DNA of 64,000 nucleotides from Thalassomonas actiniarum (lineage in GTDB: Bacteria; Pseudomonadota; Gammaproteobacteria; Enterobacterales; Alteromonadaceae): positions 558,001-622,000 of the forward strand of contig NZ_CP059735.1 in the NCBI RefSeq assembly GCF_000948975.2. Reading direction: 5' to 3'. The translations under genes and the position numbers were made by a program. Under the pieces are notes generated by a model that saw only the letters and a program-made list of their open reading frames with translations, did no database searches and was not told the origin of the DNA. Shown here piece by piece: positions 1 through 64,000 of this stretch (the first letter of the stretch is position 1; every line of letters starts with the position of its first letter).

Positions 1-1041
1 ACGGGTGATGCTGATCAGGATATAAAAAGCGGTTCCTATGGCGATAATCGCGGCAATCGTTGTGAAAACTATGGTTGAAGTCTTACCATCGGAAACTGCC
101 CCGTTCACCATTTCTGCGGTAGTCGTTTTGGTTTCGTTTGCCAGGGCAACCTGCTTGGCTAAGATGCTGCTGGCCGAGGCGATATTACTTTCGGCGGATG
201 CCAGCATTGCTGTGGCCTGGGCGATGGCGTTAAGCTGGATTTCTTTATTGGCAAAAATGCTGTTTTCACCGTTGACCAGGTTGCTGACTTCACTAACAGC
301 ATCAGTGACTTCGTCGGCAACATCGGAAGCACCATTGCTTCTTAGTTCGTTAAGCACATCATCAATAGAACGGTTAAGTTCGGTATAACTGTTGGTTAAT
401 TCTCTTTCAATTAACTGGGAAGTTTGTACATCCAGAATATCCCGGTATTCAAAGGCGGAGCTGACGATGGAGTTCAATAAGGTTTCGGTTTGCTCGGCCA
501 AGCTCACCGCACGCTGTAATTTGCTTTCCGCCAGGTCGTGATCCGCCAGATCCAGTAATACCGTGGCGGCATCGTCGGCTTTTTCTTCCAGGGTATCAAC
601 TTTTTCGGCTAAGGCCGTGGCCTGCTCTATGCTAGTTTTCCGGTTTTCGAAAACACTGGTGACATTGTCGCTGAAGGCATTATAGACATCATCGACTTTG
701 CGCAGGTTGGCAATTAACTGGCTTCTATCCTGTACTAAGGCTTTTAATTTCTTTAATGCGCCTGAAAACAGAGTGTTGGCGCTGTCAAAGGCCTGCTGGT
801 TTTCTGCCAGCGGGGCAAGTTCGTTTTGATAATAACCTTTGAGGGTAAGGTTACCCATTTGGGCCAGCTCAAGGGTGAGTTGATTGCTGCCCGCCAAGGT
901 AGGTACGGCTAATTCGCTCATTTCCAGCGTTGAATCTTGAATTGTATTGAGGCTGCTCCATGAGATGATACTGGTTATAACCAGAAGTACGGTAATAATG
1001 GCAAAACCACCCTTGATTTTCATTGCCACAGTTAGATTCAT
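1..1041 (-). CDS. Methyl-accepting chemotaxis protein, N-terminal part (cut by window edge)
   Basis: The reading frame is open for 347 codons from an ATG at 1041 (preceded by a GGTGGTG ribosome-binding sequence) to base 1. A short cytoplasmic start is followed by a hydrophobic segment (about residues 9-28), a long helical, Gln/Ala/Glu-rich periplasmic region without an obvious PAS/Cache fold, and a second hydrophobic segment at about 325-345. This is the layout of a four-helix-bundle type chemoreceptor. The HAMP and signalling domains would lie outside the window, so the MCP assignment rests on topology and helical character rather than on the diagnostic hairpin motif. A sensor kinase with the same topology is the main alternative. 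Confidence 0.7.
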   Translation of the reverse strand, partial: MNLTVAMKIKGGFAIITVLLVITSIISWSSLNTIQDSTLEMSELAVPTLAGSNQLTLELAQMGNLTLKGYYQNELAPLAENQQAFDSANTLFSGALKKLKALVQDRSQLIANLRKVDDVYNAFSDNVTSVFENRKTSIEQATALAEKVDTLEEKADDAATVLLDLADHDLAESKLQRAVSLAEQTETLLNSIVSSAFEYRDILDVQTSQLIERELTNSYTELNRSIDDVLNELRSNGASDVADEVTDAVSEVSNLVNGENSIFANKEIQLNAIAQATAMLASAESNIASASSILAKQVALANETKTTTAEMVNGAVSDGKTSTIVFTTIAAIIAIGTAFYILISITR

Positions 1042-1225
1042 AAACACCACCAGTTGAACTTTAGAGTTAAGAATAAAGAATAAGTGATGTTAATGATCAC
1101 TATTCAAATTTTTAATATGTTACAGGAATCGACAGCCCGCTGTTACAGTAATTAAGCATTTTGTCATAATTAATCATTATAACAAGCAAATCAAGGATTC
1201 CATTTGGAAATGAGTAATTTTATTG

Positions 1226-2041
1226 TTAAATATGGGTGTGGGATTGCTCGGTAAAAACCTGCTTATCGTGCCACCTTACTAAGGTGAGGTGATTTCCCCA
1301 GACGCAACCAGTGTCCAGGGCATAAAGATTGGCATGAGGACACTGGCCCATCAGGGAAGCCCAGTGACCAAAAACCCAGCTGGCTGAGTCCAGCTGCTTA
1401 TTGAGTTGATACCAGGGGAAGATATCTTTGGGGGCATGCTCGGGGGTTTCTTTACAGTTAAACTCCAATGACAAATCTTCCCGGCAGTAGCGCATCCGGG
1501 TGAAGGCATTGATGGTGTAACGGAACTTTGCTACTTCGGTTTTTGCCTGGTGCCAGTTGTCGGGAGAGTTACCGTACATCTGCTTCAGCCAGGTATCCCG
1601 GTTGCTGCTTTTTAGTTTTTCACTGGCGCTTGCCGCCTGGACAAGGGCGTCTTTTATACTCCACTGGGGTGATAAACCGGCGTGGCTGATATAGGTTTCT
1701 TCTTCCGGCAGTTGGCGCAGCAGCGGCTGCCCGGCTAACCACTGGATTAAATCTTGCAGATCCGGGGCCTGGAGTATCGGCTCCAGTTTGTCTTTGGGAT
1801 TGGCTGTTTTAATACCGGCGGCGATGGCAAGTAAATGCAGGTCGTGGTTACCCAGTACCATTTTGGCACTTTCTCCCAGGGAGATTAAAAACCTCAAAGT
1901 CTCAAGGGATTGCGGCCCGCGGGCGACGACATCGCCGGCCAGGTATAATTGATCCTGCTCAGGGCAAAAATCGGCCTGGTTGAGCAGGCTTTTAAGCTCT
2001 TGCAAGCAGCCTTGTATATCTCCGACCAGATAAATCGCCAT
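1226..2041 (-). CDS. apaH: Diadenosine tetraphosphatase (symmetrical Ap4A hydrolase)
   Basis: The enzyme hydrolyses Ap4A to two ADP and belongs to the calcineurin-like metallophosphoesterases. All family motifs are visible: GDIQG near residue 8, GDVVARG at about 36-42 and GNHD at about 65. The length of 271 residues is normal for the family. It is the last gene of the lptD-surA-pdxA-rsmA-apaG-apaH operon, 29 bp after apaG, an arrangement conserved in enterobacteria and relatives. In E. coli loss of apaH raises Ap4A and NpnN RNA caps; the same role is inferred here. Confidence 0.97.
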   Translation of the reverse strand: MAIYLVGDIQGCLQELKSLLNQADFCPEQDQLYLAGDVVARGPQSLETLRFLISLGESAKMVLGNHDLHLLAIAAGIKTANPKDKLEPILQAPDLQDLIQWLAGQPLLRQLPEEETYISHAGLSPQWSIKDALVQAASASEKLKSSNRDTWLKQMYGNSPDNWHQAKTEVAKFRYTINAFTRMRYCREDLSLEFNCKETPEHAPKDIFPWYQLNKQLDSASWVFGHWASLMGQCPHANLYALDTGCVWGNHLTLVRWHDKQVFTEQSHTHI

Positions 2042-2070
2042 ATTAACTCTTCCTGCTTTCCCTGCTTTGG

Positions 2071-2508
2071 TTAATTGAGAATGTTAGGCACAGCCAGGCG
2101 AAACACCGGGATTTCGGCCCTGAGGCTTTCCCCTTGTGGATTTTGCAATTGGTAATAGCCCTGCATGGTGCCAAGGGGAGTTTCAAAGACTGAACCGCTG
2201 GTATAGCTGAAACTGGCGCCGGGTAAAATATCCGGGGTCTGACCGACAACCCCTTCACCTTCTACTGTGCTGGTTTCACCATTGGCATCTGTGATCAGCC
2301 AGCTGCGGGTTAATAACCTGACCGCCTGTTCACTGTTATTGGTGATGGTGATGGTATAACTGAAGGCATAGGTCTGCTCTTGCGGCAATGACTGCTCCGG
2401 TAAGTAAGTGCTTTTGGCGCTGACACTTATCTTAGTGCAAATATCGTCAGCAGGATCTTGCTGTCTCTCCGGTGCCTGGTTTAAGCGGGTATTGCATTCA
2501 TTCATCAT
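2071..2508 (-). CDS. apaG: Co2+/Mg2+ efflux protein ApaG
   Basis: This is a small fibronectin-III-like protein. The conserved core is visible: the YTITITNNS strand, LLTRSWLITDANG, GEGVVGQTP, the FSYTSG region and GTMQGYY. I chose the ATG at 2508 because AAGG lies 5 bases upstream and it falls just after the rsmA stop (2519). A longer in-frame start at 2565 would place 19 extra residues inside rsmA. The product is about 145 residues, slightly longer than usual (about 125), with the excess in a polar N-terminal tail. Its biochemical role is poorly defined; it is linked genetically to cobalt resistance in Salmonella. Confidence 0.92.
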   Translation of the reverse strand: MMNECNTRLNQAPERQQDPADDICTKISVSAKSTYLPEQSLPQEQTYAFSYTITITNNSEQAVRLLTRSWLITDANGETSTVEGEGVVGQTPDILPGASFSYTSGSVFETPLGTMQGYYQLQNPQGESLRAEIPVFRLAVPNILN

Positions 2509-2518
2509 TTTAACCTTG

Positions 2519-3331
2519 TTATTGCTCCGGCGGGTGGTCAACGATAAAGTTGGCAAGGCGGACATACTGATCCAGGGTGAGGTTTTCCGGTCTTAAGCCG
2601 GGATCTATCTCTAAACTTTGCAGTTGTTCAACCGTCAATAATTTCTTAAAGCTGTTGCGGATGGTTTTTCTGCGCTGGTTAAAGGCGGCCAGGCAAACTT
2701 TGTTCAGGGCCCCTATATCTTTCACCGGATTTTTGATTTCTTTATGGGGCACCAGGCGTACTATGGCCGAATCGACCTTAGGTGCCGGTTTAAAGGCTTC
2801 CGGACCGATTTCCATCACCGGGATCACCTGGCACTGGTATTGGGTCATGATCGACAGCCGGCCGTAAGCCTTGGAATTTTCTCCCGATGCCATACGTTCC
2901 ACGACTTCTTTTTGCAGCATAAAATGCATATCTTTCACTTTGTCTTTAAAGCTTAAAAGATGAAAAATCAGCGGTGTGGAAATATTATAGGGCAGGTTGC
3001 CAAATATACGTAACGGCTGCTCCGGAGTTGCCAGTTGGGCAAAGTCGAATTTGAGCGCATCGGTTTCATGTATGGTCAGGTGCGGCGCCAAAAACGGATG
3101 GTGGCGTAATCTGTGGGCCAGATCCCGGTCAAGTTCCACCACAGAGAGTTTACCGGCACGTTCGATCACCGGTTCGGTTAAGGCCCCTAACCCAGGACCT
3201 ATTTCGATGAGGTTTTCTCCCGGTTCGGGATTGATGGCATCGACAATCTGGCTGATGACGGCATCGTTGTGCAAGAAGTTCTGACCGAAACGTTTTTTGG
3301 CCTGATGGCCTAAATGTGAATTTTTACTCAT
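2519..3331 (-). CDS. rsmA: 16S rRNA (adenine1518/1519-N6)-dimethyltransferase
   Basis: KsgA/RsmA dimethylates the two adjacent adenines of the 3'-terminal helix of 16S rRNA during late 30S assembly, using SAM. Visible signatures are [11 protein letters not shown] at residues 12-22, the SAM-binding [12 protein letters not shown] and the catalytic NLPYNIST. The length of 270 matches the family. The start codon overlaps the pdxA stop in an ATGA arrangement (3328-3331), indicating translational coupling within the operon. Confidence 0.98.
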
Positions 3332-4311
3332 GATTTGTTATTTACTAAGTGAATGGCATTAGACATGGCTTCAATAAAGCTGCCGGAATCCGCCTGGCCG
3401 GTTGCAGCCAGCTCCAGTGCCGTGCCGTGGTCAACGGAAGTGCGGATAAAGGGTAAACCTAAGGTGATATTGACGGAAGCGCCAAATCCCTTGTATTTAA
3501 GTACCGGTAAGCCCTGATCATGATACATGGTCAAGATGGCATCCGCCTGGCTTAAATATTTTTCCTGGAAAATGGTATCCGCCGGCAGCGGCCCGATAAT
3601 ATTCATGCCTTCGCGTCGCAATTCTTCAAAGGCGGGGATGATGGTTTCAATTTCTTCCCCGCCGAGATGACCGTCTTCGCCGGCATGAGGGTTTAAACCA
3701 CAAGCATAGATGGCTGGATTTTTGATGCCGAATTTTTCGATCAAATCCCGGTGTAAAATACGGGTAACTTTTTGCAGTCTTTCCGTGGTAATGGCTTTGG
3801 CGACATAGGCCAGCGGAATATGGGTGGTGACCAGGGCAACCCGCAAACCTTCTGTGGCCAGCATCATCACTACATCGCTGCAATTGGCCTGGTGGGCAAA
3901 ATATTCGGTATGGCCGCTAAAGGGAATACCCGCCTGGTTAATCAAGCCTTTGTGTACCGGGCCGGTGACGATTGCATCAAATTCACCGGAGATATTTTTC
4001 TCGCTGGCAATACGTAAGCTTTCTACCACGTAGTGGCCATTATCCGGGTTGAGCTCACCGGGCACACAGGGGGCCGCCAGTTCCAGCGGTAAAATGGTCA
4101 GGGTGCCGGCCTGTTGCGGCAATGCGGCGGTGCTTGCGTCGTATGGTGTCAACTCAAGCGGTAATTGCAGTTGTTTGGCCCGCTCAAGCAGCAGCTCGGC
4201 GGAGGCGATAACCACCACTTGTACCGGCCAGGCTTGCTGGGCAATGGCGATCACCAGGTCGGGGCCAATACCCGCAGGTTCGCCCGGGGTAATGGCAATG
4301 CGTTTAGTCAT
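3328..4311 (-). CDS. pdxA: 4-hydroxythreonine-4-phosphate dehydrogenase
   Basis: PdxA oxidises 4-phospho-hydroxy-L-threonine in the DXP-dependent pyridoxal-phosphate pathway, a Zn2+/NAD-dependent cytosolic reaction. Motifs seen are GEPAGIGPD at the N-terminus, [17 protein letters not shown] in the middle (metal-binding His) and [10 protein letters not shown] towards the C-terminus. At 327 residues it is full length. It shares one base with the surA stop (TAATG at 4311), so it is coupled to the upstream chaperone gene. Confidence 0.98.
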
Positions 4312-5612
4312 TATTTCTCTTCCAGATCAAATACTTCTATATGTGCTTGATCTCGGGTTTCTTTGATCCAGCGGGCGCTTTCCATACCGAATTTACGGTT
4401 ATAGAGCATTTGATAAGCCCGGTTTTCATTCATCTTCTCGGTAGCATCAAGGGTACGGCGGCCGGTTAACTGTACCAGGTGCCAGCCGAAAGAAGAACGG
4501 AACGGCTTGTGGTATTCGTTGATATCCAGTCTGGCCAGTGCATCTTTAAAGGCGGGATCATAACTGCCGGGATCGGCCCAGCCGAGCTCGCCGCCTTTAA
4601 CGGAAGTGGGGCCGTCGGAGTGCTCTTTGGCCAGTTCGGCAAAATCTGCTTCGCCGGCATTTAGTTGATCCAGGAAACCCTGCAGTATTTCTTCTGCCTT
4701 GGCTTCGCTTAAGATCACTGAAGGTTCGATCAAGATATGACGCGATTTCACTTCTTCGACTTCGACCACTTCTTTACCGCGGATATCCTTGACTTTAACG
4801 ATACTGAAACCTAATCCGGTACGGATAGGCCCTAAAACCGTGCCCTTGGCTTCGCCGTCGATGATTTCGGAAAACAGGGTCGGCATTTCATTGATGGTTT
4901 TCCAGCCGAGATCTCCCCCTTCCAGGGCGTTGCTGTCACTGGATGAGGCGATGGCGATTCGGGCAAAGTCTGAGCCGTTATTAAGCAGCTCTATGACTTT
5001 ATCGGCGCGGGTTTTGGCGGCATTGATATCTTCCTGGCTGGGATCTGCCGGAAAGGCGATCAGAATATGGCCAAGTTGGTATTCAACCTCATTGGTGGTT
5101 TGCTCTTTCATCATTTTCAGCAGGTTGCCGACTTCCTGCGGGGAAATATAAACACGGCGGTGGACACTGGCACGGCGTACTTCACCGGAAATCAGTTCGG
5201 TACGTACGCTTTCACGGTATTGTTCATACTCCAGGCCGTCGGCGATGATGTTTTCACGGAACTGTTCCAGGGAAAGGCCGTTATCCCGGGCCATATTGGT
5301 CAGGGTTTCGTCGAGCTGGGCATCGCTGACCTGCACCCCCATGCGTTCGCCGATTTGCAGGATTAAACTGTCATTGATCAGCTTGTCCATTACCTGCACC
5401 CGCAGGGCGTTATCTGACGGCAGCTCTTGATTATTATTTTTGGCTTGTTGTTTAATGCTTTGGATCAAATCCTGAATTTCTGACTCAAGTACAACCCCGG
5501 TATTGGCAACGGCAGCTATCCTGTCCAGCGGTACTTCTTCTGCCTGTAGGTTTAGGGCAGCACCAAAAAATAATGATGAAGCCAGTGTTAATAACTTAAA
5601 TGAATTTTTCAT
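4311..5612 (-). CDS. surA: Periplasmic peptidyl-prolyl isomerase/chaperone SurA
   Basis: SurA escorts outer-membrane proteins through the periplasm to the BAM complex. A signal peptide is visible (residues 1-24, ending LNLQAEE), followed by the SurA N-terminal chaperone domain (about 30-165) and two parvulin domains (about 173-275 and 285-390). These carry the typical [12 protein letters not shown] and [10 protein letters not shown] strands and [16 protein letters not shown] loops. The length of 433 is normal. It lies 17 bp downstream of lptD, whose product is itself a SurA client in E. coli. Confidence 0.97.
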
Positions 5613-5629
5613 GTATATAATTATCTTGA

Positions 5630-7906
5630 TTAATTATTGAGAAAATACGGACGTTTATAACCGAATATACTCGAGTTAAACATATCTTGTCTGCCAACGG
5701 TTGAATCCTGGCCGCCAAACCCTTTCTGGAACTTTATCATAAAACCGCTGTTAAATTCATCGCGGTTTTCATTAATAAAGTCTTGCTCGTCGATATTAGT
5801 GTTGATTTGCCTTTGGTAGATAAAACGTACCCGCCAGCAGCAGCTTTCGTATTCCAATCCCGCATAAGACTCAATACTGCGATTTTGTTGAAGATCCTGT
5901 GTGATCCGGCCAACAAAGGTCCAGTTTTTATCTATCGAGGTACTGCCGAGCAATGAAATCTGTTCCAGTGTAGAGTCTGAGACATTACGACTGTACCTAT
6001 GGTTCAATTGGATCAGCTGATTTTCATTAAACTGGTAATCCAGGTTTACCTGACTTTTATCGGTGACATTGGTGGTGGTATTGTACTGGATGTCGCCGCT
6101 TAACTGCCATTGATGATTAATGCGGTAGAACAAGTCCGCCGCCAGGGCCGACTTATTGGCGGAAATACCCAGAGTATCGTCGGCGGCAAAGTTACTGTCG
6201 TTGAGATAAACTATGCCCCCCAGGCTTGCCCGGAACAGTTCCTGATGTGACCGGCTTAAGATCCGGCTGGTTACCCCCCAGGAAACCTGGTTGGCATGGG
6301 CGATTCTGTCTAAACCGCTGTAACGGCGATCCCTGAATAAGCCGTTGTAGTCATCCTGTAATCTGGCGGTATCGTAGACGGCGATATCGCTTTGGTCCTT
6401 ATCCGGGATATATAAATACTGCAACTGAGGCTCAAAGGTCTGGGTTAACCCCTTACCGAAGGCCTGGAGGTCGCGGTCGAAGTTAATGCCGCCGTGAAAA
6501 CGGATTTTTGGCAGGGTTCTGCTGACGGTTTCTTCAAAATCGTCGCTCTCGGCAATATCTTCCTGCTGATAATAGGTTTGCAGCACTTTTAACTCGGAAT
6601 TAAGGAACCAGGCGGGGCTGGTGAGGGGGAAATTAAATCCTGCCTCGACATGGTAGCGGTTCGCCTTGGGCTGTGCTTTATTGGGGGTTTCAAACCGGGT
6701 CAACTCGGAATAGACCTCGAACTGGCCATTGAGCAAAGGCAGCGGCTGCTGGCTGGCGATTTCGATTTGCGGCAAGGTTTTATAACTGTGCTGGTGATTT
6801 CCCAGGACTTCGAAATCCTGCAGTTTAAACGTGGTTTGCCAGTTCTCGCCAAAATAGGATAGCTCGCCTACCTGGTATAAATAGGCGTCATTGGCCTTGT
6901 ATTCTTCACTGCCGATATCCACCAGGTAATTATCGTCACTGATGGTGGTATAGTCGATATAGGCGCGGAAACGATCCGAGAAGGTACCGCTATGCTGGTA
7001 GCGGGCCAGGTAACGGGGATCATTATTGGCGTTGAGTTCATCATCCTTGTTCAGGTATTCCAGGTTGATTTTTCCCGACTGCAGATCCGCAAGATAGCGA
7101 AATTCCGTCAACAACTGCATACCGCGCTTAGACATGTAACGCGGGGTGATGGTCGCATCCAGGTTTTCGGCGATGTTCCAGTAAAAAGGCATGGCAACTT
7201 CGACCCCTGAACTGCCGGAAGAGCTGAACTGGGGCTCCAGTAAACCTGATTTACGTTCGTTGGTGACCGGATAATTAAAATAGGGCAGATAAAACACCGG
7301 CACCCCGAATAATTTCAGCCGGGCATGATAGGCTTCGACATAATTTTCTTCCACCGAGAGATTGATGGCGGCGGCTTTTATTTGCCAGTCGGGAACTTCA
7401 CCGAGACAAGCGGTATAGGTGGAGTCAATCATGCTCAATTCACCGTCTTTGTTGACGATAATGGCGCCTGCTTCCCCTTTGCCCGGGCTATTGACCAGCT
7501 GGTAGGAAGTCTTGGTCAACTGGGTTGATTGGGTCTCGTCACTGGCATCCAGGGCGTTGGCAAAGACATTGACCATATTATTTTGAAAGTGAATATTGCC
7601 TTTGGCGTTAAAAGACTCCGACTGGCGGTTTACTTCCAGTTCATCTGCCTTAATCCGGTGTTCTTCGTTGATCAGGGTGACATCGCCGGTGAACTTTGCT
7701 ACCTGGTTTCTTAGCAAACTGGTATGGTCGGCTACAATTTTGATCGTTTGTCCTGCACCTGCCTCATATCCGGGCGCCAGTTGGGGGTAAGCCGGAGGCA
7801 AACATTGCGGCACCGGGCTTAGATCGGTTACTGAGGTTTCGGCGACAACAGCCCCTGAAAAAAACAGGCAATAATAAGCAGAGAAAACTTTACGAGAAAA
7901 TGGCAT
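5630..7906 (-). CDS. lptD: LPS-assembly protein LptD
   Basis: LptD forms the outer-membrane barrel that, with lipoprotein LptE, inserts lipopolysaccharide into the outer leaflet. The protein has an N-terminal signal peptide (cleavage near VVAE, residue 23), an OstA/LptA-like jellyroll (about 50-180, with LLRNQVAKFTGDVTLINEE) and a long C-terminal barrel rich in aromatic alternating strands. The Cys pattern needed for inter-domain disulfides is present: C35 in PQCLPP, one Cys in TACLGEVPDW and the C-terminal adjacent pair in ESCCWRVRF. It is the first gene of a six-gene minus-strand operon and is divergent from amgK. Confidence 0.97.
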   Translation of the reverse strand: MPFSRKVFSAYYCLFFSGAVVAETSVTDLSPVPQCLPPAYPQLAPGYEAGAGQTIKIVADHTSLLRNQVAKFTGDVTLINEEHRIKADELEVNRQSESFNAKGNIHFQNNMVNVFANALDASDETQSTQLTKTSYQLVNSPGKGEAGAIIVNKDGELSMIDSTYTACLGEVPDWQIKAAAINLSVEENYVEAYHARLKLFGVPVFYLPYFNYPVTNERKSGLLEPQFSSSGSSGVEVAMPFYWNIAENLDATITPRYMSKRGMQLLTEFRYLADLQSGKINLEYLNKDDELNANNDPRYLARYQHSGTFSDRFRAYIDYTTISDDNYLVDIGSEEYKANDAYLYQVGELSYFGENWQTTFKLQDFEVLGNHQHSYKTLPQIEIASQQPLPLLNGQFEVYSELTRFETPNKAQPKANRYHVEAGFNFPLTSPAWFLNSELKVLQTYYQQEDIAESDDFEETVSRTLPKIRFHGGINFDRDLQAFGKGLTQTFEPQLQYLYIPDKDQSDIAVYDTARLQDDYNGLFRDRRYSGLDRIAHANQVSWGVTSRILSRSHQELFRASLGGIVYLNDSNFAADDTLGISANKSALAADLFYRINHQWQLSGDIQYNTTTNVTDKSQVNLDYQFNENQLIQLNHRYSRNVSDSTLEQISLLGSTSIDKNWTFVGRITQDLQQNRSIESYAGLEYESCCWRVRFIYQRQINTNIDEQDFINENRDEFNSGFMIKFQKGFGGQDSTVGRQDMFNSSIFGYKRPYFLNN

Positions 7907-8069
7907 TTAGAGTCCGGAAATAATAATGATAATATGGTGATTATTAATATTTATATAAGTTTAAGCCGATGAAATGCGGTATTTTACTGCATAACTTGGA
8001 TATGATATAGCAATTTTCATTATCCTGCTAATTGGTTATATTGGGCTTTTTGTTAAAAAGGGTAAAACT

Positions 8070-9119
8070 TTGTCGGTAACTTCAAGAGAAACAGGGCTAA
8101 AGAGCTGGTTATGTGGGGTGTTTTCAGTCTCTGAGATCCGTTTACTGTCTATGAACGGTGATGCCGGTTTTCGTCAATACTACCGCTTTAATCTCGATGG
8201 TGTCTCTTATATCGCGGTGGATGCACCCCCGCAATATTCCAATAACCAGGGATTTATTGCGCTCGGATCAGGCCTTGCTGAAAGTGGCATCCAGGTGCCG
8301 GAAATGAAAGCCGGGGATCTGGAGCTGGGTTATTTTTGCCTAACCGACTTTGGCGACACCCTGCTCTCGAATGTGCTTTCGAGCGACAATATGCAAGCTT
8401 ATTACCGCCAGGCAATCGAATTGTTACCGGCCATTGCCACCAGCCAACCGGCAGGGGATTATGTTTTACCCGACTATGACCGGCCATTTATAGACTTTGA
8501 GTTATCAATATTTACCGAGTGGTTGCTTGAAAAGCATTTAAATATTCATTTATCACCGCAAGAGTTGCAGAAATTACGGGCCTGTTTTGATATTTTAATC
8601 GACTCTGCCCTGGAGCAGCCGCAAGTGACCATGCACAGGGATTATCATAGCCGTAATATCATGTTACTGGCTGATAAAACCTTAGGTATTATTGATTTTC
8701 AGGACGCGGTGAGCGGGCCGGTGACCTATGACATCGTTTCTTTATTACGGGATTGTTATCTGCGCTGGCCAGATCAGCAGATCCGCCCGTTATTTGAGTA
8801 TTACTGCGATTTGATCACCAAAGCATTAAACTTACCCCGGGTGAGCGCGGCAAAATGGCAGCGTTGGTTCGATCTGATGGGGCTGCAACGCCACCTGAAA
8901 GCCAGCGGCATCTTTGCCCGTTTATATTACAGGGATAATAAAGCAGGCTATTTAAAGGACATTCCGCTAACCCTTGCTTATATCCGGGATATCAGCGGTT
9001 GTTATAACGAATTGGCATTTCTGCATCAGTTAGTGGCAGAGCAGGTGTTGCCGGCGCTACCCGGTGCTAAGGACAAGCTTGAGCAGCAAGCCTTGCCAAC
9101 TGCTGCCGGCAACGAATAA
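8070..9119 (+). CDS. amgK: N-acetylmuramate/N-acetylglucosamine anomeric kinase AmgK
   Basis: The protein belongs to the aminoglycoside-phosphotransferase/choline-kinase fold. The kinase motifs are HRDYHSRNIML (catalytic loop) and GIIDFQDAVSGPVTYDIVSLL (metal-binding DFQD). The assignment as AmgK rests on the next gene, a MurU-type nucleotidyltransferase, and on the conserved position divergent from lptD. Together these genes recycle MurNAc to UDP-MurNAc, bypassing MurA (established in Pseudomonas). I took the TTG at 8070, which has AAGGG about 8 bases upstream; the first internal Met is about 27 residues in and would remove conserved N-terminal sequence. Confidence 0.9.
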   Translation: MSVTSRETGLKSWLCGVFSVSEIRLLSMNGDAGFRQYYRFNLDGVSYIAVDAPPQYSNNQGFIALGSGLAESGIQVPEMKAGDLELGYFCLTDFGDTLLSNVLSSDNMQAYYRQAIELLPAIATSQPAGDYVLPDYDRPFIDFELSIFTEWLLEKHLNIHLSPQELQKLRACFDILIDSALEQPQVTMHRDYHSRNIMLLADKTLGIIDFQDAVSGPVTYDIVSLLRDCYLRWPDQQIRPLFEYYCDLITKALNLPRVSAAKWQRWFDLMGLQRHLKASGIFARLYYRDNKAGYLKDIPLTLAYIRDISGCYNELAFLHQLVAEQVLPALPGAKDKLEQQALPTAAGNE

Positions 9120-9137
9120 TAAGAGAATGAAACGACC

Positions 9138-9869
9138 ATGAAAGCTATGATTTTAGCGGCAGGGAGGGGGGAGCGCATGAAACCCTTAACCGATACTTGC
9201 CCTAAACCTATGTTAACCGTACACGGCAAGCCGCTGATTGAATATCATATCGAACGCCTGGTGGCCGCCGGGATCACCGAGATAGTGATTAACCATGCCT
9301 GGCTGGGGCAGCAAATAGAGGCCTACCTGGGAGATGGCAGCCGCTGGCATGCCAATATCCGCTACAGCGCTGAAAAAAATGGTGCGCTGGAAACGGCGGG
9401 GGGCATAGCCAATGCCTTGCCTTTATTGGGTCAGGAAGCGTTTTGGCTGGTTAACGGCGATGTCTTTAGCTCTTTTGATTTTAAAGTGCGACCCAAACTT
9501 GACAGGGAGCAGCAGGCCCATCTGTTTATGGTCAATAATCCCGGGCACCACCCGGGTGGTGATTTTGCCATTACACAGGGAATGCTGGATAACTTGTCTG
9601 AAAATAAGGCGCAGCGGCAAAGTTATACCTATAGTGGCATTGCGATATTTAAGCCGGCGTTTTTCCAGCAGCCGTGTTTTTCACCACAAACTGGCGGTTC
9701 AGGGCAGGACGACGGTACTGTGATGCCCTTGGGACCTTTGCTGCGTGAAGGGGCGAAACAGCAAAAAATAACCGCCAGTATATTGCCCGGCAGCTGGACC
9801 GATGTTGGTACGCCCGAGCGTTTGGCTGAGCTCAATAAAGATACTCAGTCAGTGCCATCAAGGGTTTAA
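9138..9869 (+). CDS. murU: N-acetylmuramate alpha-1-phosphate uridylyltransferase MurU
   Basis: This is a sugar-phosphate nucleotidyltransferase with the signature MKAMILAAGRGERMKPLTD at the N-terminus, a product-binding region HGKPLIEYHIERLVAAG and the metal-binding NGDVF. It would convert MurNAc-1-P and UTP to UDP-MurNAc. It begins 18 bp after amgK, so the two are an operon for peptidoglycan recycling. The length (243) is slightly above the Pseudomonas enzyme (about 223), with the difference in a loop around 135-190. Confidence 0.92.
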   Translation: MKAMILAAGRGERMKPLTDTCPKPMLTVHGKPLIEYHIERLVAAGITEIVINHAWLGQQIEAYLGDGSRWHANIRYSAEKNGALETAGGIANALPLLGQEAFWLVNGDVFSSFDFKVRPKLDREQQAHLFMVNNPGHHPGGDFAITQGMLDNLSENKAQRQSYTYSGIAIFKPAFFQQPCFSPQTGGSGQDDGTVMPLGPLLREGAKQQKITASILPGSWTDVGTPERLAELNKDTQSVPSRV

Positions 9870-9947
9870 CCGGATAAGATAATATTTGATACGGCAATAA
9901 CCGGATAAGCCCGTCGATTAAGGTGCCGTCAAAGGAAAAAGTAACAT

Positions 9948-10760
9948 ATGCATATTTGGGGAAAGATTTTAGGTTTTTTGTTTGGTTTTATGCTCAGCAA
10001 AAATATTTTCGGCGCCCTGCTCGGTCTCTGGCTCGGGCATTTATTCGATAGAGGTCGCAAGCTCGACTTTGATAATCTCGGGGTCAACCCCAACGATGAT
10101 ATTACCCGTCAGGCGGCATTTTTCTACACCACCTTTTCCGTGATGGGGCATATTGCCAAAGCAAAAGGCCAGGTCACTAAGCATGAAATTGCCTTTGCCA
10201 CCGCTTATATGGATAAGTTGGGTTTGAGCGGCGAATTAAGGCAGCAGGCCCAGGATGCATTTCGCGAAGGCAAGATGGCGGGTTTTCCGCTTAAGGACAG
10301 GCTAAGAAAATTCAGACAGTCCTGTTCGAACCGCCATGATCTGTTATTACTGTTTTTAGAAATCCAGATCCAGGTGGCGTTTGCCGATGGCGAAGTGGAT
10401 CCCGAAGAGCGTAAAGTCTTGCACCAGATAGCAAAGATGCTTGGTTTTTCTGCCCGTGATCTCGATAAACTGTTGGAAATGATGTCGGCGGAATCGGCGT
10501 TTCACCAGCAAAGAAGTCGCCAGCAGCGTTCGAGTTCGATGCAAAACAACCGGCAGCAGTTGGCGAATGCCTACAAGCTGCTCGGGGTCAGTAAAAGCGA
10601 CTCAGATCGGGAGATTAAAAAGGCCTATAAAAAACTGATGGCGCAACACCACCCGGATAAACTGGTGGCCAAAGGTTTGCCGCCGGAAATGATGGAAGTG
10701 GCGAAACAGAAAACCCAGGATATCCAGGCAGCCTATGATCTGATCTCGAAACAAGGCTGA
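9948..10760 (+). CDS. djlA: Membrane-anchored J-domain co-chaperone DjlA
   Basis: DjlA is a type III membrane DnaJ-like protein that stimulates DnaK and is linked to envelope stress signalling. One N-terminal membrane segment (about residues 6-28, with the Gly-rich dimerisation pattern) is followed by a TerB-like helical domain (about 50-180) and a C-terminal J domain (about 200-268) carrying the required HPD tripeptide in MAQHHPDKL. The length of 270 is typical. It follows murU by 78 bp, a neighbourhood also seen near lptD in other gammaproteobacteria. Confidence 0.96.
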   Translation: MHIWGKILGFLFGFMLSKNIFGALLGLWLGHLFDRGRKLDFDNLGVNPNDDITRQAAFFYTTFSVMGHIAKAKGQVTKHEIAFATAYMDKLGLSGELRQQAQDAFREGKMAGFPLKDRLRKFRQSCSNRHDLLLLFLEIQIQVAFADGEVDPEERKVLHQIAKMLGFSARDLDKLLEMMSAESAFHQQRSRQQRSSSMQNNRQQLANAYKLLGVSKSDSDREIKKAYKKLMAQHHPDKLVAKGLPPEMMEVAKQKTQDIQAAYDLISKQG

Positions 10761-10781
10761 TGTTTATTCTGCCCCAATGCT

Positions 10782-11720
10782 TTACCAACCCTCATACCTT
10801 AACCAGCTGTTGATTTCCCTCAGCAGGCTTTCCTCGGGGTAGTAGCCGGTAGTGAAATTATTCAAAATCCGCTGCCGGTAGGAGGCTTTCATCTCCTTGT
10901 CGGCATGGGCCCGACGTAAGCCGGCATTGGTAATGGCCAGCGGATGGTCCCGTTTTAAACTGATATCCAGCACCGGCAGCTCGGTTTGCGCCAGGGCTTT
11001 AGCGTAAGCCTGATTTTCCTCTGCGGTGGGCATAAAACTGCTCAGTACCACCAGGGCATTGGGCAGGGGCACTTTTTCCTGCTGGTATAAATCCGTCAAC
11101 ACGGCGGCATGGCTGCCCTGGGCGATCACCAGGAAGATGCCGGGATAACTTTTGGCTTTCTCCATCACCGCCGTCATCATGGCGCTGAGCTTTTCCCGGT
11201 ATTGCTCCAGGCTGGTGTTATTTTCTTCCTGCTGCTGCTCCGGCTTTAGCGCTATCGAAGGGTAATTGGCCGGCTTTTCATAAGGCTGAATGGCGATCGT
11301 GGTCCAGCCCTGGTCCGGTAATACTTTTCTAAGGTAATTGAGTGAATTGGCGGCGGTTGCTCCCTGCTGCCAGTCGGGCAGTAAAATCGCCACCCCTTTG
11401 CTGTTGCCGGTTAACTCGTTTTTGATCAAGGTAATAAAGTCTTCCGGCCCGGCAAGCAGCGGCATCACGTTTGCCGGTTTCAGATAGTGGGATAAGTCGT
11501 CCCTTTGCAGTGTTTCCCGGGAAACCGGTTCGCTAATGTTAATTTTACTTCGTTCAATGCGGTAAGAGGGAGAAGCGTATTCATAGGTGTCCGGCGCCTT
11601 TTCTGTTGTTTCTTCCTGCTCCTGTGGTTCATTTTGCTGCGCCGATACCGCAGTTATGCTCAGCAGTATTAAAGCGGGCAAGCCAAAACGGTATAACTTG
11701 GAAAGAAGATCTGGCAACAA
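10782..11720 (-). CDS. DUF3530 family exported protein (alpha/beta-hydrolase-like)
   Basis: This is an exported protein with a hydrophobic leader (residues 8-28, ending TAVSAQQ) followed by an acidic low-complexity linker. The rest resembles DUF3530 proteins, which have an alpha/beta-hydrolase-like fold: a strand-turn segment GVAILLPDWQQG, a central GIFLVIAQGSHAAVLTDL (G-x-S-x-A in place of the classic nucleophile elbow) and a late DISLKRDHPLAI. Substrate and role are unknown. It is convergent with djlA, 21 bp between stop codons. Confidence 0.7.
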   Translation of the reverse strand: MLPDLLSKLYRFGLPALILLSITAVSAQQNEPQEQEETTEKAPDTYEYASPSYRIERSKINISEPVSRETLQRDDLSHYLKPANVMPLLAGPEDFITLIKNELTGNSKGVAILLPDWQQGATAANSLNYLRKVLPDQGWTTIAIQPYEKPANYPSIALKPEQQQEENNTSLEQYREKLSAMMTAVMEKAKSYPGIFLVIAQGSHAAVLTDLYQQEKVPLPNALVVLSSFMPTAEENQAYAKALAQTELPVLDISLKRDHPLAITNAGLRRAHADKEMKASYRQRILNNFTTGYYPEESLLREINSWLRYEGW

Positions 11721-11870
11721 GACAAACTCCGTCGGTTTTTTGATATCAATTCAATATTGAAATATATCGGCAGCCTAAGGCAAAAGTAAAGGGCTAATGA
11801 TGGCGAGCAATAAAGGGCAGGGCAAAGCAAAGTGTTTATGCCCTGGTTTATTGTTTGTTCAGCCAGTTGT

Positions 11871-12539
11871 CTAGCTAAAAGGGGCTTCCCGGGTAAAGGT
11901 CAGGTTTTCGCCGCTGACCGGGTGTTTGATGGTCAGCATCTGTGCATGCAGCTGTAACCGGGGGCTTATGGTCAGGGCCTTATCATGGGCGTATAACCTG
12001 TCTCCCAGTATCGGGTGCCCGAGCGCCAGCATATGTACCCTTAGCTGGTGCGAGCGTCCGGTGACGGGTATCAGTTCCACCAGGGTGCTGTTTTCTTGGT
12101 AGCTCAATACCCGGTAGCGGGTTAAGGATTTCTTGCCGTGTTCATGGTCGACCTTTTGTTTTGGCCGGTTGGGCCAGTCGCAAATCAGCGGCAGATCGAC
12201 TTCACCCGATTGCTCTTTTACCTTGCCATACACCCGGGCAAGGTAACTTTTTTCCGTCTGCCTTTGTTCGAACTGACGGCTGATGGCAACATGGGCCGGT
12301 TTGTTCAGCGCCATCAAAATCAGGCCGGAAGTGGCCATATCCAGACGATGTACTATGGTGGCGCTCGGCAAGACCTTACATACCCGGTTTTGCAAACAGT
12401 CCTGGTGCTCCGCCAGGCGGCCGGGCACAGAAAGCAAACCGCTGCCTTTGTTTAACACCACGATATCATTATCCTGATAAACGATATCAAGATAAGGTGT
12501 CATCGGTGGCTGGTAGATGAAGTCAGGGTTTGCTGCCAT
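11871..12539 (-). CDS. rluA: Dual-specificity tRNA U32/23S rRNA U746 pseudouridine synthase
   Basis: RluA converts U746 of 23S rRNA and U32 of several tRNAs to pseudouridine. The catalytic motif HRLDMATSGLILMAL (Asp nucleophile) lies at about residues 64-78, with other family blocks VLNKGSGLLSVPG, GRSHQLRVHMLALGHPILGD and LQLHAQMLTI. There is no S4 domain, as expected for RluA rather than RluC/RluD. Length 222. It lies 27 bp downstream of rapA on the same strand; the rapA-rluA pairing is common in gammaproteobacteria. Confidence 0.95.
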   Translation of the reverse strand: MAANPDFIYQPPMTPYLDIVYQDNDIVVLNKGSGLLSVPGRLAEHQDCLQNRVCKVLPSATIVHRLDMATSGLILMALNKPAHVAISRQFEQRQTEKSYLARVYGKVKEQSGEVDLPLICDWPNRPKQKVDHEHGKKSLTRYRVLSYQENSTLVELIPVTGRSHQLRVHMLALGHPILGDRLYAHDKALTISPRLQLHAQMLTIKHPVSGENLTFTREAPFS

Positions 12540-12566
12540 GCTGGTTCCTTTATTAGTCAGTGTCGG

Positions 12567-15470
12567 TTAGTGAGTCACTACTATCATGCGCACCGCTTCA
12601 AATTTCAGCTGCGCCTTGTTGATATAGGTGGTCAGTTCCGCCAGCTGCAACTTGATAAAGTCCAGTTCTTCCTGGCGCACGCTCGGGTTGATGGCCGCCA
12701 GGGCGGTAAGGCGCTCCAGCTCTTCGTCCAGGGTCTTGTGCATCACCTCGATGGCTTTCCCCTGGATATCGGCGACCTGGGTATTGGCATGGGCCTCGGC
12801 TTTTTCCACCAGAGGAGAAAACTGGGATTTTAATGCCTTGATCAATTGCAGCGCCATTTGTTTTTTCACCGGGGACAATTGCTTATCCAGCACTTCTTCG
12901 GAAACCTTGTCGGCGAGGTCATTGCCGTTTTTATCCACCAGCACCCGAATTGGCGTGGTCGGTAAATAACGTCCCAGTTGCAGCTGGGAAGGGGCGGTTG
13001 CTTCCAGGGTAAATAAACATTCCAGGAAGAAGGTGCCCACAGGCAATGCCGGGTTTTGCAACAATCCGATGCTGGCGTTGCCGGTTTCGTCCGCCAGCAC
13101 CAGGTCCAGGACGCCGCGTACCATAGGGTGATCCCAGGTCAGCAGCTGGTAATCTTCATGGGCCAGGGCGGTTTCCCGGTTGAAGGTGACGGTAGTGCCG
13201 TCTTCCGGCAGGCAAGGGAAGTTGGCGCTGAGCATATGCTCTGTCGGGTTCAGGGCAATGGCATTATCGGATTTATCATCCTGCTGGATGCCGTAAACAT
13301 CCCAGACCTGGAACATAAACTGCGGCAGGGAGATTTGCTGATCCAGTTTATCTATCTGCGCCACTAATTCCTCGGCCTTGCCCTGGCCGGAAGAGTTGAT
13401 CTCCAGCAGCTTGTCCCGGCCGGATTCCAGCTCAGCCTTAATGCTTAAATGTTGCTGATGGCTGCTTGCTAAAATGGCGGTTGCCGCCTCCGACTGCCAT
13501 TGTCCGGAAAGGGCCAGCTGCAGCAACTCATTGCCGTAACGTTCATACACTACCCGGCCGGTAATACAGGTATGCTCGAAGGCATTCAGTGCCTGATGGT
13601 ACCACTGGAACAACAGGCTTTGCGCCGAGTCTTCAAAATAGGGTGCATGCAGTTTGATGGTTTGCGTCTGGCCGATACGGTCCAACCGGCCGATACGCTG
13701 TTCCAGCAGATCCGGGTTGGAAGGCAAGTCAAACAGTACCATATGATGGGCGAACTGGAAGTTGCGGCCTTCACTGCCGATTTCCGAGCACAACAACAGC
13801 TGGGCGCTGTCTTCGTCCTGGGCAAAATAGGCGGCGGCGCGATCCCGTTCAAAAATACTCAGCCCTTCATGGAAAACCGCGGCGCGGATGCCCTCTTTAA
13901 CCCTCAGGGCCGCCTCAAGGTCGATGGCGGTTTGCGCCGAGGCACAAATGACCAGCACTTTTTCTTTTTTCAGGGATTGCAACAGCTCGATCAGGTAGTC
14001 CACCCGGGGATCGAAATCGACCCAGTTACCGGCGGGATTATCCAGGGTATACAGCAGCTCAGGGGTGAAGATATATTTTGCCTGGGACAGCTGCATCAGG
14101 TTTTCACTGCAGTCACTGAGCATAAAGTCGTTGAGCTGGGCCTGGTACTGTTCCGGCATGGTCAGCGGGGCCGGCAGCAGTTGGCGCTCCGGGAAACCCT
14201 TGATGGTATTGCGGCTGTTGCGGAACAGGATGCGGCCGGTACCGTGGCGGTCCAGTAACTGGTTGAGGAGCTCTTCCCGTATGCTTTGCTGCTCACTGTG
14301 GTTATCATCGGCTAAAATTGCCAGCTGGCTGCTGATATCGGTTTCTTTAAATAACGCGGTTAAGGTTTTTTGATGACCGGATGATAAAGCTTCGCCGGAA
14401 AGGATGACATTGGCGGCATCTGCCACTTCGGTATAGTGGCTTTCTTCGTCGATAAATTTCTGGTAATCAAAAAAGCGATCGGGATCGAGCAGTCTTAAGC
14501 GGGCAAAATGGCTTTCGTGGCCCAGTTGATCCGGGGTGGCGGTCAGCAGCAGCACACCCGGGATAGTTTGCGCCAGTTGCTCTATGCACTGGTATTCTAT
14601 GCTGGCGTTGTCTTGCTGCCAGTTGAGGTGGTGAGCTTCGTCAACCACCATCAAATCCCACTCTTCGGCAATTAAAGACTCATACCATTCGGGATTGTCG
14701 GTGATAAAGCCGAGGTTAACCAGCACCAGCTGCTCCGAGCTGAAGGGGTTTTCTTCGCCGCTTTCCACGCAACGTTCATGGTCAAAAATACTGAATTTGA
14801 GGTTAAAACGGCGCAGCATTTCCACCAGCCACTGATGCATCAGGGATTCGGGCACGATAATTAGAATACGCTGTGCACGGCCGCTGACCAACTGCTGGTG
14901 GATGATCAAACCGGCTTCTATGGTTTTACCCAGGCCGACTTCATCCGCCAGCAATACCCGGGGAGCAAAACGGCTGCCGACTTCATCGGCGATATGCAGC
15001 TGGTGCGGAATCAAGCTGACGCGGCCGCCGCTCAGGCCCATCAGGGGAGATTGCTGTTGCTGGAACTGGTGATGCAAACAGTCTTTACGTAACCGGAACC
15101 AGTCGAGGCGGTCAACCTGGCTGTTTAATAACCTGTCATGGGGTTTGTTAAACTTGATAAAGTGGTCAATCATCATTTCTTTCAGGGAAACCGTCTCACC
15201 TGTGTCCTGGCGTACGCCGTGGTAAATGAATAAATGATTACTTTCCTCTATGGACTCTACCGTCATTTTCCAGCCTTCGTGGCTGGGGATACTGTCACCG
15301 ACGTTAAAGATCACCCGGGTCAGGGGGGCATTATCGCTGGCATATTTACGGACATCACCGGTAGCGGTAAAAATGATGGTGACAAATCTTTGTTCAACCG
15401 AGGTTACCGTACCTAATCCCTGATCTGATTCACTATCACTAATCCAACGTTGACCGGGGTGAAATGGCAT
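12567..15470 (-). CDS. rapA: RNA polymerase-associated SWI2/SNF2 ATPase RapA
   Basis: RapA (HepA) binds RNA polymerase and recycles it after transcription. Motifs visible include LLADEVGLGKTIEAGLII (Walker A), VVDEAHHLNW (DEAH box), LLLTATP (motif III), and in the second lobe LLLCSEIGSEGRNFQFAHHMV and QRIGRLDRIGQ (motif VI). The start at 15470 gives MPFHPGQRWISDSES, which aligns with the E. coli N-terminus and yields 967 residues (968 in E. coli). GGAG sits upstream. An in-frame ATG at 15542 would add 24 residues without a family match and is not preferred. Confidence 0.97.
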   Translation of the reverse strand: MPFHPGQRWISDSESDQGLGTVTSVEQRFVTIIFTATGDVRKYASDNAPLTRVIFNVGDSIPSHEGWKMTVESIEESNHLFIYHGVRQDTGETVSLKEMMIDHFIKFNKPHDRLLNSQVDRLDWFRLRKDCLHHQFQQQQSPLMGLSGGRVSLIPHQLHIADEVGSRFAPRVLLADEVGLGKTIEAGLIIHQQLVSGRAQRILIIVPESLMHQWLVEMLRRFNLKFSIFDHERCVESGEENPFSSEQLVLVNLGFITDNPEWYESLIAEEWDLMVVDEAHHLNWQQDNASIEYQCIEQLAQTIPGVLLLTATPDQLGHESHFARLRLLDPDRFFDYQKFIDEESHYTEVADAANVILSGEALSSGHQKTLTALFKETDISSQLAILADDNHSEQQSIREELLNQLLDRHGTGRILFRNSRNTIKGFPERQLLPAPLTMPEQYQAQLNDFMLSDCSENLMQLSQAKYIFTPELLYTLDNPAGNWVDFDPRVDYLIELLQSLKKEKVLVICASAQTAIDLEAALRVKEGIRAAVFHEGLSIFERDRAAAYFAQDEDSAQLLLCSEIGSEGRNFQFAHHMVLFDLPSNPDLLEQRIGRLDRIGQTQTIKLHAPYFEDSAQSLLFQWYHQALNAFEHTCITGRVVYERYGNELLQLALSGQWQSEAATAILASSHQQHLSIKAELESGRDKLLEINSSGQGKAEELVAQIDKLDQQISLPQFMFQVWDVYGIQQDDKSDNAIALNPTEHMLSANFPCLPEDGTTVTFNRETALAHEDYQLLTWDHPMVRGVLDLVLADETGNASIGLLQNPALPVGTFFLECLFTLEATAPSQLQLGRYLPTTPIRVLVDKNGNDLADKVSEEVLDKQLSPVKKQMALQLIKALKSQFSPLVEKAEAHANTQVADIQGKAIEVMHKTLDEELERLTALAAINPSVRQEELDFIKLQLAELTTYINKAQLKFEAVRMIVVTH

Positions 15471-15904
15471 AGAGGAGGTCTCCAACTTAATATAAGGCAA
15501 AAAAAAGGGCGCTATATTACCGTTAATCATAGAAGTGATCATTAAAAAGTTCTTACCGGCGATAAAATATTTTTGCGAGCGTCAAGGGGATTTTTTCACG
15601 GGCAAATCCTTGTGGTAAAAGCCTCCGGCAGGGGTTACAGCTTTGCTTGAAAATTATTCACCCGGGCGGGAGGAAATTGATACTTGCCAGCTTGGTCATA
15701 AACTGTCAAAGTGGGGTATAACTTTTTGCTTATGGAGACAACTTCATCTTTTAATTAAAGGGGTAGTTAAATAACCGGGTGGGGAGTTACCACCGGATTT
15801 ATCCATCACCGCTTTAGCTTATTTTTATTAAAGTACACTGGATAACTATTTCTTCAACCGGATTATTTGGCTGGCTAATTGTCATAATTGCTGGGAATGC
15901 CTAT
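15471..15904. other. Intergenic region between divergent rapA and the PhoH-family gene
   Basis: This gap of about 430 bp separates two divergent genes and must hold the promoters of both. No open frame with a plausible ribosome-binding site and no strong hairpin was seen. An AT-rich stretch close to the plus-strand gene (about 15816-15860) is the likeliest promoter location there, but no convincing -35/-10 pair could be fixed by eye. Confidence 0.5.
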
Positions 15905-17284
15905 ATGATTGAAGAAAAAATTATCTATATCTTAGACACGAATATTTTACTGCACGAACCTTTCGCTTTTTTATCCTTCCAGGAACATGACGTCGTCGTC
16001 CCGATGACGGTGCTCGAAGAGCTCGATTCCATTAAAGATCGCCGCAAAGATGTTAGCCGTGATGCCAGAGTCGCCATCCGGGCGCTGGAAGACACCTTGG
16101 CCCAGGCGAGTCCGGAAGAAGTTCTTGCCGGAGTAAAATTACCGCAAACCGATGAATTACACCCCAGCGGTTGTTTATCTATCTTTAACGACTATACCCT
16201 GGAGCAAACTTCAGGCACCTTGTCATTTAATGAAAACGATAACCGCATTATCAATACAGCCCTGCATATCCAGGCGGTAAAATCCTCGAAGCGGGTGGTG
16301 TTAGTCACCAAAGATATCAATATGCGGTTAAAGGCCAAAGGGGCCGGCCTGGCGCATGTTGAAGATTACCGTACCGACCAGTTGATCGATGATATCCGTT
16401 TTCTGACCAAGGGTTATCACAAATTTGACGGTGACTTCTGGGAAAAAATTAAAAGTTGTGAAAGTGAAACCGAGGGACGCAATACCACCCATTTTGTCGA
16501 CCGTGAAATCGTCCCGGTAACTTATATCAATGAGTACCTGATAGATGAGAGTGAAAGTTTCGCCGGCAAGGTTACCGGCTGGGATGAAGAGAAACTGGCG
16601 ATACTGGATATCGGCCGGGATCGGCTGATGTCGAAAAATGCCTGGGGTATACAGCCGAAAAATATTTACCAGGGCATGGCGCTCGATGCCTTGCTTGATC
16701 CCAATATCGACCTGGTGATCCTCACAGGTCCGGCGGGATGCGGGAAAACCTTGCTGGCGCTGGCGTCGGCCTTAGAGCAAGTGATCGAAAGGGGTTTATA
16801 CGACAAGGTGATCGTGACCCGTTCTACCCCGGAAATTGCCGAGTCGATAGGGTTTTTACCTGGCACTGAAGAAGAAAAAATGGCCCCCTGGCTGGCGGCG
16901 ATCACCGATTCGCTCGAAGTGCTGCATAAGCAGGATGAAAACATGAACAGCAGTTTGAATTACATTATGGACAAGGCCAATATCCAGTTTAAGTCGGTGA
17001 ACTTTATGCGCGGGCGCAGCATACAAAATGCCCTGGTATTGCTGGACGAGTGCCAGAACCTGACCGCCTCCCAGCTGAAAACCATCATTACCCGCTGCGG
17101 TGAAGGCACTAAGCTGGTGTGCTCCGGCAATCTGGCGCAAATAGACAGTAATTATCTTACCGCGGTCACTTCTGGGTTAACCTATATCGTCGAGCGCTTT
17201 AAAAGTTTTCCCGGCAGCACCACCATCAACCTTAACGGCGTTGTGCGCAGCCGGTTGGCATCTTTTGCCGAAGAAAATTTATAA
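15905..17284 (+). CDS. PIN domain-PhoH ATPase fusion (PhoH2 type)
   Basis: The N-terminal 150 residues form a PIN ribonuclease domain: the first acidic residue in YILDTNILLHEP, a further acidic cluster in VLEELDSIKDRR and later acidic residues including VTKDINMRLKA. The C-terminal half is a PhoH-type P-loop ATPase with LTGPAGCGKTLLALA (Walker A, about 275-289), the VTRSTPE block and VLLDECQNLT (Walker B). PhoH2 proteins of this layout in mycobacteria unwind and cut RNA; that activity is inferred here. Length 459 is typical. It is monocistronic and divergent from rapA. Confidence 0.9.
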   Translation: MIEEKIIYILDTNILLHEPFAFLSFQEHDVVVPMTVLEELDSIKDRRKDVSRDARVAIRALEDTLAQASPEEVLAGVKLPQTDELHPSGCLSIFNDYTLEQTSGTLSFNENDNRIINTALHIQAVKSSKRVVLVTKDINMRLKAKGAGLAHVEDYRTDQLIDDIRFLTKGYHKFDGDFWEKIKSCESETEGRNTTHFVDREIVPVTYINEYLIDESESFAGKVTGWDEEKLAILDIGRDRLMSKNAWGIQPKNIYQGMALDALLDPNIDLVILTGPAGCGKTLLALASALEQVIERGLYDKVIVTRSTPEIAESIGFLPGTEEEKMAPWLAAITDSLEVLHKQDENMNSSLNYIMDKANIQFKSVNFMRGRSIQNALVLLDECQNLTASQLKTIITRCGEGTKLVCSGNLAQIDSNYLTAVTSGLTYIVERFKSFPGSTTINLNGVVRSRLASFAEENL

Positions 17285-17326
17285 GCGGCTTATAAAAACA
17301 TGCGCTAATGGTGAGCTTAGACAGGG

Positions 17327-17357
17327 AGTCACCCGCCGATATTAGCGGCGGGTGACT
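17327..17357. terminator. Perfect 12-bp hairpin after the PhoH-family gene
   Basis: AGTCACCCGCCG at 17327-17338 and CGGCGGGTGACT at 17346-17357 are exact reverse complements separated by 7 bases. The position, 43 bp after the stop at 17284, suggests transcription termination or mRNA 3'-end protection. There is no long T run behind it, so a Rho-independent role is not certain. Confidence 0.55.
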
Positions 17358-17434
17358 AAATAACTTGTATCGCCTTAGCGAGTGTTTTACTTTAATAACA
17401 ATTTGTTTATCTATCCCAGCCCAAGGTTGACAGC

Positions 17435-20400
17435 TTGCCCTACCAAGGTTCGAAAAATAAGGTATTTAGTCGATATAATACCGCGGTATTGATAGTGTTT
17501 TTTGTTATTGCGGTGGCCGCATTAACGGTAGCATCATTTCGTTATTTCAATGAATTAAACTTACACGAACAGCGTTTGCTGTCGGATTTAACCAGGCAGG
17601 CGAATGCCCTGAATATCAAGTTACAGCAAAGTGTCCAGGCGATCACCGGTATCCAGCGCTTTGCCAATTATTATTTGCAATATCCGCAGGAATTAAATGT
17701 TAAACCGCCGCGTTTTATCCAGGAAGGCAAGCAGTATTATCTGGATATGCCTGCCCATGATGTAGTGCACCAGGGAAAATTACTCAGCGGCAACATTACC
17801 GGCACAGGTTTTGTAAAATCTTTTGATCTGCCGATGAGACAGGAGCTGGCGATGGCGAGTGCACTGACGCCGGCCTTTGTTACCGCCCATAAAATCAATC
17901 CCGACGCCACCTGGTTTTATTATTTATCCATCAATCGTTTTATTAACTTATATCCCTGGCTTGGCCGTTCAAACTGGCGTTATACCGACAAGTTGCTGGC
18001 CAGCGGCAATGTCTATCAAATTAAAAAAGTCGGCCTTAATAATAAGAAATTCTACTGGTCTCCGCCTTTTCGGGATACCGCCAGCAAAACCATGAAGGTT
18101 TCCCTGGGCACAGGGGTCTATCGGGATCAGCAGTTTATCGGTGCCCTGGTGATGGACATGGATCTGGAAAGCATGCAGAAAAGCTTGCCTGAACTGTCTG
18201 CTCCCGGACATGGCATGGTATTGATTAATGAGAAAAAAGAAGTTTTAACCTATAAGAGTCAGGAGTCGGAAAATGTTTCCCACGGCCTGTCCTGGTCGGA
18301 TATTATTCCCGAAGAAATCGCCGCCCTGACCGCCGCAGAATTTGACCAGTTGCCGGATTCCGCCAAAGTCGGCCAGTGGCTGGTGCAAAAGCATACCTTA
18401 GCGGTCAATGGCTGGACATTATTGAAGTTTCAACCCTATCATGATTTTACCTCGCCGGTATTTGATAATTTTGTCTTTATTTTTTCGGTGTTGTTTACCG
18501 GTTTGATGGCCTTTCTCGGCCTGGTTTATTTTATGACCCGAACCACTTTTATCAAACCCGCCACCGAATTTATCAGCCATATCGAAAACTGTGCCCAGGG
18601 GGATCCCGGTAAAGTGAAACCTACTGCCGACTGGCTACACTGGTTTCAGATTGTCGAAGATATTTTCAGCCAGAACCGGAGTTTATTGCAGCAGTTAAAA
18701 GAGCAAAACGCGGTACTGGACTCCCGGGTCAGTGAAAAAACCCAGGCCCTGCTTGAAAAAAGTGAGCAACACCAGCGGGATTACGCGCTGCTGCGCTCGG
18801 TGATGAATGCCATTCCCGAGTTGATTATTTTTAATGATCCCAGCGGGCAGCTTATCGGCTGTAACCGCGCCTTTGAAAAATTTGTCAGTCAAAGTGAATT
18901 TGGTATCCTCGGGCAACAGGCCCATCAACTTTTACCGCTTGCCTTGGGTGAGGTGATGTCTGAACTGGCCCGCCAGCCTAATCCGGAAAATGAAATAAAC
19001 GGTCACCAGCGGATCATCAAATCCGCAGAGCAGACGTTTGAACTCTTTAGCCGTAATTTTTTCAGTGAGACCGGTATTGAGTTGGGCACCATCAGTATTT
19101 TCAGGGATGTGACCAACCAGTATGCCATTCAAAGTGCGCTGCAACAGGCGAAAGAGCAGGCGGAAGAGGCCAATGAGGCCAAGAGCCAGTTCCTGGCCAA
19201 TATGAGTCATGAAATCCGCACCCCGATCAATGCCATCCAGGGCATGATGTCTCTTTTGGCAAAAACCCGGTTAAACTCCCACCAGCAGCATTACCTGGAT
19301 AATGCCGCCAATGCCGCTTCCTCTCTATTGCACCTGATCGAGCAGTTGCTGGACCTGTCTAAAATAGAGGCGGGTAAAATGGTGATCAGCCGGGAAAAAA
19401 CCGACCTGGACCTTATGGTAGACAAGGCACTTAAGCTTAATGTGATCCTTGCCAACAAGAAAAATCTGCCGGTTACCGTGGATATTCAAGCAGATGTACC
19501 CAGGTTTGTCAGAACCGATGAAATGCGCCTGGTGCAGGTGCTGGTGAATTTATTGAACAACGCGGTGAAATTTACCCACAAGGGGGCCGTTTCCCTGAGT
19601 GTTGAGCTAACCCGGGAAAGTAAAGATCAGTTCTGGGTATTGTTCCGGGTAAAAGATACCGGTATTGGCATTGAAGCCGATAAACAGGGCAAACTCTTCG
19701 ATGCTTTTAGCCAGGCGGATGAATCCATGACCCGGGAATACGGCGGCTCAGGATTGGGATTATCTATTTGCCAGGAGATTGTGACCTTACTCGGCGGCAG
19801 TATCAGCCTGCAAAGCCAGTTTGGCCGGGGCAGTGAATTTAGTTTTGAACTGCCTTTTACCCGGGTCGATGGCGATGAACCGCAGCAAAAAGTGGCGCAG
19901 AATATCACATTATGTACCCTTGGGTTTAGCCTGCCGGAATCTTTATTGGCGGTAATAAAGAGTATCGGTTGGCAGCATAGGATGATCGAGTGTATTGAAG
20001 GGCTTGACGGTTTTGACCGGCAGCAGATCTTACTGCTGGAAAGTGAGTATCTGATGAGTGCTTGCGATGAGTTTGTCCGGGAAATTAGTGCGAAATCACG
20101 GGAAAATTTAGTTTTGCTCGGGGTCTGTCAGCCGATGTTAACGGAAATCACCGAACAAACCAGTCAGCAACTGGATAAATTGAAAATTCCTTATTTGCTG
20201 TTGGAAAAGCCTCTATACCGTAATAGTTTGCATGCGCTGGTAGCACACTTTCAGCGACAACTGACGGCCCCGGTTGAAGAAACCGCTGTTGAAACGTTTG
20301 CGCAAGAAGCGGAGGACAATCTTGATTTAAGCGGCATCAGGGTGTTGCTGGTGGAAGATAACCTGGTGAATCAAATGGTGGCCAGCGAGTTGCTGACCAA

Positions 20401-20707
20401 TATGCAGGCCAGTGTGATCATTGCCGACAATGGCCAAAAAGCAATAGAGTCGCTGGCAGAGCATGAGGTCGATGTGATCCTGATGGATATCCAGATGCCG
20501 GTGATGGATGGTTTAACCGCAACGAAACAAATACGCATACAAGATAAGTACCGTGAGCTGCCTATTATTGCCATGACGGCGCATGCCAGGGATGAAGATC
20601 GGGAGAAAAGTTTTGCTGTCGGTATGAATAAACATATTTCCAAACCGGTGAAAGTGGATGTGTTGCGCAGTGCCATATTGGAAGTGGTAAAAGGCGTTGA
20701 AGTTTAG
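17435..20707 (+). CDS. Hybrid sensor histidine kinase/response regulator (membrane bound)
   Basis: Domain order: membrane segment 1 (about 13-35), a periplasmic sensor region of about 300 residues, membrane segment 2 (about 345-370), linker and coiled coil, a PAS domain (about 450-560), HisKA with phospho-accepting H592 in ANMSHEIRTPINAI, HATPase_c (N-box LVNLLNNAVKFTH, GTGI-type VKDTGIGIEA, GGSGLGLSI), a degenerate receiver-like region (about 825-945), and a C-terminal receiver with phospho-acceptor D1018 in VILMDIQMPVMDGL. The TTG start at 17435 has AAGG 8 bases upstream. No output regulator lies next to it, so the signal and target are unknown. Confidence 0.93.
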   Translation: MPYQGSKNKVFSRYNTAVLIVFFVIAVAALTVASFRYFNELNLHEQRLLSDLTRQANALNIKLQQSVQAITGIQRFANYYLQYPQELNVKPPRFIQEGKQYYLDMPAHDVVHQGKLLSGNITGTGFVKSFDLPMRQELAMASALTPAFVTAHKINPDATWFYYLSINRFINLYPWLGRSNWRYTDKLLASGNVYQIKKVGLNNKKFYWSPPFRDTASKTMKVSLGTGVYRDQQFIGALVMDMDLESMQKSLPELSAPGHGMVLINEKKEVLTYKSQESENVSHGLSWSDIIPEEIAALTAAEFDQLPDSAKVGQWLVQKHTLAVNGWTLLKFQPYHDFTSPVFDNFVFIFSVLFTGLMAFLGLVYFMTRTTFIKPATEFISHIENCAQGDPGKVKPTADWLHWFQIVEDIFSQNRSLLQQLKEQNAVLDSRVSEKTQALLEKSEQHQRDYALLRSVMNAIPELIIFNDPSGQLIGCNRAFEKFVSQSEFGILGQQAHQLLPLALGEVMSELARQPNPENEINGHQRIIKSAEQTFELFSRNFFSETGIELGTISIFRDVTNQYAIQSALQQAKEQAEEANEAKSQFLANMSHEIRTPINAIQGMMSLLAKTRLNSHQQHYLDNAANAASSLLHLIEQLLDLSKIEAGKMVISREKTDLDLMVDKALKLNVILANKKNLPVTVDIQADVPRFVRTDEMRLVQVLVNLLNNAVKFTHKGAVSLSVELTRESKDQFWVLFRVKDTGIGIEADKQGKLFDAFSQADESMTREYGGSGLGLSICQEIVTLLGGSISLQSQFGRGSEFSFELPFTRVDGDEPQQKVAQNITLCTLGFSLPESLLAVIKSIGWQHRMIECIEGLDGFDRQQILLLESEYLMSACDEFVREISAKSRENLVLLGVCQPMLTEITEQTSQQLDKLKIPYLLLEKPLYRNSLHALVAHFQRQLTAPVEETAVETFAQEAEDNLDLSGIRVLLVEDNLVNQMVASELLTNMQASVIIADNGQKAIESLAEHEVDVILMDIQMPVMDGLTATKQIRIQDKYRELPIIAMTAHARDEDREKSFAVGMNKHISKPVKVDVLRSAILEVVKGVEV

Positions 20708-21732
20708 GGAATAAGCGTTTCGGCCTGAGCTTCCGTTTCTGCCTGGGGTGGCTCTTCTTCCTGCTCTTCTCCGGCTGGTATCGCTTGCGGATGGTAAGCC
20801 TGGGTGGTATAGCGCCCCTGGAGAATGGCCTGTTCTGATTCGGGGGCGATCACGCCAAGTTTTAACAGCGCCGGCCCTGTGGGCTCTGCCAGCACATAAG
20901 TCAGGTTGTCTTCGGTGATGGTCATCTCTCCCGCCATAAAAGGAATATTGATGCCGATAAAAGCGTGCTGGTCAATATAGATCATCAGCATTTTTATTCT
21001 TGGCATCAGGGTGCGCAATAACGCGGCGGTTAATGTCAGTTTGCTGTCGCAATCTCCCTGATTTTGCCACAGTAATTTTAACGGCGTATTAAAACCGGCG
21101 CCGGAGGAAGTTACCCTGGATTCTAAGGTGGAATAGGGAATATTTTGCACAAAGCCCAGGACAAACTCTGTGACCTGACGGATATTGCGAAGGGAAACCT
21201 TATCCAGTATTAACTGTTTCATCGGCCTGAGATCGTCGACAGAAGCATCGGCGATGCTGATGTGGTCAGGCTTTACTCCCCGGATCAAATCATGGGTGAC
21301 AAAGCTGTGATAAAAATTGTCTGTTAAGTATTGTCTGAAAAAGTCCTGCTCCAGCTTCGCTATCTGGCTATAGGCCGCTTCAACCTTATCGCTGTCCCTG
21401 CCTTTAATATCGATATAACTCTTGCCCTGTTGCTGGCGAAAATAAACCTGTACACCTTTTATCGGTTCTTTACGTAAATGCTTGCGGATGGCCTTGTGGA
21501 CATTCTTCTCTGCCAGTTCGTTTTTGTAGGCGCGAAAATGCCTGAATCGCTCGAACAGGGCGACTTTTGTGAGCTGAAAGTCGAGAGACTGTACTTGCCG
21601 CTGGTGATCTTGCCACTGGTAATGGAACTGGAAACTGTCGTCCTGCTCCTGGCGGCTGAACTTTAATTGCTCTGCGAAACTATTACCGGCGATGATCAAG
21701 TTTAGCCAGAGGAAAAATTTAAAACTATGCAC
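20704..21732 (-). CDS. Exported transglutaminase-like protein of unknown function
   Basis: A signal peptide (residues 1-20, ending NSFAEQ) is followed by a helical, charged region and a transglutaminase-like core at about 180-300. The Cys-His-Asp/Glu elements are present in order: NQGDCDSKLTLTAALL (Cys), IYIDQHAFIGINI (His) and YVLAEPTGP (acidic). The C-terminus is a Glu/Ala/Gln-rich tail. Such cores can be proteases or cross-linking enzymes; no substrate is evident. Its stop overlaps the stop of the convergent hybrid kinase by 4 bp. Confidence 0.7.
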   Translation of the reverse strand: MHSFKFFLWLNLIIAGNSFAEQLKFSRQEQDDSFQFHYQWQDHQRQVQSLDFQLTKVALFERFRHFRAYKNELAEKNVHKAIRKHLRKEPIKGVQVYFRQQQGKSYIDIKGRDSDKVEAAYSQIAKLEQDFFRQYLTDNFYHSFVTHDLIRGVKPDHISIADASVDDLRPMKQLILDKVSLRNIRQVTEFVLGFVQNIPYSTLESRVTSSGAGFNTPLKLLWQNQGDCDSKLTLTAALLRTLMPRIKMLMIYIDQHAFIGINIPFMAGEMTITEDNLTYVLAEPTGPALLKLGVIAPESEQAILQGRYTTQAYHPQAIPAGEEQEEEPPQAETEAQAETLIP

Positions 21733-21889
21733 AGTATAAGGTGTTACCTTTTCTATACTTAACGTATTAACCCTAACGTAATTTTATTAATTAAGACAGT
21801 TAATCACCAGATTTGACTTTACATTTAGCGATAAAAAGATATATTTGAAACAGGTGTTTTAATCGTGTGTTTTATTTTGGAGAGGTTTT

Positions 21890-23671
21890 GTGGCTGACTA
21901 TCGGGTTCCCCTAAAAGATATGAGTTTTTTGTTGTATGACGTTTTTAAGACGGAAGCATTATGGCAAAAATTACCTAAGCTGGCCGAGCATGTCGATCGC
22001 GAAACGGCGGACGCTATTTTACAAGAGTGTGCCAAAATAGCTGAGCAGGAAATCGCGCCGATTGCCCGTCAGGGGGATGAAACCGGCGTCAGTTTCGATG
22101 ACGGCGTGGTATCTACCGCACCCGGTTATCAGCAGGCCTTTAATACCTATGCCGAAGGGGGCTGGACCGCATTAGGCGGAGATCCTGAATATGGCGGTAT
22201 GGGCATGCCGAAAATGATCACCTCCCTGCACGAAGAAATGTTATGTTCGGCGGATATTTCTTTCTCCCTTTATCCAGGCTTAACCGCAGGTGCGGGTTTG
22301 TCTTTGGCCAAACACGGTAGCGAAGCATTAAAAGAGAAGTATTTAACCCGCATGTATGCCGGTGAATGGGCGGCGAGTATGTGTCTGACCGAAGCCCATG
22401 CCGGCTCTGATCTGGGGATCATACGCACTAAGGCGGTGCCGCAGGAAGACGGCAGCTATCGTATTACAGGTAATAAAATCTTTATCACCGGCGGCGAGCA
22501 CGACTTAACCGAAAATATTGTTCATCTGGTGCTGGCCAAATTACCCGACGCCCCCGCGGGTCCCAGGGGCATTTCTTTATTTTTAGTGCCTAAAATCAAG
22601 GCGGATGATGACGGCAACCTGGGTGAAGCCAATGGCGTCAGCTGTGGTTCTATCGAGCATAAAATGGGCATACATGCTTCCGCCACCTGTGTGATGAACT
22701 TTGATGATGCCGAAGGCTATCTGATTGGCGATATTAACAAAGGCCTGGCCTGCATGTTTACCATGATGAACTTCGAGCGTATCGGGGTTGGCATCCAGGG
22801 CATAGGGGCGGCGGTGCGCTCTTACCAAAATGCACTGGAATATGCCAAAGACCGTATTCAGGGTCGTTCGGCAACCGGCGCCATAAACAGCGACAAAGAA
22901 GCCGATTCTATTATGGTGCATGGCGATGTCCGCCGTATGCTGATGAATATGAAGGCGTTAAACGAAGGTTCACGGGCGTTATCCACCTATATCGCTATGC
23001 AGCTTGATATTGCCACCTATGGCGAAGGTGAAGCGCAGCAAAAAGGTGAAAACCTGGCGGCGCTGATGACGCCGTTGGCCAAAGCGTTTTTTACCGATTT
23101 AGGTTTCGAAAGCACGGTTCACGGTCAGCAGATTTTTGGCGGCCACGGCTATATCCGTGAATGGGGACAGGAGCAGCTGGTACGCGATGCCCGTATCGCC
23201 CAGATTTATGAAGGCACCAACGGTATTCAGGCCATGGATTTGCTGGCGAGAAAAGTTGCCGGCTCCAACGGCAAACTGATGCAGATATTCCTGGAGGAAG
23301 TACAGGCTTATATCCAGGAGACAAGCGATGACAAGATGTCTGAGTTTATAACGCCGTTGACATCCGCCGTGGCGGATTTAGCCGAGCTGACCCAGTACCT
23401 GCTTGATAAAGCGGGACAGGATGCCAATGAATTGGGCTCTTCCGCTAACGACTACCTTCATGTGTTTGGTTATACCGCCATGGCATATACCTGGGCGCGT
23501 ATGGCACAGGAAGCACTGAATAAAATTGACAGTGGCGATGACTTTTATCAGAGCAAGCTGCATACCGCCCGTTATTACTTTGCGCGTATATTACCCCGCA
23601 GGGTGTCATTGATCGCTACCGCCAAATCAGGCAGCCAGCCCTTGTTTGCCCTGGATGAAGAATTATTCTAA
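21890..23671 (+). CDS. Acyl-CoA dehydrogenase with C-terminal extension (DmdC/AcdH-like)
   Basis: This is an FAD-dependent acyl-CoA dehydrogenase of the long (about 590 residue) family that includes 3-methylmercaptopropionyl-CoA dehydrogenase DmdC. Signatures: MCLTEAHAGSDLGIIRTKA (first ACAD signature), FITGGEHDL, QIFGGHGYIREWGQEQLVRD with RIAQIYEGTNGIQAMDLLARK (catalytic Glu region), and the extra C-terminal ACAD domain (about 465-590). The GTG start at 21890 has GGAGAGG just upstream. Substrate specificity cannot be read from the sequence; general fatty-acid beta-oxidation is as likely as sulfur-compound catabolism. Confidence 0.9.
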   Translation: MADYRVPLKDMSFLLYDVFKTEALWQKLPKLAEHVDRETADAILQECAKIAEQEIAPIARQGDETGVSFDDGVVSTAPGYQQAFNTYAEGGWTALGGDPEYGGMGMPKMITSLHEEMLCSADISFSLYPGLTAGAGLSLAKHGSEALKEKYLTRMYAGEWAASMCLTEAHAGSDLGIIRTKAVPQEDGSYRITGNKIFITGGEHDLTENIVHLVLAKLPDAPAGPRGISLFLVPKIKADDDGNLGEANGVSCGSIEHKMGIHASATCVMNFDDAEGYLIGDINKGLACMFTMMNFERIGVGIQGIGAAVRSYQNALEYAKDRIQGRSATGAINSDKEADSIMVHGDVRRMLMNMKALNEGSRALSTYIAMQLDIATYGEGEAQQKGENLAALMTPLAKAFFTDLGFESTVHGQQIFGGHGYIREWGQEQLVRDARIAQIYEGTNGIQAMDLLARKVAGSNGKLMQIFLEEVQAYIQETSDDKMSEFITPLTSAVADLAELTQYLLDKAGQDANELGSSANDYLHVFGYTAMAYTWARMAQEALNKIDSGDDFYQSKLHTARYYFARILPRRVSLIATAKSGSQPLFALDEELF

Positions 23672-23695
23672 CCAAAGCTGTCCTTGATGCATGAT

Positions 23696-23731
23696 AAAAC
23701 CCGTTATAGCTGATGTTATAACGGGTTTTTT
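23696..23731 (+). terminator. Rho-independent terminator after the acyl-CoA dehydrogenase
   Basis: AAAACCCGTTATA (23696-23708) and TATAACGGGTTTT (23717-23729) form a 13-bp perfect stem with an 8-base loop, followed by a T run. It sits 25 bp after the stop codon. Confidence 0.9.
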
Positions 23732-23735
23732 ATAT

Positions 23736-23875
23736 ACAGGACGTATGGTATGACGCGGCAGCAGGGATGCTTAGGAGCGGTGCACAGGACGTATGGTATG
23801 ACGCGGCAGCAGGGATGCTTAGGAGCGTTGCACAGGACGTATGGCGCGGCAGCAGGAAAATTAAGAGCGCCGATA
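23736..23875. repeat. 48-bp tandem repeat, about 2.8 copies
   Basis: Units begin with ACAGGACGTATGG at 23736, 23784 and 23832, giving an exact 48-bp period. Copies 1 and 2 differ at only one or two positions. The third has lost six bases (TATGAC) after the shared start and is diverged in its second half. The unit contains GCGGCAGCAGG and TTAGGAGCG. A related TACGTCCTGT sequence occurs in the pssA-amidohydrolase gap near 40412, suggesting a dispersed intergenic repeat family. Confidence 0.85.
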
Positions 23876-23996
23876 TTTGTAATAGTTACTGAACTTGCGG
23901 CCATCACTTGCTTTTAGCAGTTTATTCCCTGATATTATTTACCCGAAATTCTTTACTTGAACTCTCTATTCGAAACTAAGCTTAACAGGGACTAAC

Positions 23997-24566
23997 ATGC
24001 AACTACTGGGATCAACGACCTCACCATTTGTCCGCCGGATACGGCTATATTTGCACGGGCAGGATTATGAATTTATCAATCTGGACATTTTTGCCCCGGA
24101 TGACAGGGCGACCTTAACCGCCAACAACCCTGCCCTGAAAGTCCCGGTGTTAATTGACCAAGGGCACAATATCTATGACTCCCGGGTGATTTACCGTTAC
24201 CTGGCGCACAAGTTCGGCCATCAGCAGCTGAGCTGGGAGCAGGAAAACTGGCTGACCCTGATCGATGCCGCCAGCGATTCTTTTGTCACCTTGCTGATAT
24301 CAAAACGTTCCGGTTTTGATGTCGGTGAAGACAAATTACTCTTTAAGCTGCAAAACGAAAGGGTGGATAAAATCCTGAATACGCTGGATGAGCAAGTGGC
24401 GGCAGATCAGTTTGGTCAATGGCGCTACCCGGCAATATGTTTGTTTTGTTTATTGGACTGGATAAATTTTCGCGACCTGTTTGACTTTAGCCATTTGCCC
24501 CATTTAATGGCCTTTTATCAAAGTCATTTGCAGCAGGCGGGTATTGAGGAAACCGACCCCCGTTAA
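23997..24566 (+). CDS. Glutathione S-transferase family protein
   Basis: The N-terminal thioredoxin-like GST domain is clear: MQLLGSTTSPFVRRIRLYLH with the SPF active-site region at 8-11, NPALKVPVLID with the cis-Pro and the YDSRVIYRYLAHKFG glutathione-binding block. The helical C-terminal domain is shorter than in most GSTs (189 residues in total), so it may be a bacterial GST-like protein with non-canonical activity. Substrate unknown. It is convergent with the following outer-membrane-type protein. Confidence 0.85.
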   Translation: MQLLGSTTSPFVRRIRLYLHGQDYEFINLDIFAPDDRATLTANNPALKVPVLIDQGHNIYDSRVIYRYLAHKFGHQQLSWEQENWLTLIDAASDSFVTLLISKRSGFDVGEDKLLFKLQNERVDKILNTLDEQVAADQFGQWRYPAICLFCLLDWINFRDLFDFSHLPHLMAFYQSHLQQAGIEETDPR

Positions 24567-24576
24567 CATCGGGGCA

Positions 24577-24597
24577 GCACTTTGACCGTCAAAGTGC
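24577..24597. terminator. Hairpin between convergent genes
   Basis: GCACTTTGA (24577-24585) and TCAAAGTGC (24589-24597) form a 9-bp perfect stem with a 3-base loop between the GST gene and the convergent gene ending at 24608. There is no clear T run on either side, so termination is plausible but unproven. Confidence 0.45.
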
Positions 24598-24607
24598 TCA
24601 ATAGGCT

Positions 24608-25372
24608 TTAGAAGGAATAAGTGGTGCCAATCAGCGCCATGTTGAAGGTATTGTTTTCAATCAGGGGGCTGGTGATTTCTGAACCGATAGAGGTGGTGGT
24701 AATGGCGCCGATCATTTTCCAGCGGCTACTTAAGTCAAAGGTCCCTATGAGCCCCAGGGTTTTATTGGTGCTGAGCTGATTAATCTCTAAAGTTGTATTT
24801 TCTACCGGGTAATAGCTTTGGATAATGTCTTTATCCAGGGTTTCTATTTTTGCGGTGACGGCAATATCAAAATTGTTAAACGACCAGAGAGAGTATGATC
24901 CCTGCAGGAAGAATTTGTTGCCCTGGTCATGCTCAAGGCGTTCGGTTGAAAAACCGGTTTGCACACTCAACCGCTTACCCTGGTAGCTGACATTTAACTG
25001 GGATAATGGCTGTTGGCTGTGGTCCTGCAATACTTGTTTTTCAAGAAAGTTTGCATCTGTAGTGATTGCGGCCGACATGGCTTCCGGGCGGAAATCGATA
25101 CTGCTGGGGTTCCATGACCAGCTGTTGGATAGGTTATTGTTGAATTTAAGCCGGCTTTCGCCGTTATCTGCAGCAAGCCGGGCTGAGTCCAGATATTTTT
25201 CCGGTAAGTTAACCGAGTTCTTTTTCGGTGTGCTGCTGGCAGAGTCGATGCTTTTTTGAATGCTGAGCAGGGAGTTAGCGGTGGTGACATCGGTTTTTTC
25301 GGGTAACACTTGTGCTGCTACGCCATAAGATAGCACAGTAAAGCCTGTTATTGAGAGCGCTAATAACTTCAT
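24608..25372 (-). CDS. Exported, probable outer-membrane beta-barrel protein of unknown family
   Basis: I do not recognise the family. A signal peptide is visible (residues 1-20, MKLLALSITGFTVLSYGVAA). From about residue 125 on, amphipathic alternating stretches with aromatic residues (FFLQGSYSLWSFNNFDIAV, LGLIGTFDLSSRWKMIGAI) end in a terminal Phe (ALIGTTYSF), the usual C-terminal signature for BAM recognition. The N-terminal 100 residues are polar and Ser/Asn-rich. Length 254. Function unknown. Confidence 0.65.
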   Translation of the reverse strand: MKLLALSITGFTVLSYGVAAQVLPEKTDVTTANSLLSIQKSIDSASSTPKKNSVNLPEKYLDSARLAADNGESRLKFNNNLSNSWSWNPSSIDFRPEAMSAAITTDANFLEKQVLQDHSQQPLSQLNVSYQGKRLSVQTGFSTERLEHDQGNKFFLQGSYSLWSFNNFDIAVTAKIETLDKDIIQSYYPVENTTLEINQLSTNKTLGLIGTFDLSSRWKMIGAITTTSIGSEITSPLIENNTFNMALIGTTYSF

Positions 25373-25644
25373 CTTTTATTACCCGGGTTTAATGCTTTTT
25401 TGTTGTCTTTAATATTGTTTGCTTATTTTTCCTGCAAGGTTAACTATAGCTAAGGCTGACTTTTTTGCTTGCCCAGGCGGGAAATTTATTTGCAGTATCC
25501 GGGGGCAGAAAGGGAAGGAACCCGGCGCAGGGCCCGGGATCTCGGGGGAAATGCCGCCTTGTCTAAAAGATCTTACTTTCAGGTTTAGCTCCGGGGTCAA
25601 TTACATGTATACTTGCCACCTTAATTTATTACGGGGTGGTTTTT

Positions 25645-26382
25645 TTGTTAGCTGTTATTCGACTCGTGCTATTGGCTTTAGGCTTAGTGTTATTATCTGT
25701 TGTGGCGACCGTAGGTAGTTTGTTACGGCCTTTTCATCGCAACAATGTTCATTTGGCTTCATTAGTGTTAGGTAGATTTTCAAAAATTATCGGCCTGGAA
25801 GTGGAAATCCGTATGCCGGATTCGGTAAAGGCAATGGGCCCGGCGGTGTATATTGCCAATCATCAAAACAACTATGATCTTTTTACTATCAGCGGCGCGG
25901 TACCGAAAAATACCGTCAGTGTCGGTAAAAAGAGTTTAAAATGGATCCCTTTCTTCGGGCAAATGTACTGGTTAACCGGTAATATTCTGATAGACAGGAA
26001 AAATAGCTCTAAGGCGATGAATACCATTGCCGTAACCGCAGCAAAAATTCGGGAAAAGAAGTTGTCAGTCTGGTTGTTTCCCGAGGGGACGCGCAGTAAC
26101 GGGCGTGGATTATTGCCCTTTAAAACCGGGGCCTTTCGCACCGCAGTACAGGCGGATGTGCCGATTGTGCCGGTGTGTGTCAGTAATTTACATGGCGTGA
26201 TCAAATTAAACCGCTGGAATAATGGTAAAATGATTATTGAATTCCAGGAGCCGATAGAGCTGGACTGTGACAAAAGGGAGAGTATTCGTTTACTCGCCCA
26301 AAAGACCCATGGTCAGATGCTAAAAAGAATCAATGAAATCAGCCATGAAGCAGGTACCGAGTTACCGCAAGCGAACAAATAA
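25645..26382 (+). CDS. plsC: 1-acyl-sn-glycerol-3-phosphate acyltransferase
   Basis: PlsC acylates lysophosphatidic acid at the inner membrane to make phosphatidic acid. The acyltransferase HX4D motif is NHQNNYD at about residue 71; the FPEGTRSNGRG block (about 151-161) binds the phosphate. Two N-terminal hydrophobic segments anchor it. I chose the TTG at 25645 because GGGGTGG lies 5 bases upstream and the resulting N-terminus (MLAVIRLV) aligns with E. coli PlsC. A GTG at 25636 in the same frame would overlap that ribosome-binding site. Confidence 0.93.
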   Translation: MLAVIRLVLLALGLVLLSVVATVGSLLRPFHRNNVHLASLVLGRFSKIIGLEVEIRMPDSVKAMGPAVYIANHQNNYDLFTISGAVPKNTVSVGKKSLKWIPFFGQMYWLTGNILIDRKNSSKAMNTIAVTAAKIREKKLSVWLFPEGTRSNGRGLLPFKTGAFRTAVQADVPIVPVCVSNLHGVIKLNRWNNGKMIIEFQEPIELDCDKRESIRLLAQKTHGQMLKRINEISHEAGTELPQANK

Positions 26383-26397
26383 GGTGAGAGAGAAATT

Positions 26398-26748
26398 ATG
26401 AATGATGAAGAACTGCAACACTGGCGGGAACATACCGAAGCGCTGATTAATGAATTGATCGAAGACGGCACCAATGAAGAAGTACACCATACTATAGAAC
26501 ATCACTTTGCCAGCACAGATTTTGAGTTGCTGGAAAAGGCGGCGGTCACCGCCTTTAAAATGGGCTTTGACGTGGAAGAGCCGGAAGAGGCCGAACTGGA
26601 AACCGGCGAGAAGATCTTTGCCTTCGATATTATTACCGAACAGGCGCTTGATTTTGATATTATTTTCGATGAAGCTAAAACCATGTACCAGCTGGCCAAA
26701 CAATGTAATGTTGATTACGATGGTTGGGGCACTTACTTCGAGGAATAA
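26398..26748 (+). CDS. rraB: Ribonuclease E inhibitor RraB
   Basis: This is a small acidic protein matching RraB, which binds the C-terminal half of RNase E and modulates its activity. Recognisable features are the N-terminal helix with EELQHWREHTEALINELIED, the acidic middle block EEPEEAE and the C-terminal CNVDYDGWGTYFEE. Length 116. It follows plsC by 15 bp, with GGTGAGAG as a ribosome-binding sequence, so the two are probably co-transcribed. Confidence 0.93.
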   Translation: MNDEELQHWREHTEALINELIEDGTNEEVHHTIEHHFASTDFELLEKAAVTAFKMGFDVEEPEEAELETGEKIFAFDIITEQALDFDIIFDEAKTMYQLAKQCNVDYDGWGTYFEE

Positions 26749-26800
26749 GCTTCAAGCATCATAAAGGGCCGGGCAATCTGATAACAAGAATAAGGAATGA

Positions 26801-26965
26801 ATGATGGAATGGTTTTTTCACTTACTACAACCTGGAACTCTGGCTTTGTTGATCCCTATCTTGGCCATTATCGGGGTTTTTGGCAACAAGGCATTAAAAG
26901 CCCATCATAAGCATGTCGAGCGACTGGCGAAAATCAATCAGGGCATAGATCCCGACCGCGAATAA
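26801..26965 (+). CDS. Small single-pass membrane protein, PspB-like in layout
   Basis: A 54-codon frame starts ATGATGGAATGG at 26801 (AAGGA upstream) and ends TAA at 26963-26965. A hydrophobic helix (about residues 10-30, LALLIPILAIIGVFGN) is followed by a basic/His-rich stretch and GIDPD near the end. The layout of one membrane helix, a short basic helix and the 'QGIDPD' ending resembles the small PspB-like or DUF membrane proteins of Alteromonadales. Third gene of a plsC-rraB unit, followed by a strong terminator. Function unknown. Confidence 0.75.
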   Translation: MMEWFFHLLQPGTLALLIPILAIIGVFGNKALKAHHKHVERLAKINQGIDPDRE

Positions 26966-26971
26966 CCCAGA

Positions 26972-27010
26972 TAAAAACAAAGGCAGCCAAGGTGCTGCCT
27001 TTTTGTTTTT
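26972..27010. terminator. Bidirectional Rho-independent terminator
   Basis: AGGCAGC (26981-26987) pairs with GCTGCCT (26994-27000) around a 6-base loop, with a run of A before and T after. It can therefore serve both the plsC-rraB-small-protein unit (plus) and the cio operon (minus). Confidence 0.88.
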
Positions 27011-27058
27011 ATCTCTCTTTTCCCGTCCTTTCAAAAGGCGGTTTTTTCATGCTCCGCC

Positions 27059-28063
27059 TTAGTAGTAGTTTAACTTGCTGGCCTTGCCCCAAAAGACTTT
27101 ATAAGAAAAAATGGTGTAGCCTACTATGGTGGGCAACACCACGACCGCGCCGTAAAAAATAAACTGCAGTGATTCCCGGGCACTGGCAGCCTGCCATATG
27201 GTGAGCTCTTGCCAGATAATATAGGGAAAATAGCTGTATGCGAGGCCGGAAAAACACAGGATAAAAACCAGTACCGCGCCGGCAAAGGGCAGCCAGCAGC
27301 CGTTATCGTCAGGGTGGGGCACTTTTTTCAGGTAAAAGCAGCTGACACTGAAAATGATCATAAATAGCAAGGGCAGCGGCAGGAAAATAAAAACTTGCGG
27401 CAAACCTAACCATTTATCGAAAATCTCCGGGCTGATTAAAAGGTTGGTCAGGCACACGGCGATGATGCCTAAAGCGGTCAGCAGGGCGCTGTAAAAACAC
27501 CAGCTTGCTGCTTTTTGCTGTAATTTGCCCGTGGTTTTCATCACCAGCCAGGCACTGCCGATATAACAATAACCTGCGGTGACACAAATGGCGCTGAGGG
27601 CGGCAAAGGCATAGCTGGCGCTGGTGTCGCTAAAGCCCATGACATAACGGCCGAGCATATAACCCTGCATCAAAGTGGCGAGTATACTGCCGCCTTTAAA
27701 GGCTAAATCCCAGCTTTTTTTGTTTTTACTGGCGGCCTTGGTACGAAAATCAAAAGCCACGCCCCTGAGGATCAGCCCGAGCAACATAAAAGAAACCGGT
27801 AAATACAAATGCTGCAGGACCAGGGAATGTGCCTGGGGAAAAGCGATCAGCAATAAGCCGATGGCCAGTACCAGCCAGGTTTCATTGGCATCCCAGAAGG
27901 GACCGATAGAAGAGATCATGGTATCGCGCTGTTGCTGGTCCTGCATCGGCAGCAAAACGCCGACCCCGAGATCATAACCGTCGAGCACGGCATAAATTAA
28001 AAATGAAAGGGCCATCAATATCACGAAGGCCAGGGGCAACCAGTCGTTATCAATAAGCGGCAT
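27059..28063 (-). CDS. cioB: Cytochrome bd-type ubiquinol oxidase subunit II (CIO type)
   Basis: This is a polytopic membrane protein of 334 residues with about eight hydrophobic helices. The CydB/CioB signature is at the N-terminus (LIYAVLDGYDLGVGVLLPM), followed by GPFWDANETWLVLAIGLLLIAFPQAH. It pairs with the upstream subunit I to form a quinol:O2 oxidoreductase that resists cyanide in characterised CIO enzymes. It overlaps cioA by 14 bp, so it is translationally coupled. Confidence 0.93.
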   Translation of the reverse strand: MPLIDNDWLPLAFVILMALSFLIYAVLDGYDLGVGVLLPMQDQQQRDTMISSIGPFWDANETWLVLAIGLLLIAFPQAHSLVLQHLYLPVSFMLLGLILRGVAFDFRTKAASKNKKSWDLAFKGGSILATLMQGYMLGRYVMGFSDTSASYAFAALSAICVTAGYCYIGSAWLVMKTTGKLQQKAASWCFYSALLTALGIIAVCLTNLLISPEIFDKWLGLPQVFIFLPLPLLFMIIFSVSCFYLKKVPHPDDNGCWLPFAGAVLVFILCFSGLAYSYFPYIIWQELTIWQAASARESLQFIFYGAVVVLPTIVGYTIFSYKVFWGKASKLNYY

Positions 28064-29501
28064 AATCTTGCTCTCCCGTTAATTTTTTCTGAGGTTGTTT
28101 ATCTTGTGGCTTTTGGTTATTCCCCTGATCATTTTCCAGGGCGATGGCCCTTTTCGCCATCACAAACAGGGTTTTGATATAAGCAACGATAAGGACTCCG
28201 TAAACCGTCAGGTATAATGCCAGCGACAGGGCGATATGGCTTGAAGGCACCGTAGTCACGGCATCGGCTGTTTTTAATACCCCGGTGACCAGATAAGGCT
28301 GGCGACCGATTTCGGTGACATACCAGCCGGCTAAGGTGGCAAGCCAGCCGGAAAAAGTCATGAGCAGGGTGAGTTTTAACAGCCAGCGGGGCAGGCCTTG
28401 AGCCGTATTTTTCTGCTGCTGAGTACTTTGCTTAGCCCCGCTGTGGAAATATTGGTAATACACTAACAAGGCGGCGGTGAGCAGCATCAGTAAACCGGTG
28501 GCGACCATGATCCTAAAGCCGTAAAAGACAGGAGCTACCGGCGGGTGCTCGCCGCTGAATTCATTTAATCCTTTAATATAACCGTCTGTTTTATGGGTTA
28601 AAATTAAGCTGGCGAGACTGGGGATCTCCAGTGCCCAATGATTGGTTTTTTCAGCTTCATCAACAACGGCAAACAGTATCAGGGGCACATGGCTTTCGCT
28701 GTGCCACAAACCTTCCATGGCGGCCACTTTTGCAGGCTGGTGTTTCAGGGTATTTAAGCCGTGCAGATCCCCGACAAAAATTTGCAGCGGGATCAGCACC
28801 AAAGCCACCGTAGATGAAACTTTCAGCGCAAGCTTGGGGGCGGGTTTAGGATCTCCCTGCAACAAGCGATAGGCGCTGACCCCGGCGATAAAAAAGGCGG
28901 CGGTTAGCCCGGAAGCCAGTAACATATGCGTCAGGCGGTAGGGCATGGAGGGATTGAAAATGATCTGCCACCAGTTTGTGGCATGGGCGACTCCGTCGAT
29001 CATGGTATGGCCTTGCGGGGTTTGCATCCAGGAATCTAAGGCGATAATCCAAAAGGCCGACATAGTGGTGCCGACTGCCACCACTAAGGTCGCCAGGGTA
29101 TGGACGCGGTCCGATACCCGGCCTATGCCAAAGAGCATCACAGATAAAAAGGTTGCTTCCAGGAAAAAGGCGGTCAGCACTTCATAACCGAGTAAGGGGC
29201 CGGCGATATTGCCGACGGTTTCCATATAACCGGGCCAGTTGGTGCCGAACTGGAAGCTCATGGTAATGCCGCTGACCACCCCGAGGGCAAAGGTCAGGGC
29301 AAAAATCTTGACCCAGAAACGGTACACCCGCATCCAGGTTTCTTTGCCGGTTTGCCGGTAGCGGACCTTAAAAAACAGCAGGAACCAGCATAAGGCGATG
29401 TTGATGGTGGGGAATAAAATATGAAAACTGATATTGGCGGCAAACTGGATGCGTGACAGCATCAAATTGTTTGCCAGGGAGTCGCTGAGTACTTCAATCA
29501 T
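28050..29501 (-). CDS. cioA: Cytochrome bd-type ubiquinol oxidase subunit I (CIO type)
   Basis: Subunit I carries hemes b558, b595 and d. The N-terminal SRIQFAANISFHILFP contains the heme-ligand His, and FQFGTNWPGYMETVGNIAGPLLGYEVLTAFFLEATFL matches the cyanide-insensitive branch better than E. coli CydA. Length 483 fits the short Q-loop CIO class. The charged tail after the last helix is Gln/Lys/Asn-rich. It is the second gene of a gbsR-cioA-cioB unit, 65 bp after the regulator. Confidence 0.92.
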   Translation of the reverse strand: MIEVLSDSLANNLMLSRIQFAANISFHILFPTINIALCWFLLFFKVRYRQTGKETWMRVYRFWVKIFALTFALGVVSGITMSFQFGTNWPGYMETVGNIAGPLLGYEVLTAFFLEATFLSVMLFGIGRVSDRVHTLATLVVAVGTTMSAFWIIALDSWMQTPQGHTMIDGVAHATNWWQIIFNPSMPYRLTHMLLASGLTAAFFIAGVSAYRLLQGDPKPAPKLALKVSSTVALVLIPLQIFVGDLHGLNTLKHQPAKVAAMEGLWHSESHVPLILFAVVDEAEKTNHWALEIPSLASLILTHKTDGYIKGLNEFSGEHPPVAPVFYGFRIMVATGLLMLLTAALLVYYQYFHSGAKQSTQQQKNTAQGLPRWLLKLTLLMTFSGWLATLAGWYVTEIGRQPYLVTGVLKTADAVTTVPSSHIALSLALYLTVYGVLIVAYIKTLFVMAKRAIALENDQGNNQKPQDKQPQKKLTGEQDYAAY

Positions 29502-29566
29502 ATCGATTTACCCTTAGGTTAAATTTGGAGATATTCTTTATTGTGTTCCTGGTGTTGTCTGGCCTG

Positions 29567-30118
29567 TTACTCTTTATTGGTTTTGCCCGGCAGCAGGCGC
29601 TCTTTCATATCCAGCAGTTTGCTCAATCCGGAGCCTAGCTTGAGCAGGGCGGCCACTTTTTCATTGGACATATTCTGCAGTTCATCCGTCCATATGGTCA
29701 GCATTTCTATTAAGTCATGCATTTGCTTGACCCTTTGCTGGGCATATTCTTCCTGCTCATTAGCGGGGGCTTCGAGTAAGACATCGCGCAGGGCGGTCAG
29801 GGTCGGGTCGACTTCTCTTTTGCGGCGTTCCATCATCAGGTTGCGGGCAATTTCCCAGACATCCTTGGGGGCGCTGAAGTATTCCTTACGGTCGCCGGGA
29901 ATATGGCTGAGTTTGATCAGGTTCCAGGACTTTAATTCTTTCAGTCCCATGCTGACATTGGAGCGGGAAATGTTGAGCTGAGCGCTGATTTCATCGGCGT
30001 TGAGGGGCTTTTCGGTTAAGACGATCAGGGCATACATTTGCCCTAAGGTGCGGTTTAAGCCCCAGCGGGAGCCCATTTCGCCAAAATGCATAACCAGGGA
30101 GTTAATTATCGGTGACAT
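29567..30118 (-). CDS. GbsR/MarR-family transcriptional regulator
   Basis: A winged helix-turn-helix of the GbsR class lies at about residues 20-90: GLNRTLGQMYALIVLTEKPL, then the recognition region LNISRSNVSMGLKELKSWNLI and the wing IPGDRKEYFSA. The C-terminal helices (about 95-183) form a dimerisation/ligand domain. Characterised GbsR proteins repress choline/betaine genes. Here its position directly upstream of cioAB on the same strand points to control of the oxidase and itself. An inverted repeat 14 bp before its start is a candidate operator. Confidence 0.88.
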   Translation of the reverse strand: MSPIINSLVMHFGEMGSRWGLNRTLGQMYALIVLTEKPLNADEISAQLNISRSNVSMGLKELKSWNLIKLSHIPGDRKEYFSAPKDVWEIARNLMMERRKREVDPTLTALRDVLLEAPANEQEEYAQQRVKQMHDLIEMLTIWTDELQNMSNEKVAALLKLGSGLSKLLDMKERLLPGKTNKE

Positions 30119-30131
30119 ATTGTTTGTTCTG

Positions 30132-30155
30132 AATTTTCAGTATTTTCTGAAAATT
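30132..30155. promoter_or_regulatory. Inverted repeat, candidate operator of the gbsR-cioAB unit
   Basis: AATTTTCAG (30132-30140) and CTGAAAATT (30147-30155) are exact reverse complements around a 6-base AT spacer, 14 bp upstream of the regulator's start at 30118. The size, symmetry and position fit a dimeric MarR/GbsR binding site for autoregulation. This is inference; no experimental motif is available for this protein. Confidence 0.5.
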
Positions 30156-30229
30156 GTAAACCTAATTTGATCTATGTCAAGAAAAGATCGGTTAGTGACT
30201 TGAAATTAAGTGAATATCAGAAAGGAGAA

Positions 30230-30256
30230 AATGGCATTCAGCTATTGAATGCCATT
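30230..30256 (-). terminator. Terminator hairpin after the NHL-repeat gene
   Basis: AATGGCATTCA (30230-30240) pairs exactly with TGAATGCCATT (30246-30256) around a 5-base loop. On the minus strand it lies 46 bp after the stop at 30302 and is followed by a pyrimidine-rich TTTTCTCCTTT tract. Confidence 0.75.
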
Positions 30257-30301
30257 GTTTAAGCAGGACTTTTTCAGGCTACTGCATATAAAAGTTTAAT
30301 A

Positions 30302-31546
30302 TCAGCCTTGTTTAAGGGCGGACAACAATTTTCGGCCCGGCACTAATAGCAGCAGGCACAATAACGAAGCGCCGAATGAACCGCCGCTGCTGCCGGAAGA
30401 TCTCGCTGCTGTTTCGCTCTGGGTTACTGTGATGGCAACCCTGGCTTTATTTGAGCTGGCGCCATTGCTGTTGCTGACGCTGTAAACAAAGTTATCTTCG
30501 CCGTTAAACACAATATCCGGGATATAGATGATGCTGCCGTCGATTTCATCTACAGTGACGCTGCCATTTTCGGGGCCGGTGATAATGTTAACCGATGTCC
30601 GATCCAGTGGCACGCCATGGTCAATATCGTTGGCCAATATATCTATCACCAGGGCAGTATTTTGTGAGGTTGTCACCTGGTCATCTTCGGCCGCCGGGAC
30701 AAAATTTTCAACCAATATGATTTGGTTGCTTTCAAAGTTCGAGACATAAAGCTTGCTGCCGTCCGGGCTGCTGGTAATACCGTTGGGAAAGATGAAACCG
30801 GCCTCGGCCGAACCTTCCAGTTCCAGGGTATCGCCGCCGTTAACCGGTATCTGATAAATCAGGTCGTTTTCAAGCGCCGTGGTATAAATCATGTTATTGG
30901 CATAAGCGATATGGCCGGTATAATCCGGTGCCCTTGCCAGTTCGGTAATGCTTTTATCGCTTGCGATCTTAAATATCCGGCCGTCATTGTAGTTGCCGAC
31001 ATAAAGGTTGCCTGCTTCATCCAGGTCAATGCCGACCGGGCCGTCCAGGCCTTCGCCTGCCAGCCAGAGTTCGCTTTCGCCGTCCGGGGTGATCTTATAA
31101 ATCACGCTTTCGAGGTAACTGGAAACAAACAGTTCATCCTGTGAATTAATGATGATACCGCTGGCATTACCCAGCTGGGCAAAGGTGGAGCTGACCCCTT
31201 GCGGGGTGACTTTGGTGATTTCTCCGGTATTGAAGTTGGCAACGTACATATTGCCGCTGGAATCAAACCGGTTGCCTATCGGCCCCGACAGCCCTGTGGC
31301 GGCATCCGATATCGTGCCGTCTAAGGTTATTTTACGGACACTGGTGCCGGATAAAGCGCCACCGACAAAATTACCGGCGTGAGAAACGTATAAGTTGCCA
31401 TCGGCATCAAAGCTCAGGCCATCATTGCTGGCTGTCGGCATGACCGCAAATTCGCTATAGTCGGCCGCCATTGTTGCCGAGGATAAAGTTATCGCCATGG
31501 CCAGGGCGCACTTACGGATCAAATTTTTATGTTGCTGCATCTTCAT
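30302..31546 (-). CDS. Exported NHL/SMP-30-like beta-propeller with Ig-like domain and GlyGly-CTERM
   Basis: A signal peptide (residues 1-27, ending SATMAA) precedes about six NHL-type blades with recurring DxxGNLYV/GNLYVGNYNDG-like motifs (about 35-280). A bacterial Ig/cadherin-like domain follows (about 283-375, with LVIDILANDIDHG and FVYSVSNSNG). The C-terminus has a Ser/Gly-rich motif (GSSGGSFG), a hydrophobic stretch and basic residues: the GlyGly-CTERM signal processed by rhombosortase and usually exported by type II secretion. A surface or extracellular binding/enzymatic role is inferred; no substrate is evident. Confidence 0.82.
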   Translation of the reverse strand: MKMQQHKNLIRKCALAMAITLSSATMAADYSEFAVMPTASNDGLSFDADGNLYVSHAGNFVGGALSGTSVRKITLDGTISDAATGLSGPIGNRFDSSGNMYVANFNTGEITKVTPQGVSSTFAQLGNASGIIINSQDELFVSSYLESVIYKITPDGESELWLAGEGLDGPVGIDLDEAGNLYVGNYNDGRIFKIASDKSITELARAPDYTGHIAYANNMIYTTALENDLIYQIPVNGGDTLELEGSAEAGFIFPNGITSSPDGSKLYVSNFESNQIILVENFVPAAEDDQVTTSQNTALVIDILANDIDHGVPLDRTSVNIITGPENGSVTVDEIDGSIIYIPDIVFNGEDNFVYSVSNSNGASSNKARVAITVTQSETAARSSGSSGGSFGASLLCLLLLVPGRKLLSALKQG

Positions 31547-31979
31547 ATTTCCCTTGTCGTTTTATTGTCCGGGTTTGCCTCTTTATTTTGAGGCAGAGGC
31601 AAACGTGCGGTTAAGTGCTTGTCCCGTTTAGTGAGCTAAAAGCCGAAAGCAAGCGCAGGAAAACCTGGGGCTGTTAGCGGCCGGGACCAACAGGGTTAAG
31701 TTACTGATTCTGAGCTTAAAGCGTCTTGAGAATTACTGTGTATTTGCTTGAAAGCTTGTTGAAATTTTATTGAAATTCATAATAAACAAATGGTTACAGC
31801 TTACTGTAACCAGCTTTTTTCGCTGTTGGCTCCGGCTTTGGCTGAAGCTAAAACCCTTGACGCTTGCTATGGGATGCTTTAAAACTGCTGGCGAGCCTGT
31901 TGAAGGCCCCAACTAAAAATAAAAAATCTGCGCTGATCAGGTGTATGAATAATGGATAGCCCACAGTCAATGAGATCTC
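31547..31979. other. Intergenic region between divergent NHL-repeat and CadC-like genes
   Basis: This 433-bp gap contains the promoters of both divergent genes. Its notable element is a terminator-like hairpin on the plus strand at 31791-31818 with no plus-strand gene before it. An AT-rich stretch with TTGAAA- and TAATAA-like elements (about 31769-31788) lies directly before the hairpin. No other credible open frame with a ribosome-binding site was seen. Confidence 0.55.
31791..31818 (+). terminator. Orphan terminator-like hairpin
   Basis: TGGTTACAG (31791-31799) and CTGTAACCA (31804-31812) form a 9-bp perfect stem with a 4-base loop, followed by GCTTTTTT. This is a good intrinsic terminator, but the nearest plus-strand gene starts downstream at 31980. 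It may end a small RNA or act as a leader element of that gene. Confidence 0.6.
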
Positions 31980-34214
31980 ATGGAAAATAATACAGCAGCC
32001 ACAGTCGCCAGTTTTACCGTGGGAGATTTTACCGTTCACGGCTCGCGTAATCTCATTACCCGGGGGGAAACGGAAACCGCCATCACCCCTAAAATGCTGG
32101 CGGTATTAACCGAGCTGGCCAGCCACCAGGGAACAACCCTTTCGAAAGAACATTTGATTATCGCGGTGTGGGGGACGCCCCATACGTCAGATATGGTATT
32201 AAGCCGGGCGATTTCTGATTTGCGCAAAGTTTTTGGCGACTCGGCGCGTCAACAGGCCTATATCGAAACCGTGACTAAGCAGGGCTATCGCCTTAAACAG
32301 GCAGTAAACTGGCTGCCGGGTGCTGCATCAGCGCTTTTGCCGGTTAACGAAACACAAGCTCCGGAACAAGTACCTTTATCTGAACAATCACCGGAAGCTG
32401 AAACAAAAGGCAGCGGAGTAAACGCGAAAAAAGTCTGGCTGGTTTTTAGTGTGCTGGCCCTTGCTGTCCTGCTGCTCGGGACTTGGCTGTTTCAGGACAA
32501 AGAGTCAAATGCGGATGTCGCAGTGAAGGAAGCTGGCAAGTTATCGGAGCCGACCTTCACCTACCTGACCCGGGATCAAGCTTATGAGCGTTACCTGAGA
32601 TTTAGCGTTGATGGAAAAATGCTGGCCTATTCTGTCAGTTCGCAAGCGTATGCCGGCGGCAGAATTGTGCTGCGTTCACTGACGGACAACAAGCTTATCA
32701 CCCTGGGAGCGGCGTCAGTAGCCGAAGAAAATATAGCTATTTCCTATGATGTCGCCCCGGCGTTTTCCCCCGACGGCAAAGAAATCGCCTATAAACATTT
32801 TACCGGCAGTGGCTGCCTGATCCGGGTCTACCACTTGCTCGATGCCAGCGAACGAGATCTGGCCCCTTGTCCCTATGCGCAAACCCAGGCCCTGGACTGG
32901 TCTCCCGACGGTAAACAGCTGGTCACTACGGTATTTAACCAAATCAAGAAAATAGAAGGTCTGGCCCTGGTGGATGCTCAAAGCGGCAATACCGATATTT
33001 TACCGCTGCCGCAGCAACCGGCTTCGGGTTATCTGTGGCCGCGCTTTTCGCCAAACGGCAAAGTTATCGCTGTGGTCTATTACCAACCCAACAGTCATCT
33101 GTGGACTTTGGCTCTGGTGGATAAAGCGTCCGGAGCTTATACCGAAATCCTGGCCACGGGAGAAGAGGTGAGCCAGGTATTATGGGATGAAGCCGGAGAT
33201 GCCCTGTATTATCTTTTGGTCAACAGCAGCAATGACGGCATCTGGAAAGTAAATCTCAGCAGCAAAGAGACGACTTTTATTGCCGGGACTAAAAGCAACA
33301 GTCTGGACTTTGATGAAGCCTCAGGGCAGTTTGCCGGCATTACTCGGGAGCAAAAAGTGAATATCTGGCAGTCATCGCCGGACCCGCAGGGCAACAGGGT
33401 TGTCAAACCGTTATTTAAGAACCTGCCGCAAACCAGTTATCCCAGGCTGTCGGCGGATAACAAGATGCTGGCATTTGTTTCCACCACTTCAGATATAGAT
33501 TCACTGTGGCTGCGCTCCCTGGGTGATAATTATAATCGTCTGGTTTTTCAGGCCAAAGCAAAGGAAAAGCTGGTGGCACCGGCCTGGTCGCCGGACGGTA
33601 AACAGCTGTTGATCAGTGTCCTTGGCCAGGATAGCAGCCGTATCATACAGTTTGATCTCGAATTGGGGAATGCCGACAGCTTTGCCGGTGAAAATAATGT
33701 CAAAATGGGCCAATGGTCGCAAGACGGCGCTATGTTTTACTGGTATGAAGAAGTTGACGGTATCTGGCAGGTAATGGCGAAAGAGCTGGCCTCGGGGCAA
33801 ACACAAAGTTTGTTGCAGCACCCGGTTTCCAGGTTTGCCATTCCCGATAAAAAACATCTGCATTATCAAAAAATCGGTACGGTGAAGGTGCATTCGCGGA
33901 CTTTAGCCGGAGACGAGTCGCAAACGCCGGCGGATAAAATGTTATTGTCGCTAAAAGGCAGTTATGAATGGGATGCACATGCCGATGTTATCTACTATAT
34001 GTCACCTGGTTTAAGTGCTGAACCGGCAAGCAAGGCACAACAAATGCTGTTTAAAATGGAGCTGGCAACGGGTCAGTCTGAAACCTTATATGAGATTGAT
34101 CCCGTTATGGCGGTCGACTCGGACCGGCATTTAAGTGTCAGCAGCGATGGCACCATGGCTTTTTATACTAAGCTGGATAAATACCACACCGATGTGGTAC
34201 TGATAAGCCGGTAA
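31980..34214 (+). CDS. CadC-like membrane transcriptional regulator with TolB/PD40 propeller
   Basis: An N-terminal OmpR/CadC-type winged helix (about residues 10-110) shows AVLTELASHQGTTLSKEHLI, VLSRAISDLRKVFGD and YIETVTKQGYRL. A linker and one membrane segment follow (about 152-172, KVWLVFSVLALAVLLLGTWL). The remaining 570 residues are periplasmic and contain repeated PD40/TolB blades marked by FSPDGKEIAY, DWSPDGKQLV, RFSPNGKVIA and AWSPDGKQLL. This is the one-component ToxR/CadC plan: a periplasmic sensor directly tethered to a DNA-binding domain. Targets are unknown; the divergent GlyGly-CTERM gene is an obvious candidate. Confidence 0.88.
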   Translation: MENNTAATVASFTVGDFTVHGSRNLITRGETETAITPKMLAVLTELASHQGTTLSKEHLIIAVWGTPHTSDMVLSRAISDLRKVFGDSARQQAYIETVTKQGYRLKQAVNWLPGAASALLPVNETQAPEQVPLSEQSPEAETKGSGVNAKKVWLVFSVLALAVLLLGTWLFQDKESNADVAVKEAGKLSEPTFTYLTRDQAYERYLRFSVDGKMLAYSVSSQAYAGGRIVLRSLTDNKLITLGAASVAEENIAISYDVAPAFSPDGKEIAYKHFTGSGCLIRVYHLLDASERDLAPCPYAQTQALDWSPDGKQLVTTVFNQIKKIEGLALVDAQSGNTDILPLPQQPASGYLWPRFSPNGKVIAVVYYQPNSHLWTLALVDKASGAYTEILATGEEVSQVLWDEAGDALYYLLVNSSNDGIWKVNLSSKETTFIAGTKSNSLDFDEASGQFAGITREQKVNIWQSSPDPQGNRVVKPLFKNLPQTSYPRLSADNKMLAFVSTTSDIDSLWLRSLGDNYNRLVFQAKAKEKLVAPAWSPDGKQLLISVLGQDSSRIIQFDLELGNADSFAGENNVKMGQWSQDGAMFYWYEEVDGIWQVMAKELASGQTQSLLQHPVSRFAIPDKKHLHYQKIGTVKVHSRTLAGDESQTPADKMLLSLKGSYEWDAHADVIYYMSPGLSAEPASKAQQMLFKMELATGQSETLYEIDPVMAVDSDRHLSVSSDGTMAFYTKLDKYHTDVVLISR

Positions 34215-34239
34215 TGCTTGTGAACCCTGATGTGTGTGC

Positions 34240-34650
34240 CTAATGCTCTCCTTGGCACAAAGTATGGTCGGCTAATGCCTGTATCACCTGGCATTGCCTG
34301 GTTTTACCCTGGTCAGGGACAGCAGTTATCCGCTCCAGCTCTTGCTGCAATTTTTGCAGCTTGCTTATGCGCCGGGTAACGGCTTCAAGTTGCGCCAGCG
34401 CGATATCATGAATTCCCCTGCAGGAGCTGTCGGTGGTGCTCAGTTCGATTAATGCCCGGATATCTTCCAGGGGAAAGCCCAGTTCCCGGGCATGGCGGAT
34501 AAAGGAAAGCCGCTCCAGATCCTGCTGGCGGTATAATCTCTGGTTGCCTTCAGATCTACGGGGCGGGTCAATTAAGGCGATTTTTTCATAGTAGCGGATA
34601 GTGGGGACTTTAACCCCGGTGCGCCGCGCCAGTTCACCAATTAAAAACAT
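34240..34650 (-). CDS. MerR-family metal-responsive regulator
   Basis: The MerR DNA-binding domain is clear from the first residue: MFLIGELARRTGVKVPTIRYYE, then NQRLYRQQDLERLSFIRHARELGF. A dimerisation helix follows, with Cys residues in DSSCRGIHDIA, TRQCQVIQ and the terminal HTLCQGEH positioned as in CadR/PbrR/ZntR-type metal sensors. I chose the ATG at 34650, which has AAGAGG upstream and gives the standard MerR N-terminus. A more distal ATG at 34728 would run through the promoter. Divergent from a CDF cation exporter, its probable target. Confidence 0.9.
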   Translation of the reverse strand: MFLIGELARRTGVKVPTIRYYEKIALIDPPRRSEGNQRLYRQQDLERLSFIRHARELGFPLEDIRALIELSTTDSSCRGIHDIALAQLEAVTRRISKLQKLQQELERITAVPDQGKTRQCQVIQALADHTLCQGEH

Positions 34651-34664
34651 TTTGTTTTTTCCTC

Positions 34665-34695
34665 TTGAACCTCTAGTTACTATAGCTATTAGACT
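34665..34695 (+). promoter_or_regulatory. MerR-type promoter with 19-bp spacer for the CDF exporter
   Basis: TTGAAC (34665-34670) and TAGACT (34690-34695) are separated by exactly 19 bp, the overlong spacing typical of promoters activated by MerR-family DNA distortion. The spacer contains an imperfect dyad (CTCTAG...CTATAG) where the regulator would bind. Confidence 0.65.
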
Positions 34696-34726
34696 AAGGC
34701 TATCACAGTTGTTAACAGAGGTAATC

Positions 34727-35665
34727 ATGGCAGGACACCATCATCACATAGATCCCGGCGCCGGGGATAAGCGGGTTTTTGGCGCAATCGCAGTGAATTT
34801 CGCCTTAACCTTAGTGCAAATTATCGGCGGCCTGTTATCCGGCAGCCTGGCGCTGATCGCCGATGCTATTCATAACTTATCCGATGCGCTGGCGCTGGTA
34901 ATTGCCTTTGTTGCCCGTAAAATTGCCCGCCAGCCGGCCAATGCACAAATGACCTATGGCTATGGCCGGGCAGAAGTAGTGGCGGCATTGATTAATTATA
35001 CCACGTTGATTTTACTCGGGGTTTACCTGGGTTATGAGGCGGTACTCAGGTTCTTTAATCCCCAGGGGGTGGACGGCTGGCTGGTGATTGTGATTGCTGC
35101 CTTTGCCCTGGTGGTGGATCTGGTGACGGCGTTGCTGACTTTTCGCCTGTCAAAACAGAGCATGAATATCAGGGCGGCCTTTTTGCACAATGTTGCCGAT
35201 GCCCTGGGGTCGGTTGCGGTGATCGTGGCCGGTACCCTTATCCTGCTCTATGACTGGCAGCTTATCGATCCCCTGGTAACCCTGATGATTGCCGGTTATA
35301 TCCTCTGGCAGTCGCTGACGGAAATAGGCCCGGTGATCCGTATTTTGATGCTGGGCAGTCCGCCGGATCTCGATACTAAGGTGGTGCTTGCCGGTGTGGA
35401 AAGCCTGCCGGGTATCGACAGTGTCCACCACCTGCATTTATGGCAAATGCAGGAGCACCAGAATGCCCTGGACGCCCATATCGTGCTGGAGCCGGAGCAA
35501 TGGCAGCGAGCAGATGCCATTAAGGGCGAAGTGAAAAACCTGCTGGCAGAGCGCTTTGCCATCAGGCACAGCACTTTGGAGTTGGAGTGTTCCCGGCATG
35601 TGTGCGAAAACCCGGCGATTATCGGTCACGGTACTATCGGCCACAGTACTCGGGGAGAGCACTAA
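34727..35665 (+). CDS. Cation diffusion facilitator (CzcD/ZitB-like) metal exporter
   Basis: This CDF transporter has six predicted membrane helices. A His-rich N-terminus (MAGHHHHIDPG) precedes the helix-2 metal site LIADAIHNLSDALALV (HxxxD). The helix-5 site is FLHNVADALGSVAVIVAG, and a cytoplasmic C-terminal domain with HHLHLWQMQEHQ follows. It likely exports Zn2+ or Cd2+ against protons. I chose the ATG at 34727 (AGAGG just upstream) because upstream in-frame sequence crosses the merR gene and the promoter. Length 312. Confidence 0.93.
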   Translation: MAGHHHHIDPGAGDKRVFGAIAVNFALTLVQIIGGLLSGSLALIADAIHNLSDALALVIAFVARKIARQPANAQMTYGYGRAEVVAALINYTTLILLGVYLGYEAVLRFFNPQGVDGWLVIVIAAFALVVDLVTALLTFRLSKQSMNIRAAFLHNVADALGSVAVIVAGTLILLYDWQLIDPLVTLMIAGYILWQSLTEIGPVIRILMLGSPPDLDTKVVLAGVESLPGIDSVHHLHLWQMQEHQNALDAHIVLEPEQWQRADAIKGEVKNLLAERFAIRHSTLELECSRHVCENPAIIGHGTIGHSTRGEH

Positions 35666-35791
35666 ACCTATGGAAAATTAAGTGAATTTCTGACAGTAAG
35701 CAACAAATCGCCGACACTAACTTACATTTTCCATACAGTTTTCAAAACGGCAATGGGCTACTTTAGATGGCATACCTAAGGAGGAAGATTT

Positions 35792-36562
35792 ATGCGTTTA
35801 TTATCTAAAATATCACTGTTATTGCCGTTGTTTTCCGGCTATGCGCTGGCAAATGATTATCAAGGTCAGGGAGATGAACAGGACGGCGATTTCCATTTTG
35901 CCGTGATGGCCCTGGCTCATACCCAGGACTCTATTTATGTCGGCGGTGAAAGAAACAATACCATATTGCCTTTGCCGGAAGTTTACTGGCGTAATTTTTA
36001 TTTCAGCCAGGGGCAGCTGGGTTTAACCGCGATTGAGCTGAATGACTTTGCCCTGGATTTCAGTATCGGCGGCGACTTTATCGGTGATACCGACCGCGGC
36101 GACAGCAAAGAGCTTAAAGATATGAAAGACTTAGACACGGCGATAACTGCCAATGTCGAGCTCAGCTATTCCGGGGACTGGGGAGAACTTTCCCTTGGCA
36201 CGGCACATGATATCAGTAACAAACATGAGGGGTACAGCCTGAGTGCCGGTTACAGCTACCATATCAGCTACGGGCGCTGGTTTATTGAACCTGCGGTAAG
36301 TGTTACTTATTCCAGCAAGGACGTAGTGAATTATTATTACGGCGTAAGCGAGCAGGATGTGACCGCTAACCGGGCTTATTACCAGGCTGACGGTGCCGTT
36401 AACTATGAACTTGGGTTAACCGCGGGTTATGCTATCAGCAAAAATCAGCAAGTGATGGCGTTTGCCGAAATGGAGTTTTTTGATGATGAAATCAGCGACA
36501 GCCCGATTGTCGACGATGATAAATCCCTGGGTTTTGGTGTTGCCTACCGCTATAGCTTTTAG
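35792..36562 (+). CDS. MipA/OmpV family outer-membrane protein
   Basis: A signal peptide (1-21, ending GYALAND) is followed by a beta-barrel pattern with the MipA/OmpV features: EVYWRNFYFSQGQLGLTAIEL near the start, a GYSLSAGYSYHISYGRWFIEPAVSVTY middle region and a terminal aromatic (LGFGVAYRYSF). Members include scaffolding protein MipA and Vibrio OmpV; the function here is not determined. GGAGGAAG before the ATG is a strong ribosome-binding site. Confidence 0.85.
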   Translation: MRLLSKISLLLPLFSGYALANDYQGQGDEQDGDFHFAVMALAHTQDSIYVGGERNNTILPLPEVYWRNFYFSQGQLGLTAIELNDFALDFSIGGDFIGDTDRGDSKELKDMKDLDTAITANVELSYSGDWGELSLGTAHDISNKHEGYSLSAGYSYHISYGRWFIEPAVSVTYSSKDVVNYYYGVSEQDVTANRAYYQADGAVNYELGLTAGYAISKNQQVMAFAEMEFFDDEISDSPIVDDDKSLGFGVAYRYSF

Positions 36563-36593
36563 TTAGCTTTTCCCGACTGATATCCCACACTTT

Positions 36594-36640
36594 AGCGGCC
36601 TGTTGTTACCGGTTTATCCGGCGAAAGGCCGCTTTTCTTT
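36594..36640 (+). terminator. Terminator after the MipA/OmpV gene
   Basis: AGCGGCCT (36594-36601) pairs with AGGCCGCT (36626-36633). A nested CCGG/CCGG pair (36609-36612, 36618-36621) stabilises the loop, and a T-rich tract follows. Confidence 0.8.
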
Positions 36641-36836
36641 TGTTTTTCTTTTTACCTTTCCCTGCCCGGCGACTATCAACTTTTTTTCTGGAAAAAGGAA
36701 AACATCCGGCCAATCTAAACAACAACTTACAAATAAAAGAAATTTATCTGTATAGTATCTGGTCTATACTTTTTCTGGTGTTAACCGGATTGATACGCGA
36801 TAAAAATAATTTTAAAAAAAGGAAGCATATTCAGCT

Positions 36837-38810
36837 ATGACTTTTCTAACCTCGTCGGCCGTCGCACTTTCTAATAAGCTGCGTTTTAAATATAAATTCC
36901 TGATCCTGACGCTGATCTTTTATATTCCGCTATTGGCCAGTGGCTGGTGGATCGTCAGCGAGCAGCTGGGGCGTATCGAACAATATGATAAAGAGTTGAT
37001 GGGGCTGGCCATGGTGAAAAAAGTCGCCATGCTGGAGCAGGATATTCGCCAAACCCAGGTGGAAACGAATGCCGAAGAGCAGGTATCACAAGATCTCAGC
37101 CAGTTAAAACGCCAGGTACGGGATTTTTCCCTGCTAAACGAGCTTGGCCAGCAGCTAGAAGCTATAGATAACCGCTGGCAGGAAATCACCGGGGCAAACG
37201 AGCAGTATAATTCGGCGGCGCTGGCGGCCTTATACGACCAAACCCTGGCCTTTCGCGAGAACATTGCCGCCTTTAGCGGCCTGAGCCGGGAAAGCCAGGC
37301 CAGTGCTTTTTATATCTCTGAGCTGGTGGTGCAGCGTTTGCCTGCCATGATCGAATACCTGGCGCGCACCCGGGATTTAACCGCGGCGATTATCAATAAC
37401 GAGGGCTTTACCGCACAAACCTATACTTCCCTGGTAGCCCTGGACAAACGCCTGGATGAACTCCAGGTGCAGCTGGTGAAATCCAGTGAGCAGCTGCTCA
37501 AAGCAGACGGCAACCAGATGAAGCAATATGCTCAAGCCTATCAGGATTTTTTAACCGGACTCGACGAGTATCAGCGCAATTTACGTAATAAGGTGATTGA
37601 CCCGGACAGTATCTCCTGGTCTGCCGGCGCTGCCGGACAAAGTGTTGGCATGATTTATCAACAGGCGCAGGATTTACTGAAAAGGAATAACCTGCTGCTT
37701 GAACAGAAGCTGGGGCAATACCGGGACAAGAGCAACCGGGCACTGGTGATTTTAACCCTGGTATTGCTGGCGGGCACTGTGATTATCGGCTTTTTGCTGG
37801 CAACCTTTTATTTCTCGTTAAAACAAAACGTGATGGCGATCAACCAGGCATCGGAACGTCTCGGTAACGGAGATTTTAGTGAAAATCTGCTGCTTAACTC
37901 CCAGGATGAACTCGGCGATATTGCCTCAAGCTTTAACCAGATGCAGGAAAAAATTCAGGCATTACTGATGAGTTTCAGCGATGATATTATTCTGCTGAAA
38001 TCGAGCTCGGTTAATATTCACCAGCTCAACACCGGCATGGAGCAAAGCCTGGCCACGCAGCAGGAAAATACCCACAGCGTTGCCAGTGCCGTGCGTCAGG
38101 TGTCCGACAGTGTTGCCGTGATCGCTAAAAATACCGATGAAGCCCGGGAGATCACCGAGCAGGCGAGTACCCATGTGACCGAGGGGCAAACGGTGATCAC
38201 AGAAACCGGCAAGGCGATCACGGATATCTCCGATGAAGTGAATGTGTCGGCCTCGGTGATTAACGAATTGGCAGGATTAAGCACGGAAATAGCCCAATTT
38301 GTGAATGTTATCAGGGAAATCGCCGATCAGACCAATTTGCTGGCGCTTAATGCCGCCATCGAAGCGGCCCGGGCCGGGGAACAGGGCCGGGGCTTTGCCG
38401 TAGTGGCGGATGAAGTACGCACCCTGGCCAGCCGTACCCAGGATTCCACCACGGAAATACAGCGCATCATCGAACAGTTGCAGGGAGGAGCAGAAAAATC
38501 TGTGACTGCCATGAACCAGGGGGTAGCCAAAGCCGAGCATGGGGTGGAAAAAACGCAGCAGGTGACCGAGACCTTTAATGAGGTGACCGACAATGTCGGA
38601 CAAATCGTCGAAGCCACGGTGCAAATTTCGGCTGCCGTTACCCAGCAAAACCAAATGGTGGTGGATATCGACAGCAATACCGTCAATATCGCCGAAGGGG
38701 CGGATCAGGTAATGCAGGCGGCGAAGGAAGCGGCGGGAGCCGGGCATGAGTTGTCTGTGCTGGCGGAGCGTTTATCCGATCAGCTGGCGCAGTTTACTTT
38801 TGTTAAGTGA
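36837..38810 (+). CDS. Methyl-accepting chemotaxis protein
   Basis: Membrane segment 1 lies at about residues 20-41 and segment 2 at about 303-325. The periplasmic region between them is a long helical bundle. HAMP (about 326-380, [22 protein letters not shown]) leads to the cytoplasmic coiled coil. The conserved hairpin tip [20 protein letters not shown] is intact and continues into the [15 protein letters not shown] block. There is no C-terminal CheR-binding pentapeptide. The ligand is unknown. Length 657. Monogenic, with AAAAGGAAG upstream of the ATG. Confidence 0.95.
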
Positions 38811-39033
38811 TACCTGCCCAAGTAAGTTATTGTGAATGAGAGCTCACTTGCTTTCCCCGGCAAGTTCGTCGGGGGAAACGGTAATCCTAAGCCAGGCGGG
38901 GTAAGCGAGTCCGCTATGGTTTATTCTCTTGCTTAATCTGTTACTTATACCCTTGTAATGCACGCACTATTTCGCATTTTCATGCGCTTTGGGTATACTT
39001 GTTCGCTGTTTAGTTCTGATTTTGGTGGAAAAG

Positions 39034-40365
39034 TTGATCAAGGCATCTCAAGGTATTGCGGTAAGCTCTCAAGATATAAAAGTTTTTTGTACTCCTGCTG
39101 AGTATAAACAGCAGTTGCTGACGCTGATACAGGCGGCCAGATCACGCATTTATATCACTGCCTTGTACCTGCAGGACGATGACGCCGGCCGGGAAATCCT
39201 CCATGCCTTGTACCGGGCTAAAGCAGGCAATCCAAGTTTGAATGTGAAGGTATTTGTCGATTGCCACCGCGCCCAGCGGGGGCTGATCGGCGAAGGCAAG
39301 CAGGAAGGCAACCGGGCCCTGTACCTGGCTCTGGAAAAAGAATACCGGCAAAGCATAGATGTCTTCGGCGTGGCGGTAAAGCGTAAAGAGCTGTTTGGGG
39401 TGTTGCACCTTAAAGGCATGGTGTTTGATGACACTGTTTTTTATACCGGCGCCAGCATCAATGACGTTTACCTGCACCAGCAGGAGAAATATCGCCTGGA
39501 CCGCTATTACCAGATCTCTTCAAAATCTTTAAGCGACAGCTTTTGTTTTTACCTGGACCGGCAATTTGTCCAGTCGGGTTTAGTACCGCGTTTAAATGAT
39601 GAAGTCTTGCCGGGACCGGGAGAGCAAAAACAGAATATCCGCCAGTTAAAGGCGCGTATGAAAAAGTCCCGCTATGAGCTGCAAAATACCCCGGCTAAGG
39701 TTAACGGCGTTGATGATATCCTGATCAAGCCCTATATCGGTTACGGCAGCAGGGGCAACCGCTTAAACCATACCATACGCCAGCTGGTGCAAAAGAGCCG
39801 CCAGGAGCTGCTGCTGTTTACCCCTTACTTCAACCTGCCCAAGTCGCTGGCAAAGGATGTTACCCGGGCGCTCAAGCGCAAGGTGAAAGTCACCCTGGTG
39901 GTGGGGGATAAAAAAGCCAATGACTTTTATATTGCCGATGAAAAAGATTTCAGCACTATCGGTATCGTGCCTTATATCTATGAAATGCTTTTACATCGTT
40001 TTGTTAAAAAGTGGCAGAAGTATATCGACAGCGGCCAGCTGGAAATCCGCTTATGGCAGGATGAGGGCAACAGTTTTCATCTTAAGGGGCTGATCGCCGA
40101 CAACCGCTATCACATGCTGACCGGCAGCAATTTGAATCCCCGGGCCTGGTCGCTGGATCTGGAAAACGGTTTGCTGCTTGATGACAAGCAGGGACATTTG
40201 CAAGCGCAGGTGCAACAGGAAGTTGATGTGATATTAAAGCATACCCGGCGCATCGGGCATTCCCGCGACATTGAGGCTATTGATAATTATCCGGATAAAC
40301 CTAAGGCGTTGTTAAAGAAAATTCGCATGACGCAAATAGACAGGCTCCTAAAGCGCTTTTTATAA
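39034..40365 (+). CDS. pssA: CDP-diacylglycerol-serine O-phosphatidyltransferase (PLD family)
   Basis: PssA makes phosphatidylserine from CDP-diacylglycerol and serine, the first step to phosphatidylethanolamine. It has two phospholipase-D HKD motifs: HLKGMVFDD at about residues 126-134, with SINDVYLHQQEKYRLDRYY behind it, and FHLKGLIADN...LTGSNLNPRAWSLDLEN in the second half. The protein aligns with E. coli PssA (451 residues) if started at the TTG at 39034, which has GGTGG 5-6 bases upstream. In-frame GTG at 39025 and TTG at 38989 are possible but have no better signal. Confidence 0.92.
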   Translation: MIKASQGIAVSSQDIKVFCTPAEYKQQLLTLIQAARSRIYITALYLQDDDAGREILHALYRAKAGNPSLNVKVFVDCHRAQRGLIGEGKQEGNRALYLALEKEYRQSIDVFGVAVKRKELFGVLHLKGMVFDDTVFYTGASINDVYLHQQEKYRLDRYYQISSKSLSDSFCFYLDRQFVQSGLVPRLNDEVLPGPGEQKQNIRQLKARMKKSRYELQNTPAKVNGVDDILIKPYIGYGSRGNRLNHTIRQLVQKSRQELLLFTPYFNLPKSLAKDVTRALKRKVKVTLVVGDKKANDFYIADEKDFSTIGIVPYIYEMLLHRFVKKWQKYIDSGQLEIRLWQDEGNSFHLKGLIADNRYHMLTGSNLNPRAWSLDLENGLLLDDKQGHLQAQVQQEVDVILKHTRRIGHSRDIEAIDNYPDKPKALLKKIRMTQIDRLLKRFL

Positions 40366-40577
40366 AGGGGTTTATTTCAGCTTAATATGCTTCCAGGCTT
40401 AAGCTAAGTACTTACGTCCTGTAAGTAATCCTGCGCTGCCAGGAGAGCAAGGAGCAGGGGTTATAAAGGGATTTTATAACCGGTTTAAAAAAGCCGGCTA
40501 ATAAGATGATTAACCGGCCGTTATACAAGAATGTAAGTCATCCTGCCTTGCCATAAAGGCAGAAGCAGGCTGTGCTT

Positions 40578-42164
40578 TTACCCCTTTCTTTTTTCTGCCG
40601 AGACTATGTCCCTGACATCCTTAAGCAAGGCCTTGGCATCGTAAACAATACCGTCTTTGACCGTGTAATTTACCCCGCCGGTGCGTACCGGCTGGTTTTT
40701 GTCGTTTAACCTGAAATGTCCGGTGCCGTATAAGGTTTTAAAGTTACGCAGTGGGTTATCCGGCACTATCACCAGATCGGCTTTTTTCCCGACCCGGATC
40801 GAACCGATATCATCCGCCATGCCCAGTGCCTGGGCGCCGTTAAAGGTGGCGGAGCGGATCACTTCCAGGGCGTTAAAACCGGCTTCCCTGAGCAGCTCTA
40901 ATTCACGCACATAGGCAAAGCCGTATATTTTAAAGATATAGCCGGCATCTGAGCCCGTGGTTACCCGGCCGCCGTGATTTTTATAATCATTGAGGAAGGT
41001 CATCCACTGGCGGAAATTATTCTTCCAGGCTATCTCATCGTCGGTGGTCCAGTCAAACCAGTAGGAGCCGTGGGCATAACGGCTGGGCTGGAAAAACTGC
41101 CACAGGGTCGGCAAGGTATAGTCCTGGTGCCAGTCGGCATTCATTTCCCGCATCAGATCCCGGCTGGCTTCATAGATGGTCATGGTCGGATTGATGGTGA
41201 AATCCAGGGAGATCAGCTCATCCCGCACCTTATTCCATTTTTTGCTGCCGGGTTTGGCGGCCTGCTGCCATAACCGGCCCGCTTCGCCAAACCTGTGCTG
41301 TTCGTTGTTGTAATTGTACTCCGGGCTATAGTCCTGGATGATCTGGTGCTCAAACAGCGCTTCGGGCAAACCGTACCAGTGCTCCATGGTGGTCAACCCC
41401 AAACGGGCGGAGTCCAGGGCGTTCATGCTGGTTACTTCCAGCTGGGCGTGGTGCATCATAGTGCCCAGCTGCTGTTTTTTCGCTTCATCCAGGGCTGCGG
41501 TCATGATTTGTGGCGGAGCGCCAAAAAATTTGATGCCTTTGGCGCCTTTTTTCGCGATTGCCTTAACCCAGCTCTTCGCCTGCTTAGGGGTGTTGATTTC
41601 GTCTTGTTGTTCCATGCCGAAACCGACATAAGGGATGATCCTCGGGGCGGCTATGGTGTTTTTCTCGCTGCGTTTGACATGATCCATGACCCAGGGCAGG
41701 CCGTTAAAGCTGCCGGGCTCCCGTACCGTGGTGATGCCGTGGGCAAGCCAGAGTTTAAAAACATATTCGGCGGGAATATTGTCGGCGCTGCCGCCGATAT
41801 GGCCGTGCATATCGATAAAGCCGGGTAAGACATACTGGCCGCTGATATCGATGACTTTATCGTCTTTACCTGCCTGGGGGCGTTTGGCCTTGATCGGTAC
41901 CCCGGGATTGCCGACATTAACAATGCTGACGATGCGGTCGTTCTCGATCACAATGTCCATGGGGCCGCGGGCGGGGGCGCCTTCGCCGTTCACCACTATG
42001 CCGCCGCGCAGGATCAGGCGTTTATAGGGGCCTTCACCCTGGCTGCGCTGAGGTGCCTTAACCCCGGGACCTGCCAAAGCACTGGTGCTTAATGCCAGCA
42101 TTGAGGCAACTAAAGCGGATGCCAGGCCGGATTTGAGTCCGGTCAATAGACTAACTGATTTCAT
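40578..42164 (-). CDS. Exported metal-dependent amidohydrolase
   Basis: An amidohydrolase-superfamily enzyme (imidazolonepropionase/prolidase-like subgroup) with a signal peptide (about 1-31, ending LSTSALAGP). The HxH metal pair is in FIDMHGHIGG, further ligands lie in MMHHAQLEVTS and TTMEHWYG, and the catalytic Asp is in TTGSDAGYIF. The terminal strand KADLVIVPDNPL is typical of the C-terminal beta-sandwich return. An exported location suggests scavenging of peptides or cyclic amides, which is inference. Length 528. It lies 13 bp downstream of the 2OG oxygenase gene, so they may be an operon. Confidence 0.88.
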   Translation of the reverse strand: MKSVSLLTGLKSGLASALVASMLALSTSALAGPGVKAPQRSQGEGPYKRLILRGGIVVNGEGAPARGPMDIVIENDRIVSIVNVGNPGVPIKAKRPQAGKDDKVIDISGQYVLPGFIDMHGHIGGSADNIPAEYVFKLWLAHGITTVREPGSFNGLPWVMDHVKRSEKNTIAAPRIIPYVGFGMEQQDEINTPKQAKSWVKAIAKKGAKGIKFFGAPPQIMTAALDEAKKQQLGTMMHHAQLEVTSMNALDSARLGLTTMEHWYGLPEALFEHQIIQDYSPEYNYNNEQHRFGEAGRLWQQAAKPGSKKWNKVRDELISLDFTINPTMTIYEASRDLMREMNADWHQDYTLPTLWQFFQPSRYAHGSYWFDWTTDDEIAWKNNFRQWMTFLNDYKNHGGRVTTGSDAGYIFKIYGFAYVRELELLREAGFNALEVIRSATFNGAQALGMADDIGSIRVGKKADLVIVPDNPLRNFKTLYGTGHFRLNDKNQPVRTGGVNYTVKDGIVYDAKALLKDVRDIVSAEKRKG

Positions 42165-42177
42165 TACTGTCCTGTTG

Positions 42178-42876
42178 TTATTGTGGGGTGTAGATTCTTT
42201 CTGCCGGGTTAAACGCTACCCAGGAGGTCAGCACGTATTTATCGCTGGATACCGGTACATTGCCCCTGTGGGTATGGGTGAAGCCGCATGGGGCGATCAC
42301 CATAGTACCGGCCTTGGGCCTGACGCTTTTTTCCTGGTAGAAAAAGTCGGTTTCGCCGCCTTCTTCGACATCATTAAGGTAAATCAAAAACAGCAATACC
42401 CGGTGCAGGGCATCGTTGGGGCCCGGCTGCGGGTAAATTTCAGAATGCCAGTAGCCGTAATTGCCTTTGCCTTTGTCATATTTCTGGGCATTGATCGGCG
42501 CCAGGCGGAATAGGTATTTCATCAGGTTGACAACATTGGGCTTGCCGATTTCGTCGAAGTTTTCTGCGGTCAGCTGTACCGGCTCTTTGGTTACCGGATG
42601 GGCTACCGTCAGGGAAATGCCGCTGATAATACTGAAAAAGTATTTGGCCATATATTCGCTGACCCTTTGGGTGCAGGCCTGGGTGATGGTTTGCATTGCC
42701 TGTTGAAACTCGGGGTGTTGGTTCAGGTAAATATCCTGGCTGAGTTTTTTCGTGGTATCGACACCGCCGCCGGTACGCCCCGGGTTTTTATGGGGGCTTT
42801 GTTCGAACTGGCGGACAAAGTCCTGGCAAAACTCTCTCGGTAAGGCGTCGGGGTATATTTCAATGAAATCAGTCAT
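42178..42876 (-). CDS. 2OG-Fe(II) oxygenase, prolyl-4-hydroxylase-like, with HxE facial motif
   Basis: This is a cupin-fold dioxygenase. The C-terminal half shows the P4H plan: YWHSEIYP (the position normally HxD), RVLLFLIYLNDVEEGGETDF, VRPKAGTMVIAP, and FTHTHRGNVPVSSDKYVLTSW with the distal His and the Lys/Arg that would bind 2-oxoglutarate. The acidic ligand appears to be Glu rather than Asp. The substrate is unknown. It precedes the exported amidohydrolase on the same strand with a 13-bp gap. Confidence 0.82.
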   Translation of the reverse strand: MTDFIEIYPDALPREFCQDFVRQFEQSPHKNPGRTGGGVDTTKKLSQDIYLNQHPEFQQAMQTITQACTQRVSEYMAKYFFSIISGISLTVAHPVTKEPVQLTAENFDEIGKPNVVNLMKYLFRLAPINAQKYDKGKGNYGYWHSEIYPQPGPNDALHRVLLFLIYLNDVEEGGETDFFYQEKSVRPKAGTMVIAPCGFTHTHRGNVPVSSDKYVLTSWVAFNPAERIYTPQ

Positions 42877-43042
42877 GTTCTTGCTTTTATTTGTTATTCG
42901 TTATTATTTTTCCTCCAGCATACTATAATTCACCGCCTTTATTGCAGAAATTTTAAGACAAAAGTTTGGTTCTTTAACCCCCGGGTGTAAGATTGCTGCT
43001 TATCAGATTAATAAATCATACATATAGCAAAAGGATAGCAAG

Positions 43043-43438
43043 TTGTTCAGTGAAACTATTAGCCCGAGATTCAGCGATACCGATGCCTTAGGGCATATTA
43101 ACAATACTATGGTGCCGGTATGGTTTGAAGGGGCCAGGGATCCGGTTTTCCGTTTGTTTATGCCGGAGCTCGATACCGGCAACTGGCAGTTGATCCTGGC
43201 GAAAATCGATGTCACCTACCACGGTCAGCTCTTTTACGGCAAAGACATTGAAGTGAGAACCTATATCGGCCGTATCGGCGGCGCTTCGTTTGATGTCTAC
43301 CAGGAATTGTGGCAGCAAGGGGAGAAGTGCGCCAGCGGCACCGCGGTGATGGTGCATTTCTGCTATCAGGAGCAAGCCTCTATGCCTATTCCCGAGGCCA
43401 TTAAAGGCGAAATGAACAAACATCTGCTTGAAGGCTGA
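43043..43438 (+). CDS. Hotdog-fold acyl-CoA thioesterase
   Basis: A 4-hydroxybenzoyl-CoA-thioesterase-type hotdog protein of 131 residues. The signature RFSDTDALGHINNTMVPVWFEGARD carries the catalytic Asp and the following helix. YHGQLFYGKDIEVRTYIGRIGGASFDVYQEL is the second half of the fold. It starts with TTG at 43043, with AAAGGATAG upstream. The acyl substrate cannot be inferred. Stands alone upstream of the RND efflux genes. Confidence 0.88.
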   Translation: MFSETISPRFSDTDALGHINNTMVPVWFEGARDPVFRLFMPELDTGNWQLILAKIDVTYHGQLFYGKDIEVRTYIGRIGGASFDVYQELWQQGEKCASGTAVMVHFCYQEQASMPIPEAIKGEMNKHLLEG

Positions 43439-43607
43439 TCTTGCCTGTTTTTACTTTGTCCGGTTTTGCTTTCCTTTGAGGATGAAACAAAACCGGGCGA
43501 AATTTAGACAAGTATTTCTATTTTTATCAAGGACATTAACCTCCCCTTAACCCCCCGCATCGGATAATCACCTCATTACTTTTTAATCAAATATCTGAGG
43601 TGTTTAA

Positions 43608-44723
43608 ATGCGTACTACTGTGAACTACCTGGCGCCCTGTTTGCTGTTGAGCCTGCTGCTGAGCGCTTGTAAGCAAGAACAAGTTACCGCTGAAGAAGCG
43701 ATCCGTCCTATTGCCTGGGTGGAAGCCGAAAAATCCGGACTGGAGCAGGCCAGGCGTTTATCCGGCATAGTGCAGCCGGTAGAATCTGCCGAGCTTAGCT
43801 TCCAGGTGGGGGGCAAGGTCGCCGAGGTTTATGTCAAACTCGGCGATGTGGTCAAACAGGGTCAGCTGCTGGCTAAAATCGAAGACTCTCCTTACCGCTT
43901 TAACCAGATGTCGTCGCAGGCGAATCTGGAGCAAAGTATCGCCTCGCAAAAAGAGGCAGAAAACGAGTACCGCCGTTATGCCGAACTGGAAAAACAGGGA
44001 CTGGTATCGGCTTCGGGTTACGACAATGCCAAAACCGCCTACGCCACTGCCAACAGCGCCATAGACTTGGCCAGGGCGCAGCTGGACATCAGCAATAAAA
44101 ACCTCAAGGATACCCGCTTGATAGCCCCCTATGACGGCAAGATCACCCAACGTATGATCGAGCCTTCGATGCAGGTGGCGGCCGGACAGGGAACTTTTGA
44201 TATTGAAGGCCAGATGGGGCTGGAAGTACAAGTGATGGTGCCGGAAACCCTGGTTCGGGATATCAGGGCGGGACAAAAGCTGGCGATTGCCTATCCGGTG
44301 CTGCCGGATGTTAGCGGCAGCGGCGTGATCACTGAAATCGGCTCAAAGGCACAAAGCGCCAATGCTTTCCCGGTAACCATCCTGGTTAAGAATGACCTGC
44401 AACACCTGCGCGCCGGTATGACCGCTGAGGTGAACTTTACCTTTACCGGTACCGGACGCAGCGGTTATCGGGGCGAGGCTTTTCGTTTGCCGCTTAGTGC
44501 CCTTGGCGCAGGTGTTGGCCAGCAAGCCTATGTTTTTGTTTATGATCCGCAAAGCTCTCAAGTGGCTAAACGCCGGGTGGCGGTGGAAAATATTCTCAAT
44601 AACGAGGCTTTTATCTCTTCCGGGTTAAAGCAGGGGGAAATCATAGCCACTGCCGGGGTGACCTATTTGCGTCATGGCCAGCGGGTAAACCTACTCGACC
44701 AGCAAGTTAAGCAATTTAACTGA
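43608..44723 (+). CDS. RND efflux periplasmic adaptor (membrane fusion lipoprotein)
   Basis: A lipoprotein signal peptide ends in LLLSACKQE (acylated Cys at about 21). The adaptor architecture is complete: the first beta-strand with ESAELSFQVGGKVAEVYVKLGDVVKQGQLLAKIE (lipoyl half), an alpha-hairpin (about 95-155), the second lipoyl half ending in LIAPYDGKITQRMIEP, and beta-barrel and membrane-proximal domains up to residue 371. It is 19 bp upstream of the pump gene, with no TolC-family gene next to it. Confidence 0.94.
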   Translation: MRTTVNYLAPCLLLSLLLSACKQEQVTAEEAIRPIAWVEAEKSGLEQARRLSGIVQPVESAELSFQVGGKVAEVYVKLGDVVKQGQLLAKIEDSPYRFNQMSSQANLEQSIASQKEAENEYRRYAELEKQGLVSASGYDNAKTAYATANSAIDLARAQLDISNKNLKDTRLIAPYDGKITQRMIEPSMQVAAGQGTFDIEGQMGLEVQVMVPETLVRDIRAGQKLAIAYPVLPDVSGSGVITEIGSKAQSANAFPVTILVKNDLQHLRAGMTAEVNFTFTGTGRSGYRGEAFRLPLSALGAGVGQQAYVFVYDPQSSQVAKRRVAVENILNNEAFISSGLKQGEIIATAGVTYLRHGQRVNLLDQQVKQFN

Positions 44724-44742
44724 TTGAAGCGGAGAAGCTGGT

Positions 44743-47700
44743 ATGAATATCACGAAAATTTCCTTTGAATATCGCAAATCTATTTTTATGCTGCTGGCGC
44801 TGATGCTGGTTAACGGCGTCTTTGCCTATTTCACCCTGCCGGCGCAGGAAGATCCCACCACTGTGGTCAGGGAGGCGATTGTCTCCACGGCTTACCCCGG
44901 CATGTCGCCGGAGCGGGTGGAACAACTGATCACCAAAACCCTGGAGAAAGAAATCCGTAAGGTGCCTGAAGTGAAAAAAATCACTTCTACCTCGGAAACC
45001 GGCACCTCGATTATCCATGTGCAGATTTATGACCGCTATTTTAACCTTGAAGATATCTGGCAGGATGTCCGTAACCGGGTGAGCGAGGCGGCAGCAAACC
45101 TGCCGGAGGGCACTATGACCTCCCGGGTAAACGACTCCTTCGGGGATGTTTCCGTGATCACCCTGGCATTGACCGCCGACGGTTTTAACCTGGGGGAAAT
45201 GCGGGATATGGCCAAGCATATCCGGGATCTCCTCTATACCGTGCCGGGCACGAAAAAGGTGGAAGTGCTCGGGGTACAGGATGAGCGCATCTTTCTGGAA
45301 TCGTCAAGCGCCAAGCTGGCCCAGCTGGGGATTTCCCCGCAAAGCATAGTCAACGCGCTGCAAAACCAGAATATCATCAGTTCCGGCGGCCAGGTTGATA
45401 CCGGCGATACCTCTTTTATTGTCGAACCCAGCGGTAACTTTAACAGCCTGGAAGAAATTGCCGAGACCCGGATTTCTATTCCCGGCAGCCAGGACAGCAT
45501 CGCCTTAAAAGATATTGTGACGGTGCGCCGTGGTTATATCGATCCGCCGGATGAGCCTGCCTATTTTAACGGCCAGCCGGCGATCATGTTTGGCGTCGCC
45601 ATGCTGGAGAATTACAACGTACCCGATTTTAATACCCTGGTGAAGCAGCAGGTGGCGGATATTCAGGCGACCCTGCCAGTCGGTTACCAGATAGGTTTGG
45701 CAACGGATCAGTCGGTACAGGTAAAAGAGAAAATAGACGGTGTATCCGGCAATGTGCTGCAAACCCTGATCATAGTGCTGTTGGTGGTGATCCTGTTTTT
45801 AGGCATGCGTACCGGTTTGATCGTCGGCTCTATCGTGCCTTTTGTGATGCTGGGTACCTTGGCGATTATGAAAGTGTCCGGCATCAAGCTGGAGCAGCTG
45901 AGCCTGTCGACCCTGATCATTGCCCTGGGCTTGCTGGTGGACAACGGCATAGTGATTGCCGAAGATTTTAAACGCCGCCTGGAGCAGGGCACAGACAGGT
46001 ATCAGGCCATGTGCCGGGGAGGCAAGGAGCTGGCGATGCCGCTGTTGAGCTCTTCGGTGACTACTATCTTGTTTTTCCTGCCGCTGATGCTGGCGGAGCA
46101 TGTTGCCGGGGAATTTACCCGCTCTGTTTCCCTGGTGATCTTAATTACCTTGCTGACCAGTTGGGTGCTGGCCATCTGCGTGACCCCGATCTTATGTTAT
46201 TTATTCATCCGGGTGAAACCTAAGGAGCGGGGCAAGGTTACTGAGCCGGAGCAGGCAGGTTCAGCCGCTAAATATTATGGTTATTACGAAAACTTCCTGC
46301 ACTGGATCTTAAGCCATAAAGCCTTGTTTATAGGTATAGTTATTGCGATTTTCGTGCTGGCCATGGGGGGCTTTAAATTTGTCGCCCAGCAATTTTTTCC
46401 CAACTCGGATCGCAGCCAGGTCTTAATGTATGTTGACCTGCCCAACGGCACTTCGGCGCGGCAGACCAACCGCCAGATGAAGGAAATTTTTGCCTGGCTG
46501 GACGATAAACAGCGTTTTCCCGAGATCCAAAGCTATGCCGGTTATTCGGGATTTGACGGCCCCCGTTTTGTCGCCTCCCTGAGCCCGGAAGATCCGGCGG
46601 ACAATAAAGGTTTTGTGGTCCTTAATATGGCTGAAGCCGTGACCCTGGAGCAACTGGATCCGTTTGTGGATAAGCTGCATCGCGAGATGGTCGAAACTTT
46701 TCCCAATGTCTCTGCCCGGGTCAAACGTATGTTTGTCGGGCCGTCGGACTCAAGCGTGATTAAAATTCAGGTAAAAGGGCCCGATAAAGATGTTTTATAT
46801 GCCAAGGCCGAAGAAATCATGGCGGTGCTGCACCAGTTGCCCAACACTAAAAATGTCCGTACCGACTGGCAAAATCGCATTGTTAAAGTGAAAGTGCAGA
46901 TAGACCAGCAACGGGCGCGCCGCGCCGGGGTTACTTCGGACGATATTGCCAGCGCCCTGCAGGGCTATTTTGACGGCGTAACCGTAACCGAATATCGCGA
47001 GCAGGATAATATTATTCCTGTGGTTTTGCAGGGCAAAGATGAAGAGCGCTTTAACCTGGATCGCTTGCGCACGGTAACGGTATTTTCAAGCAGTTTGGGG
47101 CAGGGGGTACCTTTGTTCCAGGTAGCGGATTTTGTTCCTGAGAATCAGTATTCGAGGATCAAACGCGAGAATATGTTCCGCACCATCAGCGTGCTGGCAA
47201 CCAATACCGCTATCAGCGCCCAGGATATGCAGCTGGCGATAGACGATAAAATTCAGTTGTTAAAAGCAGACCTGCCGCTAAACCACAGCATAGAGTACGA
47301 CGGGGTTATTGTTGAGTCGGCAGAAGCACAACAGGCCATGGGCACCAGCGTGCCTATGGTGGTGGGCCTGGTGATCATCTTGCTGGTGATGCAGTTTAAC
47401 TCTTACCGCCGTGCGGCGATTATTGTGCTGACCATTCCCTTGTCTATGATAGGCACTGTGGGCGGTTTGATTATCATGGATGCGCCTTTTGGTTTTATGG
47501 TGACTTTGGGCATATACAGCCTGGCGGGGATCATTATCAATAACGCCATTGTGCTGATCGACCGCATAGATATTGAGCGCCGCAGCGGAATCAGTGATTA
47601 CCAGGCGATCATCAATGCCTGTAAAACCCGGTTAAGACCAATAGCCATGACCACCATCACTACCATTATGGGGCTGTTGCCGCTGATCATGGATCCCGCT

Positions 47701-47874
47701 TCGGTCTTTTACGGCATGGCCAGTGTGCTGGCGTTTGGTTTAGGTATAGGTACAGTGCTGACCTTAGGTGTGGTGCCTGTGTTGTATGCGATGTTCTTTA
47801 AAGTAACGATTAAAGTTGAACCAGATACCCGTAAATTTGAGGTTGAAAATTATAAGGAACAACAAGTTGCCTAA
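44743..47874 (+). CDS. RND efflux transporter permease
   Basis: A 1043-residue inner-membrane RND pump of the HAE1/AcrB type. Twelve membrane helices are arranged as 1+5 and 1+5 around two large periplasmic loops. The helix-4 proton-relay region is LIIALGLLVDNGIVIAEDFKRRLEQG with its Asp. ITTIMGLLPLIMDP is in the second half. The sequence is closer to the broad MexB-like/'AcrB family' than to heavy-metal CzcA pumps. Substrates are unknown. Operon with the preceding adaptor, closed by a strong terminator. Confidence 0.94.
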   Translation: MNITKISFEYRKSIFMLLALMLVNGVFAYFTLPAQEDPTTVVREAIVSTAYPGMSPERVEQLITKTLEKEIRKVPEVKKITSTSETGTSIIHVQIYDRYFNLEDIWQDVRNRVSEAAANLPEGTMTSRVNDSFGDVSVITLALTADGFNLGEMRDMAKHIRDLLYTVPGTKKVEVLGVQDERIFLESSSAKLAQLGISPQSIVNALQNQNIISSGGQVDTGDTSFIVEPSGNFNSLEEIAETRISIPGSQDSIALKDIVTVRRGYIDPPDEPAYFNGQPAIMFGVAMLENYNVPDFNTLVKQQVADIQATLPVGYQIGLATDQSVQVKEKIDGVSGNVLQTLIIVLLVVILFLGMRTGLIVGSIVPFVMLGTLAIMKVSGIKLEQLSLSTLIIALGLLVDNGIVIAEDFKRRLEQGTDRYQAMCRGGKELAMPLLSSSVTTILFFLPLMLAEHVAGEFTRSVSLVILITLLTSWVLAICVTPILCYLFIRVKPKERGKVTEPEQAGSAAKYYGYYENFLHWILSHKALFIGIVIAIFVLAMGGFKFVAQQFFPNSDRSQVLMYVDLPNGTSARQTNRQMKEIFAWLDDKQRFPEIQSYAGYSGFDGPRFVASLSPEDPADNKGFVVLNMAEAVTLEQLDPFVDKLHREMVETFPNVSARVKRMFVGPSDSSVIKIQVKGPDKDVLYAKAEEIMAVLHQLPNTKNVRTDWQNRIVKVKVQIDQQRARRAGVTSDDIASALQGYFDGVTVTEYREQDNIIPVVLQGKDEERFNLDRLRTVTVFSSSLGQGVPLFQVADFVPENQYSRIKRENMFRTISVLATNTAISAQDMQLAIDDKIQLLKADLPLNHSIEYDGVIVESAEAQQAMGTSVPMVVGLVIILLVMQFNSYRRAAIIVLTIPLSMIGTVGGLIIMDAPFGFMVTLGIYSLAGIIINNAIVLIDRIDIERRSGISDYQAIINACKTRLRPIAMTTITTIMGLLPLIMDPASVFYGMASVLAFGLGIGTVLTLGVVPVLYAMFFKVTIKVEPDTRKFEVENYKEQQVA

Positions 47875-47893
47875 GTTGAAGTAAATAAAAGTG

Positions 47894-47928
47894 AAGAGCC
47901 AGGATTATCTCCCTGGCTCTTTCTTTTT
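47894..47928 (+). terminator. Terminator of the RND efflux operon
   Basis: AAGAGCCAGG (47894-47903) pairs with CCTGGCTCTT (47912-47921) around an 8-base loop and is followed by TCTTTTT. It lies 19 bp after the pump stop codon. Confidence 0.9.
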
Positions 47929-48079
47929 CAGAAGCTGTAACATGTAATAAGCCTCTATAATTGGCAACTCATGTGATTGGCATTTGATAAATTATTCATC
48001 TACTTTTATTTAAGTTGTTGCGCTGCACTTCGTTATTGCTACTGACAGCTAATTAATAATCTAAAGGAATTAGATTTTC

Positions 48080-48694
48080 ATGATACAAAGGGAAGATGAG
48101 TACATTACTGTACAGGAATTAGAGAAAGACCTAATCTCAGCCACCGGTAATCCTGCTTTAGCCAAAAGACAAGCTCTGCAATATGCAATTATGTATCGAG
48201 GGGAAATCATTGATTCTGTTCGTTACCGGAAGGGCTTCATATCTAAAGATGACCTTATTCTTAGTCGCCATATCAGGTGGCATCATAATAAATCACATAG
48301 TCAAATGCTGGTGAAAAATATGCTTGCTGCAAACAGGGGTCCTCAAGCCGATAACACTGCGGCTCATCATATTGTTGCCTGGGATTGTATGAAAGCTGCC
48401 CGTTCCAGATTGCGCCTTGCGGCTTTTGGCATAGACATTGATCATGAAGCCAATGGTGTCTTTTTGCCTAGATTTATCAGGCATACTCCTATGCTGCCAA
48501 TACCCGATGCCAAGGCACACACCCAAACCCATACCAATAAATATTACCTGAATGTTGAGTATTTGTTAGATGAAACTATTGCTGAAGGGCTGGGTAGAGA
48601 AGGAGTTATTGAGACGCTCCGAGAGATAGGTGAAGAGCTGGAAGCTGGTAACTTTCCATTAAACGAATTAATATCTCAAAAAACTCAAAAGTGA
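48080..48694 (+). CDS. AHH-family nuclease (HNH/ENDO VII superfamily), probable toxin
   Basis: The C-terminal half carries the AHH signature NTAAHHIVAWD at about residues 93-103, followed by the helix RLRLAAFGIDIDHEANGVFLP and a distal HTQTHTNKYYLNVEYLL. These are the elements of the AHH branch of HNH/ENDO VII nucleases found in polymorphic toxins. The N-terminal 90 residues are charged and helical with no recognisable secretion or PAAR domain, so it looks like an orphan toxin module rather than a complete effector. The immediately following Imm11-like gene suggests toxin-immunity pairing. Length 204. Confidence 0.8.
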   Translation: MIQREDEYITVQELEKDLISATGNPALAKRQALQYAIMYRGEIIDSVRYRKGFISKDDLILSRHIRWHHNKSHSQMLVKNMLAANRGPQADNTAAHHIVAWDCMKAARSRLRLAAFGIDIDHEANGVFLPRFIRHTPMLPIPDAKAHTQTHTNKYYLNVEYLLDETIAEGLGREGVIETLREIGEELEAGNFPLNELISQKTQK

Positions 48695-48699
48695 TTAAT

Positions 48700-49281
48700 A
48701 TGGCTAAGTTTAATAAAGTTTATACGGTTAGTGTTGAGCCAGATGAATACTTATTATTGCAGGAAACCGTATTTGAGCAATCGGTACAGTTGAGCGAAGA
48801 TGATCTTCTGCTGTTTGACGGTAAAGAGAAAGGAAATGATTGGCGTACTTTAGGGGTTGATTGGTTAATGGCACCCGAAGATGGTGCTCTTAAAAAGCCG
48901 GATATTGCCGGTTTGGGTTCAAGCGTTTTTTGCGTCTCTGCACGTACGGCAGATCTTTTGAGTGAAGGTTTAAAAAGCGCCTGTGAGTTCTTACCCCTAA
49001 ATTTAAATGGTGAACCTTGGTTTGCCCTAAATATTTTAGGAGCCGAAGAAGCCATTGATGAAAAGTTGACACAATGGAATATGCGTAATGGCAAAGTGAG
49101 TCGGGTGAGGCGCTTTAATCGACTGGTACTTGATAAGCAAGCGATAGAACATACAGGGCTTTTTAGGGTAAATCGTGCCGGTCTTTTTACCTTTACAACC
49201 GATGCCGAAGGTAGTCTTTACGATATAGTGAAACAGCACCATTTAACCGGGTTAGTTTTTTCCGAGGTGGATGCGGTGTAG
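48700..49281 (+). CDS. Imm11/DUF1629-like protein, candidate immunity partner
   Basis: The protein resembles the Imm11 (DUF1629) family, with a central KKPDIAGLGSSVFCVSARTA block, LLSEGLKSACEFLPLNLNGE and a C-terminal HLTGLVFSEVDAV. Proteins of this family are usually encoded beside AHH or related nuclease toxins. I chose the ATG at 48700, 5 bp after the nuclease stop. A GTG at 48691 overlapping that stop (GTGA) is a good alternative and would imply translational coupling. An immunity role is inferred from family and position. Confidence 0.7.
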   Translation: MAKFNKVYTVSVEPDEYLLLQETVFEQSVQLSEDDLLLFDGKEKGNDWRTLGVDWLMAPEDGALKKPDIAGLGSSVFCVSARTADLLSEGLKSACEFLPLNLNGEPWFALNILGAEEAIDEKLTQWNMRNGKVSRVRRFNRLVLDKQAIEHTGLFRVNRAGLFTFTTDAEGSLYDIVKQHHLTGLVFSEVDAV

Positions 49282-49310
49282 CTAAAAGCAGGCATTTAGC
49301 TTTAAGTCTT
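49280..49310 (+). terminator. Weak terminator after the AHH-Imm11 pair
   Basis: AGCTAAA (49280-49286) pairs with TTTAGCT (49295-49301) around an 8-base loop and overlaps the stop codon. The tail TTAAGTCTTTTG is only moderately T-rich. Confidence 0.4.
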
Positions 49311-49634
49311 TTGTTCTCTTGTTAATGGTGTCGCTTTATTTCTATTGCGCTCCCTGACCATATTCTGTTTATGCACGTCATGGTAGCGCCATTGGCTTTC
49401 GTTCAGTTTATCTCAACGGTGCGGATCAATTTTTACTTTTATAATCCAGGATCTTGAAAAAAGTCTCAGAAAATTGAGATCCTTTTCTAGGGATCTTCCG
49501 AGCACAGTGATAGAATATTCTTCAATTATCGAAATTTCTAACTCGTCGAATGAGATACAGCTATCGACGAATTGAATCTAAGTCAGAAGCTAAGTCAGTA
49601 AGCCAATCTTACTGCATATTTATGGGATTTTTTC
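49282..49634. other. ssb upstream region with inverted repeats
   Basis: This gap of 353 bp should contain the ssb promoter. AGGATCT and AGATCCT form a 7-bp stem within 49449-49483. TCGTCGA (49543-49549) and TCGACGA (49564-49570) form another with a 14-base loop, and CTAAGTCAG occurs twice near 49578-49600. No CTGT-N8-ACAG LexA box was found by eye. No credible small gene was seen. Confidence 0.55.
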
Positions 49635-50327
49635 ATGGCCGGTGTTAACAAAGTAATCATTTTAGGTAATTTAGGTAAAGATCCTGAAGTACGTTTTATG
49701 CCTAATGGCGGTGGGGTAGCCAACCTGACCATCGCAACTTCAGAAACCTGGAAAGATAAGCAAACCGGTGAGCAAAAAGAAAAAACCGAATGGCACCGTG
49801 TGGTAATGTTCGGCAAGTTAGCCGAAATTGCCGGTGAGTACCTTAAAAAAGGCTCAAAAGTTTATATCGAAGGACAGCTGCAAACCCGCAAATGGCAGAA
49901 CCAGCAAGGTCAAGACCAGTACACCACTGAAATCGTTGTTCAGGGCTTTAACGGCACCATGCAAATGTTAGACAGCCGTGGCCAAGGTGGTGGCGGACAA
50001 GGCGGTGGTTTCCAGGGGCAGCAGCAAGGCGGCTTCTCTGGTGGTCAGCAGGCTCCACAACAGCAAGGTGGCTTCCAACAGCAAGCACCTAAACAGCAAG
50101 GCGGCTTCTCTCAGCAGGCAGCTCCACAACAGCAAGGCGGTTTTGCACAGCAGGCACCACAGCAACAAGCTCCTCAACAAGGCGGCTTCTCGGGTGGACA
50201 GCAGGCACCTCAACAGGGCGGTTTCCAACAGCAGCAAGGCGGTTTTGGTCAGCAAAACCAGCAACAAGCGGCTAAGGTTAACCCACAAGAGCCTTCAATC
50301 GACTTTGATGACGATATTCCGTTCTGA
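49635..50327 (+). CDS. ssb: Single-stranded DNA-binding protein
   Basis: The OB-fold domain (residues 1-112) starts [20 protein letters not shown] and contains [35 protein letters not shown]. The linker (about 113-218) is unusually long and built from repeated Gln/Gly/Phe units (QQQGGF type). The acidic tail [10 protein letters not shown] that recruits repair and replication partners is intact. 230 residues versus 178 in E. coli, with the excess in the linker. It is the last core gene before the island. Confidence 0.97.
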
Positions 50328-50415
50328 TTCGTATAAAGAACTATGTGTTAACTTAATCCAATAGGAATGTTTGATTATTTTATCATAAATTCAGGACGTT
50401 ATAACAGATTATCAA

Positions 50416-50452
50416 CCTCTCATAACTGTAAAGTTATGAGAGGTTTTTTTGT
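50416..50452 (+). terminator. ssb terminator, at the island's left boundary
   Basis: CCTCTCATAAC (50416-50426) and GTTATGAGAGG (50433-50443) form a perfect 11-bp stem with a 6-base loop and a run of seven T. The sequence becomes AT-rich immediately afterwards, so the island junction probably lies between here and 50548. Confidence 0.92.
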
Positions 50453-50547
50453 ATATTTAAAAAAGAGTGAACATAAAAAATCGTATAAATAAAATATTGT
50501 AGATTTAGCGTATTGAAACTATTCTTTTTGTAACGATAGGAGGTCTA
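50453..50547. other. Probable left junction (att) region of the genomic island
   Basis: A 95-bp, very AT-rich stretch lies between the ssb terminator and the first recombinase. It ends in an AGGAGG ribosome-binding sequence. No tRNA gene and no long inverted repeat were seen. The position next to a recombinase operon and the abrupt composition change imply that the integration site is here; the exact crossover cannot be fixed without the right end. Confidence 0.5.
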
Positions 50548-51738
50548 ATGAAAGTAGAAGTTATTGCTCATGAGTCTGGCGATTTATTACCTTTGCTGCT
50601 TGGCAATGATGATATGCCTATTCCTGCTCCAAATGAGTTCATTATTAGTCGAAGATCATTAAGCCCCAATACATTAGTCCGTAACCTTCGAGAGTTGTTA
50701 GTTCTCTACCTCTGGTTAGAAAAAGAGAAAATCGATTTAGATAGTAGGGTTAGAAGTGAGCGTTCTTTCAATGAAGCTGAAATTAAGGGCGGCTTGGTTG
50801 AGTTTTTGAAACGAGATCATGAAACAAGACGAAGTGTGAAAAAGATGGTTGTTACGCCATACACTTTTAATCAGCGTTTAACTACAGTTCGACAGTATTT
50901 GGCTTGGTGCTGTGATGTAGTTATTGGCACACTTCCTAACTCATCAAGTGAATATGAGCAAATTATTGATAATAAGAATCGCCTACTTGGCTTATTAGAA
51001 ACATCATTTATCAATGCTCCTCCTACCAACAGATCCCAAAAAAAAGGGCTTAATGGGAAAGAAATTGATTTTCTTTTATCCTTACTAAATCCTGAAAATA
51101 AAAAAGCTTACGGTAGGGATCCTGCGGTTCGTTATCGAAACTATATCCTGACAATGATAATGCTTTATTATGGTTTAAGGCCTGGTGAGTTACTCAGTTT
51201 AAGAGTTGAAGATGTTGAAATAGGGGCGATATCTTCTATACGAGTTGAACGCCGAAGTCCTGATCCGCTTGATACCAGAAAACCTCGGCCTCAAATTAAA
51301 CGTAATGGGCGAGTGCTACCAATTATTGATCCTCATTTCGCTAAAAATTTAGACACTTATATTACTGAATGGCGTGATGTTCTAGAAGATAAGTCAGCAA
51401 CTGAATCAAATTATTTGATCTTAAGTGATGAAGGTGAGCCATTGTCTCAATCCTCTGTTACTCAGCTCTATCAGTTATTGCGAAAGAAATATGCTGAAGA
51501 TCTGCCCCGTCATTTAACTGCAAAAGCTTTGAGGCATAGTTTTTCTTCTCATATGGAGAGAATTTTACGTAATTCGGGGATAGAGGAAGATAAGCGTAAG
51601 CAAGCACTAGCCTATTTAAGAGGTGACAGTAGCCTTTCATCGCAGGATGTTTATATTGCGCAAGAAGTTGAAGAGCAGGCTAATATTGCTCTGAAAAAAT
51701 ATCAGCGTGATTTAATCATGGAGGATGTACTTTGGTAG
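50548..51738 (+). CDS. Tyrosine recombinase, first gene of the island integration module
   Basis: A phage-integrase-type protein of 396 residues with an N-terminal core-binding helical domain and a C-terminal catalytic domain. Arg-I is R211 in YGLRPGELLSL; the second box is KALRHSFSSHM with R329 and Lys (K326) where His is usual; the LGH-type box is replaced by RGDSS; the nucleophile candidate is Y369 in DVYIAQ. The ribosome-binding site is perfect (AGGAGG). The next gene starts 7 bp before this stop. The unusual box residues suggest it works only with its partners or has altered chemistry. Confidence 0.85.
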   Translation: MKVEVIAHESGDLLPLLLGNDDMPIPAPNEFIISRRSLSPNTLVRNLRELLVLYLWLEKEKIDLDSRVRSERSFNEAEIKGGLVEFLKRDHETRRSVKKMVVTPYTFNQRLTTVRQYLAWCCDVVIGTLPNSSSEYEQIIDNKNRLLGLLETSFINAPPTNRSQKKGLNGKEIDFLLSLLNPENKKAYGRDPAVRYRNYILTMIMLYYGLRPGELLSLRVEDVEIGAISSIRVERRSPDPLDTRKPRPQIKRNGRVLPIIDPHFAKNLDTYITEWRDVLEDKSATESNYLILSDEGEPLSQSSVTQLYQLLRKKYAEDLPRHLTAKALRHSFSSHMERILRNSGIEEDKRKQALAYLRGDSSLSSQDVYIAQEVEEQANIALKKYQRDLIMEDVLW

Positions 51739-53327
51739 ATGATACATCGCTCAATAAATTAATAGATGACCATGGTTGGTTAGATACTCCCCAGTCCATT
51801 ATCACGCGCGAAGGAAAAGAGGTTGATTCATCAAGTGAGCGCTGGCATTTACCGTACTCAATATGGAAATCGACGTCATTAGACTTCAATAAAATAATTA
51901 ACCTAAAAATAAGGTGGTCAGTAAAATCATATGTTAGGGATAGGTTGGAAAGAAGCTCAGTTCACGCCGGCTATTCCGTTTTTCAGCATGTCTATACTGA
52001 ATTCCTGAGATATGCCGCAGATTTTGATATTCAGCATGGTAAACAGTTTAAAGAGCAGCTTATTTCTCTTATAGAGTCCAGAATCTCTGTCACAAGAAAA
52101 GAGCACAGGCTTTGGGCCTTATATCGTCCAATACAGTGGTATATCTATTGTGCTGAAAACTACCCGGAACTTGGTTTTTGTCCTGCCTATGCTATGGAGT
52201 TGGAAGGGATGAGCATCCCAGGGAATCCCAAAGGCGAAGCCGTGCGAATGGAGGATCCCGATAAGGGGCCATTACATCATTCCTTAGAGTTACCTTTGCT
52301 TATAGCAGCAATGAAAAATGATACAAGTAAGGAACTTAAGCATTTACAAGAAAAAGTAGCTGTTGCATTGTCTATAGCGTTTGGTCGAAATCCGGCAAAC
52401 TTGACTTACTTACGTGAAGAAGACTTCATTGATTTAACTCCTGAAGCTGAAGAACGGTGCTATATCTTAAAAATTCCAAGAATCAAGAAAAAGCAACTAA
52501 GCCCACGTGATGATTTTCTTGATGAGTACTTGGCGCCCTTATATGCAAACTACATTATTGAATTGATAGATAAGAATGCTGCGATAAACACAGAACTACA
52601 GTTTAACAATAGAGTTATTCCTAACCCTAAACCTCTATTTATCAATCAAAATGGAAATAGAGCAGCACTGTTATCTAGTGACTTTGAAAATGCTTATAAT
52701 GTGACGAGTGCAGATATAACAGGGCTGTTAAAGAGTTTTGTTGCAAGGCATAACCTCATATCACCTGTCACTAAAAGCCTCTTGCAAGTAAATACAAGGC
52801 GTTTGAGATACACGCTTGCGACAGGGTTAGCAGCTGAAGGAATTAGTAAAAAAGAACTTGCTAGGATCTTAGATCATACAGACACTCAGCATGTTCTTGT
52901 CTATTTTGAAATGGCCGGTAAGGTTGTTGAGCATTTAGACAAAGCAGCAGCAAAAGGCTTATCGCGTTATCTTCAATTTTTTAAAGGTAAGGTTATTGAT
53001 AGTGATGATGAAGCTGTTAATGGCGAACGTGCTGATAAGCACATTTCATACATTGATGAAGAAAATCCTACCGACCAGGAAAACATCGGTGTTTGTGGCG
53101 AATCCAGCATTTGCCATTTAGATCCACCTTATTCATGTTACCTATGTCCTAAGTTCCAACCTTATCGCCATGCAGGTCATGAACATGTACTTGAGTGCTT
53201 ATTGCAAAACAGAGAGAAAAGGTTAGAAAAATACGAAAATGCACGCTTAGGCATTCAATTAGATGAAGTTATTGCCGCAGTTGCCCAAGTAACTGAATTA
53301 TGTGCGGAGGGTAACAATAATGGCTGA
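51732..53327 (+). CDS. gmtY: Tyrosine recombinase with C-terminal Cys/His motif (GmtY-like)
   Basis: A 531-residue recombinase. Arg-I lies in AFGRNPANLTYL, a basic strand RIKKKQ may supply the catalytic Lys, the second box is NTRRLRYTLATGLAAEG, the third is ARILDHTDTQ with His, and Tyr is in VLVYFEMAG. After the catalytic domain comes a Cys/His-rich segment, CHLDPPYSCYLCPKFQPYRH and HEHVLECLLQ, a possible zinc-binding unit as in Tn554 TnpB-like proteins. TTG start with GGAGG 8 bases upstream, inside the preceding gene. The GMT name rests on gene order and size and on memory of that family, so treat Y versus Z as tentative. Confidence 0.75.
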   Translation: MVDDTSLNKLIDDHGWLDTPQSIITREGKEVDSSSERWHLPYSIWKSTSLDFNKIINLKIRWSVKSYVRDRLERSSVHAGYSVFQHVYTEFLRYAADFDIQHGKQFKEQLISLIESRISVTRKEHRLWALYRPIQWYIYCAENYPELGFCPAYAMELEGMSIPGNPKGEAVRMEDPDKGPLHHSLELPLLIAAMKNDTSKELKHLQEKVAVALSIAFGRNPANLTYLREEDFIDLTPEAEERCYILKIPRIKKKQLSPRDDFLDEYLAPLYANYIIELIDKNAAINTELQFNNRVIPNPKPLFINQNGNRAALLSSDFENAYNVTSADITGLLKSFVARHNLISPVTKSLLQVNTRRLRYTLATGLAAEGISKKELARILDHTDTQHVLVYFEMAGKVVEHLDKAAAKGLSRYLQFFKGKVIDSDDEAVNGERADKHISYIDEENPTDQENIGVCGESSICHLDPPYSCYLCPKFQPYRHAGHEHVLECLLQNREKRLEKYENARLGIQLDEVIAAVAQVTELCAEGNNNG

Positions 53328-55329
53328 TGGACGTTCGAACAGAAAAAATAAAGTCATTGCTTTTATCGATCGCTTAGCTCAAGACCGAAGGGAAAATTTC
53401 AAGGCTTTAATAGCAAAAGCAAAAATGTTGGAGCTTGAAGGGTTTGAAGAAATTAATTGGTCAGATTCTACCTGGACTGTGAAGGCTGGAAGATTAATTA
53501 AGCTTACCGGCAAGAATACAACATCCTCTTCGTTTAATTTTAACTACTCCCCATCGCTTGGAGGGGGAGCCTTGTATGGAGAATGGGCTGATATAGGGAA
53601 AGCATTATTTACGTTAAGATTTCATCGGAAACATCAGTCGGCCCCAAATCAGAGAAATTTTATAACTGCTTTGGGGTATATGGCTTATTCAGCAAATCAG
53701 TTAAACCTTGAGTTAGCCAGGCTAACACCTGAAGTACTTGATTCAGCATGCAAAGCAATCACTCGTGATTATAGTGAAGGGGTTACATACAACCTTCATA
53801 AGGCTGTTGCGGAAATTGCGGGGCATTTCGATGCGAATGGGTTATGCCGAATTATCTTTAAGTACAAATATGCGAAGATGAAGCGGCCTAAAAACGCTGG
53901 TGATGTCGGCCACAAAAGGTTGGATGGCCCTAAAACATTAGAAACAAAAAGCGATAAGTTGATAGAACCAGCCGTTTTTAAAGTCATAGGGGAGTTGTAT
54001 CAAAACGTTCCGAAAGATCATAAGTATCGTTTCTATGTGCTTTTACTAACGCTTCTTGCTTGCCTGGGACGTCGTTTCAGTGAAATTTCATTGCTACCCC
54101 AACAAAAAATTAAAACAGACATTGATGGCAGGAAGTACATTGAATATTTCCCAAGAAAGATATCTCAAGGAGATGTGTTTACCCCTAAACGTAAACTGTA
54201 CATGCCGAACGAAGTTTTACCGATAGTGCGTGATGTTATAGGTGAGCTGGATGAGTTGTGTGCTACTGCGAGAGATAGTGCTAGTAGAACACAAAAGCTA
54301 AAGGGGGCCGATTTAAGTTTTTTATTAAAGTTTGATGAGAATCAGTTCTTTCACAAAAAGGATCTAAAAATGATTGGGTTAAATCCTCAGTTATTAGATT
54401 CAACCGGTTGGTTCCGGAAAAATGGTTATGCCTTTGCAAATGAAAACAAACCAGATAAAACAGGGAAGGTATCATCAAGAAAGGTCTACTTCACAACAAA
54501 AGAAGGACTCATTAATTATTGCGAGAAAGATTATTTTGAGGGATTGATTGAGGCGATCCATATTGATCAAAATAAAAATGAGTATTTTCTCAAGGATCTT
54601 TTGGTTGTTAGATATCAGGGGATTTCAAGTGGCATGTACTCACAATGGATTGCAACTCAGTGCACTCATTCTATGATGACTACATTTCTAAGGTATTTCC
54701 CTGAGCTTGCTAAGACATATGCATCATCAAGTATAGAGGTTGATTTTACTAGCCATCATTTCAGGCACACATTAAATACTCTACTAGATGAAGGTGGCCT
54801 GAGTGATCTTCTTCAAACTGAATGGTTTGGCCGTTCTAACCCTAAAGATACCAAAGCCTACCAACATACGAGCCGAGAAAAGCGGGCATTAATACTACGT
54901 GAAGATATTAAAAATGGGCGTGCTGGTGGAAAGCTTGTGGAACAGGTTAAGGCTGTTCCTGTAACGGTCCAGGATGCTGTGTTAAAAGCCCGTGTACAGG
55001 CTGTGCATGATGTTGGTTCCGGAATATGTGTCCATAATTTTGCTCAAACGCCATGTGAGCGTCATTTACAGTGCTCTGCTGAGTGTGATGATTATGTATG
55101 GGCAAAAGATGATAAGGGACGCTTAAACGAGCAGAAAAGACAGCTTGCGCTAACTACACTGGCACGGGATACGGCTGAAGAGCGTTCAACAAAAAGAAAG
55201 CCCAAAAAGAGTAGTGACTGGATAGCGCATAACGAGAAGAAAATAAATACTCTGACAGCTCAGCTGAAAGATAACGGTGTCGTTGATTTTGATCCTAGAC
55301 AATATTTGGAGGAATTAGCTGGTGACTAA
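53320..55329 (+). CDS. gmtZ: Large tyrosine recombinase/integrase (GmtZ-like)
   Basis: A 669-residue protein with the best preserved second box of the three recombinases: SHHFRHTLNTLLDEGG. Arg-I is in CLGRRFSEISLL, the GH box is WFGRSNPKD and the nucleophile candidate is in TKAYQHTSREKRA. A C-terminal Cys cluster follows (CVHNFAQTPCERHLQCSAEC). The ATG at 53320 has GGAGG 9 bases upstream and overlaps the previous stop by 8 bp. An in-frame start at 53302 would precede that ribosome-binding site. The naming caveat of the previous gene applies. Confidence 0.75.
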   Translation: MADGRSNRKNKVIAFIDRLAQDRRENFKALIAKAKMLELEGFEEINWSDSTWTVKAGRLIKLTGKNTTSSSFNFNYSPSLGGGALYGEWADIGKALFTLRFHRKHQSAPNQRNFITALGYMAYSANQLNLELARLTPEVLDSACKAITRDYSEGVTYNLHKAVAEIAGHFDANGLCRIIFKYKYAKMKRPKNAGDVGHKRLDGPKTLETKSDKLIEPAVFKVIGELYQNVPKDHKYRFYVLLLTLLACLGRRFSEISLLPQQKIKTDIDGRKYIEYFPRKISQGDVFTPKRKLYMPNEVLPIVRDVIGELDELCATARDSASRTQKLKGADLSFLLKFDENQFFHKKDLKMIGLNPQLLDSTGWFRKNGYAFANENKPDKTGKVSSRKVYFTTKEGLINYCEKDYFEGLIEAIHIDQNKNEYFLKDLLVVRYQGISSGMYSQWIATQCTHSMMTTFLRYFPELAKTYASSSIEVDFTSHHFRHTLNTLLDEGGLSDLLQTEWFGRSNPKDTKAYQHTSREKRALILREDIKNGRAGGKLVEQVKAVPVTVQDAVLKARVQAVHDVGSGICVHNFAQTPCERHLQCSAECDDYVWAKDDKGRLNEQKRQLALTTLARDTAEERSTKRKPKKSSDWIAHNEKKINTLTAQLKDNGVVDFDPRQYLEELAGD

Positions 55330-55798
55330 ACGTTTCAGAAGAATGAGTGAATCAGATATTAAAAGTATTATTGTTGATCTAGACCGTTGGGCACTTGGCC
55401 AGTTGGGGGCAAAATTGACCTGGGCAATACTAGAAGAACGTTTTGGATATAGCAGGCAGTCAATGCAGGCTAAGACAGAAATAAAAGCGGCTTATGATAA
55501 TGCTAAATATGCATTATCAGGAGGTCTTGTAAAAACGAAAGAACAAACTTCAAAAGAAAACGAACAACTTCTTTGTGAAATTGAGCGCTTGAAAAAAGAA
55601 GTAGAAGAATATAAGCGGAAAGAGTCTCTTTGGAAAAAACGCTGGCAATGTATTGCCTTTCATATAAGACAAAAGGGCATGCAGGTTCAGGTTATTGACC
55701 AAGAAATTCCAAAGGGTGAAGACTCTCCAACAGAAAGAGAAACTACAAATATATTAAGGCCATTTGACAAGGTCATACCACCGTCAGGGAGAGTTTAA
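55322..55798 (+). CDS. gmtX: Small coiled-coil partner of the recombinases (GmtX/TnpC-like)
   Basis: A 158-residue protein. The N-terminal half has a helix-turn-helix-like stretch (LTWAILEERFGYSRQSMQAK). A coiled coil follows at about 75-105 (NEQLLCEIERLKKEVEEYKR) and then a basic segment ending FHIRQKGMQ. This matches the small third or fourth protein of Tn554-type and GMT modules, thought to assist or orient the recombinases. GTG start overlapping the preceding stop by 8 bp, with GGAGG upstream. The cargo gene starts 3 bp after its stop. Confidence 0.75.
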   Translation: MTKRFRRMSESDIKSIIVDLDRWALGQLGAKLTWAILEERFGYSRQSMQAKTEIKAAYDNAKYALSGGLVKTKEQTSKENEQLLCEIERLKKEVEEYKRKESLWKKRWQCIAFHIRQKGMQVQVIDQEIPKGEDSPTERETTNILRPFDKVIPPSGRV

Positions 55799-55801
55799 AT
55801 A

Positions 55802-58800
55802 ATGAGTAATGAAGTCAAAAAGCAAAGTAATCCATTTTCCACCGGAGGTGGCGGTGTAAATTTTGAAACACGGGTTCAAGCTGCTTTCGCTGTTTCGTTG
55901 TTGGCACAATCTTGTGTGCCCTGTTTATCACAAAATATGAGAGCCAAAGAACTGAAGTTTCAGAACAAATATGATGGTGCAAATACTGATGATTTTGTCT
56001 TATTAGCATCAGATAAAAACTATAATGAAAGTCGGCTTTATGCTCAAATTAAACATGAAATAACTATAAGCAAATCAAAGGACTCAATGTTTGCGGAAGT
56101 TATTAATAGTGCATGGAAAGATTTTAAAAATACTAATTTTAGTTTAGAAAATGATTCAATTGCATTGATAACAGGGCCATTACAGAAACAAGATGTTATC
56201 AATACGCTTCCTATTCTTGAATGGGCTAAATATTCATCAAGTTCTGCAGAATTTATTAAAAAATCACAGACTGAGGGTTTTACCAGTAAAGCAAAAGTTA
56301 GCAGATTAGAGATATTCAGAATTCAGTTAACTAATGCGAATGCAGGAGTCGAAGTAACAGATGATGAGTTATGGAAGTTTTTAAGAGTTTTTCAGCTAAT
56401 TTCTTATGATTTAGATGCTAAATATTCAATAGTTGCAAGCTTATTGTGTTCCCTAATTCAATGTTATTCAGAGGAATCACCATCTCTTGTTTTATCTAAA
56501 TTAGTTACTTGTGTTCAAGAGTTTAACCAGAATGCCGGGTCTTTAACTCAAGATAATGTGCCTAAAGAAGTTAAAGAATTATTTGAGTTATCTAGCAAAG
56601 TTAATTTTGAAAATGACTTTTTAAAATTGAGAGAGCGTGGTGACCATATTTTTGAAGGAATCTCTAACACTATTAATGGTTTTCATATTGATAGAAGCGA
56701 GCAGTTAGCAAAAATATCAGCACTCTATGTTGAAAGTGATTTTCTTTTCGTAACTGGTGCTAGAGGTGTTGGTAAATCAGGAATAGTAAAAGATTTTATC
56801 TCGACTAAAAATAAAAATGTTCCTGTTTTCTATTTAAGAGCTGAAGATTTAGATAAAAGCCACCTTAACGATGTTTTTGCAACTATCGGAATGAAGTCCT
56901 CTTTGGGGCAAATTGAAGGATATTTTTCCTTACTTAATGAGAAAATACTTGTAATAGAATCTTTAGAAAAAGTTTTAGAACTTACATATCAAGATGCCTT
57001 TATTGATTTGCTTCAATACTTAAAAAGACAAACAGGGTGGACCATTATTGCTACGGGGCGTGATTATGCGTATCAACAACTTACTTTCAATTATCTTCAA
57101 CCTAGTGGCATTCAATTTAACAGTGTAAATATTGAAGGGCTTACTAAGGTGCAAATTGAACTGGTTTGTGCACATGTTCCCGAACTTGGAGGTTTAATAT
57201 CCAATAACTCGTTAGTTGAATTACTTAAAATACCATTTTTTATCGAAATTTCAGCTAGAGCCATTGGTAATGGGGCATTGTTTAAATCAGGTGATACCGA
57301 AATCGACTTTCGAAATACAGTTTGGGCGACAGTGATTTCTAAGGAAGTGGATAGAAAGGCGGGGATGCCAGCTAAACGAAGATCGACTTTTATTGAAATC
57401 GCAAAGCAACGTGCAAAAAAAATGGTATTTGGTATTCGTGATACTGAGTTTGACCCTGAAGTCGTTTCGAAATTAGAAGAGGATAATCTGATTCACCGTG
57501 ATCAGCGGTTGTCAACTATAAGCCCAATACATGATGTATTGGAAGATTGGGCATTAGAAGAATACATTGAGAGCGAATACATCGATAGTTCGCATAATTT
57601 GGAAAATTTCTTGTCAAGTATAGGAAGCGAACCTGCAATAAGCAGAGCGTTTAGATTATGGCTATACAGAAGGTTGAAATTTGATGATGAAATTAACGAG
57701 TTTGTCGAAGAGATATTAACCGCTGATGATATTGAAAGCTACTGGAAGGATGAAACCATTGCCGCAATTATGCAAAATGATTCACCTGAAAGCTTTTTAT
57801 ATACGTTAAAATCTCAACTCTTAAAAGATGATTGCTCACTATTGATTAGGTTTTGTTTTATATTAAGGATAACCTGTCAGAGACCAAACTCAATACATAA
57901 TGATTTACTTATCAAAGATGAAAAATCTGGCATATTAAAATCTTTGTTCTTGCAGCCCTTTGGTAATGGTTGGGAGTCGCTATTTAACTTTATTTATGAA
58001 GCACGATACGATTTGAGTAATTCAATGCTTACTCATGTCGTTGAGGTAATTGATGAGTGGTGTGGCCTCATTAATATATATGATGACTTGCCTCAACCAT
58101 CTGAAAAGGTTGGCTTGTTGGCTTTATGGCTGCTTGAACCAGTTAAAGATGCTTATCGTAATGAGGAGCGAAGAAAGAAAATACTCAATGCTTTGCTGAA
58201 AGTTTCACCTGTAATAGAAACCGCTTTTGATGAGTTAATGAGCCAAGACGTTTTTATCTCAAAGATGAACCCTCGAAGGTTAAGTTATGTTGATGAACTA
58301 ACTAGCTTAGCAATTGTTGGTGCAAATGTACCAATGCTTTGCAAACGCAAGCCTGAATTCATTATTAAACTTTCGCTACATGAATGGTTAAAAGAAGACC
58401 AAGAAGAAGGTCAAGATGATTTTTATTCATATCGAAGTATGGATGTCGATGATTATTTTGGGCTTGATAAAGATAGAGATCTTTTCCCTGCTAGCGGGGC
58501 AAAAGGGCCTTTTAAATATCTTCTCCAGTTTCATCCTAAATTAGCTTTAGACTTCATTATTAAGCTCTGTAACGTCACAGCTCAGAAGTATTCTGAATCA
58601 GAGTTTGCTGCTCCCTCAAAGGATGAGGAAAGCCTACCCTTCGCCAATGAAGCTGTAGTAAATCTGATTCATTTAAAGCTCAATGATGGAGCGATAGTCA
58701 AGCAATATGCATCACCACATCTTTGGAAAGGCTATAGGGGACACTCTACGTTACCTTATCTGCTTCAGTGCGCGCTTATGGCGTTAGAGAATTGGTTAGT

Positions 58801-60916
58801 GGAATATGCAAATGGCTGTGGTGAAAATAACCAATTGGACTGGATTTATGATTACTTGTTACGGTCTAGCAACTCGGTATTACCCACATCTGTTTTAGCG
58901 TCAGTGGCAATTGGTTTTCCTCGCAAAGTAGGTACGGCAGCATATCCAATATTAAAAGCTCCAGAGTTATATTATTTGGATTTGCAGCGTATGACGGCAG
59001 AAATGGGGGGGAGTGAGGCGAACTGGTTTGGTTTAGACAGAGATATAATGTCTAAAATTTATATAGAAGAAAGAAGGGAAGCTGCACTCAGGCCATGGAG
59101 AAAAGAGTCATTAGAGACACTATTAACAAGAATTCAATTTGAAACAGAATTGAGGGATAGTGCAATTAAAATTGTTGATGAACTGATAAACGAAGCATCT
59201 ACTCGAAATGAAAAATATCTTCGATATATGGTGCACCGGGTTGATACAAGGACTTGGGAAGCTATTGAAGACAAGGAAAACAATCGAGTATTGCTTCAAA
59301 ATGTGTCTGAACTACCGACAGATTTAAAGAAAGAACAACAGGAATTTAATGAAAAACATGAAGCCGATAATACTGTAACTAGTTTACATTTATGGGCAAA
59401 AAAGTTATTCGAAGATAAATTATTTAAAAAAGAATATATTGCTTCATATGGTGACGCATTAACGTCAGCAAAAGAATTACTCTGCTCGCTTCAAAAAAGT
59501 GAAATTCATAATTTTTCAGAAATGGCTATTGGTACAATCACAACTGTTGCTGCTGTTTGTGTTCGTGATGATCTGATCAATTTAAGTGACGAAAACAAAG
59601 AGTGGTGCCTCAAAGTCATCCTTGAATCAATATTCATGCACGCCGATGTTATGGAAGGGACAACAGCTCATGATAAGACGGATTATTATGGCTCTGGTGC
59701 GTGTGCTTTTGTGTTACCTAAGTTATTTGACTTAGATCTTGATGCAGAGCAAAAAGAGCTTTTGAAACATGCTTTAGCTACAGCGTTAACACATGAAAAC
59801 CTCAACGTTAGTGCTTATGCTGCTAAAGGAGTAAGAGAGTTTCTTTGGTCAAGAGGCCCTGAGTTAGCATCTTTCTGCATAAGTGGAATTGTTGAGTATG
59901 CCAGACTTCGAAGGGACAATAGTATGGCTCGAAGATTCTACCATCTACAAGGAGAAGAGTTAGAAGAAGCTCATGAAAATTGGAATGGGCTAATAACTAC
60001 ATTTCGCAATAAATTGCTTGAAGGTAGTTTTAAGCTATCGGTTGATGACATTTCTTTGGAAAGCCATTCATCATGGTTTCTTCACTTGCCCATGTTAATG
60101 GTTCCACTTAGCACTAAAGATAGCAGCCAAATTCAGTTAATTAAAAAGTTAGTTAATTTTGTTTTTGATACAGAATACTCAGATCATCGTACAAATGAAG
60201 ATGAAAAAATAAATCATGATATAAAAAAGCAAATTCAAGACTGTTTGACAGAACATGTGATTAACTCAAGAAACAATGAGTACCTTCCATTTAAAGATTT
60301 GATACTTTTAGGCTGTACAAAAGCACCAAGCTTTATATATTCGTTGAAGTTGTTTTTTGATGTCGCTATGGAAAAAGAGGATGATTATGATTCTATATGG
60401 TCATTATGGACGTTGATAGCTCCAGAGGTGCATAAGATAGCTTTGAAGGATGTAAATGATAGGTACATGGGCTTACAGAATGATTTAAATAAGCTACTTC
60501 GTGGAATGTTGTATGCCGATAGTCCTTGGCAGGGGCATGAAAATGAGAGAAAGGACATGGAACGAGGGGCGAATTATTTGTTAGAATTTGCAAAGCAATC
60601 TGCGAATAATAGCCATGTATTTGAAGCGTTATCATCCTTAATTTATAACTTTTATGACGTTTTCTTTGACAAAGGTATCCAATTACTAGCCCTAAAGTTT
60701 ACTGAAAATTCACAACTAATAGCCAAGCAAATAAATACAGCTTATTACTTGGAGATGTCGATAGGGCGATACTTGCAGATTGAAAACAGAGGTACTTTAA
60801 GTCGAAAAATGTACAACATTTGTCTTAATTTACTCACTGGTATTGTTGAAACAGGCTCTGCAAGGGCTTATTACCTTCGAGAAAATTTAATTCGTTCCCG
60901 TAAAATTTCTGTGTAA
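55802..60916 (+). CDS. Giant nuclease-STAND NTPase, candidate anti-phage effector
   Basis: I do not recognise an exact named family. Residues about 15-230 form a restriction-like domain: a Gly-rich GGGGVNFETRVQAAF start (E22), D63/D64 in NTDDFVLLA, and Q82-x-K84 in LYAQIKHE, i.e. an E...D...QxK version of PD-(D/E)xK as in Cap4-like nucleases. A P-loop NTPase follows: Walker A G319-S326 (GARGVGKS), a Walker-B-like KILVIES at 381-387 and TIIATGRD at 414-421 resembling the sensor strand of STAND/NACHT proteins. The remaining ~1100 residues are helical with no motif I can name, as expected for a target-sensing array. Avs-like logic (bind phage protein, oligomerise, cut DNA) is inference. Gap of 3 bp to the recombinase module. 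Confidence 0.8.
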   Translation: MSNEVKKQSNPFSTGGGGVNFETRVQAAFAVSLLAQSCVPCLSQNMRAKELKFQNKYDGANTDDFVLLASDKNYNESRLYAQIKHEITISKSKDSMFAEVINSAWKDFKNTNFSLENDSIALITGPLQKQDVINTLPILEWAKYSSSSAEFIKKSQTEGFTSKAKVSRLEIFRIQLTNANAGVEVTDDELWKFLRVFQLISYDLDAKYSIVASLLCSLIQCYSEESPSLVLSKLVTCVQEFNQNAGSLTQDNVPKEVKELFELSSKVNFENDFLKLRERGDHIFEGISNTINGFHIDRSEQLAKISALYVESDFLFVTGARGVGKSGIVKDFISTKNKNVPVFYLRAEDLDKSHLNDVFATIGMKSSLGQIEGYFSLLNEKILVIESLEKVLELTYQDAFIDLLQYLKRQTGWTIIATGRDYAYQQLTFNYLQPSGIQFNSVNIEGLTKVQIELVCAHVPELGGLISNNSLVELLKIPFFIEISARAIGNGALFKSGDTEIDFRNTVWATVISKEVDRKAGMPAKRRSTFIEIAKQRAKKMVFGIRDTEFDPEVVSKLEEDNLIHRDQRLSTISPIHDVLEDWALEEYIESEYIDSSHNLENFLSSIGSEPAISRAFRLWLYRRLKFDDEINEFVEEILTADDIESYWKDETIAAIMQNDSPESFLYTLKSQLLKDDCSLLIRFCFILRITCQRPNSIHNDLLIKDEKSGILKSLFLQPFGNGWESLFNFIYEARYDLSNSMLTHVVEVIDEWCGLINIYDDLPQPSEKVGLLALWLLEPVKDAYRNEERRKKILNALLKVSPVIETAFDELMSQDVFISKMNPRRLSYVDELTSLAIVGANVPMLCKRKPEFIIKLSLHEWLKEDQEEGQDDFYSYRSMDVDDYFGLDKDRDLFPASGAKGPFKYLLQFHPKLALDFIIKLCNVTAQKYSESEFAAPSKDEESLPFANEAVVNLIHLKLNDGAIVKQYASPHLWKGYRGHSTLPYLLQCALMALENWLVEYANGCGENNQLDWIYDYLLRSSNSVLPTSVLASVAIGFPRKVGTAAYPILKAPELYYLDLQRMTAEMGGSEANWFGLDRDIMSKIYIEERREAALRPWRKESLETLLTRIQFETELRDSAIKIVDELINEASTRNEKYLRYMVHRVDTRTWEAIEDKENNRVLLQNVSELPTDLKKEQQEFNEKHEADNTVTSLHLWAKKLFEDKLFKKEYIASYGDALTSAKELLCSLQKSEIHNFSEMAIGTITTVAAVCVRDDLINLSDENKEWCLKVILESIFMHADVMEGTTAHDKTDYYGSGACAFVLPKLFDLDLDAEQKELLKHALATALTHENLNVSAYAAKGVREFLWSRGPELASFCISGIVEYARLRRDNSMARRFYHLQGEELEEAHENWNGLITTFRNKLLEGSFKLSVDDISLESHSSWFLHLPMLMVPLSTKDSSQIQLIKKLVNFVFDTEYSDHRTNEDEKINHDIKKQIQDCLTEHVINSRNNEYLPFKDLILLGCTKAPSFIYSLKLFFDVAMEKEDDYDSIWSLWTLIAPEVHKIALKDVNDRYMGLQNDLNKLLRGMLYADSPWQGHENERKDMERGANYLLEFAKQSANNSHVFEALSSLIYNFYDVFFDKGIQLLALKFTENSQLIAKQINTAYYLEMSIGRYLQIENRGTLSRKMYNICLNLLTGIVETGSARAYYLRENLIRSRKISV

Positions 60917-60940
60917 CTATTTTTAGGCAGGTTTTAAATC

Positions 60941-62053
60941 GTGTTAAGTGTTCAGGCTACGTACTCAAAAATCAGAAGAGTGTTTTTTACAGCGTGTTCA
61001 AATATTTATCTTCCTGTCTCCTTTTCCCGGCTTTCGCTTGATCAAAAGTTTGCGGTTGTTGGTGGGGCCGCAGGTATTTTATCATCGGTGATATATTCAG
61101 GATTATGGATTACTGATAATACTGAGGTTTTTAAGCAACACAAAATTCAAGCTAGTGTAATAAGGCCGCAACAAAGTGTTGGATTAAACATTGATGCAAC
61201 ACTGGGAACCTATATTATTTTTGAAAATAAGGGAGATTACCCTGAAATTGTGACTCGTATTAGAGCTGAGCTTTACCTGCCATTTAGATTGGAATCAGTT
61301 ATTCTTGGTAGCGAAGTACCTGATATCTTAGCGCTACAAGTTCAAGAAAATATCTCAAGTGATGGTGATCGGAGGGTATCCGATTTCCTTAAAGAGGGAG
61401 GGTACATTAAAAAAAGCTCGTCTCGACTTCCTAGCTATGTTGAACCTCCAGAATATAAAAATATTTTAGCGTTTGGTAAGAAATTCAAACAATATCGATA
61501 TATATTACAGGGGTGTAATGAGAGCCTTGTTATTACTAATAATAAGCCGTACAACATTGTTACTAAAGCATCATTTTTCAAATTTCCTAATCAATTAAAC
61601 AAAACAATTAAAAATAATTTTTTACTTGTCGAAACCGGTTTATTTGAGGACACAATTGTTGGGGTGTTGTCTGATGGGGATGTTAAGATTGAATATTATG
61701 TCGGTGAATTATTGATAGTAGTAGAGTTTATTAATCCGGACGGCAGAGTCGACAGTCGTGTTGTTGATGCGACAAATGTTTATCTAGTTGCATCGAAAAG
61801 CAAAAAGTATTTAAAGTTCAGTGATTGGTGGAATGGCTTCCCTGGTCATTTTGAATTAACGACAGAATTAAGTAAGAGCGATTTAATAAATGGACGTAAC
61901 AAAAAGGTCGAATTTAAACGAGCAAAAGGAGCCGATCTTAAAGATTATGTTATTTCAATTGCTGATATACCTATGGGGATGCCGACGCCTTCATTTTTTG
62001 ACAGCCAAGACCATAGCCTTTGTGAGTTTGAACAGACAATTATTTCTAAGTAA
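60941..62053 (+). CDS. Unknown single-pass membrane protein, cargo partner of the STAND gene
   Basis: No family is recognised. The protein (370 residues, GTG start at 60941 with AGGCAGG upstream) has a basic N-terminus, one membrane helix at about 37-57 (AVVGGAAGILSSVIYSGLWI), and a soluble, beta-rich region of about 300 residues with no Cys/His metal motif or P-loop. The soluble part could be extracytoplasmic or cytoplasmic; the charge distribution does not settle it. It begins 24 bp after the STAND gene on the same strand, so the two are probably co-expressed. A membrane sensor, anchor or effector role is possible. Confidence 0.7.
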   Translation: MLSVQATYSKIRRVFFTACSNIYLPVSFSRLSLDQKFAVVGGAAGILSSVIYSGLWITDNTEVFKQHKIQASVIRPQQSVGLNIDATLGTYIIFENKGDYPEIVTRIRAELYLPFRLESVILGSEVPDILALQVQENISSDGDRRVSDFLKEGGYIKKSSSRLPSYVEPPEYKNILAFGKKFKQYRYILQGCNESLVITNNKPYNIVTKASFFKFPNQLNKTIKNNFLLVETGLFEDTIVGVLSDGDVKIEYYVGELLIVVEFINPDGRVDSRVVDATNVYLVASKSKKYLKFSDWWNGFPGHFELTTELSKSDLINGRNKKVEFKRAKGADLKDYVISIADIPMGMPTPSFFDSQDHSLCEFEQTIISK

Positions 62054-62224
62054 TAAGTATCAAGCTGGCTTAGTGTAATCTCTTTTCTTTCCAGGGGGGA
62101 ATTGTTTTTATTGGTGTTTTTGTTGTGAAAGGTTTTTTATATAAATCAATAATTAGTTATTACACTTGAATTGTTGTGACAATATTAAACTGGTGATAAA
62201 TAAGATAAGGAAAAATCTCTAAGA

Positions 62225-63109
62225 ATGCATATGGAAAATGTAAGAATTAAAAGTTTAGGTCAATATTTAGATATTGTAGCGGATTACGATTTTGATTTAT
62301 GGTACCGGGGAGTTGGAAGCAGAGATTTCAAAACACTTCCTCAGGCTTCCTGGATGGGTATAAATCCTGATATCCAAAATACCATGGCGTACCGGTTTCT
62401 AAGAGATTATGGGAAATATGTTGAAAGGGAAGAAAGTAATCCCTGGAAAACTTATTCATTGATGCAGCATCATGGATTACCAACTCGCCTATTGGATTGG
62501 TCAAGATCGCCTTTAGTTGCTCTATATTTTGCCTTAACACAAACCATAGTAGATATTAAAAATACCAGAAGAGGTATTTGGGTACTCAATCCTTTAAGGA
62601 TGAATAAATTAACCACGGGAGCTGAGTTGGTATATTGCCCTTCGCAAATGGGTAAGAGAAGAATATACAATTTAGCGGAGTATAAGGAATCAATATATCC
62701 CGCTGCTGGTGGTGAAATCTGGAAATCTAAATATGGTGAAGCCTTAAAAGAAGACGGAGTATCTTTTCGTTCATTAGATGCCTTTTTACCATATTGCTTA
62801 TTTCAGCTTGATCCGCTCAATACAAAAAAAATTGATACATGGAATGTGCCTATAGCAATAGAAGCTGTTTCAACAGATGGTAGAATGAATTCTCAACATA
62901 GTGCGTTTACCATTCACTCCGACTCCTCTAAATCAATTGATGAATTATTTCCTAAAGAATCTGGTGTTATCAGCTTTATTGAAATTGACAATGATTCAGT
63001 AATAGCACTTATGTACCAATTACATAAAAGTGGTATTCATAGTGAAAGTATTTATTGTGATCTTGATTCGCTTAGCCAGCGCATACGATTTGAGATGTTA
63101 GGTGTGTAG
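62225..63109 (+). CDS. FRG-domain protein
   Basis: The FRG domain is plain: LWYRGVGSRDFKTLPQASW (here Y-R-G in place of F-R-G) at about residues 25-43, then SLMQHHGLPTRLLDWSRSPL and VALYFALT (about 79-107). The remaining ~180 residues include AFLPYCLF and a terminal region with SFIEIDND. FRG domains occur in bacterial defence and toxin loci, but their chemistry is not settled; an ADP-ribosyltransferase-like fold has been suggested. A 171-bp AT-rich gap precedes it, so it probably starts its own transcription unit. An in-frame ATG at 62231 is an alternative start. Confidence 0.88.
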   Translation: MHMENVRIKSLGQYLDIVADYDFDLWYRGVGSRDFKTLPQASWMGINPDIQNTMAYRFLRDYGKYVEREESNPWKTYSLMQHHGLPTRLLDWSRSPLVALYFALTQTIVDIKNTRRGIWVLNPLRMNKLTTGAELVYCPSQMGKRRIYNLAEYKESIYPAAGGEIWKSKYGEALKEDGVSFRSLDAFLPYCLFQLDPLNTKKIDTWNVPIAIEAVSTDGRMNSQHSAFTIHSDSSKSIDELFPKESGVISFIEIDNDSVIALMYQLHKSGIHSESIYCDLDSLSQRIRFEMLGV

Positions 63110-63168
63110 GTTAATGCTCTAAATGAATATTCCTAAAATTATTTTTTAAAGTCAAAGTAGGTAGTTTG

Positions 63169-63621
63169 ATGAAGCTATATCGAGGCGTTAGTGAGCAAGT
63201 TCCTGATGGAATACAGGATAATCCATACATTGTTCTGCCAAGGCAACCACGAAACTCGGATCAGAATGTTCATGAAGTTGCTGATGAGTGGTTTGCACAA
63301 GATTTTAAAATTAGGGCTAGAAGCCAAACGATTTTTTGTAGTACAGATATAGAGCAAGCAAAAGAATATAGCGGTGACTACGGTTATCTTCTGGAAATTA
63401 CAATACCGGATGGAAAGGCTTGCACTTTAATTTTTAGTGAAGAAGTTAATGATTTCTTAGAAATTGAGATAGATATTAGTGATACAAAAGATGAGCAACA
63501 AATTACTAACTGGCTACAAAGTAAGGCATACCAAAGTGTTCATAAACCTGATGATCTACCTAAAGGTTTTGAAGGAGAAGTTATGTTGTATTGTGAACAA
63601 TATGAGGTCAGAAACATCTGA
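63169..63621 (+). CDS. Small protein with ADP-ribosyltransferase-like motifs
   Basis: A 150-residue protein beginning MKLYRGVSE. The order of short motifs matches the R-S-E pattern of ADP-ribosyltransferases: Arg in LYRGVS near the start, TIFCSTDIEQAKEY in the middle (Ser-Thr motif) and FEGEVMLYCEQYEV near the end (Glu). This is pattern recognition by eye and needs structure-based confirmation. I chose the ATG at 63169 rather than the overlapping TTG at 63166. It lies 59 bp after the FRG gene and overlaps the next gene by 20 bp. Confidence 0.6.
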   Translation: MKLYRGVSEQVPDGIQDNPYIVLPRQPRNSDQNVHEVADEWFAQDFKIRARSQTIFCSTDIEQAKEYSGDYGYLLEITIPDGKACTLIFSEEVNDFLEIEIDISDTKDEQQITNWLQSKAYQSVHKPDDLPKGFEGEVMLYCEQYEVRNI

Positions 63622-64000
63622 TATGGATGGTAATAAATTATTGTTAAGTAAACTTGGTTTGCTAAATATTGATGGCTATAAGTATGAAAAATCGCTCGGA
63701 GGAGGAAGCGCATTAAGCAGCTTGTATGTAAAAGGAGATGAAAGAGTTGTTTTTAAATTTCTCATTGCCCCAAGAAATGATATTGAGCTAGAAAGGTTCA
63801 AACTTGAGTATTCTGTTCTTGAAAAAAACAAACTAAATTATGTTCAAGGTGGAGAAGGATTATCAGTTGAACAGCTATTCCATGGTCCAATTGAAAGTTA
63901 TCCATTACCTTATATTGTGGAGCCATTAACGCACAAAACATCTAATATGGTGAGTTATTTTGGCTATAAATATGAAGAGGGAGTTTTACTGAGTGATGTT
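63602..64000 (+). CDS. Protein-kinase-like protein, N-terminal part (cut by window edge)
   Basis: A frame opens at ATG 63602, inside the preceding gene, and stays open for 133 codons to the window end. ATG 63623 is the other possible start. The N-lobe of a Ser/Thr-kinase fold is visible: a glycine-rich loop SLGGGSALSSLY, VVFKFLIAP with the candidate ATP-binding Lys, ELERFKLEYSVL with the candidate helix-C Glu, and a hinge-like FGYKYEEGVLLSDV. The catalytic loop lies outside the window, so activity cannot be judged. Confidence 0.68.
   Translation, partial: MRSETSDMDGNKLLLSKLGLLNIDGYKYEKSLGGGSALSSLYVKGDERVVFKFLIAPRNDIELERFKLEYSVLEKNKLNYVQGGEGLSVEQLFHGPIESYPLPYIVEPLTHKTSNMVSYFGYKYEEGVLLSDV

Follow-up and report, generated by a model that had tools for sequence, protein, structure and literature searches.

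The window, a 64,000-nucleotide stretch of Thalassomonas actiniarum DNA, carries on its forward strand, at 55802..60916, an ATG-initiated open reading frame encoding 1704 residues, whose product gives a single match in the 7.49-Mb genome. As the original prediction held, the frame is real: with homologues 71–77% identical in seven other gammaproteobacterial loci and dN/dS values of 0.07–0.14, it is far from a chance ORF. The protein is composed, in order, of a predicted Cap4/LmuA-like PD-(D/E)XK nuclease domain with its linker (residues 1–290, 55802..56671), a STAND NTPase (residues 291–600, 56672..57601) and a long helical Avs4-type sensor (residues 601–1704, 57602..60913), all on the forward strand. 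It is a divergent relative of Avs4; the defence type is a known one, of which this protein is a variant.

A GInt-type island at the end of ssb

Behind ssb, at 50548–55798 on the forward strand, lie three tyrosine integrases and a 158-residue protein. The first integrase (50548..51738) matches Pfam Phage_integrase at 8.7e-13, the second (51732..53327) matches the site-specific integrase model NF041502 at 1.7e-80, with 271 bits against a cutoff of 350, and the third (53302..55329) matches Phage_integrase at 3.4e-4, below the family cutoff. The small fourth protein (55322..55798) is recognised by its position and by homologues that precede Avs4 in four other loci (L035, L042, L043 and L046). We label these genes ginA to ginD by gene order, not by comparison with published gin sequences. 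The small gene stops at 55798, and the ATG of the 1704-residue frame follows after the 3-base gap that had been predicted. The locus has the GInt gene plan, in which three integrase genes and a small fourth one are followed directly by cargo, and the gene is, as had also been proposed, mobile-element cargo: the first cargo gene of a GInt-type island of about 14.5 kb at the end of ssb. PMC5385486 places the beginning of GInt cargo at the stop codon of ginD and gives the end of ssb as the insertion site of several GInts.

An attL candidate, CCGTTCTGATT, lies over the 3' end of ssb (50319..50329), and its partner, CCGTTCTAATT, lies at 64840, about 840 bases past the window end; both island ends carry CCGTTCTRATT. 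In one of three genomes of the same genus (G370) the site is empty, with the counterpart of position 50325 joined to that of 64840, which sets the length of the island and its end beyond the window; together with the sequence shared by both ends it indicates insertion at a specific site, flanked by direct repeats that are short and imperfect. The other two genomes do not plainly show an empty site: in G371 the counterpart of the DNA that follows ssb begins to match some 9 kb away, and in G369 there was no match beyond ssb in the stretch compared. The ssb-side flank (44000–50340) gave nothing against plasmids, and neither Rfam on 48000–64000 nor a tRNA scan of the window returned a hit. The three integrases, the small fourth gene, the cargo start at its stop, the insertion at the end of ssb and the imperfect repeats all resemble GInt or Tn6571-type islands, with no notable difference seen from the portions of PMC5385486 and PMC10121019 that describe them; the latter, in its excerpted text, already presents GInts as defence carriers.

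Of 59 relatives searched, a set that counts the window's genome, 6 have a GinB-like integrase; those outside the window's genome are 28–32% identical to the window's own. Among 88 Avs4-type loci, 74 of which span at least 2 kb upstream, gin-like genes precede the Avs4-type gene in only the four named above; the link between GInts and Avs4 is thus recurrent but not general. Avs4 genes on E. coli plasmids also lie directly behind ssb, three integrases and a small gene. One of the four loci is on plasmid pA117-CTX-M-8, where the order is ssb, integrase, integrase, a 677-residue protein, a 139-residue protein and canonical E. coli Avs4. In the E. coli plasmid stretch L134:1839-12598, canonical Avs4 follows immediately after ssb and its gin-like genes, the arrangement of the window, although the two Avs4 proteins are only 22–25% identical. 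The 677-residue GinC-like gene adjoins avs4 in at least 23 of the 34 listed E. coli and Salmonella rows and lies 4–9 kb away in 2; the remaining 9 fall outside the 60 of 82 records listed, and the 34 rows are mostly near-copies rather than independent cases.

Downstream, the island continues with a 370-residue protein (60941-62053, forward strand) that by eye has an apparent N-terminal membrane segment; it gave nothing in Pfam, PADLOC or NCBIfam up to E = 1 and had no homologue in the plasmid collection. Further cargo comprises an FRG-domain protein (62225-63109, forward strand; Pfam 9.2e-19), which matches the PADLOC candidate PDC-S15 at 1.2e-37, and a protein-kinase-like gene (Pfam Pkinase 4e-14) that begins at 63479, runs to 64000 and beyond (L120:1479-2699) and is the last ORF of at least 100 residues on the island's right-hand side.

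An Avs4-type sensor joined to a different, predicted nuclease

From residue 279 onward the protein is homologous to Avs4 throughout. The PADLOC Avs4 model aligns to residues 279–1697 over model positions 172–1570 of 1570 (E 2.5e-176), the only Avs model that PADLOC lists for the protein at E values up to 1; NCBIfam Avs4 (NF041815) aligns to residues 281–1696 with 652.9 bits (E 8.9e-196), below its equivalog cutoff of 1500 bits. A single-sequence phmmer search of the PDB at E <= 0.001 returned only 8dgf, E. coli Avs4 with phage portal (E 1.1e-83, residues 292–1697). A profile built from the rows of the sensor-model alignment reached 8dgf at 6.7e-261, but since E. coli-type rows are among them, the value from the single sequence is the fairer one. 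The Walker A motif, GARGVGKS, occupies residues 319–326 (56756..56779, forward strand), and its lysine, K325, is present in 71 of 71 aligned rows. The STAND NTPase and the complete helical sensor are homologous to those of Avs4 (AVAST type 4; PDLC02169 in PADLOC) and colinear with the E. coli protein over residues ~280–1697.

An AlphaFold model of residues 600–1704, made from 63 rows (the window's protein and 62 of 63 relatives, one near-copy being omitted), has a pLDDT of 86.0 and a pTM of 0.75 and bears out the predicted helical C-terminus. In a Foldseek search with this model two 8dgf chains lead, at 3.5e-35 and 2.4e-34 with a TM-score by query of 0.73, followed by helical-repeat proteins from 2.8e-5. 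Avs3 (8dgc, with phage terminase) shares the plan of nuclease, STAND NTPase and sensor, but the 50 fold matches listed for the sensor include no Avs3 chain. The original prediction had regarded the roughly 1100 C-terminal residues as unassigned; profiles, PDB sequence match and fold assign them to the Avs4 type. Identity to E. coli Avs4 is 22–25%, and this, together with the 653 bits against a cutoff of 1500, means that trigger specificity may have moved.

The N-terminus is where the protein departs from E. coli Avs4. The first ~280 residues had no sequence match to it in PADLOC, NCBIfam or phmmer searches, positions 1–169 of the NF041815 profile being unmatched and the phmmer alignment to 8dgf beginning only at residue 292. 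E. coli-type proteins have an N-terminus of about 200 residues (190–210), described as Mrr-like; judged by sequence, and for the fold by the model of the window's protein, the 1704-residue protein does not carry that nuclease. The best matches are therefore to a characterised Avs over residues ~280–1697 (83% of the protein), which removes the claim of a new Avs-like family for that part; they do not extend to the first ~280 residues, so a variant effector remains.

Searches of Pfam, PADLOC and the PDB with the N-terminus alone and with a 38-row alignment (the window's protein and 37 hand-picked relatives) gave no nuclease family: no Pfam nuclease appeared up to E = 0.1 and no significant sequence match to Cap4 or LmuA. 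The nuclease was thus placed by fold comparison only. The model of the N-terminus (pLDDT 88.2, pTM 0.81) has a helix at 17–35, strands at 47–53, 65–70 and 76–84, a helix at 96–109 and a strand at 119–124, which is the order of a PD-(D/E)XK core; with LmuA and Cap4 it shares this fold and a strand carrying QxK. Seven PDB chains match it at E <= 0.001, all LmuA (Lamassu) or Cap4 (CBASS), the best of each kind being LmuA 9hr5 at 4.1e-6 and Cap4 6wam at 2.5e-4; Hachiman 8zue (2.7e-3) and Avs3 8dgc chain B (4.7e-3, rank 20) are weaker. TM-scores by query for these four are 0.41–0.49, and the best-ranked LmuA and Cap4 chains, which have other partners, reach 0.44–0.49 with 9–11% identity. Going by the predicted model, the assignment is one to the superfamily and not of close kinship. 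The Cap4 SAVED domain had no Pfam match up to E = 1, the C-terminus being an Avs4-type sensor, and viral structures gave nothing at E <= 0.001 with the nuclease model.

Within this predicted fold the expected residues are conserved. Invariant columns in the 38 rows include E22, Q54, D63, D64, Q82 and K84. E22 (55865..55867), a predicted active-site residue in the first helix, is present in 38 of 38 rows and, when the alignment is enlarged, in 58 of the 59 rows of Cap4 type, the one gap reflecting the start position chosen by the ORF caller in L043. The predicted metal ligand D64 (55991..55993) and both residues of the Q82-x-K84 motif (56045..56053) occur in 59 of 59 Cap4-type rows, all of these positions being on the forward strand. 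The Avs-type architecture, the nuclease N-terminus and the STAND centre of the original prediction are consistent with these results, as are the roles it gave to two lysines, K84 being that of the conserved Q-x-K and K325 that of Walker A.

The PADLOC candidate PDC-M54A (models PDLC04702 and PDLC04700) weakly matches the N-terminal 296 residues, at 5e-7 and 1.1e-6, and its models match 8 and 3 of the 38 rows at 0.01; in the relatives L033 and L037 the match continues into the STAND part, but the full-length window protein gives no listing up to E = 1. DUF626_VIII of PADLOC is matched by 12 of the 38 rows, the best at 6.3e-10 and not the window's protein. A DUF4547 signal in the N-terminus (E 0.0011–0.0048), below the Pfam cutoff, was taken as chance. 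On the Hymenobacter plasmid L032 a 414-residue gene (L032:8540-9784), unrelated to the gene after the window's Avs4, follows the Avs4-type gene; as a guess, it may be a PDC-M54 partner.

Relatives, effectors and selection

A scan of the contig collection matched 505 stretches, of which 270 are relatives, and the best 80 were kept; this ranking favours proteins like the 1704-residue one, so the effector proportions in this set do not estimate those of the whole family. Among these 80, seven gammaproteobacterial loci (Neptuniibacter, Aliivibrio, Yersinia, Pantoea, Sessilibacter, Motilimonas and Raoultella) are 71–77% identical in the best segment, which covers all or nearly all of the protein, two Pseudomonas loci are 50–51% identical, and members of the Cyanobacteria, Nitrospirota, Acidobacteriota, Clostridia, Planctomycetota, Desulfobulbaceae and other groups are 39–44% identical. 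The combination of Cap4-like nuclease and Avs4-type sensor is found across many phyla. When NF041815 was run against 369 genomes from the same class, it recovered the window's protein and only short matches in 31 other genomes, most at the P-loop end (E 1e-6 to 1e-3), the strongest being G279 (3.3e-10, a 1869-residue frame) and G046 (5.5e-8, a 1431-residue frame); 1 of 14 control genomes gave a match. The viral contig collection held no relative of the protein and the phage collection one partial match, and 4000 bases of DNA of a Raoultella homologue found nothing in E. coli genomes.

The window's protein, 8 plasmid loci and the 80 contigs made 89 rows, of which 18 were dropped because the core or N-terminus was too short. 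Reading the alignment of the remaining 71, we labelled 59 N-termini as Cap4-type, 9 as E. coli-type, 2 as protease-type and 1 as short. On a core tree from a quick search, with several long branches and a midpoint root for drawing only, these four labels need 3 changes, the minimum, so that in this sample the effector type tracks the lineage of the core and has rarely been swapped. Nuclease and sensor are, by their sequence identities, co-inherited: across the 59 Cap4-type rows, N-terminal and sensor identities correlate (Spearman 0.72, a value reached in 0 of 500 permutations), and both parts name the same nearest neighbour in 37. Of 18 comparisons by region with six close relatives, 2 had saturated synonymous sites and 16 gave a dN/dS of 0.07–0.14, which indicates purifying selection in all three modules; the values are rough, since dS exceeds 1 in most comparisons.

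Two Avs4-type proteins have a trypsin-like N-terminus, L036:1670-7673 on a Haliscomenobacter plasmid and L111:4250-10422 in Flavobacterium panici. The former matches Pfam Trypsin_2 at 1e-5, just below the cutoff, and the latter is assigned by similarity to it (5e-20). A gene for an MBL-fold protein precedes each (Lactamase_B 8e-5 and 5e-6), which makes them, as far as the excerpted text of PMC12799240 describes it, nuclease-protease pairs of that kind on an Avs4 core.

Proposed mechanism and alternatives

The 1704-residue protein is very probably an Avs4-type nuclease sensor. We consider it likely, with good though somewhat lower confidence, that it acts as a single-gene antiphage sensor that oligomerises and cuts DNA; this estimate concerns the mechanism with the trigger left open and so overlaps with a reading in which the trigger is not the portal. 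In the resting cell the protein would be an inactive NTPase. Its C-terminal solenoid would bind a protein of the phage packaging machinery, for which the portal, bound by E. coli Avs4, is the likeliest candidate, and this binding would lead to ATP-dependent oligomerisation. Avs3 and Avs4 form tetramers, and the same is assumed here by analogy. The oligomer would bring the nuclease domains together for double-stranded DNA cleavage, which would stop infection and probably kill the cell. Although E. coli Avs4 carries another effector, the Cap4-like one should give the same kind of output, and GInt islands would be one of several routes by which the gene spreads among bacteria. Portal binding, oligomerisation and DNA cleavage are modelled on the published mode of Avs1–4, whose nuclease effectors, in the excerpted text of PMC12931631, act after recognition of terminase, portal or Ksap1 and bring about altruistic death.

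By analogy with E. coli Avs4, the phage portal is the trigger we favour, with moderate confidence. The same architecture might instead recognise another phage protein, the large terminase or a different one, which appears unlikely but deserves weight: sensor identity to E. coli Avs4 is just 0.11–0.34 per 100-residue window (n = 11, residues 601–1700), the protein sits on a well supported branch of the core tree separate from the E. coli type, and Avs5 clades have been suggested, in the same excerpts of PMC12931631, to answer distinct activators. Yet homology spans the whole sensor to its last residues, and portal-bound 8dgf is the best fold match by a wide margin. The new phage trigger of the original prediction is possible, and nothing in the analysis points to one.

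Two further readings fare worse. That the 370-residue and FRG genes are obligate partners in a multi-gene system would fit their shared strand, the gaps of 24 and 171 bases and the FRG match to a defence candidate, but the next three genes (370-residue, FRG and 151-residue) have no homologue beside the 88 Avs4-type loci, 66 of which span at least 1.5 kb downstream; we regard such a partnership as highly improbable and dropped these genes as system members. The original proposal of an entirely new Avs-like family, its sensor unrelated to known ones, for which the missed NCBIfam strict cutoff is the sole point, has almost no probability left, being refuted by the Avs4 homology in PADLOC, NCBIfam and the sequence and fold of 8dgf.

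The main Avs4 paper is reportedly that of Gao and colleagues in 2022. The pairing of an Avs4 sensor with a Cap4-like effector may already be in print, and we claim novelty for this variant only modestly; effector-module exchange among defence systems is already published, as the excerpted PMC12799240 sets out. Taken jointly, it is a doubtful proposition, and one we offer tentatively, that the Cap4-nuclease branch is the main and older one, spread over many phyla and an archaeon (one metagenome-assembled genome) and with a shifted trigger, that E. coli Avs4 arose by a later effector swap, and that the sensor is a platform for at least three effectors, namely the Cap4-like nuclease, the E. coli-type nuclease and the trypsin-like protease with an MBL-fold partner.

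The 1704-residue protein opens no new defence class. It shows that Avs4-type proteins, even divergent ones, occupy one and the same position in GInt-type islands at ssb, and it suggests that different effectors can be combined with a lasting Avs4 sensor; the widespread Cap4-type branch lets one ask whether portal recognition is family-wide.
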